NCBI RefSeq assembly: GCF_010183535.1
Contig: NC_071333.1
Span: 9,360,587-9,424,586, forward strand
From: Caenorhabditis remanei
Taxonomy: Eukaryota > Nematoda > Chromadorea > Rhabditida > Rhabditidae
Length of the DNA: 64,000 bases
Direction of reading: 5' to 3'
Positions 1 to 64,000 of this stretch are shown piece by piece. Numbering within the stretch: the first letter of the stretch is position 1; every line of letters begins with the position of its first letter. The notes beneath the pieces were generated by a model. The model was given only the letters and a program-made list of their open reading frames with translations, did not search any database and had not been told where the DNA came from. The translations under genes and the position numbers were made by a program.

Positions 1-178
1 TTTTGTCCATTCATACCACCACACTTTTATTCGATAAACAAGGAACAACAGAAACTGATCGAAAAATCTAGACACTTTTGTTAAAAGGGGAAACTAGAGA
101 AATGATATGTCTGTCGTTCGGTTTTCGCAAAAAGAAAGGAACTCAAATTTTGAGTATGTTTCTGCGTGTGCAAAAGTA

Positions 179-201
179 TGTGTGTGTGTGTGTGTGTGTG
201 T
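179..201. repeat. (TG)n microsatellite
   Basis: About eleven uninterrupted TG dinucleotides are visible. This is a simple repeat with no other signal. Confidence 0.9.
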
Positions 202-3009
202 TGGCTGAAACACAGTGTATAGAAGAAGTAACCACATTTGTTACAACTGCTAGCCCTCGGTTCTCTTCAGAAGTGTTGACACCATACTCTGCTTTTGGTT
301 CAAACTTTTTGTCAACTGTGATTGAGTTATCAACTGAGCAAACACTGTCTTGAAAAAAATCAAAAAGATAACAGTTGACGAAACTATTGAAGGTCCAACC
401 TCGTCAGGAGAACTGAAAGTCATTCTACCAAGGATTGAAGATAGCTCTCCCTGAAATGATGAAGTAGGAAACAGTGATCTGACTAGTGAAGGTCATGGAG
501 TCAATCTGGAGATATGGGACGTGACCTATATCATTGGAAAGCTGAGAAAACGCTGATTCCAAATACATATTAAGTTTCTGCCCTCGAGGCCTATTATTCG
601 AGAAGAATGAGATCAAAGTTTGGACCCTTGGCAAGTCATCATCCATTTTCCTGACATGTGACGGAAAGAAAAGAGTATCTGACAGCCAGAAAACTGATCG
701 TTTGAATATGGGCATGGCAGTCTACAATCTGAGAAAATTTTTTAAAAAAGCAGCCCTGATGATGGTTGTGCGACCGAAATATTGGCCGAAACGTACAAAA
801 AATAGTTGTCAACCATTGCTACAATTTAGGCACAAACTTGAAAGTTAAGCTCCATTTTTGTAGTTGACAACTTTTTTGTACAAAGGGAAAAGGCAAAATA
901 TAATACGGCCGCACTATACAGTGCTGCCGTATCAATGTTTTTCAGTGTGATTGCCGAAAACCCATCATGGCCGCACTAAACAGTGCGGGCTTTGGAACAT
1001 TTTCACTTATCTTGGAGTTTGTGGCAGTTACTCCAAAACTGGTCATAAATAATCAAGTTGGAACTTGACTGTGAAAGTTGAAAATGATCAACTTTAACAG
1101 TGTGAAACGGCTTCCCTGATGAAAGGCCGCACTAGACAAAGTCTACCTTATTACCGCTCAATAAAATAACAACTTTGGCTGTTTTCAGAGGAAAATGACT
1201 AAGATTGATAGTGTATTTTGGGGTCAACTGATCATCCACGAAATTTGGAATGAGCTAAGCAGAGCAGCACATCATTTTTGTAGTTGACCATTTTTTTGTC
1301 AGGACACTATCATGAAAGTTACAGATTGTCAAAGTGGAAAGCTCCAAAATCTTGTTAACATGCACTGCATTTTGTCGGTTTATGGAAAAATTCCTTTGAT
1401 GACAAACTTTCAAGCGGTACTGTGAGTTCAAGTCCAAAGGTTTTTAAATCAACCCTTGGACTCGAATAAAAAATTAAAAACAAGATAATGCTGAGCAACC
1501 TTCCTAGTGCTCAAGCATTCTTGGAAATTTCGTGATGCAGACAGGGATCTCATAAATTATTATAAATGTTCAAGACATTTTATGTGTTAAATGCTTGCAG
1601 AAAAAAGTTTGATCTGAATGGCAAACATTTTGAATCGCGAAAATTTATCAAAAAGGCTATAAGAACATTTTGCTATGCAGCTCTTAAATGCACTCCTCAC
1701 GGCTGTACTAGACAGCCGTGAAGAAACTGGATACTCAATGCTCCGATTGTATTCACAAGTCAAAAGAAAGAGGGATTACGCAGAAGAAGATAGCTGATGA
1801 CCTCAGTACTGACCATAAAGAAAGCGACGCTAGCATGTTCTTAAAGGTCAACTGAAACTTGAAAAATAAAACTTGAAAGTTGAAAATAGTCAACTTTGAA
1901 AGTGTGAAACGGCCCTGCTAATGGTATCCATTACCGCACAAAACAGTGCGGCTATTGGACATATTTGACCCATACTGAAGTTTGTGTCAGACCAATTTGG
2001 CGGTCTACACAAGACAGCTATACGATAACAGTTACTCCAAAGCTACACATCCATAAAGAGTGCAACACTTGAGGGCTGTATGAACGGCTACATACAAACA
2101 AACACACAGCCGTTTGCGTTTGTTAATAGTGAAGATGTTTGGTGCACCCCGCTGGGCGTGCTCCAATTGCACCAAGACTCACAGAAGATTTGCGGCTCCA
2201 GGAAATCTTTGAATGATCTGTCAGAAAAAGAGTTACGCAATAGAAGATTGCAGATGATCTCAGTACCCCATGGCTGCACTAAACAGTGCGGCCATTGAAA
2301 ATATTTGACCCATACTGAAGTTTGTCTTAGACAACGGTAGCGGTCTACACAAGACGTCTCTACGATAACAAATATGATCCAAGGGAGCTCGGAAAAATTT
2401 CCATTCAGACACCCGTCGTCAACAGATAAAGACGTGGACGCACAAATGAGAGTTACGCAATAGAATACTGCAGATGACCTCAGTACCCCATGGCCGCACT
2501 AAACAGTGCGGCCATTGGAAATATTTGACCCATACTGAAGTTTGTGTCAGTTACTCCGAAACTACACATCCATAATGAGTGCGACAGCTCGGAAAACAAA
2601 TAGATATCGATTCAAACACCCGTTGCCAACAGACGTAGACGTTGACGCAAGAAAGAAAAATTACGCAGAAGAAGATTGTTTATAGTAAAAATATTTGACA
2701 CACGCCCTCTGGGCGTGCTTGTTCATTTTCAACTGGAAAATGTAAACTTGAAAGTTGAAATTGTCGCATTCCTTGTGGCCAGTACTGTGTCTATGAAGTG
2801 CAGCTTTGGAGTAACGGTGATGAGTCAGAGTTGAGCGAATTGCTGTTTTTAGAAAGGCAGAAGGCGGAAAGCGGGAAGCGGAATAAAAAATCTTTTTCGC
2901 CTTACGTGTTTTGGTTTTTTTCATTCCGCTTTCCGCCGCCCGTCGAAACATTTTCGCTTCCGCCTCCCACTTTCCGCCATTTCAAAAATTCCGCTCAACT
3001 CTGAATCTG

Positions 3010-3371
3010 ATACGGCCGCACTACTCAATGTGGCCATATTATCAAAGTTTACCGCAGTTCACATCAAACAACAAAATTGTTTGAGTTCAAATCTCAATTC
3101 TATCTAGCATGAACACAGAACAGTGACCCCAAAACTGCACGCCATATGAAACGGAATAAATCCGTAAGGCATGATGAAGAGCTGAAAAATTAATTGGTAC
3201 TCACAATCAATGTGACTCCTAAGCTTCATGTGAAGAGACATTCAGTTGAATCATGAGGGAAATAACCATGAACAGATTTATGTGACCAGATTTTAAATTG
3301 TGTGACAAAACAATTCTGTAAACTTTGGTGACCAAACCACTTTTGAGAAGAAAACATGTTCAATTGTTGTT
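3010..3371 (+). repeat. Direct repeat copy 1 (contains the empty target site)
   Basis: This copy is clearly homologous to 4150-4521 in the same orientation; both contain the line GTGACTCCTAAGCTTCA and the phrase CCGTAAGGCATGATG. It runs on through GTTGTT (3366-3371) into ACTGAACTCCTGCTACGG, which matches the sequence right of the mobile element. It is therefore the unoccupied paralogue of the insertion site. Confidence 0.85.
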
Positions 3372-3474
3372 TATATACTGAACTCCTGCTACGGCTGCAC
3401 TGAACATTGCAGCCGTGAAAATGAATTGAATCATTTCAAGAAGGGTTAAAAACAAGAAACAAACGGCGGCACTA

Positions 3475-3790
3475 CCTTGGAGCTGCGGGAAGTGCAACTG
3501 CCGTGACCTCCTCTGCATGGACACTGGGGGGCGTGCTCTAATTGCACCAAGACTCTCAGATTGTCTGCGAGTACAGGATACTGAAATAGCAAAAGGCGGG
3601 AAGCGGAACGTATTCCGCTTCCCAAAAACTATCACTCCCAAATTACATGTGCTAAAAACAAGAAAAAACGGCGGTACTTCCTTGGAGCTGAGAACAACGG
3701 GGAGTGCAACTGCCGTGACCTCCTCTGCATGGACACTGGGGGGGGGGGGCGTGCTCCAATTGCACCAAGACTCTCGTCCTCAGGCTCTAG
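3475..3790 (+). repeat. Imperfect tandem duplication, about 190-base period
   Basis: Two copies are seen of a unit containing AACTGCCGTGACCTCCTCTG, followed by a G-run of 6 in copy 1 and 10 in copy 2 and then CGTGCTC-AATTGCACCAAGACTC. A third partial copy of the last phrase is at about 2155. The open frame across it (3517-4065) is probably not a gene, since it reads through repeat units. Confidence 0.7.
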
Positions 3791-4149
3791 GATACTTCTG
3801 TTCGATCTGCCAGACTCACGGACAACTCACTGGAAAACCCCGGCCAGCAAGAAATGTTGTTTGTAACACTGAGGATGCCAAGAAGATTCAAGAGTTGAAT
3901 CAAATGGAGATCTCGGAAGGAGGCACAATTCCAATGACTGAGTTTAAGAAGGTTCAAGAGGAGGAGCTTACCAACAGATGGATGATAAATGAACTGACAG
4001 AAAAGGACGAAGAAATGATTGACAGTTCTCAGCTCACTCATCGCCGTTGCTGGAAGTGTTTTTGATTAGGCCAGACCTACCAGCCACGCCCGCACAAGAC
4101 AGTGCGGCCGTGGCTGGTTTCACACTTATATAGTTGACCCCTTTCAACT

Positions 4150-4521
4150 TTGAATCTGATACTACCGCACTACGTGGCCGTATTATCAATGTTTACCGCA
4201 ATTAACACTGAACAACAACATATCTCGAGTTCAGATCTAAATTCTATGTCGCATGAGCAAAGAACAGTGACTCCGAAATTGCACGTCATATAAAACGGAA
4301 TGAATCCGTAAGGCATGATGTCGAGCTAAACACTTAACTTTGTGCTCACGTTCAATGTGACTCCTAAGCTTCACATGAAGAGACATTCTGTTGAATCATT
4401 AGGGAAATCATCATGAACAGATCCATGCGACTACATTTTGAACTGGGTGATGATAAAAATCCCTTAAACTCTGTTGATCAAACCATTTTTGAGGGTAAAA
4501 TATATGAGCAATAAAGTTGTT
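4150..4521 (+). repeat. Direct repeat copy 2 (interrupted by the mobile element)
   Basis: Paralogue of 3010-3371. Its continuation is displaced to 23805 onward by the 19.3-kb insertion. Confidence 0.85.
4516..4521. repeat. Target-site duplication, left (GTTGTT)
   Basis: GTTGTT immediately precedes the element and is repeated in direct orientation at 23805-23810. The unoccupied paralogue at 3366-3371 has it once. Six bases is the known duplication length for Maverick/Polinton integration. Confidence 0.85.
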
Positions 4522-4689
4522 AGAGAGGTATGGGGGGGGTACTTGTAACACACACGCAACGGAGGGGAGTCGCGGCTGCCAGTGTAGGAGGAGAGGAGCA
4601 TGGAGATGCAGTGTAGGGGGTCCTCAACTGTGGAATGAATGGTGTGTAGCGGTTGTTCACTGCTTTTCAATGGGTTACCAATTATGGAT

Positions 4690-5184
4690 AAACGAAAATT
4701 TGCTGTAGAAACCAAAGTCTACGTAGGTGTGTCTTAAAAATACATGATTCTCTAATTATCGTTATCACCGATGTAAACTTTGTGAGTACATACCGCCAGT
4801 TTGTTGTTTCAAGCAGATCACTTAACATATCGCAAGGTTTCAAGTTATGGGATGTGGGAATATTTTTGCGTCTCTGAAAATTCTGCAACGGCGCACGACT
4901 ATGTTCTTACGATTATGCTCTTGCGAAGTCATGTATCTTATGCTCATGCGAAGTCATGGGAATTTCATTCCATATTCATTACGTAATTGTTCCGAGACAT
5001 TTTCTCAACCTTCGTTCGACTCCAATTGATTCAGGTTAGTGACTATCACCCTGTATACATCTACAAAAATTGGACGACGATCATTGTAATCAACTCACAA
5101 ATTGTGGCCAACGAAACAATTTACACAGGTGTATGCAAAATTGACTCCACAATTCTACAGTTCCAGAACTTCAAGAAGTAGTTA
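4690..5184 (+). other. Weak coding-like stretch, unrecognised
   Basis: Short open segments in different frames on the plus strand read protein-like, especially about 5038-5181 (Tyr-rich, then hydrophobic, ending at a TAG). I could not join them into one convincing spliced frame. It could be a decayed Maverick gene or chance. The mirror copy is 23143-23637. Confidence 0.2.
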
Positions 5185-5352
5185 TGAGGATGCTACATCA
5201 ACAATGCAACACAAGACAAACAGTCCCACTTTTTCATTTCTCATAATTTTGGAAAACACAAACCAACACCTTTGTTTCAAAGATGATGTAAGCAAAGTAC
5301 ACAAGAAGCATTGATATAGGACAAGAACAAAAATTATCAGATTCACAGATTA

Positions 5353-5624
5353 CCGTAAATACTGTATTATAACGGCACCTGTAATAGAACGGCACCTGTA
5401 TTATAACGGCACCCCATCAATACTCAGAATTCATGAATATGAATATCCCGGTGTTTTTTATTGTTTCTGATTAGAAGCAGCGTGATTGATAACGTCTTGA
5501 TCAACGAAAAGAATGCCCAAAAAAGGTTTTTTGTTTAAATTTAATGAGTTTTTAAAACCTCAAAATTTCTCTGGGAGGCAGTTGAAAAATATAACGGCAT
5601 GCCGTTATAATACAGTATTTACGG
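5353..5624. mobile_element. MITE with TA duplication, left-arm copy
   Basis: A 272-base element with about 24-base terminal inverted repeats starting CCGTAAATACTGTATTATAA, flanked by TA on both sides, as in Tc1/mariner-type insertions. Internally the phrase ACGGCACCTGTA is repeated. It sits at the 3' end of the basic Cys gene and is present identically in the mirror arm, so it was there before the palindrome formed. Confidence 0.8.
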
Positions 5625-6170
5625 TAAATTCCTTCTTGAGTGATGGGCAATCGTGCTGGAAAAACTTCATGTTTTTCTGGGCAATGAGATGAGAACGACA
5701 CACGGTGCATAGAGCGAGAGCTGAAATTTGGAAATTGAAACTTTTGAAATTTTGATACAAGTAAACTCACGAATCTGGATCATCCCATCTTCAATCTTGG
5801 CAGTTTCGCGGGTTGAGTTGAACTTCTTGCATGGAGTACACATGTGAACAATAAGTGGATCCAAACCTTTGAAAAGACGTTCTGGCATAACATTGGCTTG
5901 GTAATCAGTAGGAATAATGGACTCAGCAGCCTTCTCATACAACCACTATAAACAGATTCATTTTGAGTTTTCTACAAATTAAGGTCAACTCACAAGCTTA
6001 GCACCAGGGTTTTCACCTTCAGGGACAACGAGCTTCTTTTTCGGAATCTTCTTCTTCTTCATCGGTACATGGTTAGCCTCTTTGCCGTCTTCAGAACATG
6101 GACCTTTCTCACGTTGACCGTTCATCTTGGGCTTAGTAGGAGTACCATAATCGAGGTGAACACCAGACAT
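5605..6170 (-). CDS. Basic Cys-containing Maverick protein, unrecognised (left copy)
   Basis: The three-exon model is 6170-5994, 5945-5771 and 5720-5605, with 48- and 50-base introns, and gives 155 residues in one frame. The N-terminal third is lysine-rich (KKKKIPKKK at about residue 38-46), which suggests nucleic-acid binding or nuclear entry. Further on are a CTPC motif (about residue 95), a CTVC motif (about 122) and a C-terminal HDC, so a zinc-binding fold is possible. The final six codons and stop lie inside the MITE at 5353-5624; without the MITE the frame would have stopped within two codons. The start ATG is preceded by an acceptor-like AT-rich tract. I do not recognise the family; a virion core or DNA-binding role would be a guess. 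The mirror copy is 22157-22722. Confidence 0.6.
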
Positions 6171-7369
6171 TCTCTAAAAATAATAAGAAAATTGGGGCGA
6201 ATAATTTATTGAGGAGAGGAAGCATAACAGGGGATGCGAATAAAAGTCGGAAAAGTGAGGGTGCAAATGAGAAAGTAATGAGTACATTACTTAAATAGGT
6301 GTCTGAAAAACATGAGTCATCCACAAATAGGGACAGGTCAACTCGAAAAATTCAATACCCCGAGGTTCAGGTGAGGCATGAATAATCACCAGCAGGAGAA
6401 ATTTTTGCACGAAGTGGACGACTGAAGGACAATGAGCAAGCAAACTAAGGTTTTGGTTGAATGTGGATGGTAGGCATGGAACTCTTAGCAAAGTTGAAAA
6501 CGTAGGCTTCAGGCTTCTTTTCAGGTTTTTGAGTTGATGAGGATGTATAAAAGTACTGATCCAGACCGTTTGAAGAAACTGAACAATTTGGGGATTTTTC
6601 AACTGTCAAGTGTTTGTAATCCTCACCACTCCAACTGGATCTTGGGAACTAGGTTGATATGCATATTCTGAGCTTATTTCATCACTAACGGCAGGCTTTT
6701 GAATGCCAGTTTTCGGAATGAGTAGCTACGATAACCACGAGATCACCACACTTGGCAGAGAGATGATCGATGAGGCCGTGGAGCAAGAGGAGTTGAGAAG
6801 TAATGAAAGCCAGAAGTGGTCACACAGTTTTTCAATGTAGTCCAAGGAACTAAGTCACGAAGGAGAGTGTACGACAGTTCTCAAAAATGGATCACCAGTG
6901 CTTGATCATACTCATGCATTAGGCAGACATTTTGCCTATCGAAATAACGTTTGCTGAATTGCAAGAGCAGCAGCTAACGCGGTTGGAAACAGTGATGTCC
7001 TGAAAAATGCATTATAAATTCAAGAATCGAAGAGTTCACGGATTCCCTTTCTGTTTCTGAATGAGCGCTTAACGAACTGAACGAAGAATAGAAATATTGT
7101 GCAGAGCAATGCATCCTGTGTGATCACGAAGAGAACCTTCACAAATTTGGAAATGTGAATAATTCGGGGGTTGTTTTAGCAAGGGGAGAAAACCCCGGAA
7201 ACATGAAAAACTGAAGCATTCTCTCCAAGAACAGAAAATCAGACTATGCACATGAAAACGGTTAGAGACAGTGAAATGACACCAAACAGAACAATCGTAA
7301 CGCAGAACGATTGGTTTTGATGACTCATCAGAATTGAAAATTTGAAACCCTGAGAGTTACCTCTCGCGA
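6171..7369 (-). other. Probable decayed coding region of the Maverick (left copy)
   Basis: Read on the minus strand, this stretch has protein-like segments broken by stops and frame changes, for example about 6776-6660 and 6600-6450. No continuous or spliceable frame was found. One segment with an aromatic-rich phrase followed by FNFAKSS faintly recalls double jelly-roll capsid motifs, too weakly to name. It could be the remains of one or more late genes. The mirror copy is 20958-22156. Confidence 0.3.
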
Positions 7370-7446
7370 TGACTCATCAAGGATGACTCATCAAGGTTGA
7401 CTCATCAAGGATGACTCATCAAGGTTGACTCATCAATGATGACTCA
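7370..7446. promoter_or_regulatory. Six TGACTCA sites at exact 14-base period (left copy)
   Basis: TGACTCA starts at 7370, 7384, 7398, 7412, 7426 and 7440, exactly 14 bases apart, with spacers TCAAGGA or TCAAGGT. A seventh lies at 7321 and an inverted TGAGTCA near 7546. TGACTCA is the AP-1/bZIP core. The array is about 480-550 bases upstream of the polymerase start and between it and the decayed region. It may be a bZIP-responsive enhancer or simply a minisatellite. Confidence 0.6.
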
Positions 7447-7624
7447 CTGTTTCCAGGTTCAGCATATATTGGGATTTGCCGACAGAGCAAGGAATTCTAC
7501 ATATTCTGTGGAAACCATCCATGTTTCACTGAGGAAAGATAGAAATGAGTCATCACATAGGGACACAAACACACCCATTTTCAACAAATCTCCGATGGTT
7601 CAATGAAATAAGGAGAAATGTGAG

Positions 7625-7925
7625 CTATAAGGACAAATTATAGTGCAAACCGACAAATCCTGGGGAGTAATTGAACACAACAGACGAGAATGAAGAGGTA
7701 TATAAGACAACCAGTGCAACACCATAAACCATATCACACTTCATTCCGAAGTGAACGTCATTGATTCTTTTGACGCTTACCTTTATCATTTTCATCATCA
7801 TCGTCAATCCCTCCCTTGTCTTGATTCTCATCCTCATCAACTCCAACTTTGTCTTGATTTCCATCAACATCATCAACCACACCAATACCGTCGTTGTCTA
7901 GATTTTCAAGAAGATCTACAACCAT
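7625..7925 (-). CDS. Small acidic ORF head-to-head with the polymerase (left copy)
   Basis: A two-exon model, 7925-7781 and 7659-7625, gives 59 residues. The first exon is dominated by Asp, Glu, Asn and Gly in a repeating pattern (NQDK twice, DDDDEN near the end). The intron is about 121 bases with GTAAGC and CCCCAG borders, and the frame closes across it. Its ATG overlaps the polymerase ATG on the opposite strand, so both start inside the near-palindrome AACCATGATGGTT. It could instead be antisense 5' leader of the polymerase. No family is recognised. The mirror copy is 20402-20702. Confidence 0.35.
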
Positions 7926-10900
7926 GATGGTTGAAAACTTTGAAGAGGTAAGTGTAGAAGTTTTTGAAGTCGTCATTAACGTCAACTTTTACCAGGAACA
8001 AATTGGTGGAGCAAAGATCCGTGTTTTGGACGTTCACGAAAAGACCCCCAAGGGTCATTTTGAAGGGCGAATCATTTCACGCACCCTAGGCTTGGAACTT
8101 CCTGATTCTATGACTACTCATCCACGAGGTCCTGAAATGTTTGCTGAAACTTTGATAGAGCTCGCTCATCGCTATGACCCATTCAAAAACCCCCGTGTAA
8201 AAGTGGGTATTGTATTTGAATCAAGCGAGATTCCTGAAAGCGTTGGTTTGTGCTATCAACCGATTGACCGGATCAAGGCTGAACACATTGTTCAAACTCT
8301 TGCTCTTCAGTCACAGTCAAACAAATCTGTCTTGGAACTTGAAACTCCAAAAATCAATGCCAGATTTACATACATCAATCCACCAGTTGGTAGCGGTAAA
8401 CGGCGCTTTGACACTGGCAAAATCCTGGAGCTCACTGTATTTGAAAAACGACGAAAAACGAGCGAAACGGAGCTTGAGATGAAGAAGGAACTACCAAAAG
8501 TCAAAAAGCTCAGATCCAACATCATGCCGAACGAAGGTAAAGTTTTATGAACATTGCTGTTCAGGTTAATATCATCATCATCGACATGTTTTCAGTGATC
8601 GAAGATTGTCTGGTTCATGCATTGTACCAGGCCCTGATGTACCACAATTGGAAACACTGTAAAACACAGGAAAACAAGAACAAGTATCGAAATGCACTGA
8701 GAAAGACTTTCAAGCGACCACACATTTGCCAAGAAGTTTACGAAGCGGTGAAAGCTATGAAAGAGGTAAGATTCAGGGCAAACTCAGCAACTCAATTTCA
8801 GAAAACTTACAGAAAGCAGGTGTGTCGAAATCATCAAACTTCTGCAGGATGGATGTTGAGCGATTTCAAAACACAGTTTTTGCCGGAACACATCAACTGA
8901 TTGTATTTGTGAAGAACTCAACTATCCCCTACTACTCAGGACCATACGTGGGCGAGAAAAAACAGCTGGTCTTGTACTTGGACGATGGACACTATAGAGG
9001 TGTCAGAAGTATTTGTGCACTACTGAGGACCGAGTACTATTGCGCTCTCTGCAATAGACGCTATAAAAGTACCGTACAGCACTATAAATGTCCACTGGTT
9101 CACCGCTTATGCGGTCAACGCAATTGTCCTGTTACAGAGAGTGATCAACCAACTCGATGCAAGACATGCACCGTGTTGTTCAAATCTCAAATCTGCTATG
9201 AAAATCATATCAAAAAAGGTAGGTGCTTGGTTAGGAAGCTCCAGCTCAACATCACTTCTTTCAGGGCCAAAGAATGGTAAAAGTCGATGTGATTATACGA
9301 CAGTGTGTGAGAAATGCGAGGACGTCTACTACACGAACAAAGGCAATCCACACAAGTGCGGGCAGAAATGGTGTTATCGCTGCAACTGCCAAAGAATTAC
9401 GCCGCACAATTGCCTGATGCCCATTTCAAAGAAAAATGAGAAAAAGCTGACACGACGTCGTGTATATTTTGACATTGAGGTTTGCATATCACCAAAATTA
9501 AGTTCACACCCTAAAAATTTCAGAGCAGAGCCGACGAATCAACTGGACAGCAACACCCCGTCTTGTTCGTGGCTCTCCGTTGTTGCCCAGGCTGCGCAAT
9601 CTTCATCCCAAATGACATTGAACAAGCAAGAAACATGGTATGCTCGAAATGTGCACCTGATGGTCGATTGAAGGTCATAGAATGTATAACCATCGAGAAT
9701 CGAAATGTGGATGTTGGAAGTGAGATGACAAAGTGGCTGTTTGCTGATCACCACCAAGGAGCTGTTGTTGTGGCACACAATGCATCTGGGTAAATCTTGA
9801 TGTTGGTTATAATTACAAAGATGTGGTATATTTCAGGTACGATGGTCAATTCATTCTTGAGAATTTGATTGCCAGCAACAAAGCTTCACCCAAACTTGTC
9901 ATGGATGGAACCAAACTGATTTTCATGGAACACAACGGAGTAAAACTTCTTGACTCAATTCGATACCTGTCAATGAGTCTGAGTTCACTTGGAAAGACGT
10001 TCAACGTGGATTCCGTCAAGGGGTATGACAGTGTGAGACCAGAGTGAAGTTATTCTTGAAATTTACAGGGATTTTCCGGTGTTGTTCATCAAACCCGAAA
10101 ACTACACATATGTGGGACCGCTTCCTGAAGATTGTCACTACGCGATGGACAACAAATCGTCAGTGGTCAAAGAGCAACTTTCAACATTTTTGAGTGCACA
10201 AAGGGCTGAAGGCAAAATTTTCAACTTTGTCGAAGAGATTTTCAAGTATTGCTACAACGACGTATACATTCTGGCAACTTCAATGGGACTCTTCGAGACG
10301 GAATTTGAAAAAATCACCAACGTTTGTCTTCTGGAGGTAAGTTTCCGTAAAAATTGTACCACGCAAACACTTTCAGGAGTCTACGACTGCGGCATCAGCA
10401 GCTGCTCTTGTGTTTCGTCGAAATCATTTGGATTCAGAAAAGCCGATTGTCTTGGATGTGAAACCGTCAGTATCAATGAATGCATCAGAAGTCAGTCAAA
10501 AATATTTGGCGTGGTTCGCTTCGAAAGAGGATGTGCAGCTGAACATGTCAACCACGTATGGTGAAGAAAAGGTGAGTGAAGCACACAGGCTCACAGACGA
10601 TAATGCAAAATTTTTCAGATTGGGAGGTACCGAGTGGATGGTTTTGTACATCCATGTCCAAAATATCCTCAAGGACTCATCGTTGAGTTTTTCGTAAGTT
10701 AACACAGCTACGAGATTCCTAAATAATCACAATTGCAGGGCTGCTACTGGCATGCACACGAGTGCACTTATTCAGAAGAATCCATGATAGGTTGTGAAAG
10801 TGCCAAAGAAATTCGCCTGAAAGATGAGGAACGTTTGAATGCACTACGTGAATTTCATCCAGTCAAAGTTGTATGGGAATGTGAAGTGAAGAAGCAGCTT

Positions 10901-12716
10901 TTGAGAAATCCTGAGATGGCCGCATTTTTTCGAGACTATGAAGCTGTGGTAAGATTTCAATGCATACATCATCTGCACACGAATGAATTTAGGGACTTCT
11001 ACACTGCGACAGGGCACTGACAGGTGGCAGAACAGAGGTTTTTCGACTATACGCCAACAATGAGGGTAAAACACTACGATATGCAGACGTTGTCAGGTGA
11101 TTTCCGACTCTACTTTCATCAAAAACTATAGCATTTTCAGTCTCTATCCTACGGTGATGAAACACGATCCATTTCCTATTGGTGCACCTGAAAATGTACC
11201 TAAAGGCTCCATGGAAGTACCAATGAGGAAACCAACCGATTTGACATTTCGAGGGTTTTTGAGCTGCAAAGTTTTACCACCACGGCATCTGAAGTTACCA
11301 GTGTTGCCAATCAAGGACAACGGAAAGCTCTTGTTTGGTCTTTGTAAAAGTTTGTCACGGCAAAAGTCCACATAGAAACCTCTTCAGTTTTTCAGAATGC
11401 TGTAGAGACTCAAATCAACATGATTGTGAACACTCGGACAATGATCGTTCGTTCAGCGGAACGTTTACTACAGTGGAACTCCAGAAAGCATTGAGCTTAG
11501 GCTACGAAATTACAGAAGTGTTCCATGTGAAGACAGGTATTTGGGGGATTCATGTAATTTTATTTTTGCAGGGTGTCAAGTATGAAAACTGGGTGCAAAA
11601 CGATGAAAGTGGTCGTGGAGGACTATTCACCTCGTACATCAACCAAATGATGGAGGAAAAAATTGTGAGTGAGACTGTGCTGGGTGCCTAATTTATTCAA
11701 CCATTTTCAGTATAGCACAGGATGGCCAGCAAATGTCAGCACAGATGCTCAAAAAGACGCGTACTGCAAAGCATACTTTGACAAGGAACAAATTCATCTC
11801 ACAGACTACTCACGATTTTCGAAAAATCCAGGAAAGAGAGCTGTTGCCAAATTGATGTTGAACTCACTGGTATGGCTTCAATGTTCTCACTGTAGATAAA
11901 CCAATTTTTTCAGTGGGGCAAATTTGCACAGCGAGTGGATCGAGAAACGACTTGCATAGTGACAGACCCAACGGTTTTCTGGAACATTTTCTATGACACA
12001 ACAATCGTCATTTCGGATGTACTATGTGTGAATGATGCTCTGATCATCAAATACAGGAAACAGGCAGAAACTCTTGAGAGTTTCAAAACCAGTGCAATGC
12101 AACTTGCTGCACTCACTACGTCTTATGCTCGTCTTCGACTCTACCGCTTCATGGAGATGGTTGGTGCGGAAAACATCATGTACACAGGTATTTTCCAGTC
12201 AGTGGTCAATTTTTCGCACTCAAAATTTACAGATACGGATTCAATCATTTATGCTGTACCCGAAGGATCAAATGACCCCTTGCGTGGAGAAATCGGACCT
12301 TATCTCGGGCAGCTTACTGACGAATTGGATGGCACAATGACAGAATTTGTAACCCTAGGCCCCAAAACGTATTGCTACAAGGAGGTGTCAGCCGATGAAT
12401 CCCTGAAGGTGAGTGGTATAAACAAGTTTAATGCGATAGATTACCAAATTTTCAGGTTGTTCGAAAAGCAAAAGGCATCACAGTCAATTCCGTCGTCAAA
12501 AATCTAATGTCTTTCGATCTGATGAAAAACATGGTGGATGAAGTTCTGCAGGATGTATATCAACGAACCCGACTTCAATTTCCGCAACACGTCATGTATC
12601 GCGATGCATATCACCACGTGTACAGCAAAAAGATTTTCAAAAAATTCCAGTTCACCTTCAACAAGAGACGCATCGTCTCCGATGGATCTACACTCCCATA
12701 TGGATTTTGTGCCTGA
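7924..12716 (+). CDS. Maverick/Polinton family B DNA polymerase (left copy)
   Basis: Nineteen exons with 18 introns of 40-59 bases sum to 3963 coding bases, 1320 residues, with no stop or frame break. Exon ends fall at 7947, 8536, 8765, 9218, 9479, 9789, 10022, 10336, 10571, 10693, 10948, 11096, 11349, 11526, 11664, 11869, 12187, 12408 and 12716. The N-terminal 450 residues include two Cys-rich, zinc-finger-like stretches. Exonuclease motifs follow: FDIE (about 449), NASGYD (about 538) and YCYNDVYIL (about 670). Then come GCYWHAH (about 783), motif A DVVSLYPT (about 883), motif B KLMLNSLWG (about 1077), motif C YTDTDS (about 1173) and KTY (about 1208). All catalytic residues are present. Order and length fit Polinton protein-primed polymerases, which replicate the linear element from terminal-protein primers. 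An in-frame ATG at 7894 could lengthen the N terminus. Two introns use the weaker donors GTTTGT and GTTTGC. Confidence 0.92.
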
Positions 12717-13669
12717 AATTATGAAATTGTTGTTGCTCGCATATAAATAATTGTCATTGCTCACCTTAAACCTATAAAAAATTTTGAACCATGTACTTTT
12801 ACAAGTTTTCAGACAGAATTTGCTGTGACCAAGTTTGAGAGTGAAGTATATCTGTAGCCAAGTTTTGAGTCTGAAGTAGCCTTGATGGGACCAAATTTCA
12901 AACACAAAGTGTATTTGTGGGTAAATTTTCAAAATTCCATCATTCTGCGCAGCATTTGGAGACTGAAGTGCTTTTGCTATGATCAAATTTTCAAATTTAC
13001 ATCTTTCTGGGCCACATTTGGAGAATGAAGTGCTTTTGATATGACCAAATTTCCAAATTTACATTATTTTGTGCCCACTTTAAAGAGTGAAGCGCTTTTG
13101 ATATGAGCGAATTTCATATTCATATTCATATTCTTGTCACCAAATGTTCTGACTGAAGAGCTTCTGAAACCATGTTTTCAGACATATTTGGTTTTGTGAC
13201 TAAATTTCAGTCTGTAGTGTTACAATTTCAGAGAATGCCAATTTGTAACCGTTGCAAAAATCCACATCACGTAAAATAGTTTATGACGAAACAGCTGAGG
13301 AGCAACTCAGATAAAACTCAGTTAAGGTACAACAGTTTGCGAATCTCATTCCTGATGAAGTTGCATCAATCCTTGGAAATCCATGCTTATGTATCTCAAA
13401 AATTTACAAGCATTGCAACACAAAATAAGGAGAAATGCATTTTCTGTCCAAAAACTACAACTTTCCAGTCTCATTCCTAATGAAAGTGATGTCAGGCTCT
13501 GGGAAGTCGTGCTTATCGGGCTCAAAATATACAAAATCACAATGCAGATTAAGGAGAAATCCATTTACAGGCCAAAAAGTGGATGATTTCAACCAAAATT
13601 CTGTAAATGCAAACCATTTTGAGCCACTATAAGACCCAGAACTGGGAAATTGAGGGGTTTAAGTACACG
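12717..13669. other. Non-coding stretch with degenerate short repeats (left copy)
   Basis: No gene is seen downstream of the polymerase. At 12810-13200 a degenerate unit recurs (TTTGGAG-ATGAAGTGCTTTTG-TATGA-CAAATTT). At about 13345-13590 there are two diverged copies of a roughly 125-base unit beginning CTCATTCCT-ATGAA. The function is unknown; polymerase termination must occur here. Confidence 0.6.
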
Positions 13670-14656
13670 AGAGAAGTATGGGGGAATATGAGGCGAACGA
13701 ATTTTTGTAGTCGCTGCGTCTCTCGCTTGGAAGGGTCGGGGCTTATTCTCTGCCTCTCTCTCACTCACACACTCTCTCACTCTGTAGCCTATCCTTCGCG
13801 CCTGTCATTGATGAGGCGTCTATCCTTAATGAGGTCCTTAATGCTTATCCTTAATGAGGTGCCTATCCTTAATGTGGTACACATCCTCAGTGACGTGCGT
13901 AGTACACATACAGGCCTATCTCTACGCATATCCCACATTGGACTTTTTGGAAAATCAGTCAGAGTACCGGGTTGGGTATCGAACCTACCTTAGGCGATCG
14001 ACCGCACGTGTAACCTAGACCAAGGGGTGAGGTGATGTTTATATACCGAGCGCCCGCGCCCCCTTGAGCGCCCGGTGTGAGGAGCGAGGGGGTTGTCTCT
14101 GCGTCTCTCATGCCAAACACACCTCGAGAGACGCAGAGACAACCCCCTCGCTCCCCTCACCGGGCGCTCGAGGGGCCGCGGGCGCTCGGTATATAAACAT
14201 CACCTCACCCCTTGGTCTAGGTTACACAGTTAGCGCACCCGGTTGTGTGTTTAATCAGCGGTCGGTCGCCTCCGGCAGGTTCGACACCCAACCCGGTACT
14301 CTGACTGATTTTCCAAAAAGTCCAATGTGGGATATGCGTAGAGATAAGCTGGTATGTGTACCTCATTAAGGATACGCACGTCACTGAGGATGTGTACCTC
14401 ATTGAGGATAGGTACCTCATTAAGGATAGGCACCTCATTAAGGATAAGCACTAAGGACCTCATTAAGGATAGGCGCCTCATCAATGATAGGCGTGAAGGA
14501 TAGGCTTCAGAGTGAGAGAGTGTGTGAGTGAGAGAGACGCAGAGAATAAGCCCCGCCCCCTCCAAGCTACAAAGTGAGAGAGTGTGTGAGGTGGAGAGAC
14601 GCAGAGACATGACTACAAACTACAAAAGTTCGCCTTATATTCCCCCATACTTCTCT
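13670..14656. mobile_element. Central 987-base foldback with Maverick-like ends
   Basis: It begins AGAGAAGTATGGGGG and ends with the inverted complement. That is 14 of 15 bases like the outer Maverick terminus, and again AG...CT. Its own arms are imperfect: many substitutions and indels between 13690-14109 and 14126-14635, including a roughly 90-base excess on the right. Both arms have a CGCGTCTCT/AGAGACGC-type border, a series of CCTTAATGAGG or CCTCATTAAGG repeats, and a GC-rich GAGCGCCCG core around a 16-base loop at 14110-14125. The bases outside it are inverted copies (TACACG and CGTGTA), so no direct target duplication is visible, as expected if the outer arms were made by inverted duplication around it. 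Confidence 0.75.
14231..14288 (+). promoter_or_regulatory. tRNA-like A and B boxes (possible internal Pol III promoter)
   Basis: TAGCGCACCCGG at 14231-14242 resembles the A box, and GGTTCGACACC at 14278-14288 matches the B-box consensus GGTTCGANNCC. Spacing suits a tRNA-derived sequence. The paired arm (about 13960-14020) keeps a B-box-like complement but lacks a clear A box. No full cloverleaf was established. Confidence 0.35.
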
Positions 14657-15610
14657 CGTGTACTTAAACCCCTCAATTTCCCAGTTCTGGGTCTTATAGT
14701 GGCTCAAAATGGTTTGCATTTACAGAATTTTGGTTGAAATCATCCACTTTTTGGCCTGTAAATGGATTTCTCCTTAATCTGCATTGTGATTTTTGTATAT
14801 TTTGAGCCCGATAAGCACGACTTCCCAGAGCCTGACATCACTTTCATTAGGAATGAGACTGGAAAGTTGTAGTTTTTGGACAGAAAATGCATTTCTCCTT
14901 ATTTTGTGTTGCAATGCTTGTAAATTTTTGAGATACATAAGCATGGATTTCCAAGGATTGATGCAACTTCATCAGGAATGAGATTCGCAAACTGTTGTAC
15001 CTTAACTGAGTTTTATCTGAGTTGCTCCTCAGCTGTTTCGTCATAAACTATTTTACGTGATGTGGATTTTTGCAACGGTTACAAATTGGCATTCTCTGAA
15101 ATTGTAACACTACAGACTGAAATTTAGTCACAAAACCAAATATGTCTGAAAACATGGTTTCAGAAGCTCTTCAGTCAGAACATTTGGTGACAAGAATATG
15201 AATATGAATATGAAATTCGCTCATATCAAAAGCGCTTCACTCTTTAAAGTGGGCACAAAATAATGTAAATTTGGAAATTTGGTCATATCAAAAGCACTTC
15301 ATTCTCCAAATGTGGCCCAGAAAGATGTAAATTTGAAAATTTGATCATAGCAAAAGCACTTCAGTCTCCAAATGCTGCGCAGAATGATGGAATTTTGAAA
15401 ATTTACCCACAAATACACTTTGTGTTTGAAATTTGGTCCCATCAAGGCTACTTCAGACTCAAAACTTGGCTACAGATATACTTCACTCTCAAACTTGGTC
15501 ACAGCAAATTCTGTCTGAAAACTTGTAAAAGTACATGGTTCAAAATTTTTTATAGGTTTAAGGTGAGCAATGACAATTATTTATATGCGAGCAACAACAA
15601 TTTCATAATT
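14657..15610. other. Non-coding stretch with degenerate short repeats (right copy)
   Basis: Mirror of 12717-13669, with one extra T near 14790. No gene is seen. Confidence 0.6.
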
Positions 15611-18600
15611 TCAGGCACAAAATCCATATGGGAGTGTAGATCCATCGGAGACGATGCGTCTCTTGTTGAAGGTGAACTGGAATTTTTTGAAAATCTTTTT
15701 GCTGTACACGTGGTGATATGCATCGCGATACATGACGTGTTGCGGAAATTGAAGTCGGGTTCGTTGATATACATCCTGCAGAACTTCATCCACCATGTTT
15801 TTCATCAGATCGAAAGACATTAGATTTTTGACGACGGAATTGACTGTGATGCCTTTTGCTTTTCGAACAACCTGAAAATTTGGTAATCTATCGCATTAAA
15901 CTTGTTTATACCACTCACCTTCAGGGATTCATCGGCTGACACCTCCTTGTAGCAATACGTTTTGGGGCCTAGGGTTACAAATTCTGTCATTGTGCCATCC
16001 AATTCGTCAGTAAGCTGCCCGAGATAAGGTCCGATTTCTCCACGCAAGGGGTCATTTGATCCTTCGGGTACAGCATAAATGATTGAATCCGTATCTGTAA
16101 ATTTTGAGTGCGAAAAATTGACCACTGACTGGAAAATACCTGTGTACATGATGTTTTCCGCACCAACCATCTCCATGAAGCGGTAGAGTCGAAGACGAGC
16201 ATAAGACGTAGTGAGTGCAGCAAGTTGCATTGCACTGGTTTTGAAACTCTCAAGAGTTTCTGCCTGTTTCCTGTATTTGATGATCAGAGCATCATTCACA
16301 CATAGTACATCCGAAATGACGATTGTTGTGTCATAGAAAATGTTCCAGAAAACCGTTGGGTCTGTCACTATGCAAGTCGTTTCTCGATCCACTCGCTGTG
16401 CAAATTTGCCCCACTGAAAAAATTGGTTTATCTACAGTGAGAACATTGAAGCCATACCAGTGAGTTCAACATCAATTTGGCAACAGCTCTCTTTCCTGGA
16501 TTTTTCGAAAATCGTGAGTAGTCTGTGAGATGAATTTGTTCCTTGTCAAAGTATGCTTTGCAGTACGCGTCTTTTTGAGCATCTGTGCTGACATTTGCTG
16601 GCCATCCTGTGCTATACTGAAAATGGTTGAATAAATTAGGCACCCAGCACAGTCTCACTCACAATTTTTTCCTCCATCATTTGGTTGATGTACGAGGTGA
16701 ATAGTCCTCCACGACCACTTTCATCGTTTTGCACCCAGTTTTCATACTTGACACCCTGCAAAAATAAAATTACATGAATCCCCCAAATACCTGTCTTCAC
16801 ATGGAACACTTCTGTAATTTCGTAGCCTAAGCTCAATGCTTTCTGGAGTTCCACTGTAGTAAACGTTCCGCTGAACGAACGATCATTGTCCGAGTGTTCA
16901 CAATCATGTTGATTTGAGTCTCTACAGCATTCTGAAAAACTGAAGAGGTTTCTATGTGGACTTTTGCCGTGACAAACTTTTACAAAGACCAAACAAGAGC
17001 TTTCCGTTGTCCTTGATTGGCAACACTGGTAACTTCAGATGCCGTGGTGGTAAAACTTTGCAGCTCAAAAACCCTCGAAATGTCAAATCGGTTGGTTTCC
17101 TCATTGGTACTTCCATGGAGCCTTTAGGTACATTTTCAGGTGCACCAATAGGAAATGGATCGTGTTTCATCACCGTAGGATAGAGACTGAAAATGCTATA
17201 GTTTTTGATGAAAGTAGAGTCGGAAATCACCTGACAACGTCTGCATATCGTAGTGTTTTACCCTCATTGTTGGCGTATAGTCGAAAAACCTCTGTTCTGC
17301 CACCTGTCAGTGCCCTGTCGCAGTGTAGAAGTCCCTAAATTCATTCGTGTGCAGATGATGTATGCATTGAAATCTTACCACAGCTTCATAGTCTCGAAAA
17401 AATGCGGCCATCTCAGGATTTCTCAAAAGCTGCTTCTTCACTTCACATTCCCATACAACTTTGACTGGATGAAATTCACGTAGTGCATTCAAACGTTCCT
17501 CATCTTTCAGGCGAATTTCTTTGGCACTTTCACAACCTATCATGGATTCTTCTGAATAAGTGCACTCGTGTGCATGCCAGTAGCAGCCCTGCAATTGTGA
17601 TTATTTAGGAATCTCGTAGCTGTGTTAACTTACGAAAAACTCAACGATGAGTCCTTGAGGATATTTTGGACATGGATGTACAAAACCATCCACTCGGTAC
17701 CTCCCAATCTGAAAAATTTTGCATTATCGTCTGTGAGCCTGTGTGCTTCACTCACCTTTTCTTCACCATACGTGGTTGACATGTTCAGCTGCACATCCTC
17801 TTTCGAAGCGAACCACGCCAAATATTTTTGACTGACTTCTGATGCATTCATTGATACTGACGGTTTCACATCCAAGACAATCGGCTTTTCTGAATCCAAA
17901 TGATTTCGACGAAACACAAGAGCAGCTGCTGATGCCGCAGTCGTAGACTCCTGAAAGTGTTTGCGTGGTACAATTTTTACGGAAACTTACCTCCAGAAGA
18001 CAAACGTTGGTGATTTTTTCAAATTCCGTCTCGAAGAGTCCCATTGAAGTTGCCAGAATGTATACGTCGTTGTAGCAATACTTGAAAATCTCTTCGACAA
18101 AGTTGAAAATTTTGCCTTCAGCCCTTTGTGCACTCAAAAATGTTGAAAGTTGCTCTTTGACCACTGACGATTTGTTGTCCATCGCGTAGTGACAATCTTC
18201 AGGAAGCGGTCCCACATATGTGTAGTTTTCGGGTTTGATGAACAACACCGGAAAATCCCTGTAAATTTCAAGAATAACTTCACTCTGGTCTCACACTGTC
18301 ATACCCCTTGACGGAATCCACGTTGAACGTCTTTCCAAGTGAACTCAGACTCATTGACAGGTATCGAATTGAGTCAAGAAGTTTTACTCCGTTGTGTTCC
18401 ATGAAAATCAGTTTGGTTCCATCCATGACAAGTTTGGGTGAAGCTTTGTTGCTGGCAATCAAATTCTCAAGAATGAATTGACCATCGTACCTGAAATATA
18501 CCACATCTTTGTAATTATAACCAACATCAAGATTTACCCAGATGCATTGTGTGCCACAACAACAGCTCCTTGGTGGTGATCAGCAAACAGCCACTTTGTC

Positions 18601-20403
18601 ATCTCACTTCCAACATCCACATTTCGATTCTCGATGGTTATACATTCTATGACCTTCAATCGACCATCAGGTGCACATTTCGAGCATACCATGTTTCTTG
18701 CTTGTTCAATGTCATTTGGGATGAAGATTGCGCAGCCTGGGCAACAACGGAGAGCCACGAACAAGACGGGGTGTTGCTGTCCAGTTGATTCGTCGGCTCT
18801 GCTCTGAAATTTTTAGGGTGTGAACTTAATTTTGGTGATATGCAAACCTCAATGTCAAAATATACACGACGTCGTGTCAGCTTTTTCTCATTTTTCTTTG
18901 AAATGGGCATCAGGCAATTGTGCGGCGTAATTCTTTGGCAGTTGCAGCGATAACACCATTTCTGCCCGCACTTGTGTGGATTGCCTTTGTTCGTGTAGTA
19001 GACGTCCTCGCATTTCTCACACACTGTCGTATAATCACATCGACTTTTACCATTCTTTGGCCCTGAAAGAAGTGATGTTGAGCTGGAGCTTCCTAACCAA
19101 GCACCTACCTTTTTTGATATGATTTTCATAGCAGATTTGAGATTTGAACAACACGGTGCATGTCTTGCATCGAGTTGGTTGATCACTCTCTGTAACAGGA
19201 CAATTGCGTTGACCGCATAAGCGGTGAACCAGTGGACATTTATAGTGCTGTACGGTACTTTTATAGCGTCTATTGCAGAGAGCGCAATAGTACTCGGTCC
19301 TCAGTAGTGCACAAATACTTCTGACACCTCTATAGTGTCCATCGTCCAAGTACAAGACCAGCTGTTTTTTCTCGCCCACGTATGGTCCTGAGTAGTAGGG
19401 GATAGTTGAGTTCTTCACAAATACAATCAGTTGATGTGTTCCGGCAAAAACTGTGTTTTGAAATCGCTCAACATCCATCCTGCAGAAGTTTGATGATTTC
19501 GACACACCTGCTTTCTGTAAGTTTTCTGAAATTGAGTTGCTGAGTTTGCCCTGAATCTTACCTCTTTCATAGCTTTCACCGCTTCGTAAACTTCTTGGCA
19601 AATGTGTGGTCGCTTGAAAGTCTTTCTCAGTGCATTTCGATACTTGTTCTTGTTTTCCTGTGTTTTACAGTGTTTCCAATTGTGGTACATCAGGGCCTGG
19701 TACAATGCATGAACCAGACAATCTTCGATCACTGAAAACATGTCGATGATGATGATATTAACCTGAACAGCAATGTTCATAAAACTTTACCTTCGTTCGG
19801 CATGATGTTGGATCTGAGCTTTTTGACTTTTGGTAGTTCCTTCTTCATCTCAAGCTCCGTTTCGCTCGTTTTTCGTCGTTTTTCAAATACAGTGAGCTCC
19901 AGGATTTTGCCAGTGTCAAAGCGCCGTTTACCGCTACCAACTGGTGGATTGATGTATGTAAATCTGGCATTGATTTTTGGAGTTTCAAGTTCCAAGACAG
20001 ATTTGTTTGACTGTGACTGAAGAGCAAGAGTTTGAACAATGTGTTCAGCCTTGATCCGGTCAATCGGTTGATAGCACAAACCAACGCTTTCAGGAATCTC
20101 GCTTGATTCAAATACAATACCCACTTTTACACGGGGGTTTTTGAATGGGTCATAGCGATGAGCGAGCTCTATCAAAGTTTCAGCAAACATTTCAGGACCT
20201 CGTGGATGAGTAGTCATAGAATCAGGAAGTTCCAAGCCTAGGGTGCGTGAAATGATTCGCCCTTCAAAATGACCCTTGGGGGTCTTTTCGTGAACGTCCA
20301 AAACACGGATCTTTGCTCCACCAATTTGTTCCTGGTAAAAGTTGACGTTAATGACGACTTCAAAAACTTCTACACTTACCTCTTCAAAGTTTTCAACCAT
20401 CAT
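15611..20403 (-). CDS. Maverick/Polinton family B DNA polymerase (right copy)
   Basis: Exact mirror of the gene at 7924-12716: every exon ORF translates identically, so 19 exons and 1320 residues are preserved with all exonuclease and polymerase motifs. The two genes converge tail to tail on the central foldback, about 2.9 kb apart. Transcription running through the centre from either side would yield self-complementary RNA. With two identical copies, neither shows decay relative to the other. Confidence 0.92.
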
Positions 20404-20702
20404 GGTTGTAGATCTTCTTGAAAATCTAGACAACGACGGTATTGGTGTGGTTGATGATGTTGATGGAAATCAAGACAAAGTTGGAGTTGATGAGGATGAG
20501 AATCAAGACAAGGGAGGGATTGACGATGATGATGAAAATGATAAAGGTAAGCGTCAAAAGAATCAATGACGTTCACTTCGGAATGAAGTGTGATATGGTT
20601 TATGGTGTTGCACTGGTTGTCTTATATACCTCTTCATTCTCGTCTGTTGTGTTCAATTACTCCCCAGGATTTGTCGGTTTGCACTATAATTTGTCCTTAT
20701 AG
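20402..20702 (+). CDS. Small acidic ORF head-to-head with the polymerase (right copy)
   Basis: Mirror of 7625-7925; exons 20402-20546 and 20668-20702, 59 residues, rich in Asp, Asn and Gly. The start overlaps the polymerase start on the minus strand. Weakly supported, because it could be leader or antisense sequence. Confidence 0.35.
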
Positions 20703-20880
20703 CTCACATTTCTCCTTATTTCATTGAACCATCGGAGATTTGTTGAAAATGGGTGTGTTTGTGTCCCTATGTGATGACTCATTTCTATCTTTCCTCAGTG
20801 AAACATGGATGGTTTCCACAGAATATGTAGAATTCCTTGCTCTGTCGGCAAATCCCAATATATGCTGAACCTGGAAACAG

Positions 20881-20957
20881 TGAGTCATCATTGATGAGTC
20901 AACCTTGATGAGTCATCCTTGATGAGTCAACCTTGATGAGTCATCCTTGATGAGTCA
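20881..20957. promoter_or_regulatory. Six TGAGTCA sites at 14-base period (right copy)
   Basis: Mirror of 7370-7446, lying about 480-550 bases upstream of the right polymerase copy. Confidence 0.6.
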
Positions 20958-22156
20958 TCGCGAGAGGTAACTCTCAGGGTTTCAAATTTTCAATTCTGAT
21001 GAGTCATCAAAACCAATCGTTCTGCGTTACGATTGTTCTGTTTGGTGTCATTTCACTGTCTCTAACCGTTTTCATGTGCATAGTCTGATTTTCTGTTCTT
21101 GGAGAGAATGCTTCAGTTTTTCATGTTTCCGGGGTTTTCTCCCCTTGCTAAAACAACCCCCGAATTATTCACATTTCCAAATTTGTGAAGGTTCTCTTCG
21201 TGATCACACAGGATGCATTGCTCTGCACAATATTTCTATTCTTCGTTCAGTTCGTTAAGCGCTCATTCAGAAACAGAAAGGGAATCCGTGAACTCTTCGA
21301 TTCTTGAATTTATAATGCATTTTTCAGGACATCACTGTTTCCAACCGCGTTAGCTGCTGCTCTTGCAATTCAGCAAACGTTATTTCGATAGGCAAAATGT
21401 CTGCCTAATGCATGAGTATGATCAAGCACTGGTGATCCATTTTTGAGAACTGTCGTACACTCTCCTTCGTGACTTAGTTCCTTGGACTACATTGAAAAAC
21501 TGTGTGACCACTTCTGGCTTTCATTACTTCTCAACTCCTCTTGCTCCACGGCCTCATCGATCATCTCTCTGCCAAGTGTGGTGATCTCGTGGTTATCGTA
21601 GCTACTCATTCCGAAAACTGGCATTCAAAAGCCTGCCGTTAGTGATGAAATAAGCTCAGAATATGCATATCAACCTAGTTCCCAAGATCCAGTTGGAGTG
21701 GTGAGGATTACAAACACTTGACAGTTGAAAAATCCCCAAATTGTTCAGTTTCTTCAAACGGTCTGGATCAGTACTTTTATACATCCTCATCAACTCAAAA
21801 ACCTGAAAAGAAGCCTGAAGCCTACGTTTTCAACTTTGCTAAGAGTTCCATGCCTACCATCCACATTCAACCAAAACCTTAGTTTGCTTGCTCATTGTCC
21901 TTCAGTCGTCCACTTCGTGCAAAAATTTCTCCTGCTGGTGATTATTCATGCCTCACCTGAACCTCGGGGTATTGAATTTTTCGAGTTGACCTGTCCCTAT
22001 TTGTGGATGACTCATGTTTTTCAGACACCTATTTAAGTAATGTACTCATTACTTTCTCATTTGCACCCTCACTTTTCCGACTTTTATTCGCATCCCCTGT
22101 TATGCTTCCTCTCCTCAATAAATTATTCGCCCCAATTTTCTTATTATTTTTAGAGA
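20958..22156 (+). other. Probable decayed coding region of the Maverick (right copy)
   Basis: Mirror of 6171-7369. Open segments at about 21076-21258 and 21725-22036 do not connect into a gene. Another frame at about 21726-21881 and one at about 21500-21640 read more protein-like but end in stops. Confidence 0.3.
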
Positions 22157-22722
22157 ATGTCTGGTGTTCACCTCGATTATGGTACTCCTACTAAGCCCAA
22201 GATGAACGGTCAACGTGAGAAAGGTCCATGTTCTGAAGACGGCAAAGAGGCTAACCATGTACCGATGAAGAAGAAGAAGATTCCGAAAAAGAAGCTCGTT
22301 GTCCCTGAAGGTGAAAACCCTGGTGCTAAGCTTGTGAGTTGACCTTAATTTGTAGAAAACTCAAAATGAATCTGTTTATAGTGGTTGTATGAGAAGGCTG
22401 CTGAGTCCATTATTCCTACTGATTACCAAGCCAATGTTATGCCAGAACGTCTTTTCAAAGGTTTGGATCCACTTATTGTTCACATGTGTACTCCATGCAA
22501 GAAGTTCAACTCAACCCGCGAAACTGCCAAGATTGAAGATGGGATGATCCAGATTCGTGAGTTTACTTGTATCAAAATTTCAAAAGTTTCAATTTCCAAA
22601 TTTCAGCTCTCGCTCTATGCACCGTGTGTCGTTCTCATCTCATTGCCCAGAAAAACATGAAGTTTTTCCAGCACGATTGCCCATCACTCAAGAAGGAATT
22701 TACCGTAAATACTGTATTATAA
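22157..22722 (+). CDS. Basic Cys-containing Maverick protein, unrecognised (right copy)
   Basis: Mirror of 5605-6170; exons 22157-22333, 22382-22556 and 22607-22722, 155 residues. The stop codon at 22720-22722 lies within the MITE terminal repeat. The lysine-rich N terminus and CTPC, CTVC and HDC motifs are identical to the left copy. Confidence 0.6.
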
Positions 22723-22974
22723 CGGCATGCCGTTATATTTTTCAACTGCCTCCCAGAGAAATTTTGAGGTTTTAAAAACTCATTAAATTTAAACAAAAAA
22801 CCTTTTTTGGGCATTCTTTTCGTTGATCAAGACGTTATCAATCACGCTGCTTCTAATCAGAAACAATAAAAAACACCGGGATATTCATATTCATGAATTC
22901 TGAGTATTGATGGGGTGCCGTTATAATACAGGTGCCGTTCTATTACAGGTGCCGTTATAATACAGTATTTACGG
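22703..22974. mobile_element. MITE with TA duplication, right-arm copy
   Basis: Mirror of 5353-5624, with the same terminal repeats and TA flanks. Confidence 0.8.
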
Positions 22975-23142
22975 TAATCTGTGAATCTGATAATTTTTGT
23001 TCTTGTCCTATATCAATGCTTCTTGTGTACTTTGCTTACATCATCTTTGAAACAAAGGTGTTGGTTTGTGTTTTCCAAAATTATGAGAAATGAAAAAGTG
23101 GGACTGTTTGTCTTGTGTTGCATTGTTGATGTAGCATCCTCA

Positions 23143-23637
23143 TAACTACTTCTTGAAGTTCTGGAACTGTAGAATTGTGGAGTCAATTTTGCATACACCT
23201 GTGTAAATTGTTTCGTTGGCCACAATTTGTGAGTTGATTACAATGATCGTCGTCCAATTTTTGTAGATGTATACAGGGTGATAGTCACTAACCTGAATCA
23301 ATTGGAGTCGAACGAAGGTTGAGAAAATGTCTCGGAACAATTACGTAATGAATATGGAATGAAATTCCCATGACTTCGCATGAGCATAAGATACATGACT
23401 TCGCAAGAGCATAATCGTAAGAACATAGTCGTGCGCCGTTGCAGAATTTTCAGAGACGCAAAAATATTCCCACATCCCATAACTTGAAACCTTGCGATAT
23501 GTTAAGTGATCTGCTTGAAACAACAAACTGGCGGTATGTACTCACAAAGTTTACATCGGTGATAACGATAATTAGAGAATCATGTATTTTTAAGACACAC
23601 CTACGTAGACTTTGGTTTCTACAGCAAATTTTCGTTT
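23143..23637 (-). other. Weak coding-like stretch, unrecognised (right copy)
   Basis: Mirror of 4690-5184; no convincing spliced frame. Confidence 0.2.
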
Positions 23638-23804
23638 ATCCATAATTGGTAACCCATTGAAAAGCAGTGAACAACCGCTACACACCATTCATTCCACAGT
23701 TGAGGACCCCCTACACTGCATCTCCATGCTCCTCTCCTCCTACACTGGCAGCCGCGACTCCCCTCCGTTGCGTGTGTGTTACAAGTACCCCCCCATACCT
23801 CTCT

Positions 23805-23810
23805 GTTGTT
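23805..23810. repeat. Target-site duplication, right (GTTGTT)
   Basis: Direct copy of 4516-4521. It is followed by CATAACCTGAACTCCTGCTA, which matches the continuation of the unoccupied paralogue at 3366 onward. Confidence 0.85.
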
Positions 23811-24430
23811 CATAACCTGAACTCCTGCTACGGATGCATTAAACATTGCAGCTGAGAAGAACGGCACTAGAAAGCGCATCCGCATTTTTGAAAACACCAA
23901 TTCCCCACAAGATGTCGAATGATAATGAAGACAAGTTTTTAAAACACTGAATTACAGTCAAGGCCGGTTGGACAGTTCGGCCGTAGAAGAGTCATATATT
24001 AGGAAAATATGAAGTCTTGTACAGTACCTGCTGAGATGATATTACCGTTTTTTTCTTTTTTCTTTTGCGAATGGTCAACTTCAAAAATGGTATCGGTCTT
24101 ATTTTTTGCCAGACAAGTTTTGAATTATAGATCAAACAAATTGAAAGTAGAGCTCCATTTTGGTAGTTGACAACGTTTTTCGACAGATGAAAAAGGCAAA
24201 AGATGATGTGAATGTTTTCAGAGTAATACCTGAACACCTTTATGGTCGCACCAGACAGTGCGGCCATTGGTACAGTCCGACATATTTTAGAACTTTGCAA
24301 GAATGTCTGCTCACGATCTGGATTTCTACAAAGATGCCTGAAGAAGCGAAACTTTTTCTTGCCTGGGAACTCCAATATAAAACTGCCCCACGGCTTTTTT
24401 TAATAGTCGTGGAGTTTAGTAATGGTCGCT
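23811..24430. repeat. Continuation of the local repeat family
   Basis: Right flank of the insertion, homologous to left-flank sequence. TGAACTCCTGCTACGG matches about 3380, and GCTCCATTTT-GTAGTTGACAAC near 24149 matches about 850. A hairpin CAGTGCGG occurs near 24256. No gene is supported. Confidence 0.65.
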
Positions 24431-25203
24431 AAAAATTTGGTTCAAACTTGGTTTTCACATGGATGCAACAAATCAAGATAATTTTAAACATGTCATTTGT
24501 TGTTTTTAACTGGTTTTGTTTTTTGTTGTGCTTCGTACCCATATTACTGAAAAAATAAAATTGTTTAATTTTTATATTTGCACGTTTTTACGCAATTGCC
24601 ATAACATCACCGCGCAAACGAAAACCACTTCGGAGCTGTAGTACTCTTTCAGTAAAAGTAAAGTTTTGAAAAGAGTGCATCAACAATAGTCATATTGCCT
24701 AGCTTAAGAAGTTTACTGAAAAATTAACATTTTGTACGTTTGTGAATAGGAAAACAATTTTTGTATTGAGTACACCTGTTTGCTATTCCTAGATTTTTTT
24801 ATTTTCCAAATAATTGTTGAATTTATATTGATTTACTAAATTGTAATATACTTATGATTTTATAATTGAAAATTAATAAAACAAAATTAAAACTTGTTCA
24901 ATTTTTCTACACTTTCAGGTTTCGATTCTCCGCTGAAAAACGCTGGAAATATGGCTCCTTGGTTTTTGATTTATTGAATTGCCTTGACTCCTTGACTTTT
25001 TGTAGCTTTTATAGCCTTTCTGACAAATTTTCATTCTCCCTTCGAACATTTTGATTTTGTGTTCCACCAAGAACTCATTTCGTACCTTTTCGAAATAAGA
25101 ACAAATTTGTTTACACATGCGTGCGACTTGATTAAACTCTACGGGCGGCACGCTTTATAAGAAATGAGGGTGGCGAGAGGCGGAGTGAAATGCTCGGCTG
25201 CGA
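24431..25203. other. AT-rich intergenic region
   Basis: Runs of A and T up to about 25100; no open frame or repeat of note. It becomes GC-richer just before the X-box, as expected of a promoter. Confidence 0.6.
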
Positions 25204-25217
25204 GTTGCCTCGGCAAC
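25204..25217 (+). promoter_or_regulatory. Candidate X-box (RFX/DAF-19 site)
   Basis: GTTGCCTCGGCAAC fits the X-box half-sites RYYNYY and RRNRAC and is itself an inverted repeat. It lies 146 bases upstream of the ATG at 25363, within the usual distance for Caenorhabditis ciliary genes. The two central bases are TC rather than the common AT. Confidence 0.65.
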
Positions 25218-25362
25218 CACTCTCCACCTGCTCATTACATGGAGAAAGAGAGAACGAGGGTGGGAAGCCCGCATTACGTTGTTGCACTCCACTCATTTTG
25301 TCGTAACTCAATTGGAATTTCTGTTAGTTAGGTTTATGTTTGGACATATTTGATTCTAATTG

Positions 25363-27967
25363 ATGCCACTACAAAACGGTAGAAATGCCAGTGCAAAGCC
25401 GGGACGATCGAAATCAACTTCTGCAGCAACAGGTTTGCTCTCTATATGTGTTATTTGGTTGTATGTAAATTCTGGACTTTCCGCAGAATTTAATTATAGA
25501 GGAATAAACTAGGAATTATTAAAAGGTTTTAGGTTTCTGAGGTTTTGATTTTCATTTACTTCTTTTCTTTCGTACTTTTAATGTTCAAAATATTTCTTTT
25601 TCTTGCTATCCATATGTTTTATTTCATATTTAAAGTACTTTTTAGCCGTTTGAGAATTATCTTTTTTGAGACATGAACATGTTACTGGTGTTTGACACGA
25701 TATGCACATATTATGAAATTAGTTTTCCGGGAGACTAAGAGTCATGCAATGTTTTTTCAGGAAAACTACCACCTGTGGTTTCGCAAGAAACGCGAGAACG
25801 AGCGGAAGCTATGAAAAAGGTACTTTTTGCCCTCAATTTCGCAACTCGTTTTGTAAATGGCTTGAAGTATTACTCTTTTCATAAAACTCTTTTTCAGGCT
25901 CTTGATAGACCGAAAACTGCACATCGAAACTCGAGGCCGCCCACATCTAGTGAGTTCAAAAAAAAGATGGAACTCTTAGATTTCTGATATTCATTCAGAC
26001 TTCGCTCTTCCCTCTTTCGGCAATGGTCGTTTACCAACTACATCAAAACACATTAAAATGGCCATAAAGCGATCGAATTCGGAAACGAGACCTCTCCCGA
26101 AAATTGAGTATGGACGCTCGCCGAGTCGTGAGAAGTTGACTGACTTGAGAGATGAATTGTTCCAAGCGAAAAAGGTTTTTCTCTCCCAAACTTCATTCCT
26201 TATACTCCTTTTTCCAGAAAGTAGCCGGCTACGAAACCGATTTGAAAAAGTTGAGCACCGAGATGCAACGTTTAAAAAGAGACGCAGAGAAACGAGAGAC
26301 TTTTCTGGAGAGAATAGTGACAGCGCAGGTGAGATGAAAGGCAACATTCTTCCCTAAAAAGTGCATTTTAGTATCACCCAACGGAGTTGAATGATACAAA
26401 TTTGGCGAGGACACTGACATCAATCAAACGGAAGGAAATGGCAAAGGAGAACTTGATAGACATACAAGCCAAAGAGTTGGAGTGAGTCATCGAATGACTC
26501 TGAAAAGAAAAAGAGACAGTTTGATAACTTTACTTTTTATGATTTTTGAATTAGCCACTTCACTGAAATCATGTGTTTTTTGAGACAGACAATCCCCTGG
26601 AGATATTTATTCGTATAGTATAGCGTGAGGGGGGGGGGGTCCTCCTGTTCAGTTTTTCAATTCACGGGAATAGTTGTTTTCACGATCACTTCTTGTCTTA
26701 TTTTGCTTTGAAAATATTTTAATTATTGGCTGAAAATAGTCATTTCTAACAATTTGCGTAGGCGTGAATGTAAATCCTAAAATGTCAGCCACAATCATTA
26801 TATAATGTCGAAATAGATGTCCAACATCTCTTTTCTCAATTTTCAGCCGTCTTCGTGTTCTTCTGAAAGATGCACCAACATCAGTGGAACAGAAACATTC
26901 AACACAGACAATGCAAATACCGGAAGTACCCGAAACCGAAGCAGATAATGATGATGACGGTGACTCTGACTACCCGGAAGGTACGTTTGACTAACTACAA
27001 GTTATTTGAAGCGGAAAATGTTTGATTTAGAACCCGACCAACTGGATGCTAATGGGTTATCTTTGAGAGGCACGAACTACGTAATGGAAACTTTTCTCTA
27101 ATTATCTATGTTTCAGATGACGAATTCGAAGACGTTTTCGAAGAGACAAACACAAAAAAGGAAGGGAAATCAAAAGAGAAATCAGGGAGCAAAGATAAAA
27201 ATGCGTAGGGAAACCCACCTGCAGACGTTGTTGTACGAATATTTTGATTTCAGACTGGCTAAGAAGTACGCCGAACAAAACGCCTTGCTTAAGCAGAAGT
27301 TAAAAGAAGTGAGAACAAATTATGTTTCAATGGTGGAAAAGAACAAGAAAAAAGGAGAAGAATTTGTCAAGCAGAGTGAAAACTCCAAAGCAGGTGCGTG
27401 CACTACTATTTCATCTGTCTCACTCATTTTTATCATTTTCCAGTTGTGGAAAAAACGGTTGAAATCAGTACTGTGCTGGGAAATCTTCAAAAAGAAAGAG
27501 AGGATTTATCGGAGATAAGACGAAAAAACGAGGAGAAAATAGAGGATCTATCACAAGAGTTGATAGAAGCGTATGGTGAAATAGATGCATTGAAGTGAGC
27601 TCCATAGCTTTAGTTTTTGGTTCTAACCCTTATTTCAGAATGCACAATGAAAAGTTACAAGAGAACTTAAGAGAATTGGAGTCCAGAGTTGGAAATCTTA
27701 ATATTCAACCTGAATACGAAGGTCAACCACCATTAAAGTGAACAATCTATCCTAGTTATCTTATTTATCAACGACTTGAGTCGTTTCAGTATACCGCGGC
27801 TCGACATGACCGATATTGACAATGACGAAAACTGCACGTTGCACGAATTCACTGAAAGAAGTATTTCATCGAGTATTTCCGAATATGAACGTGAAATCCT
27901 TGCAGTTGTACTGGCAGAAATTGCTGGTGCACACTGTGAGAGATTACGGTTGATCACTCAACAATAA
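25363..27967 (+). CDS. Coiled-coil protein, candidate ciliary gene
   Basis: Twelve exons close to 455 residues: 25363-25432, 25761-25819, 25898-25949, 25999-26174, 26218-26328, 26372-26481, 26847-26980, 27117-27204, 27254-27393, 27444-27594, 27639-27737 and 27790-27967. The N terminus (about residues 1-100) is basic and Ser/Pro-rich. A first coiled coil covers about 103-200, then an acidic linker (DDDGDSDYPEDDEFED near 235). A second coiled coil covers about 265-395 (LAKKYAEQNALLKQKLKEV onward), and a short C-terminal domain follows. The X-box at 25204-25217 suggests control by DAF-19 in ciliated sensory neurons. I do not recognise the orthologue; lebercilin- or IQCE-like ciliary coiled-coil proteins are possible but unproven. 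An apparent exon at 27031-27077 was left out because it breaks the frame. Confidence 0.8.
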
Positions 27968-28970
27968 AACGAATACTTTCTCTCGCGTTTGCTGTGACAT
28001 CTCACCCTTTCCTATCATTATACTATCTTTCATTTCCTTTTTTCGTGATAATTTTTGAACACTGGTCCATCTTTCAATATGTGCTTTTGCAGCTATGAAC
28101 ACTGTTATGGAATACGTTTACGTATAAGATTTCATAACTCAACATTCGAAAAAAGACCTTGTATCTGAATCTTGTAATCTTTCCAGGACGGTGTTCATTT
28201 CACAATTACCTAAACTTGGGTCTAAATCGTCCATGATCTTGTACTGCCGTTTTGTGTAATTTTTTATTGTAACCACCATGATTATATTTATAATTTTCAC
28301 GTCATGTTTAAATATCAAATGAATCTCGCTTTTCAGATATTCCCAGATGTTTTAGTATGGTTTTATTAGTCGATACCTAGAATGATATTGGAAATATAAT
28401 AATTCATATTCAGTATTTTTCAGACTTTAGTTTCGCTATGTGTCATATCCAATCCTTTGAGCTATTTCTTATTATTTATTGATTACTTAAAATAAACACT
28501 ATGAAATAATACATTTATCAACATTTTTTCTTGAAACTGATGACATCTGCAGTTTCTGGTTGCTGTCATTGAGACTATAAAACATGTGCAAAAAAGTTAA
28601 CGAGCAGGAGTTGGAATTGCTGATAATGCAAATACTTCTTAACAATCGGTTATCATTTTTGTTGCATTTTTCTCGTTTTTGGTTTCTTAAATATTTCAGT
28701 TGCGGCTCAAGAAGTTAAGAACTTATTTGTTGGTCTTTCAGAATGAAAAACTATTGATTCAGTATCTTCAACATCAACGTTAGCTTTTTCATTTTTGTTT
28801 GATTTGCTGTAAATATGTGTGCTCTTCCAGTTTATCAGTTCGGTTATGAGGTTGGGCCGCGCCCTCTGTCATCATTTTTAACAACCCTTCAGAAAGTTAT
28901 TTCCGTTGTTGCGTTCCGTGTATACATTTTCAAGCATTTCATGAATTCCTAAATAAATTGAGATTTTCAG
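27968..28970. other. Intergenic region
   Basis: AT-rich 3' and 5' flanking sequence. The sequence TTTTCAG ending at 28970, 23 bases before the next ATG, looks like a trans-splice acceptor. Nothing else is seen. Confidence 0.6.
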
Positions 28971-28993
28971 ATGATAACTTGATTGTTTTGCAC

Positions 28994-31900
28994 ATGAATT
29001 CTGACTGTGACGATAAAATTAAGGTTTGATAATCCTAAAACTTGGCAGAAGTCATTCTATGATTTTTTTTAGAGTAGCAGTAGATATCATCATTCAGAAT
29101 CTTGTACAAAGCTAAACTATGTGTATACATCTCGCCAGTGCGACGAATATTTGGATTATTTGGAAGAATTGAGAAGAATCATCTTTGGTCATAACTACCG
29201 CAGAACCATGTCTTCTGGTATTTTTTCAATGAAAAAAGAAACACACACAATTATTTTCAGGTACTGCGTTTGCTTCAAACCCTGACTCCATCCAATATCA
29301 CACTCAAAACGGTAAAACTTTAGTCTATCAGATCGGAGACACATCAGACTACGGCATCACTCTCTCACCAGTTCCGTCAGAAACTGAAACTCTGGTCACA
29401 GAAACGTTTTGTGCAGAAAAACACGTACTCAATCAGAGAGAAGTTTCCAAAATCATCCCTCCCAGTTTGTGTCATGCTACCATAGAAGGTAACTGCAGAT
29501 AAGTGATAATTATACAAATGCTGTTTCAGAACGTATGCAAAATTGCTTGCACTCTTCTTCAGAAGCTATCAGTAGCTACTTTACGGATTCCAAAGAACTT
29601 CTGAATAGTGCAAAACTAGTTAGCACTGGTGAATTGTTAACTCACAAGTATTTCAATCAATGTTCTTCTCAGATTATGTTTCTCAACCCATTGCACATTC
29701 TCAATTTCAAAAAGGGCAACTGGATTACTATCATCACGAATCTCTCGATTATCACGATTTCAAAGACGTTGAAAATTTGAGTGAGGGGATTGACGATTCG
29801 TTTGCAGTGTTTGAAGAGTTTGCTAATGTTTTGGAAGAGACTGATTCAGTTTTTGAGGAACTAGTTAATGAGAGTTTTGATGATACTTATACGATATCAG
29901 ATGACAAAGTTAGACGCATTGTGGAAATTGTGAAACGCCACGGTGAATATACAGCAGCTGATACTGGGAACGACGTGGAGCAATTTCCCGACTCGGATGT
30001 AACTTTCTCAGCTACACCAGTTGAAACGTTCAGTGCGAGCAGAGCTCCAACTCCAACCATTCATTTTTCCGAACATCTTCAGCCGGAGGGAACAAGTTCC
30101 ACAATTAACTGTGAGGATTTCGAGTCCAATGTTTTCCAACTGCCATGCATTTTCAACAACCGTTCATTCACCTCGTCATCTTCTACTGGCCTTGATAACG
30201 ACTTTCAACCAAGAACTTCCGTCGATCTTACCAATTTCTCGGAAAATAAACACATTTTTGCTCAGAATTCGAGCCAGCCTTTTTTGGATTCCAAAGAACC
30301 CGATAAAGCAGACGCCACTTCTGAGAACACTTCTACCAACCTCGAATCAGGAAACTCTGGAAATAGCGTTTTGGTGAATATGATTGAAGATTATGTGAAG
30401 ATGGTGATGGATGCGTCAAAACAATTGAATCAGTGCAGCAGAAATGAAACCTCTCAAGGTATTAAAAAGTCTAGTTTTTGTGTTTCATTTCTTTTTTTGC
30501 CAGATAATGTGTCCACAAATACGTCGTCGTCTTCTTCCAATATGTGTGTATTGAATGTTGGTGAAATGAAGTTGTTGAAAGAGAAAGGGACAAAGATTGA
30601 AACATGGCAACAGAGATCTGACAAAACGGAAATTGAAAACGAAGGGCTTGAAATAATGAAGAGGAATAGATTTGATGGTGAGTAATGTAATGGAATACTA
30701 GCGTTTCCAATTCAATAGGGGGCAATAATCAAACTTAGAATTGACAATAGTTATACTTCAGGAGTGAACCAGAATGTCGCAATTTCAGAAGAGACTTCTT
30801 TAAAAAACAATTCAGTAGATGACAATGTGTCAGAGACATCAGATAAACCTTCAAAGCCACAGGAGCTCACAAAACTTGGTAATTTATTAGGAAGTTTAGA
30901 CGTTTTCAACTAATTTTCTAGAAAACTGTGAAGATCAACCGCTAGAAGATGTTGTGTTTCTTCCGATTGCTCCTCGCAAATCATCAGTTGAAAAATGGGA
31001 GAGTGCTACTTTGAAAGCAGAGATGTTGGGAAATATGGACAGTTCATTGAGTAGCAAACCGGAAAAACATGAAGATTATAAGTCGGATTCGGATTCAATC
31101 TGTAGGATGACGGGGTTCATAGGAAACGAGGACAAAGAGTGCCGAACATTTGGAAACGAGCACTCAAATCCCGACCAAATGGATTGTACAGAAACCGATG
31201 TCCAACAGCAAAACAAAGAAGAATCAACATCTGGTCCAATTTTGGACACTGAATGTTCATCTTTACTACTGTTTTCAGAGGAGCTATGCAATTCGCTTCC
31301 AACATCAAGCTATTCACCATTTGAAAATAGTTCTAATAACCTGCCTGGTTGGGTTTTTGATATTGCAATATATCACTAATTTTCATTGTTTCAGAAACAT
31401 ACGATCAAGAAATACCGAGCAAAAAAGTGAATGACAAGGGATTTGACAATTCTAATATGCTGAGTAATCCAACATATGATCCTTCGTCACAGCCAAAAAA
31501 GAGTGAGTACAGAAATACAGTTTTAAAGGGGACACCGGTGTTCCAAAAAATTGAGATTTCTATTTTGGATCAACTCAGAATTTTGTAGAAAAGAAAAAAA
31601 GTCTCTTAGACCCAGGTCCGAAAGTTAGTCTAAAACAAGTTATGAGGACTCAAAGTGTCAAAAAGGAGACTCTCGTCGTGAAGTTTTGCCTTATATTTCA
31701 AGGTAAAATTCTCTCCCCGTGCATGTGAAAAAGTGTCAAAACTTCACGGCGAGAGGCTATTCTTTGACACCTCAGCCCTCATAACTCGTTTTAGACTAAT
31801 TTTAAGACCAGGCTCCAAGAGACTTTGCTCTTTTCTACAAAATTCCGAGTCGATCCGTATTAAAAAATCTCAATTTTTGGAATTCCGGTGTCCCCCTTTA

Positions 31901-34900
31901 AAAAGCCGCTTTACCTTATTTTACAGGTTCTCTAGCGTCGATAGACTTACATCTTACTAAACTTGATGATTCCCATCATTGGAAAACTAAGCAACCTCTG
32001 CTTTTGAGCTCTCTCAAGACTGTTTCCTCTGATAGTGAAAGTAAACAATTTTAATTGGCATTTAAATTACGCTGATATAAATTTCAGAAAATAATGCAGG
32101 CCTGATTGACACTCATCCAAACATTGCGGAAGAAAACGTCGAAGAACAACTAGCGAAAACCCTTCCGTTTTCCGATGGAAACGAAATTGTTGTGGCTGAT
32201 TGCAATAGCAAGGAAGTGAATGATAAAGAAAAGGTCAGAATGAATCAGGAGCCTGGAAATGTCACTATTGAACCTGAGTGTCTTACATCAGAAAACATAT
32301 CATGCGGTTCTAATTTTCCTTATCGGGGCTCTCTGAAAAGTTCGATTGATACGATTGGTAATAGGATTACCTCTAGTAAGAAGAACGTTTCCGAGTCAGA
32401 AGGATGTCAGAATAGCATGTGCCCGGAAGAAACCACTCACGAAGGTTACGATACTTGCTCACCAACAAAAGATGCAAACTCGTCAAGTATTTTTGAAGAC
32501 GCAATCTCAAGTAAAACTTCTTCAAAAACTGAGACAAAAGTGGATTGTTCTGGGGGACTTGCGATCCTGATAGAAGCATCTACACACTCCGATCAAGAAG
32601 TCGTTGAAGTCATTGACTTACTGGTTACCACTGTTAGTCATAACTTGTCGGAATTCACTGTTGAACTGTCACCAGAACCAGCAACGTCTACCATTATCTC
32701 GTATGTTTCTGAATGTGTTTTACTTGATGATGCTGAAAATACAAAACTTGGAATACCGGAGGATTCAATCACCAAGGTTGATGAATGGAAAGGCAACGAA
32801 AGAGTTGAGGATGACAGCCGAAATCGGGAAATTGAAACGAATATTGTGCAGGAAGTGAAAGATCACACTGAAAATGGAACGAACAACTTTGAGACTTCTG
32901 AAGCTGAGGTAGTGCTTTTAACACTTGCTGAAAATGATCCTGAACCACAACGTGAAACTTCGGAGAACGAAGTTTTTGACTTCAATAAGGAAGAAACTAC
33001 AAACAGCGGAAACCAGATTGATGCAAAAACTATAGAAACGTCTATTCAATTTGATATCCTAGAAGAAGTTGCTATAGAAGTCAATAAGTTTGAAGAAACG
33101 TGTTCAAAATCTGATGTAACAAGGTTGGAAGACAAAAGATTGGCAGACACAGAAAGTTGTGAAGATGCAGGGATAATTGATCTCATTTCCAACACCGTTA
33201 ACGTAGAAAATACTGCATCACTTGGTCAAGATTACGAAATTGTAGCACTCATTGAACAAATGGTCGACACTGTCAGTGAATCAGACTCTGATCGGATAAC
33301 AACAGCTCTTGTTGGCTCACTGTCACTCAAATCATCAGAAACCAGAACAAGTTGTGCCAACGCTATTTCACATGACACTATTGGAACAGTTGCAGAGGAA
33401 GTTAAAGAAGTTGTCGATGATTTGTTGGAAACTGTGAGCTCGTTTGTCATTCAAGAAAGCACTCATTCTTTGGACTACTGGTTTGAAGATACTGAAAAGT
33501 TTTCTAATCTCTATGTCAACAATTCGATTCAAGATGTATTTTGTGACACTTTCGATTCTGCTTCTTCACTTTCTGCTGAGAATAGTTTCCCCTGTTCTCA
33601 AATCGTGGATTCTCTTGAGACGAACTACATTTCTTCTATCATCCAATTTGCTGACTCCAATGCAGAAGATACACTGCAAATTTTCGATCTTGTGGATGAA
33701 TTGACGAGACTAGCTGACAATTTGAATATGCAAGAAAACGTGAGAAAAACGAGTTCTGATCATGAAAACAAATTTGGAATCGAGACAGTGAGGGAAGAGG
33801 TGGATACAATTATTGAGGGCTTATTGGATGTTGTCTGCAACTTTGTTGTGGTTGAAGAACAAGATGAAAATCACTTTGATCCTGAAGTCGTTGATGTTTC
33901 AATTGAACCAAGTGAAGAATTAATTGAAGAACGTCCATTTGAACTTTTGAAAGAAGAAGAGATCACTGATGAAAACGGAAGTTTTGAAGGAGATCAGGAA
34001 CTTCTATCAGAAGATGATGTTGTCAATGTAGTTGATGATTTGCTTGAATCGATTCTCGACGAACCACATCACAATCATGTGGCTGATACTCTACTCCTTG
34101 TGAATAGTGTCAACGAAAATTTGGATGATATTACTGACGTCTCACAAAACGATCAAACTCTCACAGATTCAAACGAAGGCGACACGGAGGTGACTGAAAT
34201 TGTTCTCAGCTTGTTAGAAAAAATTGTTCATTCTGACAATAGTGATGATATCAACGAGACGACTCCAGATTCCCACTCTTCGGACCTTAATGAGCGCATG
34301 GATGATGTATGTGCATCTGAAACTGAACAAACGGCGAACGAAAACAAGAATGAACTTGAGTCACATGTCAAGGAAGTTGTTGAGATGTTAATGGATCAAG
34401 TGATTGATTTTTTGAAACAATATGAGAGTTGTGAAGATGAAATTTTGGCAAATGAAATACCAATTTCCGACATTGACGTGGATACCGTCTCAGCCACAGA
34501 ATCTGACAATAACTCCGCTGCTCCTTCTTTCCAAAACGGGTTTCAAAATGACACAGAAACGGCGGACGTGGTTGCTTTGATTGCCTCCACAGAGTTTTCT
34601 ACGTCTTCAATTGATTCGACGAGCGAGAATGATAAAGAAATAGACCGGCACATTTTGGAGGTAGTAAACACTTTATTGAGTGCGTTTAATTCAACGATTG
34701 GACAAGATGATAATGATTCAAATGATGCAATCTACAGTCAGCAGAAAGAGTACTCCGACGAGAAGTCGTTTGAGCAATTGAATGACAATGGAGTGAGCAG
34801 TGATCTTGACAAAGAACAAGATATTATACAAATTGTCATTGATTCATCCAATCCAATTACAAGTTCAATCTCTAGTGACCATCAAACAGTATCTCATTTT

Positions 34901-37352
34901 AATAAGCCAAACACTTCTGTAAAGTTGCAAGATAACATTGACTTCACTGCAATGAATTCAGAAATCAGTGAAGTAATTGAAAGCTTGCTCGATATAGTCA
35001 GTGATTTTGAAGATTCTGCTTTGGCGAATCAGTTGGGTCAAGAAAACATGGATACTGTAAGATGTGTGCTAAATGAAATTATGAACTCAGTGGAGAACGA
35101 TAGCCGGATGGTGGGGACTAATGATGATGCTGATGATGAGAGCTGCATTTCTGAGATTATTGAACAACTCCTAGATGATGTGGATCAGGCCAACAATCTA
35201 GAACGCAAAAAACGTAACGACAAATATCAGAACTTCGAAGACATGCCAGCAAGTACGGAACATCAGGAAAGCTCAAATCAGTTCCACAATGCTGTCGACG
35301 AGTGTTTCAAATTGATTAAAGAAGAAAGGATGAGTGGAGGAGAGGATAACCAAAGATCAGAAAATCATGTAACTCCAACAAAAGAGGCAATGGGAGGAGA
35401 TTTTGAAAACGGAGAGAAAACATGTTCCAAGATCGACGAGTCGCTAAAAACAGCAATGAGAGAAGAAGTGGATGTAGGAAAGGACTCATTTGATTTCGAA
35501 GATTCAACAAATGAATCCGTCCGCAATTTGGAAAACATGAAAAGTTCGACGATTTTGATCCCGTTGAATGCAGAAGATAATTCGGTCGTAGTATTGGACA
35601 AGAGACCGATCACCGCGACGGATGCGGCCGAACACTTTGCAAAAATTGAACAGGCTTCTAGTAATGTATGGCATGAGAGCTCGTTGGAAATCAAACGGGA
35701 AGAAAAAAAACCTGAACAATATCTTGATATGAACACTGAGAGTTGTCTGAATTTCAACATTTTGTCTGTGATTGGTGAATACGTCGAATGCCTTGTTCAC
35801 GACCAGGTATCATTTGCTATGACAGATGCTGCAACTTTCCGCCTTTCTCATTTGGTCACTGACACACGAAAGACTTCTGAACAGTTAGATGTGTACCTTG
35901 ATCTACCTGATAGTGTTTCTCTGATCTACGAAAAACTGACGACTGGAGAAGAACCATCTTTGGAGAACTATGAGCTTGGTGGTTATTGTGTACTGGAGAA
36001 AGACAAACATAAAGCAACCGAGTTGTCTGATACCCCTCTTTTCACAAACTCAGAGGAAATTTCTGAAACTTTGGACAATGTAATCTCACAACTACCAACT
36101 GTAACCTGCTTATGCGTTCCATTGAGTTTTTCAAACGGGGAAGCAGAAGATCTGATAGAAGAGGACTTACTCATGCAACCAACTTCTGGAATCTGTACTC
36201 CTGTCTTAGTTTTTCCTTCAGAGAATACTCTTGATACTGAAAGGTAATTCAATTTTAATCATTTAACGCTCTAATAATAAGTTTCCAGAGGTGCAACAGC
36301 TGAGGTACTGTTAAATGGAGATACTGATATTGTTCAACGTCTAGAAGTCGACAAACTTCTTGAGGTGGATGATAATCAAAACTTCGAATCCAGTTTATCA
36401 AAATGCGATATTTTCGAAGACAAAGATCAAAACTCATCTTCCGTTTGTGAATCCATCCCTTCAATTTCCCATACGCTGCTATCTGAGCTCTCCAAAGTCT
36501 CTCACAACACAACTATACTAGACTATCTTAAGATAAACGTCAACGAAAAGGTATGCAATGTTTACGCGAATACACCGAATGACATTTGCACGAGCTCTCG
36601 GTAATTAACCTTCGTCTATAATTTGCAAAGTTTCATATGATCGTTGTTTTCAGAACTTTGATGAATGAGATTTTGGAAGAAACAAAACATGACGACACTG
36701 CCGGAAGCAAAACCAAAGATCTGAATCCTTTAGATACTTGTCAACAATCAACGTCGGGTTTGTTTTTTCCAGAAAGAAAAACGGAATGTAATGTAGTTTC
36801 GAATATCAGAAGGAAGGATGCCCTTGCAACATCAAATGATAGTTGAAGTCAGCCGAGATTCACCATCATCTTATTCCATCAACCGTTTTAACTTCGATGC
36901 GGCTGCTGAGGCCAGCGACTGTAGCCTGTGCACAGATATGTGTGACACTGTTCCGACAAACTCTTCTCTGAAACTTTTTACCGAGAGTTCTTCAACCGAA
37001 TCTAGTTTGAAATCTTTGGAACAGCCTTCAACTTCTTCGGTAAATACCTTTAAGAAATATATTAAACACAAATAATCCCTATTTTCCAGGTTCTGGAAGA
37101 AGTCTCTCATTTCTTTGCAACGGCTTGTGTAGCCGCACTAGCTTACATGTCCCCGTCAGAAAGGTATAAATCATTGTAGTTTTACATTTTCGAAGTGTAC
37201 AACTATAAATCTGAAAAACAAATTTTCCAATTTCCGTTTCTACATTCACTTTTTTCAGCTCTACTTCTCTTTTCAATAGTGACATCATTGAGGATGCTTC
37301 AAAATACATTTCGAATGAACTGGAATCTAGCAACAAGGGCAGTGGAAAATAA
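28994..37352 (+). CDS. Giant acidic protein with repeated amphipathic-helix motif, unrecognised
   Basis: Sixteen exons close to 2398 residues: 28994-29023, 29073-29217, 29261-29488, 29530-29628, 29673-30458, 30504-30677, 30762-30878, 30922-31347, 31395-31502, 31927-32040, 32088-36243, 36289-36600, 36654-36757, 36810-37039, 37090-37163 and 37259-37352. Exon 11 alone is 4.2 kb. The protein is rich in Glu, Asp, Ser and Asn and low in complexity, but a motif of the form EVVxxLLDxVxxF recurs about ten times between residues 910 and 1800. Clear examples are EVKEVVDDLLETVSSF, DVVNVVDDLLESIL, HVKEVVEMLMDQVIDF and EISEVIESLLDIVSDF. Spacing is irregular (about 50-220 residues). There is no signal peptide or membrane span. 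A disordered scaffold with short helical docking motifs would fit; that is inference. Intron 9 holds a foldback MITE. Confidence 0.82.
31528..31896. mobile_element. Foldback MITE in intron 9 of the giant acidic gene
   Basis: Long inverted arms meet around 31700: GGGGACACCGGTGTTCC at the left and the imperfect complement ending CCGGTGTCCCCC at the right, with TTTAAA on both sides. It is 369 bases with no coding capacity. Confidence 0.7.
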
Positions 37353-37881
37353 TTACTCCAATTTTTAAAAATGTTAATTTTACGTCCCAAATAAATCTAT
37401 CTAACTTCTCATTCTCAAAATAACATCAGTTCATGGGCTACTTCCCAGGTTGTGTGCATGTGAATCACCCATTTCATTATCATTTTACCACCCACATCTG
37501 TAGGCTGTATTAGCGAGTGTGAAGCACTCTTTCCAAGTTTTCCAACTTATCAGTATTGTTTCCTTCTGCGTCTCCCTCTATTTTATTACAGCAAACGTTT
37601 TAAGGCGATCGCTCACATTTTCTGCCGCACCAACCGTTATCAGTTTTTGTCTTTCTCTGTGAGAGTGTATGTGTGTGCTCGCGTGTATGTGAGTCTTATT
37701 ATTATGGTCTTTTCTAACCAACTTGAGTTTACTTTTTTGTTTCATAGTTCAGAGATATTCTATTTTTGCTTAGTAATTTTCTCCCACGACTTGTTTCTTT
37801 CCCACAACCTGTTGCTTTTGCGGAAGTTTTTGCTAATTTTAATTACGTCAACAATAATTTTAATTTCCAGAAAAAGTCATA
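37353..37881. other. Intergenic region with trans-splice-like acceptor
   Basis: No gene is seen. TTTCCAG ending at 37870 lies 11 bases before the next ATG and would suit spliced-leader addition. A TG-rich stretch lies near 37665. Confidence 0.6.
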
Positions 37882-40374
37882 ATGGTCGATAGAGATAGAG
37901 ATTATTTAAATCCCAATTCCCCGACACGAAACCCAAATGTTCAAAGAACCACGTCATGTGAGTTTTTAATTACCAAAGTTTGAATATTCAAACTAACAAT
38001 TTTAAATTTTTCCTTTTTATTTTCAGTTGTTGGTGCAAGACTACACTTCAGCTACAGTGGAAATGAAACAAAAACTAGTAGTAGCTCTCGTCAAGATCCG
38101 TCCAATCCGAAAGTTTCTGATTCATCAGCAACACGTTCTTCCCGTTTACCGAGACAATCAACTTTCGATTACTCTCATCTAACAAACGTCACTCCTTCTT
38201 CAACTTTTCTTTCTCCAGAGACTTCCAGAAGGTCCACGTATGTTTATGGCGACTCTGCGCCTCGAGAGAACACTGAGAGCCCGGCAGTCTATGAGCCGCG
38301 CACTAACACCTCACACATCACTCGTGAAGTGCCATATTTATACGGAGAAGCGTCCTCTGCTCCAAAGTCGCATCTCTCAGAAGATATCACCTTGACAACT
38401 TCATCCACTCTACTTCCCTCCTCTTCTTCTCTGCACTCCCCAACACGAAATCTCATTGAAACTCCACCTCTCTCGGCTCCAACAAGTCAATATACGAGGA
38501 ACTATGGGAACTCTTCATACACTGCATACTCCGCCTACGACCCTACAAAAAGAGTAATTCCAGCGGATACTTCACCTCGAATACCAGCTCCGCCTCCACC
38601 TTCGATCCCTCAACGTTCTACAGCTCTTGAGCCAGTTCCTATCAGAAGATCTCCATCACCTGCGAGAAGAACTCAGCCGGTTATTGATCGTACTCGTCGT
38701 CAAACCACGGCCGTTTTTCCTTCTCAAGCCACATTTCTGTCAGCTCAAGAATACAATCCGACAAGCAGCTCTACAAGATTGCCTGTTCAAACTACGGCAC
38801 GAACGTACTATTCAGCTCCGAAACCCCAGTCGTTGAATACTCAGATGCAGAATACTCGCTTGCCATCGCCACAGAGTAGAAACTTGACAATAGGATACTC
38901 TGAAAGTCAACGTCAAGACATTGAGAGGGCTCAAGAACAATTTCGATCTCAAATAAGGGAAAAAGAAATCAAAGCAAAGCTGGAAGCCAAAAGAGCTGAA
39001 GAGCAAGCAAGATTTGAAGAGAGAAAACGGATTGAAGAAGCTGCAAAACTGGAGGCTCGAAAAAGAGTCGAAGAATCCGCAAGGCTGGATGCTGAAAGGC
39101 TTGCATTGGAAGCCGTGATGAGGGCTGCACATCCCGATGAAGACGAAGACGTAGAGAAGTTTATCCGCAATCTCGAGCAAAGAATCCAAGACTCACGCGA
39201 TTCAAAAAACTTGAAGGGCGCTCTCGTAGGGCGCCAATCGAGTCAAAACGTGAGTTATTTTCAAATACGTAGTTTAATTCTAGTTCTTCCTATACACATT
39301 TTTGAACTGAATTAGGTATTCGTTCTCAACTAAAATCATTTTACAGCTTGCAAAAAGTGCGGAAAATCTCACAAATGCGCCGAATGAGATTGACGAAACA
39401 GTTGAAGGACGCGACGCTGACGACCAGGTGGGTATCATGTCGTAAACGCTCCTTTTATTGTCTTTTGTAGACGTCTACACAAAGCGCCGCCGACAGCTCA
39501 GAGGTGCGTACATTTCTCGACCGTTTGGTATGTTTCGCAGATAGTATTCTGAATGTTTCACTAATTGTTCGAATTACAGAGAAATATGAAAATTGATGAA
39601 AATCAGAATCGGCGAAAGTATGCCGAAACTATGTATGATCCCGAAGACGACGACTCCGAACTTAATTCATTGGTAAGTAAACAGTTTATTTTAGCTACTG
39701 TGTGCACTTAAACAGATTCCACGGCATTTCCAAGTCTTCCACCTCAGCCCCGTCCTTTTTATCCTCTTACTTCATCCACCATTCACAAATTTTTCAGAAC
39801 AGTTCAGATTCGTTCCTCTCGACTGTTCCTGAAGAAGACCCTGATGTGACCTCCCTTGATAACCAATCCTTTATTTGTGATCCTCAGGTATCCCTTTATC
39901 TATTTCTCATCGAATATCTTAACAGAATCTTTGCAGCCCACTACCCTACAGCCACGTGTCATTTCCTATATCCACAATATGGTGGACGGTATCTTATCAT
40001 CATTGGATAAGACTGACTTTGCAAACATTATCGATACTCACCAAATGCCACAGCTGTACGATGTAAGTTACTTACTGCTGATAACGGAAATTATACTGCG
40101 GTTTGTTGGAAAACAAACAGTTTCGCAATTTTGTAATTTCAATTTTAAACGAATTAGCTAATTTGAAACTTGTGACTTTGGTTTAGTTCATTGCTCATTC
40201 TTGTTTTGCAATTTTCGAAGAGAGAAAGTATTTTTTCAGCAAGACCTCTACTCCAATGATGCAAGCTACAATTACAACTACCGTGCCATTTCTGAAACTG
40301 CTCGCCAGTTCTTCACCCCAAAATCATCTCCAGTCGAGGAAACGAGAAACGATTTCTATAATGACTCTTTATAA
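37882..40374 (+). CDS. Ser/Pro-rich coiled-coil protein, unrecognised
   Basis: Eight exons close to 618 residues: 37882-37957, 38027-39249, 39347-39427, 39471-39503, 39580-39672, 39798-39887, 39937-40062 and 40240-40374. Residues 1-310 are Ser, Thr, Pro and Arg-rich and probably disordered. Residues about 322-395 form a highly charged helix (IEEAAKLEARKRVEESARL). An acidic HPDEDEDVEKFI stretch follows, and then a less charged C-terminal part with a likely folded segment near VISYIHNMVDGILSSL. There is no signal peptide or membrane span. Two very short internal exons (33 and 81 bases) could be alternatively spliced. The stop codon is 57 bases from the stop of the convergent gene at 40432. A cytoskeletal or scaffold role is plausible but not shown. 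Confidence 0.82.
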
Positions 40375-40431
40375 TTGATATTGATCAATAAACGAGACAA
40401 TGTTATTATCATTATTACAGTCAATGTTTGT

Positions 40432-40928
40432 TTACTTTCCGCAGTTTCCTTCAGAGCACGCAATTCCCTGGCGGTCCAATACGTTGAGGGTGTACTCGTC
40501 ATCGACCGAAGTGAGGAACCATCCATTTCCAGTGAACTTGGATTGAGTCTTCTTCTTGAGAACCCACTTGTCGTTTTGCCATCCGTAGATCATGAATACC
40601 CATGGCTTCTTTTCGCAGTTCTTTCCTTTGATCTAAAATACAAGTTTGAGTCAGAAGTGATTAAATGATAACTTACATTCACGCTCTTTTCTTGCTTGTA
40701 ATCGTTCAAAATAACTGGGTCAGACATGATCGAGAGAGATGGAACAAGGAGGTCAACACGAACCTGAATAAAACTTTTTGAAGATGTTCACCGAGTTGTT
40801 GGTTTTTAGAAACTCACCTTTTTGTGTCCATCATTACGGAATTTGACTTGAATTTTACAATCAAGATTCCATTGTGTTGCTGCAAAGCTGACAAAAGCGG
40901 CAAGAAGAAGAAGTTGAAGGGAGTTCAT
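40432..40928 (-). CDS. Small secreted protein, nematode type
   Basis: Three exons, 40928-40818, 40763-40677 and 40632-40432, give 132 residues. A signal peptide is evident (MNSLQLLLLAAFVSFAA). The mature part has four cysteines, one early (WNLDCK), one after the second intron (KNCEKK) and two at the end (CSEGNC), and several Trp residues. This suggests a compact disulfide-bonded fold. No domain family is recognised. It is convergent with the 618-residue gene, and the intervening 57 bases contain AATAAA, usable as a poly(A) signal on the plus strand. Confidence 0.85.
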
Positions 40929-41379
40929 ATTGAAGTTATCCAATCCACTAGTTGTTTCACTGCCTTTTATGTGATATCCCAGAAATAGAGGTCACGGAAA
41001 GGCGGAGGACAACTTTCGATTGTAACAGCAAGTCCATTCGAACGATAAGGATAAGATGTGATCTGATTGATAGTGTTGTGGAAGCACGAATATCGTTTTC
41101 ACGGATATTGTTGGAGGACGAGAAGATTTGTTAGGAAAGACACGTTCTATGTATGAAGTCGTGTAGTCTGTTTGACCCGATATATTATATTTTGGGCGAT
41201 TATTATGATCTCGACATTTTGATTGGGTATGTTGATATAGAACTGCTGCGTTAAAAGACATCACAAGGCAAATAATAATATTTTCAATTTTCAACATTAA
41301 AATTTTAGTATACATTTATCATATATATCACCCATGGCTAAAAAAGATCGGAATATTTATCATAATCGCAAGAAAGTGC
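40929..41379. other. Intergenic region
   Basis: Promoter-side sequence of the secreted protein gene and 3' side of the ERGIC1 homologue. Nothing else is seen. Confidence 0.6.
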
Positions 41380-42715
41380 TCAGGTCAGTTTTCCCATTTG
41401 TTGTTTCTTGACAAGCTCTGATATCGTGAAGAAAGTTGAGTCAATGATTCCGGCAACAGTGAAAGTTCCACCAACAACAGCACAGATCTATAAAAAGTCA
41501 AAAATACACAGACTGTTTGGAAATGAAAAAAACATACGGAAGTGAGGAATGCATAGAAGGATTGTCTTTGTTCCGTTTGTTTGAGAGTGATCGGTTGCAA
41601 TTCGTATTTAAACCAGACGGCAGGTATTATCTTTCCGGAATGGTGATAGGTGATGTATGATTTGTGTCCAAACGTGTATTGGTAGCTATTAAGTATGTTT
41701 CCAGAGTAATCTTCATGGACAGATGGAACGATTTTCAGAATGTACTCATGGGTGTTCAGTCCGTTTTCTTGAGAAGTATCTCGGTTAGCCAGGGGATCAA
41801 AACTTCCTTTTAGATTTTTGTGCTGAAAAAACATTAGATTGCCCTATGCTGTGCGTTATGTCCAATGTTCTCGTGTTGAATCTCAAAACTCGTTTTAAAA
41901 CTACGATGATGTAACAAAACAACAAAAGTGCATTAGTGACCATGACATCTAGAATTGGTTTTGCATGTGTTCAAAAGTAAACTTATGCTTGAGTAGACAT
42001 AAAATCTAATGAATTAGAGGAGAACTCAGTTCGTTTGACGTTAATGAACCAAAAATTGCAGTATATTTTGTTCAAAACACTATTTTTCGTACTAACCGAA
42101 ACATCGTCTCCAAACTTGATGGAGTGAATAGTATGTCTCATGTCGTAGTTGTCGGGTTGCGTGGCAGCAGAATGTGTTGAGAGGTGAAAATTTCCGGGGA
42201 CTTTGTTAATCTCGAATCGGCTTTCGAATCGGCAACCTCCGTCGCCAATAGGCACCTTGTTAGTGTGGTCGATGAATCCCACTTCGTGTCGGCCGTTTTC
42301 GTCTTGAATATCTACACCGAGATCTGAAAAAAAACGGAATTTTCTTAGTTTATACTTTTCTGGAAATCATACATTCACAAGCCATATGAGGAAATGACAC
42401 ATTAACTTGAACATCAATTTTTCCTTCTCTTCCTGGGTCATCGATGAAGAACTCGCTCCTTCTAAATACTTATCGGAAATGGAAAATAAAGATATGAAAG
42501 ACTCACAAATCTATGAAAATATATGCTAAAACATCATTGAATATCATAAATGCGATAAATGCTACGCATAGCATTGAAATGACAGCTCCAGCCGTTGTTG
42601 GCTGGGTGAGATCTTTCGGTATCTTCCGATAAATATCAAACCTAAAAATTAGTGTTTTTTTCAAAAATTGTGAATACACTTGTGATGTTTGTTCAAACCT
42701 TCGAATGTCCAGCAT
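41380..42715 (-). CDS. ERGIC1 (ERGIC-32) homologue, ER-Golgi cargo cycling protein
   Basis: Six exons, 42715-42699, 42641-42507, 42461-42373, 42323-42097, 41822-41538 and 41487-41380, give 286 residues, against about 290 in human ERGIC1. The N terminus FDIYRKIPKDLTQPTTAGA is the family signature and leads into the first membrane span (about 22-45). A luminal domain follows, with DIQDENGRHEVGFIDH, CRFESRFEINKVPGNFH and HSAATQPDNYDMRHTIHS, then YILKIVP and PAVWFKYELQPI. The second span (GGTFTVAGIIDS) is near residue 260, and a short cytosolic tail follows. Family members cycle between ER, intermediate compartment and Golgi and assist cargo sorting in COPII/COPI transport. The first intron splits the codon in RRF; reading through it would give a false longer ORF. 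Confidence 0.93.
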
Positions 42716-43394
42716 GCCGACTCTAAATATAAAAAATTAAGAAGAAAAAACAACGAATATCCGTGAGACGTAGAAATAAGAGGAACACTAGATTGCAATA
42801 CAATATGAGGCGGATAGTGGCAAACAGATTGCTGGTGCCCAATGGTTTGGCCAAACCAAACAGTCAAAAAACTTGACCGATGGACTGTATAATTCGAGGA
42901 GACTCAGGTATCTACAGTTTGCACACGTCGGGGGATTTGTGAAAGAGAAAGGGAGAGCGTCTACGTTCTTTGCCACATTTTTGTGCGATCGATTAGAGTA
43001 ATGGTCAACGAGCAGTGCCTAAGGACAAATTCAGAAAAAAAGATTTAAAAGAAAGGGAAAACGAAACAAACCAGACGAAAAAAGAGATTGAAGCCGTAAA
43101 ATGGAAGATGCTCTTTTTTCTGCTTTTAGTGAAAGTGCTCTTGGCCCAGTTGCAATGGGAAACGGCGGAAAAAATGAAACGAAAAACACTCTCCGTATTC
43201 TGGATGAAATAAGACACTTGTTGTTTCCAGGGTGATATGGTCAGAAGGTTTATTCATCGTAAAAATGAATTTCGAAAAAAAAAGAAACGTTCCAAATATA
43301 CATAGAAACATTAGTGGAGCTTTTTTGTTATTTTAACTCTGGAATCAGGTTAGAACTAGACTAGCAAGCAAAATAACATGAGAAAAGAACCATT
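42716..43394. other. Intergenic region
   Basis: Promoter side of the ERGIC1 homologue and 3' side of the membrane protein gene. Short purine-rich ORFs on both strands overlap here and are not credible genes. Confidence 0.6.
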
Positions 43395-44497
43395 TTAATA
43401 TTTGGTCGGATAATTTAGAGGCGGTGATTGGAATGGTCCGGTACCGTAATGATAATGTCCATTTGCCATTGGATATGCAAACGACATCTGCAAAATTAAA
43501 CTAAATGACGTGAGAAAAAGCGAAAATAAACAAACATTCGAAACTGAAGAAGAGCTTCCGAATTTCAACAATTCTTTTCGTTGGTTCTTGTCTTTCCGGC
43601 GGTTACACAACCATATTCCCATCCAACAAATTACAGTCATAATGACAACTAGAGAAAATATGCAAATGAGTGCGACAGCCCATCCATATTTTTCTTGCCT
43701 GAAAATAAATTTTTTGTAGTTGCTCACGAGAAATTAACTTACCATTCAGTATTGGTACAACATCCGCTGGCACAACAACCAATATCTCTGTAGCATCGTT
43801 CGGTCACAGTATTCGAAGAATCGACGATTGAGTACACACAATCATAGAATGAAGGGTCGATGGCTAAAATGAACTTTTTTTTGAATCCCATGCCAGAACT
43901 TACGGTTTACTCTCTTCTCAAAAAAGACAAGTCGAGGTGCTTCAATGGCATCCGAAAGAAGTTTCTCGATGATTCGAAGAGAGGTTATGTTTTTTGGCTC
44001 TGTAAAAAGATAAGAATTCCGGAATTGAGACTAATGCTTTGTTTGTTTGAGATTATTTTCTTGCTATTCTGAAAGCAGAGAAGTGAGAGAAATCAGGATT
44101 CTGTATCATAAACAGTTTATGATTTCCAAAAGAGGAAGTACAATAAATAGTGAAAAAGAGTCAGAATTGACGTTTATTGTAAGGTGACAGAGTAATTATA
44201 TGATTTCCACAATCAAATTGTTGGTTTCTTTTAAAAGTGGAATGCCTACTTAAAAACTGCATTAAAATTTTTTAGCCAGAAACTAAATTATTTAAATTGA
44301 CATTGAACAGTAAAATAGAAATATGAAAGTTATGGTATCTTTCGGCGAATGTTTTCTGATTAGGAATCTATAAACCTACAGTGAAAAAGTGTTTTTATGA
44401 AACATGGAAAAATCTAATAACAATGTAGTACTTTCCAACAAAACAACTTACCAGTATCGGGAGAATCCCAACGGTTGCGCAGGCCAATAGTACTCAT
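43395..44497 (-). CDS. Single-pass membrane protein, VOPP1/WBP1-like
   Basis: Five exons, 44497-44452, 43999-43904, 43863-43743, 43698-43536 and 43487-43395, give 172 residues. The N-terminal half has a cysteine cluster (CYRDIGCCASGCC, about residues 70-82) directly before one membrane span (about 93-118, VALICIFSLVVIMTVICW). Then come a basic stop-transfer stretch (CNRRKDKNQRK) and a Pro/Tyr-rich tail ending in PPLNYPTKY. The CC...CC cluster, one span and a PPxY-like tail resemble VOPP1/WBP1-type proteins, whose tails bind WW domains of ubiquitin ligases. I see no cleaved signal peptide, so orientation is uncertain. The last intron uses the donor GTTTGT. The assignment is by architecture only. 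Confidence 0.72.
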
Positions 44498-45360
44498 TGC
44501 CTATGGTGCATCGACGTGTGTATGACAATAACTCTTCTCACAAATTCAGAATTGCCAGACAGACGTTGGGGCGTGTACGGAAAAAGCTAGACGCCCGCGA
44601 CTGGCGCAATCAATAGAACTGGCGCAATCAATCCGAGCCACCGGAATGGAGCTCATGCTTTCGCGGCTGGAGCCTGCGCCTTTTTCGTTTGTGTCGTCAT
44701 ACACCGGTCTCTCGGGCGCCCGAATGTATGCAAAGCGCCAGGGATTGCTTGTGTCTCTGTGTGAACAGCGAAATAATATGGTTTTTTGGCCCAGTCTCGG
44801 CCGCTAAGCTTGATAATCGAGACGGCTAACTGGCCGTCAAAAAATGCAAATAGCTGGTAGGCACACCTGCCGCCAAAGGGACTCTGTTTCTTACTTGTGT
44901 TGACTTTCACGTCATTCAATAAGCATTAATAGGCAAAACGTGGAAAGTCTAGTTACTCTATATTTTTTCTTGTGGCAACTTGTATTCAGGTGCACTGTTG
45001 AAAGCGTAATTCACATTCAGTCATAAGAAAATCAATTTATTAGCGAAAACGAAATAAGAAGGACATAAGCTCTTTAGACAATAATTCTGACACAGAAAAT
45101 AAGGAACACGAGCTTTGAGATGTTTGGGTGAAACCGGTCTGACAATGCAGTAAAAGTAATTAAGCTCGGTGAATTGAAAACAACATTTCAAGATCTCTGG
45201 GGAAGACAAACAATGAAAAATGAATAAATATAAGAAATGGGAGTGAAAGACCCGTAGAACAATTATAAATTAATAGAGCTCAGAAAAATGAAGTTGTGGC
45301 AAAAATAGGAAGTACCCGAAAAGAAATTGGAGCAAAAATATCAAAAATGAAACAAATTAA
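44498..45360. other. Intergenic region
   Basis: A GC-rich block at 44530-44900 contains ACTGGCGCAATCAAT twice, 18 bases apart near 44600. The minus-strand open frame at 44653-44919 (88 residues) lacks family features and probably belongs to a dispersed repeat. Nothing else is supported. Confidence 0.5.
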
Positions 45361-48300
45361 CTACTTGTAGTAGAACGTATCCTGATCGGTGTAGTCATCA
45401 GAAGTTGGATAATTTCGATGATTTTGAACTTCCAACGTTCGGTAGCCACCATTATATATTGAGTTGTTATTCCTTTGTTGTGTCCAATACGGGTGTACTG
45501 TACTATTGTCATATACATTTGACATTTCGTCGAACCCTGAAATTCAGAATATTTAAAAACATTTCACGTGAAACAGATTGATAACTCACGTCTCTCTGCT
45601 CGAATCAAATTGTTTCTGTCCATTGTAGCTGCATGGAACTTCGTTGGGATAGGCTGTTTGAACATTGAATTTTGAAGAAGAAGCGGTTTTGATGAGTGCA
45701 TCGTTCTGTCACTAGACCAATCATTTTCCTGAGGAGCAGCTGGAGGGGGCATTCTTGGTGGTGGTGGTGGTTTCAAAATTTGACTTGATGTTGATTCTTG
45801 GTTCTTTTTCAGCCAGATGATAGCCAAAACTACGACAAAAATGAATAGACTGACAACCACAACCAGAAGAACCAGGAAGCTATCAGATTTGAATGGGAAG
45901 GTAAAATCATATGAAGATAAAACTTTGAGTTCCGCAGATTTATACACGATTTGTCCCTGAGCACTTGTTACAACACAAATGTATTTTCCAGCGTGATGAT
46001 AATCAACTTTGTGAATTGTCAGACGGTTGGTGTATACATTATCCATATCTTCCAGTGGTACCGTAGATTCAGTTTGAATGTGATCTAAAACCAACAGATC
46101 CATTCCATTGGCATGAATCACAGTTGCATTTGGATCCTTCCGGCGGATGGAAATAGGATCCGAAATTTCTTTCAGCCATTTGATCATTGTATTTTCACTT
46201 GATTTTACTTTGCATTGGAATTGAGCAGTGTGTCCAGCATAGACACTTATGTTGTATGGCTGGTCAATTACTGGTTCCATCGCAGTTTCTTGATACTCAG
46301 TAGCATCTGTAGTTGGTGGGTCAAAGAAGTCTCCAACAGTGACGTCAAAAGCGAATGACAATGATCCCAATGAGTTTTCCACAACACATCGGTATACTCC
46401 ACTGTGAGAACTGTCTACTGGCTCAACACCAATTGATGAGACGTGTTTATGTGTTTCTGAAAAATTGTCGAATTTTAGAATTTCACAACTTCCGTCACAA
46501 GTTACTCACTCTCACTTATTTCCATCTCATTCTGATACCATCGAATCTCAGGCAATGGGTTTCCTTGGGCCGGACAACGCAACTCAAGTTTTCCTCCCGT
46601 GTTGATCTTGATAGGAGATCGCCATTCGGAGTTCATGTCAATCAACCAACTTGGACTGGCCGCTGCAAAAAGTTAACTGGTTTTGCAAGAAAATGGAAAG
46701 TTTATAACAGAAAAACTATTCTGTTGAATTTAAATTAAAGCAAATCACAAAATAATTCCTCACTTGTATTGGAAAGAACTAAATAATCTTTGACGGAAGT
46801 TCCTTTGTCGTTCTGATCATGAACATGTACAATGAATTCCATGGTTTTGTGTCCAAATCCGTTGGTTGCCTGACATTGGTACCTTCCACTATCCTCAAAC
46901 TTGACGGACTTCATCTTCAACTCTTTCCCATCTTTTGACAACTTGTACTGACTGTCCCAGTCGAGCTGTAAAATAAATGGACTTCATTATAATTCTGGCA
47001 GTCGCTTTTGAAAAACGTATTGAATGATTGATTATGTTTTGGTAGGTTCCCTAGAGACTGTGACACACTGAAGTCCATAATCTAGTGTATGTTAGTAGTA
47101 CATCCGTTTTTGAAACTCTTTCATTTTCCCCTCTCGGGCTGATTCAATCGCTGCCCAAGTGTGGCACCCACTGCCGCACTCCATCACACTCGGCATTACA
47201 AACGACAATGATGGATGACCTTGCCACATACTAACATATATCTAAAATGAGTGAGGTAGAAGTACTACCTAACAGGATGAAAATGGTGGCGGAGGACTGG
47301 CGGAGGTGTATATTTGGTAGGCGAAGATCAGTGAGAGATAAATTGTTATTTGATGTGCGTACCTGTTCTCCATTCTTGGACCATTGGATCATAGTGTTAT
47401 CTTTCTCTGTGGCAATGATTGGGCATACCAGTTTGAATTGTTTCTGACCCAGCGGGATCCGAAATTTGGTCTCCACATTGCGCATACGTGGGGGCACTGA
47501 AAATAGAGACTGTTGATGATGATGATGGTATGATAGTAACAAATAAATCCCCCGCAGTGAAAATTGAGGTGTATTTTCAATTCCATTGTGTCATATTGCT
47601 ACCTGCTGTCTCTCAGTGTGCCTTTTTCCTCATCTCAGATGGCCCCTTCAATTCCTATCGTTCTATTCTCTCACCCTCCATTAGCACTCTTACCCCTCTA
47701 TTGTTTCTTCTTTCTTCACAATGTCTCGAGAGAGAGTTCATAATTAATAAGCGAGAAGTGCACAGGTGTCTTACGAGCTGAGACCAAGTCGCAGTGTTGA
47801 ATTACATTATTACAACCGTTTGACTTTGCCGACTTGCCTACGAGAGTATCCTATATCGTTTCTTTGTCCTGTCTAAAAACGGACGGCAGGTGATGTTCAT
47901 GATTGACGTGTACTGTATTATCTACAGTGTTGCGTTGTCTTCCTTCCCGTCCACCAATTTCATGTTATGTATTTTGCCTATAGTCGTATACACCCAAAAA
48001 TAAAATTTCACAACTATTGAATGTACATCGAAAGTTTCAAAAGAGTGTACCAACTGAAATTGTATGCTTGAGGGCATTTCAATTCAAAAATAAATGTATA
48101 TGCATGGGTGGATATTAACACTGGAGAGTACTAAACCTACATGTGGTAGGAGGAAACGCATTCTCTTTCCGATATATCTATGTTTATCTCACTTATTTGT
48201 TTGGATTGTATTTTAGAGAAAAAGGGGATATAGAGAAGCGAGATGGTGTTGAGCTCACTTGAAATGTGCAATGGACACGTGAATGGTAAACATTCAAAAG

Positions 48301-50235
48301 GGACACAATGCAGCTGCTCGCGCACGCGGGAGAATCCTAAAGTAATGAAAAGGCAGCTAATTGCCAGGAAAGCTCACGTAATTTGAGATGTAACTCCTTA
48401 GAAAAGGCTCCCTCTTCCTTCAGCATAAATTTATTCTAGATTTGAAAATTGAGACTGCAATTAGTAAGATGTTGAAATGGAATGCTAATGAAGATCCCGA
48501 AAATCGACCGGAAACACTAAACCCCTCTCTTTTCTTAAGACTAAATCAAGGACTGGTGGAAGATTGAGATGGATCGGTTGATACTAATCGGATGAATTTC
48601 AAATCTTGTTATACGCAGAAAAGGAACTATAGGAACGATTGAGATTTCAAAAGAACTTGAACAAAAATTTTAAAACTTCCTACATTCAAAATGCGAACCC
48701 CTCACTCCCATTCATGCCATTTGTGATGCTTTTCTTCACGAAACGAATTGCCAATTAGAAGAAGCCGCGCAAATCTTTTAATAATATTCTGTCGCGTCTG
48801 CCATTCACACACCCAAACCTATATACAAAACGCGGCACACGCACTTAGCGAATTAACCGTGTGCTCGTGTTCCTACTTGATTCAAATTTGTAATTAAGTG
48901 TCGTCGAAAGAATAAAACGACAGACGGAGGGAAACGAATCTTGCTCTTCCTTTTTCCCTTTTTACAAATGTTCCCTTCTGTTTCCATTATGTGCAACAAG
49001 AACAATAGGTGAGCATGTATGTTTGGCAGCTGCTAAAGAGTGCTATTCCAAGTGAGAAAAGTGGCGCAATTGCAGTCACTAGGGTTACGTAACTATGGCT
49101 CGTTGGTTGTATAGTATGCTTTTGTATTACACTCCAATTACCTATGCCTTCTCTTATTCCACTCCTCAAATACATCTCTTGAGTATGGACTATTGAGTAT
49201 GACTAGCAGATCGTATATCATTATTGGAATGGGGGGATTTCCTTTCCTACCAATTATTATTTTCTATCCATGAGATGTGTTCTACAGTTAGATAATAACG
49301 GCAAGGTGAACGACATATCGTATCTCTCCACATTCTTTATCAGAAATGCGTATCAAATGGTGTCTACTTGGGAAACAAAAGAATGGGGAGACAGCGGAAA
49401 CCGGGAGGCGAGATAGGAAGAAAGAACGGAAATTCTAATCTTGTCAACCAATCGGAAATATGGAATATGAATTATAAATTATGCAATGACAAGAACATGT
49501 CTCATTTAAATTCACTTTTACACCCTCCAAACCAACTGAGCAGAGAAGACGGACTCTATCCTTCTTTGGGATTCAAAGTGTCAATCAAAAATGCTTGACT
49601 TGACTTTCTTTTTCGTTTTGCCCGTTTTGGTTGTGACTTTCGAAACACCAGTTCCAACGACATACGGACCATCTTCTCAGGAATTAGGGCTCATCGAAAA
49701 ACAAGCGAAAAACTGTGCATATGGCAAATTAGCTCTTGACATGCCAGAGGGTCAAGAATGCGCGCGCGTAATCTACGTTTTCAACATCACTCCACACTAA
49801 TTGAATTCAACGATTTTCGTGCAGTTTACTTACTTCCACGGGCGGCCTCCACAACATGCGGTCGAATGATTGCTGAGTTGACCATTGTGATGATCAACAG
49901 GAATACTGCACCCATTTTGGAAATATCTGCAACAAAATAAAATTCAGAAAGAAACTGGGTTAGCGTAAATCTTTCTATAAAAACATTAGAAGTTCAAAGA
50001 AAAAATGAAAATTGAGAAATTGAGAAACTAATGATGCTAGCTAGTTTTGGTTTTGAGTTTTAATTTCAGTTTTAGTTTACTTTAACACCTTGTTAATCGC
50101 TTTATCTTGCATTTTCCCCGTCGAGAAGATGATAAATACGATAAGAAAAAGTTGAAAATATTGAGGTCTTAATGGAGAAAAAACAAATATAGACTTAAAT
50201 TTTGCAGTTCTAGCATGAAAATACTCACCAATCAT
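45361..50235 (-). CDS. FGFRL1-like receptor, three Ig domains
   Basis: Seven exons, 50235-50229, 49926-49834, 47496-47363, 46965-46764, 46662-46510, 46456-45590 and 45536-45361, close to 543 residues (human FGFRL1 is about 504). A signal peptide (MGAVFLLIITMVNSA) is encoded by the second exon, separated from the body by a 2.3-kb intron. Ig1 (about 50-135) contains CPIIATEKDNTMIQWSKNG and YQCQATNGFG. Ig2 (about 150-225) contains LRCPAQGNPLPEIRWYQNE and YRCVVENSLG. Ig3 (about 250-375) contains FQCKVKSSENTMIKWLK and YICVVTSAQG. One membrane span follows (about 386-412), then a tail of roughly 130 residues with PPPPPRMPPPAAP and no kinase domain. FGFRL1 proteins bind FGF and heparan sulfate and act as decoys or in cell adhesion. 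The 7-base first exon is the least certain part. Confidence 0.88.
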
Positions 50236-53200
50236 GTTTTCAGTTATCAGGAGCTATCAGCAGATATAATTAGCGTTCATTTAAACCACTTCCGGAATTT
50301 TACGGTTAATTCAAAAAGGAACACGCCGCAAAACACGCAAAATGATTTATAGCCTAGACGACTTGGCGAAATTTTGATTTACGATGTGCGTACATCTGCG
50401 GAGGAGAGTGGGTGGGGCCTAGTGGTGTGGTTAGGGCGATGGTCGAGATAGTGTTAGAAGAAGAGAGGCGCAGACACTGGACAGCCCGCACTGGCAGTTA
50501 ATGAAGATGGCCAGGCTCTCGGTAGTCAACGGGAAGGAGATACACGGTGAGTTTCTTGCCGTGTACGGGAAGACGAGTAGAACACAGGAAAGATTGGAAT
50601 CTTGTGAGTGACAGACGTTGTAGGTTTTCCGGATTAGGATGTCCCACGAGAACAGTAGAAACAGGTGGTCCCTTCAGTAAATTGACTCTAATCGTAGACA
50701 ATGAGGTGTTACCATAAGCCACATGGATAAAGCTAATGAGGGTTGATGAGTAAATCTACATTTAGTCTTCTCTGATGGGTGTCACCGGTTTTTGTAAAAT
50801 CTTTTTATTGTAATAAAGAATCAGAGTAATATTATTCTTTTAATCAAGCGGTGTCATTTTGGAATCAAATGAAGTAGTTTTTGACAAGTTTCAATAGATA
50901 GTATTAATGTGAAGTTCTTTCCACCTTAAGATCCGGAAAATCTAAATAATAATCAATAACTAGTGTATTTCTAGTCAACTAGCTAATAATGTTGAGGAGG
51001 TCAGTCTGAAGACACATGTTAACAAAACTGTAATCCAAATAGACAACTTAAGCCGACGTGTAAATACAGCCACCGTCGTGTAGAGGGAGTAAGAAAGTGA
51101 GCAAGCAAGATACCAAGACAATACCAATAAGGATATAGAGATGTAAATACAGTTGTTTATAAGAGGATGGGAGATTCATAGAAATACAGGGTGTTTAGAG
51201 GGAAAAACGGAAAAAGAAGATATAGAAGCGATGAAAGTGTCAAGATAATCCGGAAATTCAGTGTGATCATTCAAAAACTCAATGTGCTCAATCATTCACA
51301 AATGACAGCTTGAGGTTGTAACATTATTGATGGCTCTTCTCCTTTTTATTTTTGCGTGTTTTCATTTGTCTGGTGTTGCAAATTGCACAATAAACACACA
51401 TATTATCATAACATCCTCTCTAGTTTCCGTAAATACGCTACTTCAGAAATTAAGAGGTCATATCGAAGTTGAACTCGGCTAATGTCCACAATGCATATTA
51501 TCCCGCATGACAGGTAGCTGTTAAAAGCTTGTTGTCTTATACCACAACCGTAAACAGAGTGTCGAAGAGGTTTGCTCTTCGCTGCTCGAATAACACAAGT
51601 GCTCACTCATCCATCTAGTGATACAACCTGGAGAACACACCTCAAGAACCTACCCCTTCTATGTACTTCAACGCCGGTTTCAAGTGATACTAGATACCAT
51701 CGGACAGCGAAAAAGTGGAATCACATTGCATTCAGAGGTATTGTTTTGGGTAGACCTCGTAAAACAATAGAACAAAAGTAGTGGTAGTTTTTGTGTAAAT
51801 GAGTGAGCTTATAGCAATTGTTACGAGTTTTGTGAAGAGAGAAGTGTGCAAATGAGAGTCGACGAGTTTGAAGTAAAAAGAATAGAGTGTTGGGTGAAAA
51901 ACAGGAAATATACATAAGGTGCTAAAAGGGTTGTGCCGAAAGAAAACGGAAGAGCTCCCGCGGCGGTGTCGGTCGTCCGGTCCGTTATGAATAATGCACT
52001 AATTGCTGAGTCAGGTGAAGAAGAGCACCATATGTGAAGCGGTGTCGAGGGGAACAATATAGAAGCAACAGATGGGGAGATAACTAGTAGTTAGAAAGAA
52101 GGGAAGAAAACATAACAAAAATAAATGCAGCAAGAATGTTTTGGTATACGGTTGAAGTGTTAGAGAGAAGGGTGTAGTTGCTGACTTCTAACTCTCAGAA
52201 GAAATGAAATTGAATCAAATTGAATTTGTCGTTGAGAAACTCGATATGTGGAAATCTTATACTTTTTGCAACATATCAGAAAAGAGTAGATCTTAGAAAT
52301 AAAACATTACATTTGTTGTGAAATTACTCAGAAATACAATCAGAAAACACATTTATATATTTCTAATTTCTCAATCATAAATGTTTCAACTGCGCCCATT
52401 TTCAGTTTTCAAATTCCTATCCACTTCTAAAAGTAATTTCAAACTCCACAAAAAAAATTCAGTTTTAAGATAATTCATAGCTAACACTGCATTATGAGGC
52501 CTTTATACTTCTTCAGACAATTCAATGAATTGATGAAATCCTTTTTTTTTCCATATTTCGAAATACATAGAAGAGGTAGGAACTAATAATCTGAAAACTC
52601 GTTTTGCTCAACATTTCATTTTCCCAACAAAAAGAAATCTACTAATAAGCCGATGCAAAATGCTTTTGGCACTTCACCGTAAACAAATCGTAGAAGGGAC
52701 CAGTCGAAGACTTCTTGCCAATTCATTCAACAACTTGATGAAAGTTAAGAATGCATGCGAGTTTTGACGCCAAAGCTTACGAAAAACTAAATTTGTTTTT
52801 GCTCTCACCACTTCTATACAGAAAAATGAAATTTTCAGGAGAAACTTTATTAGTATTAGTTTTGAAAAAAGTTGACAGGTGAAAATGAAAGCTGAAGCTA
52901 AGAAAATTGGAAGAGATAGAGGGTGTGGAGAGTAACAGGATTGAATATTAAACGAGCAGAGGACTTGTGACACTTTTGACATTGATGATGATGAGTATGA
53001 CTGGCTGCGATTAGTTATCTCGAGCGAGCTTCTCATAATTTAATGTGCGCCAAGCAACGGTCAGGTGCAACCGGGTGGTGGACAGCAGTCAGGCTATAGA
53101 GAACATAGTGTAATGAGCCAAGATAGTGTTTCAAGAGAATGAATATGATAAAAATGTAAGCAATAGGTGGTTCGGGCTGAACGTGTCCAGTGTGTATATA

Positions 53201-53626
53201 TTTTTTAGAGTGATTGCAAGAACGTTTAAAAAAATTTCCTCCCAGGTACTGAAAATTATAACAATTTCTTTAAAAAAAGCATAATTTGTTTAATTCAGCC
53301 TTTATTTCCAGTTCTTGATCCATTACTTTGTCAACTTTACAATGATCGATTTTTATTCCAGTTCAGCACAATTTTTACCGTGGTTTGAACTTGATTACTT
53401 CGAGAACATTTTAGTCTAACCTTTACATTAATAATCCGATTTTCTCACCTTTCGCGTGATCATCCATTCAAAACTACTCTTTTTGACATCACCAATGTAG
53501 TTCAAAATTTTATCATTGAATTTTTTTCCTTTCCACCCACAAAACCTTTGATAAGAAAGTGATAAAAATGGATGCGCATTGTTTAGTTATGCGTGCCGGC
53601 GCAATTATCTTCTGACTTTTGAAAAA
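50236..53626. other. Large intergenic region
   Basis: About 3.4 kb between two divergent genes. Open frames such as 52674-53036 on the minus strand lack codon structure, splice context or family features. It may hold promoter elements of the FGFRL1-like receptor. I see no RNA gene. Confidence 0.5.
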
Positions 53627-55216
53627 ATGACAAAATACATTCGAGTCAAAGAAACATATTGTGGATGTATCAGTGTCCAGGTAGGTACTTTTCTTATCCT
53701 CATTTTTTCCAATTTTTTTTCAGTATTTTGCCATAATAGCAAGCTGTGTAACACTGGTATTTCAACTGACGTTTTCAATATTTTTCATTATTTATGGTCA
53801 ATTATGGGGTCTTATTCCAATGGCTATAACTATTGGCAGTCATTTATTCTTTATGTTCACATTGCACCAGTTCAGCTCACCAATGAGTATGACGATTTAT
53901 AGCGGCATTGAAGTAATGCCTGTAAAATATGTAATTTCCAAATACCTCCATTTTGTTCAGATCGCATTCGCGTTTACCATACTTGGATTTTCAGTATGGA
54001 TTTTATCATGGGTACTTGATCCGAAAGTATCTTTTGTTTACGAATTTTGCTTAGACAAGTTGCAATACACAAGTTGCTATGGCGGTGAGTAAAATCGGGT
54101 TACTCAGTGAATCTAGAAAAAATTAATTTTTAGTTTTGTTTTCAAGTTTGATTTTAAATTGAATATCCAAGAACTCAATGTATAGGAATATAGGTTCAGC
54201 ATACTCCGGCACTAGTCAAAGTTACAGATGTGAATAAATATAGAAAAAATACAAAAAAAAATTTTGAGCCGTTTAACAAATTTATGTTCAAAAACAATTT
54301 AATTACACTTTTATTACGGACCCTTTAAATAACTTCAAATAAACTTTTGAAACTTGTTTTAGAAGTTTTCAACTACTATAATGACTATTCAGACTGAATT
54401 TCAAGTATTATAACTTGATGTGGTGTTAACAAACACGTTTATCGAATTTCGTATTTTTATTGCAAACTGGTAGTATGTTCCTTCTAAATAAAAGCAACAC
54501 TTGACTTAAAAACCTTTCCCAATAATATTTGTAGTAAGCGTGCATTTCAAAGGTTCGAGATATTATGAAACTAGAAATGCAAGCTACAGATCTTTGTACA
54601 ATATCCTGTTCAAAAAAATTTGCATAACTCCTTGACAGGCGTCCAACTTGTTTCTCTCATTTGGGGATGTCTCTTTGTGATATTTTTCTTCGCAAGTGTT
54701 CTACTGATGCCAGTATTCCGGAACACATGGCGAAACATCAAAGTCACCCGAAAATCATCATCTGTGTACATAGACGAGTAAGCAACAAAAATGACATTTC
54801 AAACATCATAAAAAATGATTTTTCATTCATTCAGTGATAACAGGCCGAGTGCAGCAGTGCAACCAATTTTCAATATCAACTCAGGGCCTTCACCTCCTTC
54901 ACAAGTACCTCAACAGTTTGTTCTACCACCACAACTGTTTCAACAACTTCCGGAGTCACAACATCAACAACCACAAATACATCTACAACAGCAATCACAA
55001 CAACAACAACAAATTCCTCAACGACCACAACAACTCTATCCAGGACTACAGAACATAATGACTCCATCGGGTGTAATTCATTTAAATCTCTATACTATTC
55101 AACTTCCGAATGGAAATAATACATATGTAACTTCTTCTCCTATTATTGACCAACTGAGTACAGATTGCTTTGATAGCATTTCTCAAACAGGTCAAACCAT
55201 ACAGGAAAGATTATAG
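53627..55216 (+). CDS. Four-pass membrane protein with Gln-rich tail, unrecognised
   Basis: Five exons, 53627-53680, 53724-53912, 53961-54084, 54639-54777 and 54835-55216, close to 295 residues. A short N terminus with paired cysteines (YCGCISVQ) leads into span 1 (YFAIIASCVTLVFQLTFSIF). Further spans are near residues 48-65, 85-102 and 125-147 (LIWGCLFVIFFFASVLLM). A hydrophilic tail of about 130 residues follows, with a Pro/Gln-rich run (residues about 195-225). The layout resembles nematode-specific LAPTM- or tetraspanin-like four-span proteins, but no diagnostic motif is present. The tail's Gln codons are mostly CAA, so the run may vary in length. The third intron (about 550 bases) is longer than its neighbours. 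Confidence 0.75.
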
Positions 55217-55590
55217 TTTGACTTTTTATCAATTGAATGAATTTTCGATTATTTTTTCCAATGAACTTGATCTGTGATCATTGCAGCATACTTATCAACA
55301 AAAAGCTATACGGGCTATCTTGAAACAACAACGGCTGCATTTGAAAACATGGTTCTTTCCTCAGAAACGGTCTTTTGGAATATGGAATGGTCGTTTTTTA
55401 TCAATATCTGAGTGTATTTTGAGCAAAAATTAGCAAGTTTTTACGAATTCACTTTCGAAATTGCAAAGGTTTCGGAATCTGTTTTCTCTGATTTTCCCTT
55501 GTAGCTTTTTCTCGAGAAAGTTTTTCCGTATAATATTCGGAAAACCAAAAATGCTTCAATAAAAATGATTATTGCCTCCAAAGTATTTAA
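55217..55590. other. Intergenic region
   Basis: AT-rich sequence; nothing supported. Confidence 0.5.
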
Positions 55591-55915
55591 AGGAGGACTG
55601 AAGTCATATTTTTTATTTCAGATTCTGATACTTCAGACAATTCTGAGCAACTTTCATCATTGGAGGATATGCTAAAAATTGCTCTGAACATCTTAAATTT
55701 ACGTTTTCCCGGCTGAAAAATAATTTTGTACGAAAGGACTACACGGAGGCATAAATTCGCGTGGGAAAACTCTTCCACCTAGGCTCCTTTTGAGCCGGGA
55801 AAAGTGAATTTAGGGCGTTTAGAGCGATTTTTAGTACATGCTCCAACGATGAAAGTTGTTCAGAATTTTCTGAAGTATCAGAATCTGAAATAAAAAATAT
55901 GACTTCAGTCCTCCA
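55591..55915. mobile_element. Foldback MITE with TTAA duplication
   Basis: Inverted arms of about 120 bases start AGGAGGACTGAAGTCATATT, and TTAA lies on both sides (55587-55590 and 55916-55919), as in piggyBac-type insertions. The left arm carries a TTTCAG acceptor followed by an open frame of about 30 codons. Confidence 0.8.
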
Positions 55916-55928
55916 TTAAAATTTTCAG

Positions 55929-56602
55929 AAAAGTACCAGATGAACGGTTGAAAAAGCACGTGAACAACAGATACATTTGGTAAGTTTCAGTACAGTTTTA
56001 TTCCGATCATATGAAATAGTATTTCAGGAGTGATGAACACGATCGCAGGATATGTCTTGAACGTATTGGTGATCTCTCTTCATGGATGCCTCTGGAAATG
56101 TCCCAATCATTGAAAACACATATCCAAAATTCAATCGAAAAAAAGAAGAAGAACAACTTGTTAGTCTCTTCCTAGATTACTCAGGAATGAAAATTTACTA
56201 TTTCAGAAGATTCAGAGGATAGATCACTATGGAATGATGTATGCATTGTGCTTAATTTATTCAGGCGCAAGGTCCTACGCAACATTAATCCCGTCTGATG
56301 ATAGTTCTCAAACCAAAACAGGATCAGTCATCCGCTTAAAAGAATTCAGGGAAGTTATGAAGCCCGTGGTTATTGAGTTCGACACAGTTAAAAATCCAAA
56401 GTTGATAGACGCACACGCTAAACGAAATTAAAAACGATGAGAATCAAGAGAGACAAGCTACTGAAGACAGAGTGAGTTTTCTCAATGTTTGTTTTAGTGA
56501 AAAGTCAAATCCCATTTCAGTTTGTCTCCGCCGAACTCATGGACGATATTATCAGGGCGGCCCTTAACTATCTCAACGGCTTCAAGATGGGTTTCTGATA
56601 TT
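55929..56602 (+). pseudogene. Coding debris or unresolved small gene
   Basis: Exon-like segments with good splice borders occur at 55929-55979 and 56028-56160, encoding a charged stretch with HDRRICLERIGDLSSW. Downstream, 56234-56431 is open in one frame, while the sequences around it read better in others, ending with a short exon at 56520-56599 (AELMDDIIRAALNYL). I could not connect these in one frame, so frameshift decay is likely, although a missed intron is possible. No ATG is evident for the first segment, whose upstream exon may have been cut off by the MITE at 55591-55915. It lies tail to tail with osm-5. Confidence 0.35.
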
Positions 56603-56801
56603 CTGAACTTCTCACGTATTGTGCTATTATATGGTATGATATCGTAATTATAACTTTTCGTTTTTAATAAAAACTATTGTGTATGGAATTTTCATGTATC
56701 TAAAAAGTTTATGCCTTTATTTTTTAAAAATGTTGAAAAGCTCAGAAAGCGAGAAATGAATTGAATTGAATTTATTGTTTGATGATGTCGTAACATCAAA
56801 A

Positions 56802-59800
56802 TCAATCCGGAAGGAGACTTTCATCAAACTCTCCAAAATCGTCGCTAGTATCTGTGACAGTTTTTCTTGTTCCCGTTTTAGGACGAGATGACATTACAAC
56901 AGGATCTTCATACGCAAAGTCTTCGGCTTCTGAAAAAGTCTCAAGATGACTTTTCAATTATTACCAAAAAAAGGAACATACTCATATCTCGTTGAGTAAC
57001 AGTGAATGGTGTGCTACTATCAAGAAGCGGTACATGTGCACTGTACTGTCTAGCCACACTCGACGCGCCAGACCCTGATCCAAGACCAGTTAATCCTGAC
57101 GGAGGGAGAGAATGAGTTGAGTTAGCCGAGTGACGTTTTCCTTGACTCGAATCGCTCTCTCGTTGGAGACGAAGTTGGTTGATTCTGCAAAAAACAGTAA
57201 GGAATCGAATTTATACACTGTTCATTTCACTTCTCTGCTTTTTCCAATTTCTCTTTGTATTCCTTGTATTCCGCCATTCCCAAATCCCCAGCAATTCTAA
57301 CCAAAAACTTGAGACAATCCAGATCCTGTGGAAATTTACGATGAATTTGCCGATAGAGCTCGAATGCTCTCTGGTAATTTCCAGTTCTACGCAAACAGGT
57401 CGCAATCATCATCTGCCACTTTGAAACGTTTGGTCTGAAATAAAAGATTCAGAAAGGGATTCAATCCCTTAGTTACTCACTGCATTAAGGCGGCTCTTTC
57501 AAAATAGTTAATAGATTTTTCAGAGAATTGAGTTTCCAGATAGTACGAAGCAAGCCATTCGACTGTTTCAAGATTAGACGGAAAATAACGATAGCTCTGA
57601 AAATGAATGCTGATAAATCAGTAATAAAACAACACTCACGTCATAGTGACATTGGAAGGCTTGAGATTTATCTCCTTCTTGGTCGTACAAATCAGCTAAT
57701 TTTGAAAGAATCGCAGGATCATTGGGCACCAGACTATTTGCTTGACTGTATAGTTCTATTGCTTGTGCGGAGTCTTCCAATGACTCATATCTGGGATTGT
57801 TGTTAACTAATTAGTAAATTTTCAATAGTAACACAAATCTTACATCGCAGCCAATTGAACCAATACTTGTACATTATTCAAAAGTATTCCATGTAGCTTG
57901 TAGAAATATTCAAGTGCCTGCTCCAAACTACCTTGAGCTTTTGCGGTCAACCCAATATTAAATAGAGCTTGAACGCAACTAGCGTCGTTGCTCAGGGCTT
58001 CTCGATAATTACCCATTGCTTTATCCAAGTCACCATTCATATAATAAATATTTCCTTGATTGACAAGAGCATGAGCACTATAACGGTCAATAGCGAGAGC
58101 CTGGTCCACATATTGCTGAGCGTCGACGAGACGTCTACCTCCTTGCTGAAAATTACTTAAATTAAGTGTTTTTATAATCTCATCACATACCAAAAATCTC
58201 AACATGCAAAGATTGTTTGCAGCTGCACTTGCAGTTTTTGAGTCTTGAGCATTGAAAACTTTCAGAACTTCAATTGCTCCTTCGATGTCACCATTTTTCA
58301 TCATTTCGCCAGCTTTGCTCATTTCTAGTTCAATAGCAAGTCCAGAATGAACCGATTGCTTCAAGGTTTCCAAGCACCACTCGTACCCAATTGCATAGCT
58401 GAACAAAATAATAATAATAAATGATTCACAAATATGTACTAACTCAGGAGCAATCACCGGACTGATAATTTTCACCGATGTGATAATTGCCTTCTCAGCT
58501 TCAGTTCTCATTCGTTTCTCCCAATTTCTTAACATATCCGAATTTAAAGTTTGGTTTAGAAGAACGTCGTCGTCGTCCTTTTCTTTCAAAAACTCATCAT
58601 CAGGAAAGCCAGGAATGTCGACAAGTTTCACAAAAGATTCTCTCATTTTCTCCGCGTCTTGTGTGCAGAATGCAACAAGAACTGAAAAACACAAGTATGA
58701 GAGCTATTGATAGAAGAAGAAAAAAACGCACTCAAATTCAATGCAGTTGAGAAATTAGGCTGTTCTTCAACACAATGTTCAAAAGTGCTTATCGCATCAT
58801 CATAACTGCCCATTCTCACAAATGTCACGCCGATATTGTTCAGTATTTTAATTCTGCTGTCTTTTTGAATACTTGGTACCTGATCCAAAGCCATGCGATA
58901 GTACTTCAAAGCTTTAGTGAACTCTCGCCGTTTGAAATAGATGTTACCAATGTTTACCTAAACGTAGGTGGTTTCTTTGTACATCTTTAGTAAACTCACT
59001 CTCAATCTTCCCGAATTAGGAAACATCTTATTACGGACTATAATCTCATATGTGTTCAGGGCTTCGTTCGTCATATCATTAGCCTCGTACTGTTGAGCCA
59101 AATTGAAGAGAACTGTGAAAGTCAGATCCAAATTCATACTTTCTACCAGGCCCTGTTGTTCTCGATGCTTTACAACAGCTCTTTCTCGTCTTCCGGCTTC
59201 TTTCCCCTTGTCCAATGCCTGAATTCTCAACTTTGAACCTCCCTGCTTTTCAATATTCTCACCTCTTTATACTTCTTCTTTTCAAATGCCATCATACTCT
59301 CACGTAACATATCCATTACCTTGTTTTCCATCTGCTTACACCTCTCCTCGCCACTAAAATAGCGATGTTTTGCTCAAATATTTTCCCATTGACCCTATTG
59401 AACTTACTTCTCCCCCAAATTCTCAGAATTTAAAGATGTCTCCGTAGCTTGAACTGAAAAAAAGAGGTGCGTGTTAATGTGAGCAAACGAACTTGACGAA
59501 TTTGCGAGGTGTGGATATCTGTCTCACCTTTATTTGCAAACGATGTGTATCCGGCTCCACGGACAGCGGTCATCGGACGAGCCGGTTCGTTGTTGTTGGC
59601 CATTGCTGTTCGACCGCCCATTCGACTTTGGTCTGAAAAATGTTTGGATTGATTTAAAATCTTAATTTATCAATTCATTACTAATCATGGTGGGTGGAGG
59701 TTTTCCATAAGAAGAAGAGTTATCTCGGAACCCCATTTGAGAAGCGGTCTGAAAGAAAATAAAAATTTGTTACAAACTAGACACTCCTTAGGCAAGAATG

Positions 59801-60018
59801 TAGGCAAAAATGAATAGATCACTTACCGGACGACGTCCATGGCTAGAACGAGCAACTGCTTGTTGAAATTGCGGATTTTGAGTTATATTCTGAACAAATA
59901 CAATTTTTTCGCGTTGTAATAAATTACTAAACGTTACCTGAATATCATAAGCTTTATCGTACGAATCAAAACCACCATAAAAATCATCATCGTCTTCTCT
60001 GAACGAGTTTTGATGCAT
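56802..60018 (-). CDS. osm-5: OSM-5, intraflagellar transport protein IFT88
   Basis: Sixteen exons close to 775 residues, from the ATG at 60018 to the TGA at 56802-56804. IFT88 is a TPR-repeat core subunit of IFT-B, needed to build cilia. The N terminus has DDDDFYGGFDSYDKAYDI and FQQAVARSSHGRRP. RPMTAVRGAGYTSFANKG near residue 70 is an IFT88 signature. TPR repeats run from about residue 150 to 690, with NLDLTFTVLFNLAQQYEAN, KYYRMALDQVPSIQKDSRIK and LADLYDQEGDKSQAFQ closely matching the family. The tail is acidic and ends ESLLPD, as in IFT88. An ATG at 60099 would add 27 unlikely residues. The X-box at 60127-60140 favours 60018 as the start. No broken exon was found. Confidence 0.96.
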
Positions 60019-60126
60019 TTCTATTGAATGAAGTGGTGAAGGAGCAAATGCAATGTGAGAATGCGTATTCTCGTTGCCTAGACTCCCAACGGAAAACACC
60101 CCACGCTCAATGTGCCCCTACTCCGC

Positions 60127-60140
60127 GTTTCCATAGTGAT
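60127..60140 (-). promoter_or_regulatory. X-box of osm-5 (RFX/DAF-19 site)
   Basis: On the coding strand ATCACTATGGAAAC fits RYYNYY-WW-RRNRAC at every position. It lies 109 bases upstream of the osm-5 ATG. DAF-19 control of osm-5 through an X-box is established in C. elegans. Confidence 0.85.
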
Positions 60141-60260
60141 GAGAGCAATATAGAGAGGATGTAGACATAACAAGAAGCGAGGAGAGATTCAATAGTTTAT
60201 ACATGTATAAAGCTGAGGGGGTTTGAAACACATTTGGATAAAACGGAGATAATTTGAAAT

Positions 60261-61179
60261 TTAGAAATATAGAATGAAAAATACGAATGACATAATGAGC
60301 GAAGGAACAAAAGAGATCATCGACGAGGATAGTGTACAAAATGGAAGATAAATTTGAATGGGTCGCTCGACTGCTTGAATCACAGTAAGGAATGAACCAA
60401 GTCCACATGTAGTTTCAATTGCAGGGCGGATGCAGTCGGTGTACGATTGAAGTGCGCTGAAAATAACGGTTCACTTTAAAAAAATGTTGTTAGAGAACTC
60501 ACAAGCATGCTCCTGCTCCAGATGAGTAGTCATTGTACATTTGTTCGGTATTCTTTGCCAATTGAGTGAAACTTGCTTCACACATTGCGATTTCTCTGCT
60601 ATCAGCCACCGATAAATAACAGTTCCAATTGTTCAGCATAGCTGGAAACTAGTTCATTTTGAAAACATTTCCCAGTTTTTGCACTCACATTGGTACCCTT
60701 CTCCACATACATACTCGAGAACAGAATCTACCACCGAAAAACGAGATTTCAAAGGTTCATGAGGGTAACAGGCCTGCTTGATATAACTTCCGCCAAGACA
60801 ACTATTGTACCTTTGATACGCTCTGAATACAATATTTTTAGAAGTTGTGATCATTAGCCATATAGTTTTTGACTTACCCACACATCTGCACAAAATGAAG
60901 CTGAGAATGAGTTTTCATATCTGATAGGGTAGTTTGCTTTCCGCTAAGTGCACTGAAAACTCCCATATTTGTTAGCTCCTCCGAGCACTGAGCAATTTTA
61001 TTTTCTGCTTGAGCATCACACGTAGAACCATAGCCAACCACATTTCTCATTAGACTGTTCGTTTCGAGAGGGGTATATCCAATTGCTGGAAATAGAATTG
61101 GAAAGTTTGGAATAAAGAACCAACGGGGTACTGTACCATTGACTGTGTGCAACAAAGCTAACGGAATTAAAGCGAACAT
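60261..61179 (-). CDS. Cys-rich secreted or GPI-anchored protein
   Basis: Four exons, 61179-60878, 60822-60689, 60641-60503 and 60456-60261, close to 256 residues. A signal peptide is visible ([15 protein letters not shown]). About ten cysteines are spaced through the body (STCDAQ, AQCSEEL, QMCG, NSCLGG, QACYP, YVCGEG, NWNCYL, MCEAS, GACF, TDCI, TTCG). The final 20 residues are hydrophobic ([19 protein letters not shown]), consistent with a GPI signal or membrane anchor. Spacing recalls nematode DUF19/T20D4.11-type proteins, but I cannot confirm this. The gene ends about 120 bases before the osm-5 X-box, on the same strand. Confidence 0.8.
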
Positions 61180-61602
61180 GTTCAAGAGTGAAGTTGGTTT
61201 TCGGAATGGTTCTCCCGATACGGAAGATTGTTGGGTGTATAAGCTGTCACTTTTCTCCGCCCCGGGTGTCAAAAAGCGTATCATCCTTCGTTTTCCGTGT
61301 AGTTCTTTCTTTCACAAAAGTAAATATCCGCGGTTTGTAGTACATACCAATTGTGTACTCATGTCAGTCGAGATCACGTTTTGGTGGGCTCGCAGCTTGC
61401 ATAGTTAGAGATTCTCTGTACCCAAATGGTTCGTAGACATCAGTTTCATAATGATCTGACTGATTTTATAGAAATATATTATGTCATGAACAGGTAAAGC
61501 ATTTGAAGGAATATACAGAATAAGTAAAAACAATATAGAATCACAAATTAAAGCATTAATATTGAGATGAAATTTTCAATGTCACAGAGTCGCTTTCTTC
61601 TA
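61180..61602. other. Intergenic region
   Basis: Promoter side of the Cys-rich gene and 3' side of the AMPK gamma gene; nothing else is seen. Confidence 0.6.
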
Positions 61603-63727
61603 TCACTTGGAATTCCCATTTACAGTTTTCCGTGTTGGACGGAGCACTAAATACTCGATGACGTCAGATAAAGATATTATTCCCTGAAAAGACAATCTAT
61701 TTTAATTGGAAAAAGTTTCTAGCATACCTTTAAGATGGTCTTGTCATCAACCATAAATATTCTATGAACATTTTTGTCTATAAAAATCTCAATGAGTGAC
61801 CACAAAGTAGTGGTGTAATGTGCAGTAACAACTGCGTCACGACGAATCCCCTGAAAAGATTGAAAATCTTTTTCAGAATTCAATATATCTGACGAACACA
61901 TTGATAATCCCGATCCTGGATAGCTCTTGTGACGGTGACACTGAGATCGATGTTATCAGAAAAGGCCGCTGACGCTGCATCAAATCTGGTGTATACTTCG
62001 ACAACCTGAAACAAAGAATATTGATAGGAAACTAATTAATCTTCCATGAATTACAAAAAAATCCAGTTTTTTGTTCAGATCTCAACCTGACCTACCTTTA
62101 AAGTTGTCTTCTCCACAACTGGAATTCCACTGATATGGTTGTCAATCAACATGTCCAAACAGTCAATCAACGGTGTTTGTTCGTTGGCCTGAAATTTGTT
62201 GTTGTTTTTCATTTTGGTCAAAAAAATCAACGACTAACATATAGCAAGTTTTGCCATGTTCCAATTTCCAAGTCCACTACTCGAGAACTCAAACATTCTG
62301 GTCTCGGAAGGAGCGCGCACTGAAGTCAAACGATTAATACTCAAATATACAAAAAACAAAGATACTGACGTGTTTCCAAAGATAGTGTAATATCCTACGA
62401 TGCGTCAGAATGTATGCACAATCCCCAGTGTTTTCGTCCATGACGGGAAGGCGATGAATTCTATATTTGGTAAGCAATTCGACAGCACGGAATATACTTT
62501 CTTTCAAACCAATGTGAATAAAAGGTTTCAATTGACCTTTCATTTCCAGACACCCTAAATGCGAAACAAAATTAGAAGTTAAATTGAATTTCCTAAAACA
62601 AAATTAATCTACCTTTCCATCTTGAAATTGGCATGTACGCAATATCCATCTGTCGGAAATCCTCATGGCTTAGCGGAGTGCCTTTGAGCTCGTCAAGATT
62701 CTCACGGTACTTCCACAACATCATAAGGACCTGTGAATGAATTCTTTAAGTCACGCAACATTTTTCAAACGGAATTACCATTATAAAGTCGGTAACCGAT
62801 AATACTCCGGTAATCTCCAATGTTTTTGAATCAGCGACTAGACCAGTACGCATGCCTGTGAAATATTTCAATGTTACATTTAGAAAATTAAAATTGAACC
62901 TCACAATTATAAATCAATCCGTTGAACGCTTTTCGTACAGATATGTCATTGGTGAAAACGATTAGTTTGTTGTTCCTTGCCATAGCCTCGTAGCATTGTG
63001 ATAATTGTAAAAGGTGTGTATAGACAATATCCGAGTTTTCTGGAACAATTAGTCACATTTCCCTAACCCGAATACAATGCATCTACTTACGAACGCCTAT
63101 CCTCAATACAGTTTTGAACATGTTTTCGAGATCTTGTCTCTCTTTTTCATCAGGTCTGTCGTCATTCGCATATTTGACTATAGCGTGCTCGCTGAAAGAA
63201 ACAGAAAAAAAACATATTTTCTTCGAAAAGTTATTGAACAGACCTTATTGAAGCGCCATCTCGCTGAATAGCTTCAATGCCATCGACTGGCGCTTTTTTC
63301 TTGCTGAATATGAAATGATGTTGGAGATCGAAGAATGCTGAAGGAAGGAGAAATATGAGAAGATAAGTAATGAAGTTCTGCAGATATTTTCCTCCGGTTG
63401 CAGGAAATGAGAAATTTATGTTTTATGTTGCGAAGACTAATAAATGACAGATATGCTGAATAGATTTCACGGAAAAGAATCTCAATCTTCCCTTTTTGTG
63501 TGGAATTCTTAAATTACAATCCACTAGTTATTCTTTTGATATTTATGTTTTTGGATTCTGATTTGTACACAAGTCTGCTAAAACAAAGAACACATTCCAC
63601 AAAAACAGCTGCTCAAACTTAAGCGCTAAATATTTTGCAGTTATTTTCAATTGCCACCTTTTGGAATGCTTGGAGATTCAAACGTTGTGGCCTTATTGCG
63701 CCTAAGTCTGCCCGTTGAGTTATTCAT
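61603..63727 (-). CDS. AMP-activated protein kinase gamma subunit (four CBS domains)
   Basis: Twelve exons, 63727-63658, 63337-63244, 63191-63091, 63039-62905, 62855-62779, 62730-62613, 62554-62370, 62319-62239, 62188-62096, 62005-61898, 61850-61728 and 61683-61603, close to at least 421 residues. Four CBS repeats are seen: ARNNKLIVFTNDISVRKAF then GVLSVTDFIMVL; IHIGLKESIFRAVELLTKYR with RLPVMDE; TPLIDCLDMLIDNHISGIPV; and VVTAHYTTTLWSLIEIFIDK with NVHRIFMVDD and GIISLSDVIEYLV. Gamma subunits bind AMP, ADP and ATP through paired CBS domains and control the kinase. The first exon follows a splice acceptor (about 63750), so a longer isoform may begin beyond the window. In C. elegans a gamma gene (aakg-3, from memory) lies close to osm-5; I leave the symbol blank because there are five paralogues. 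Confidence 0.92.
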
Positions 63728-64000
63728 TGATACACACGCATTGATTATCCTGTAATAAAAAAAGTAGAGTCAAAAGGCAAAAAACATGTTGAGCTTAAAG
63801 AAGTGCACTTTTTTCTTTTTATCGTTGTGTGGGGTTAAGAAACTGAAAAGAGACTGAAGGAGAAGAGGAAAGCTCTAACCAAAAAATGGGGGAAAAGCGG
63901 ATAGAAACGAAAATGAGAATGTGGGACGAGGACATTGAAACCCTTACACGCGCGGCGCCGGGGCGTCGTTGACTGCAATTAATCGGTTTGTGCAGCTGAA
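63728..64000. other. Upstream sequence of the AMPK gamma gene
   Basis: It contains a likely splice acceptor near 63750 on the minus strand and may be intron or 5' leader. Nothing else is supported within the window. Confidence 0.5.

What the first reader, a model, noticed from the sequence alone, without database searches (positions are those of the whole stretch)
4522..23804. A Maverick/Polinton that is one giant palindrome with two polymerase genes
Seen: a 19.3-kb element with AG...CT ends and a 6-base duplication whose arms (9.17 kb each) are inverted copies differing by only two homopolymer indels. Known: Mavericks are usually 15-20 kb with terminal repeats of hundreds of bases and one copy each of polymerase, integrase, ATPase, protease and capsid genes. 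Here essentially the whole element is terminal repeat, and each gene found is present twice. I infer a head-to-head dimer of the polymerase half of a Maverick, with the other half lost. I know of no described class of this kind.
Basis: partly seen in the sequence, partly recalled or inferred. Interest (0 to 1): 0.95.

Follow-up and report, generated by a model that had tools for sequence, protein, structure and literature searches.

The report
Giant mirror-image Mavericks with hairpin hinges
In a nematode genome the polymerase half of a virus-like Maverick transposon lies twice, mirror-wise, at 24 chromosomal places (near-perfect 18-22 kb palindromes where the arms were read in full), likely because a hairpin end folded back and primed its own copy, which would make the unseen replication cycle of these elements testable.

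Summary
The window element (4522-23804, TSD GTTGTT) has 9,168-bp arms with no substitution and two 1-bp indels. Of 20 palindromes whose borders I read, 15 have a perfect 6-bp TSD, all different. A capped genome scan found no integrase inside the 19 pairs tested, but integrase beside 16 of 38 single polymerases. A canonical Maverick here has polymerase, integrase, ATPase and a 36-bp terminal repeat. Palindromic polymerases lie scattered among integrase-bearing ones. The window's hinge is an older imperfect palindrome with Maverick-type tips; arm identity starts at those tips. A one-armed relative ends at its hinge tip with its own TSD. A 277-bp insert, missing from listed relatives, sits in both window arms. 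Best reading: a terminal hairpin folds back and primes a copy of the polymerase half; the palindrome then moves as a unit with borrowed integrase. Fold-back priming and borrowed integrase are inferred. Some assembly errors among these copies are told in the report.

The parts
4516..4521 (.). target-site duplication, left copy GTTGTT
   Evidence: sequence
4522..13689 (+). left arm, 9,168 bp, starts AGAGAGGTATGGGGG
5351..5627 (.). 277-bp repeat insert with inverted-repeat ends in the left arm; absent from the listed family members
   Evidence: identical in both arms; relatives run from query 830 to 1106-1111
5620..6170 (-). accessory gene (three exons, small CxxC protein); its 3' end runs into the insert
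   Evidence: (C6:9366209-9366756); also in canonical Mavericks
7858..12716 (+). polymerase-B gene with short introns (start uncertain)
12923..13114 (.). 62-bp tandem repeats, left arm
13670..14656 (.). hinge: imperfect palindrome with Maverick-type tips AGAGAAGTATGGGGG facing inward
14637..23804 (-). right arm, inverted copy of the left arm
15213..15404 (.). 62-bp tandem repeats, right arm
15611..20469 (-). second polymerase-B gene, mirror of 7858-12716 (coordinates by mirror arithmetic)
   Evidence: mirror relation; right-arm ORFs
22157..22707 (+). second accessory gene, mirror of 5620-6170
   Evidence: C6:9382743-9383165 and 9383192-9383290
22700..22976 (.). mirror copy of the 277-bp insert
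23805..23810 (.). target-site duplication, right copy GTTGTT
   Evidence: sequence

Best explanation
This is a palindromic Maverick, the polymerase half of a Maverick present twice, head to head around a hinge, which likely arose when the hinge, a hairpin-forming terminal palindrome, folded back so that its 3' end primed a copy of the whole arm. Shown: near-perfect arms, a hinge with Maverick-type tips in several lineages, identity starting at those tips in the window, insertions with own 6-bp TSDs at many loci, no integrase match inside, and one one-armed form ending at the hinge tip with its own TSD. Inferred: (1) a Maverick lost the integrase side and gained a short palindromic Maverick-tipped hinge as its end; (2) during extrachromosomal replication the hinge formed a terminal hairpin and self-priming made a double-length inverted dimer, as in the turnaround step of parvovirus replication; (3) both ends of the dimer are now the same polymerase-side terminus, so it could be replicated by its own polymerase and inserted by an integrase supplied by intact Mavericks; (4) arms stay alike because one arm is copied onto the other from time to time, while the hinge, being the loop, is not evened out.
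For: Recurrence: of 76 polymerase copies built from 115 of 131 PF03175 hits, 38 lie in 19 convergent pairs under 25 kb apart, 0 in divergent pairs; integrase (PF00665) within 8 kb at 16 of 38 single copies, between the members of 0 of 19 pairs (both scans capped). Control, 150 integrase hits: 3 convergent and 5 divergent pairs. 6 of 6 pairs fetched in full are palindromes; with the window, 20 mismatches and 8 gaps in 66,948 aligned arm bases. TSD 6/6, all different, at 15 of 20 palindromes read. Canonical Mavericks: TSD at 3 of 3, exact terminal repeat 36 bp; the one whose middle was read (C5:18.6M) has polymerase, integrase and a P-loop ATPase and no inverted repeat over 150 bp there. The hinge's right half matches the end of canonical elements away from the accessory gene at 89 of 90 bases. 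Hinge 88-100% alike between listed copies but 77% between its own halves; arms 98% (d, f) or 93% (c, e, outer part) alike between elements, 99.8-100% within one. The 277-bp insert is in both window arms and in no listed relative. One-armed C2:14877329-14888374 ends at the hinge tip with TSD TTCGTT. Palindromic label in the polymerase tree: 7 changes, 6 forced by starred branches.
Against: No reads or extrachromosomal DNA seen. The second one-armed element (C4:20.27M) has no matching TSD. Hinges of a, b and o show no Maverick tip that I trust, so the hinge model does not cover every case. In n, o and b the arm leaves the nearest integrase-bearing relative soon after the polymerase gene; b and n keep only weak, broken similarity (73-89%) towards the hinge, so the step from canonical to palindrome is not reconstructed. 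Copies i, j and l share a 1-bp arm asymmetry, so at least some rounds copy the whole palindrome without re-making an arm (i and l, however, share a left flank). j differs by about 8% between its arms next to the hinge; the central 2.2 kb of C6:4.85M, hinge included, is 88.7%. In the tree the label is more clustered than chance (7 changes against 10.6 in shuffles, as low in 10 of 500), near-copies included; some branches are long, and changes may be losses. Supply of integrase in trans is untested.
Confidence: 0.65

Rival explanations
1. In-place conversion: an ordinary Maverick inserted first; later the broken integrase half was rebuilt in the chromosome by copying the polymerase half (break-induced copying or gene conversion from hinge to outer tip), keeping the old TSD.
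For: TSDs and unlike flanks fit equally; arm homogenisation is what gene conversion does.
Against: Palindromes with a homologous hinge lie at different sites with different TSDs: window, C2:3.22M, C4:13.67M, C1:15.59M, C5:13.47M (hinges 88-94% like the window's) and d with f (146 identical bases of about 161 around the hinge in the same strand; TSDs). The canonical terminal repeat is only 36 bp, a short target for re-joining.
Confidence: 0.19
2. Assembly artefact: fold-back reads or mis-joins made false palindromes.
For: The assembly has such errors: contig C40 mirrors its own flank 50 of 50 bases; copy i shares its left flank with l; k runs into a gap; C122:306k has unlike arms.
Against: The window and 14 other palindromes have unlike flanks with a perfect TSD next to the same polymerase-side tip on both sides; single polymerase copies with an integrase exist in the same assembly; the middle of a canonical element read here is not palindromic; the hinge halves differ by about 20%.
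Confidence: 0.05
3. Ordinary long terminal repeats: these are Mavericks whose terminal repeats simply grew until little unique sequence was left.
For: A palindrome with a short spacer is formally an element with very long terminal repeats.
Against: The three canonical elements whose tips I read have 36 bp; no intermediate length was seen among the 7 palindromes and 3 canonical elements read; identity in the window begins at the hinge tips; lineages apart in the tree all keep the polymerase half (whose rows were chosen by polymerase hits).
Confidence: 0.08

Closest known systems
Maverick/Polinton (polintovirus)
   Same: AG...CT ends, 6-bp TSD, protein-primed-type polymerase B, in an animal genome (ends and TSD as given for vertebrate Mavericks in PMC8097293, two passages seen)
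   Different: no integrase match, no other core Maverick gene recognised, every gene present twice in convergent arms
Parvovirus rolling-hairpin replication, dimer replicative form
   Same: terminal imperfect palindrome whose fold-back would prime an inverted dimer (recalled; abstract starts of PMC11575299 and PMC8195378 in the listing)
   Different: here the dimer itself sits in chromosomes as an inserted element; no Rep/NS1-type nickase among the Pfam matches of the arm pieces
Snap-back defective genomes of DNA and RNA viruses (for example adenovirus; recalled, not found in the searches)
   Same: one end and its replication origin duplicated head to head, other half lost, would need a helper
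   Different: keeps the polymerase gene; sits in a germline genome as insertions with TSDs
Fold-back and palindromic miniature transposons (PAL-type elements of C. elegans, recalled)
   Same: nearly complete palindromes with TSD, moved in trans
   Different: about 20 kb, with polymerase genes
Bidnaviridae (PMC4061559, abstract start in the listing)
   Same: polinton-type polymerase combined with a parvovirus-like genome
   Different: a virus; no sequence link tested here

Membership tests
Maverick/Polinton | 6-bp target-site duplication | tested here: met
   GTTGTT; 15 of 20 palindromes read in all
Maverick/Polinton | AG...CT termini | tested here: met
   AGAGAGG...CCTCTCT
Maverick/Polinton | protein-primed-type family B polymerase | tested here: met
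   PF03175 in 4 of 48 separate arm pieces, best E 1.7e-9; PHROG polymerase in 3. That the type is protein-primed rests on the family name.
Maverick/Polinton | retrovirus-type integrase | tested here: not met
   no rve match in arm pieces nor inside the element in the genome scan (150 of 232 candidates scored); positive control: rve found in canonical C5:18.6M by the same piece-wise method
Maverick/Polinton | packaging ATPase, protease, capsid genes | tested here: inconclusive
   no such Pfam match in arm pieces (only weak hits to unrelated families), but short exons and missing capsid models limit the test
Maverick/Polinton | terminal inverted repeats with a unique middle | tested here: not met
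   arms 9,168 bp with a 947-bp spacer that is itself an imperfect palindrome
Parvovirus-like rolling-hairpin element | terminal hairpin-forming palindrome at a genome end | tested here: met
   hinge palindrome is the end of one-armed C2:14.88M, with TSD; only 1 of 2 such elements has the TSD, and the window form has it in the centre
Parvovirus-like rolling-hairpin element | Rep/NS1 initiator nuclease | tested here: inconclusive
   no such match in the pieces scanned, but introns split genes
Defective-interfering snap-back genome | depends on a helper and interferes with it | not testable with these tools
   needs animals or cells

The most novel reading that the evidence does not exclude
Mavericks have a hairpin-dimer stage in their life cycle: a terminal palindrome folds back, primes an inverted copy of the polymerase half, and the resulting mirror-image dimer is a stable parasitic life form of its own that has arisen repeatedly, keeps its arms identical by being re-copied, and lives on the integrase of intact Mavericks.
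Probability: 0.5. Interest if true: 0.93.

Novelty: new variant of a known kind. Interest (0 to 1): 0.87.

Why it matters
Maverick replication is inferred from gene content; none of the passages I saw describes an intermediate. A class of whole-element palindromes with Maverick-tipped hinges, a one-armed form ending in such a hinge, and copying from arm to arm looks like the footprint of replication through a hairpin. It predicts definite molecules (10-kb snap-back DNA, 20-kb inverted dimers) that can be looked for in a laboratory nematode, would link polinton-type and parvovirus-type replication, and gives a natural system for 20-kb palindromes in animal chromosomes.

Tried and rejected
Decayed polymerase: rejected, frames change at short intron-like gaps. 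Pre-existing palindrome into which the hinge jumped: rejected, the hinge has no direct repeat beside it (TACACG against CGTGTA). One origin of all palindromes: not supported, though long branches and possible losses limit the tree. Hinge loop contiguous with the nearest canonical relative: tested for o, n and b; o has no similarity past the polymerase gene, n has 73-83% over about 160 bp at the hinge, b has collinear fragments of 80-89%. Viral-contig scans with polymerase pieces and with the tip: no relatives; the one tip match, in a contig that looks phage-like by eye, was taken as chance. PDB search with two polymerase pieces: nothing. Flanking 1351-aa ORF: no homologue among 7987 scored. 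Print: the searches list no paper on palindromic Mavericks by title or abstract start; several lists were capped (for example 20 of 44, 12 of 71), and preprints and most subscription journals are not held.
Full report
What was checked. The window element is a palindrome with arms 4522-13689 and 14637-23804 (9,168 bp each, no substitution, two 1-bp homopolymer indels), GTTGTT directly repeated outside AGAGAGG...CCTCTCT ends, and unlike flanks. From 13690 inward identity drops at once to about 80%: the hinge 13670-14656 is an older imperfect palindrome whose two tips read AGAGAAGTATGGGGG inward, one base off the outer tip AGAGAGGTATGGGGG; with at most one mismatch the outer motif occurs in the window, both strands, only at these four places.

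Genes. Separate pieces of 7858-12716 match polymerase B (PF03175 in 4 of 48 arm pieces, best E 1.7e-9; PHROG polymerase in 3). The frame changes fit short introns, most of 36-60 bases with GT...CAG edges; an open exon chain exists in the real sequence and in 0 of 100 dinucleotide shuffles (a few introns that the script chose are longer, up to 110, and may be wrong). A small divergent gene at 5.6-6.2 kb matches 7 proteins, five from C. remanei and two from C. nigoni; its first exon is identical to P0005 at the aligned positions, one lysine shorter. The genome scan finds this gene in palindromes and also in the canonical elements at C5:18.6M, C4:9.88M and C5:22.1M, so it is an accessory gene of the group. 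No integrase, ATPase, protease or capsid match in 48 + 89 arm pieces (two overlapping sets), only weak hits to unrelated families. In 60 of 88 listed ORF pieces from arms of a, c, d and e: polymerase, zinc-finger matches and one weak helicase hit.

Host. G000 (130.5 Mb, 186 contigs) has contigs of 19,935,723, 25,790,997 and 21,501,900 bases, the lengths given for C. remanei GCK72 proteins. That GCK72 is strain PX506 is recalled.

A recurrent class. PF03175 gave 131 hits (91 of 322 candidates scored, so a lower bound). From 115 of them I built 76 polymerase copies: 38 in 19 convergent pairs within 25 kb, none divergent; 16 of 38 singles have an integrase hit within 8 kb, no pair has one between its members (one hit lies 2.5 kb outside the end of q); the same pairing rule on 150 integrase hits gives 3 convergent and 5 divergent pairs (the integrase scan scored 150 of 232 candidates). 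The window family, whose polymerase is split by introns, was not in that list and adds C6 (window), C2:3.22M, C4:13.67M, C1:15.59M, C5:13.47M and C6:4.85M. With the 18 pairs on C1-C6 this makes 24 chromosomal loci, among them i and k, whose flanks are badly assembled. I aligned the arms in full for 7 (window and a-f): 20 mismatches and 8 gap openings in 66,948 aligned bases, 17.9-21.8 kb in length, and sampled two more (n, o: 855 and 987 bp at 100%). Both ends of 11 more are placed by DNA hits (18.5-22.3 kb). The rest stand on paired hits alone. Further candidates: C5:21.37M, C3:13.39M, C3:15.51M, C4:20.23M, C5:14.55M.

Borders. I read both borders of 20 palindromes. 15 have a 6/6 TSD, all different: window GTTGTT, a TACATC, c GATGAC, d TGAATG, e ATCGGA, f AATATA (read by eye; for c the aligner's edge lay one base, for f sixteen bases outside the AG tip), C2:3.22M CAGTTT, C4:13.67M CCCCAG, C1:15.59M GATAAC, C5:13.47M CTGCGA, m AACAAT, q AACCAA, l TGAGAT, j CTCCAT, h GTCATT (best of the motif positions tried). 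Five do not: b (no AG end), C122:306k (arms of two subfamilies), C40 (flank mirrored 50 of 50, a fold-back contig), k (gap), i (left flank the same as that of l). The last three show what assembly errors look like here.

Canonical Mavericks. C5:18.61M, C4:9.88M and C5:22.13M are 19.4-20.0 kb long, have TSDs at 3 of 3 and an exact terminal repeat of 36 bp. I read the middle of one, C5:18.62M (8.9 kb): polymerase B, integrase core, chromodomain and a P-loop ATPase match in separate pieces, and no inverted repeat over 150 bp. For the other two the genes were not read.

Arms evolve together, the hinge does not. Elements d and f are 98% alike, c and e 93.4% in the outer arm pieces (88.7% mean in the inner pieces, repeats included), c and d 82.6%, yet aligned stretches within each are 99.8-100%. 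The hinge is 88-100% alike between eight places of the window family (C16 and C122 are the same locus by their flanks, C40 is a faulty contig) but 77% between its own halves. The d and f hinges agree at 146 of about 161 bases in one strand and 117 in the other, arm edges included. A 277-bp repeat (5351-5627; eleven other places at 97-99%) sits identically in both window arms, while the listed relatives run from query 830 to 1106-1111 (40 of 613 candidates scored): one insertion, then copied to the other arm. By contrast b has a 2.6-kb insert in one arm only. Copies i, j and l share a 1-bp difference between their arms (3958 and 3959 bp), so whole palindromes seem to be copied as such too; i and l share a flank, which weakens this.

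Hinge and one-armed form. Hinges of the window family, c, d, e and f carry inward-facing Maverick-type tips; n has AGTAGTG tips; a, b and o show none that I trust. The window hinge's right half matches the canonical end that lies away from the accessory gene (89 of 90 bases). At C2:14877329-14888374 one arm plus a full hinge is inserted alone, from the hinge tip AGTAGTATGG to the outer tip, with TTCGTT on both sides; the first 1,771 bases from the hinge tip are 100% identical to one side of palindrome j, whose other side there is 92%, so either recombination or an assembly error has touched j. A second one-armed element, C4:20266707-20277742, lacks a matching TSD.

Origins. In a tree of 33 polymerase pieces (13 palindromic, 11 integrase-bearing, 9 single) the palindromic label needs 7 changes, at least 6 by starred branches; shuffled labels need 10.6 on average, as low in 10 of 500, so the label is clustered as well. 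o, n, b and s sit beside integrase-bearing rows; a is a long branch, and changes may include losses. Similarity of o and n to those relatives runs just past the polymerase domain hits and then stops, but for 73-83% over about 160 bp at the hinge of n; b goes on in collinear fragments. In b, C5:21.37M and C3:13.39M fragments 77-89% alike to the integrase-gene region remain.

Mechanism. The polymerase half is kept, the integrase half lost, the fold lies in several lineages at a Maverick-tipped palindrome, identity in the window starts at its tips, and such a hinge can serve as an element end. A terminal hairpin that self-primes explains these together; integrase would have to come from intact Mavericks. 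Priming, extrachromosomal stage and trans-integration are inferred. Zero substitutions in 9,168 bp means the last arm copying was recent; at a mutation rate recalled for C. elegans (about 3e-9 per base and generation) that is at most some tens of thousands of generations.

Known work. PMC8097293 (two passages): vertebrate Mavericks, 6-bp TSDs, AG end motifs, 134 intact elements. PMC6431247, PMC10120064, PMC12368964, PMC10461856 (passages): nothing on palindromic Mavericks in the passages shown.

Counts were re-read, arm identity is given as 99.8-100%, the claim about canonical gene content now rests on one element read, and the statement that C1:15.59M and C4:13.67M share the same hinge was withdrawn (their arms score alike, their hinges are 89% and 94% like the window's); confidence was lowered by 0.01.

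Noticed in passing
G000 contig C40 (76263-121438): Unplaced contig that mirrors its own flank 50 of 50 bases: a fold-back assembly error; the same 6 bases AACACG stand left of C40's element and right of the one on contig C108, which may hold the true right flank.
   Followed up: partly
G000:C2:1156706-1178411, C4:5186589-5208289, C4:23723550-23745255: Near-identical palindromes with flank problems in the assembly (i and l share a left flank; k ends in N).
   Followed up: partly
window 5620-6170 and P0004-P0010: Small CxxC protein gene, divergent from the polymerase, multi-copy in C. remanei and present in C. nigoni; no convincing Pfam match; a common Maverick accessory gene of unknown role.
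   Followed up: partly
window 13970-14290: Stretch in the hinge that looks tRNA-derived by eye (GGTTCGA box); ARAGORN found no tRNA.
   Followed up: no
window 2995-3347 and 4144-4493: 81% direct repeat in the left flank of the element.
   Followed up: no
window 32081-36247: Long open frame (1,388 aa stop to stop) without homologues in the protein search.
   Followed up: partly
C40 and C108 against window arms: Mosaic family members on unplaced contigs: polymerase half 100% identical to the window over 4.2-4.7 kb, outer half only 82-91%, so halves may be exchanged between palindromes.
   Followed up: partly
L111 (C5:18.62M): The canonical Maverick's integrase piece lies beside a chromodomain match.
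   Followed up: no
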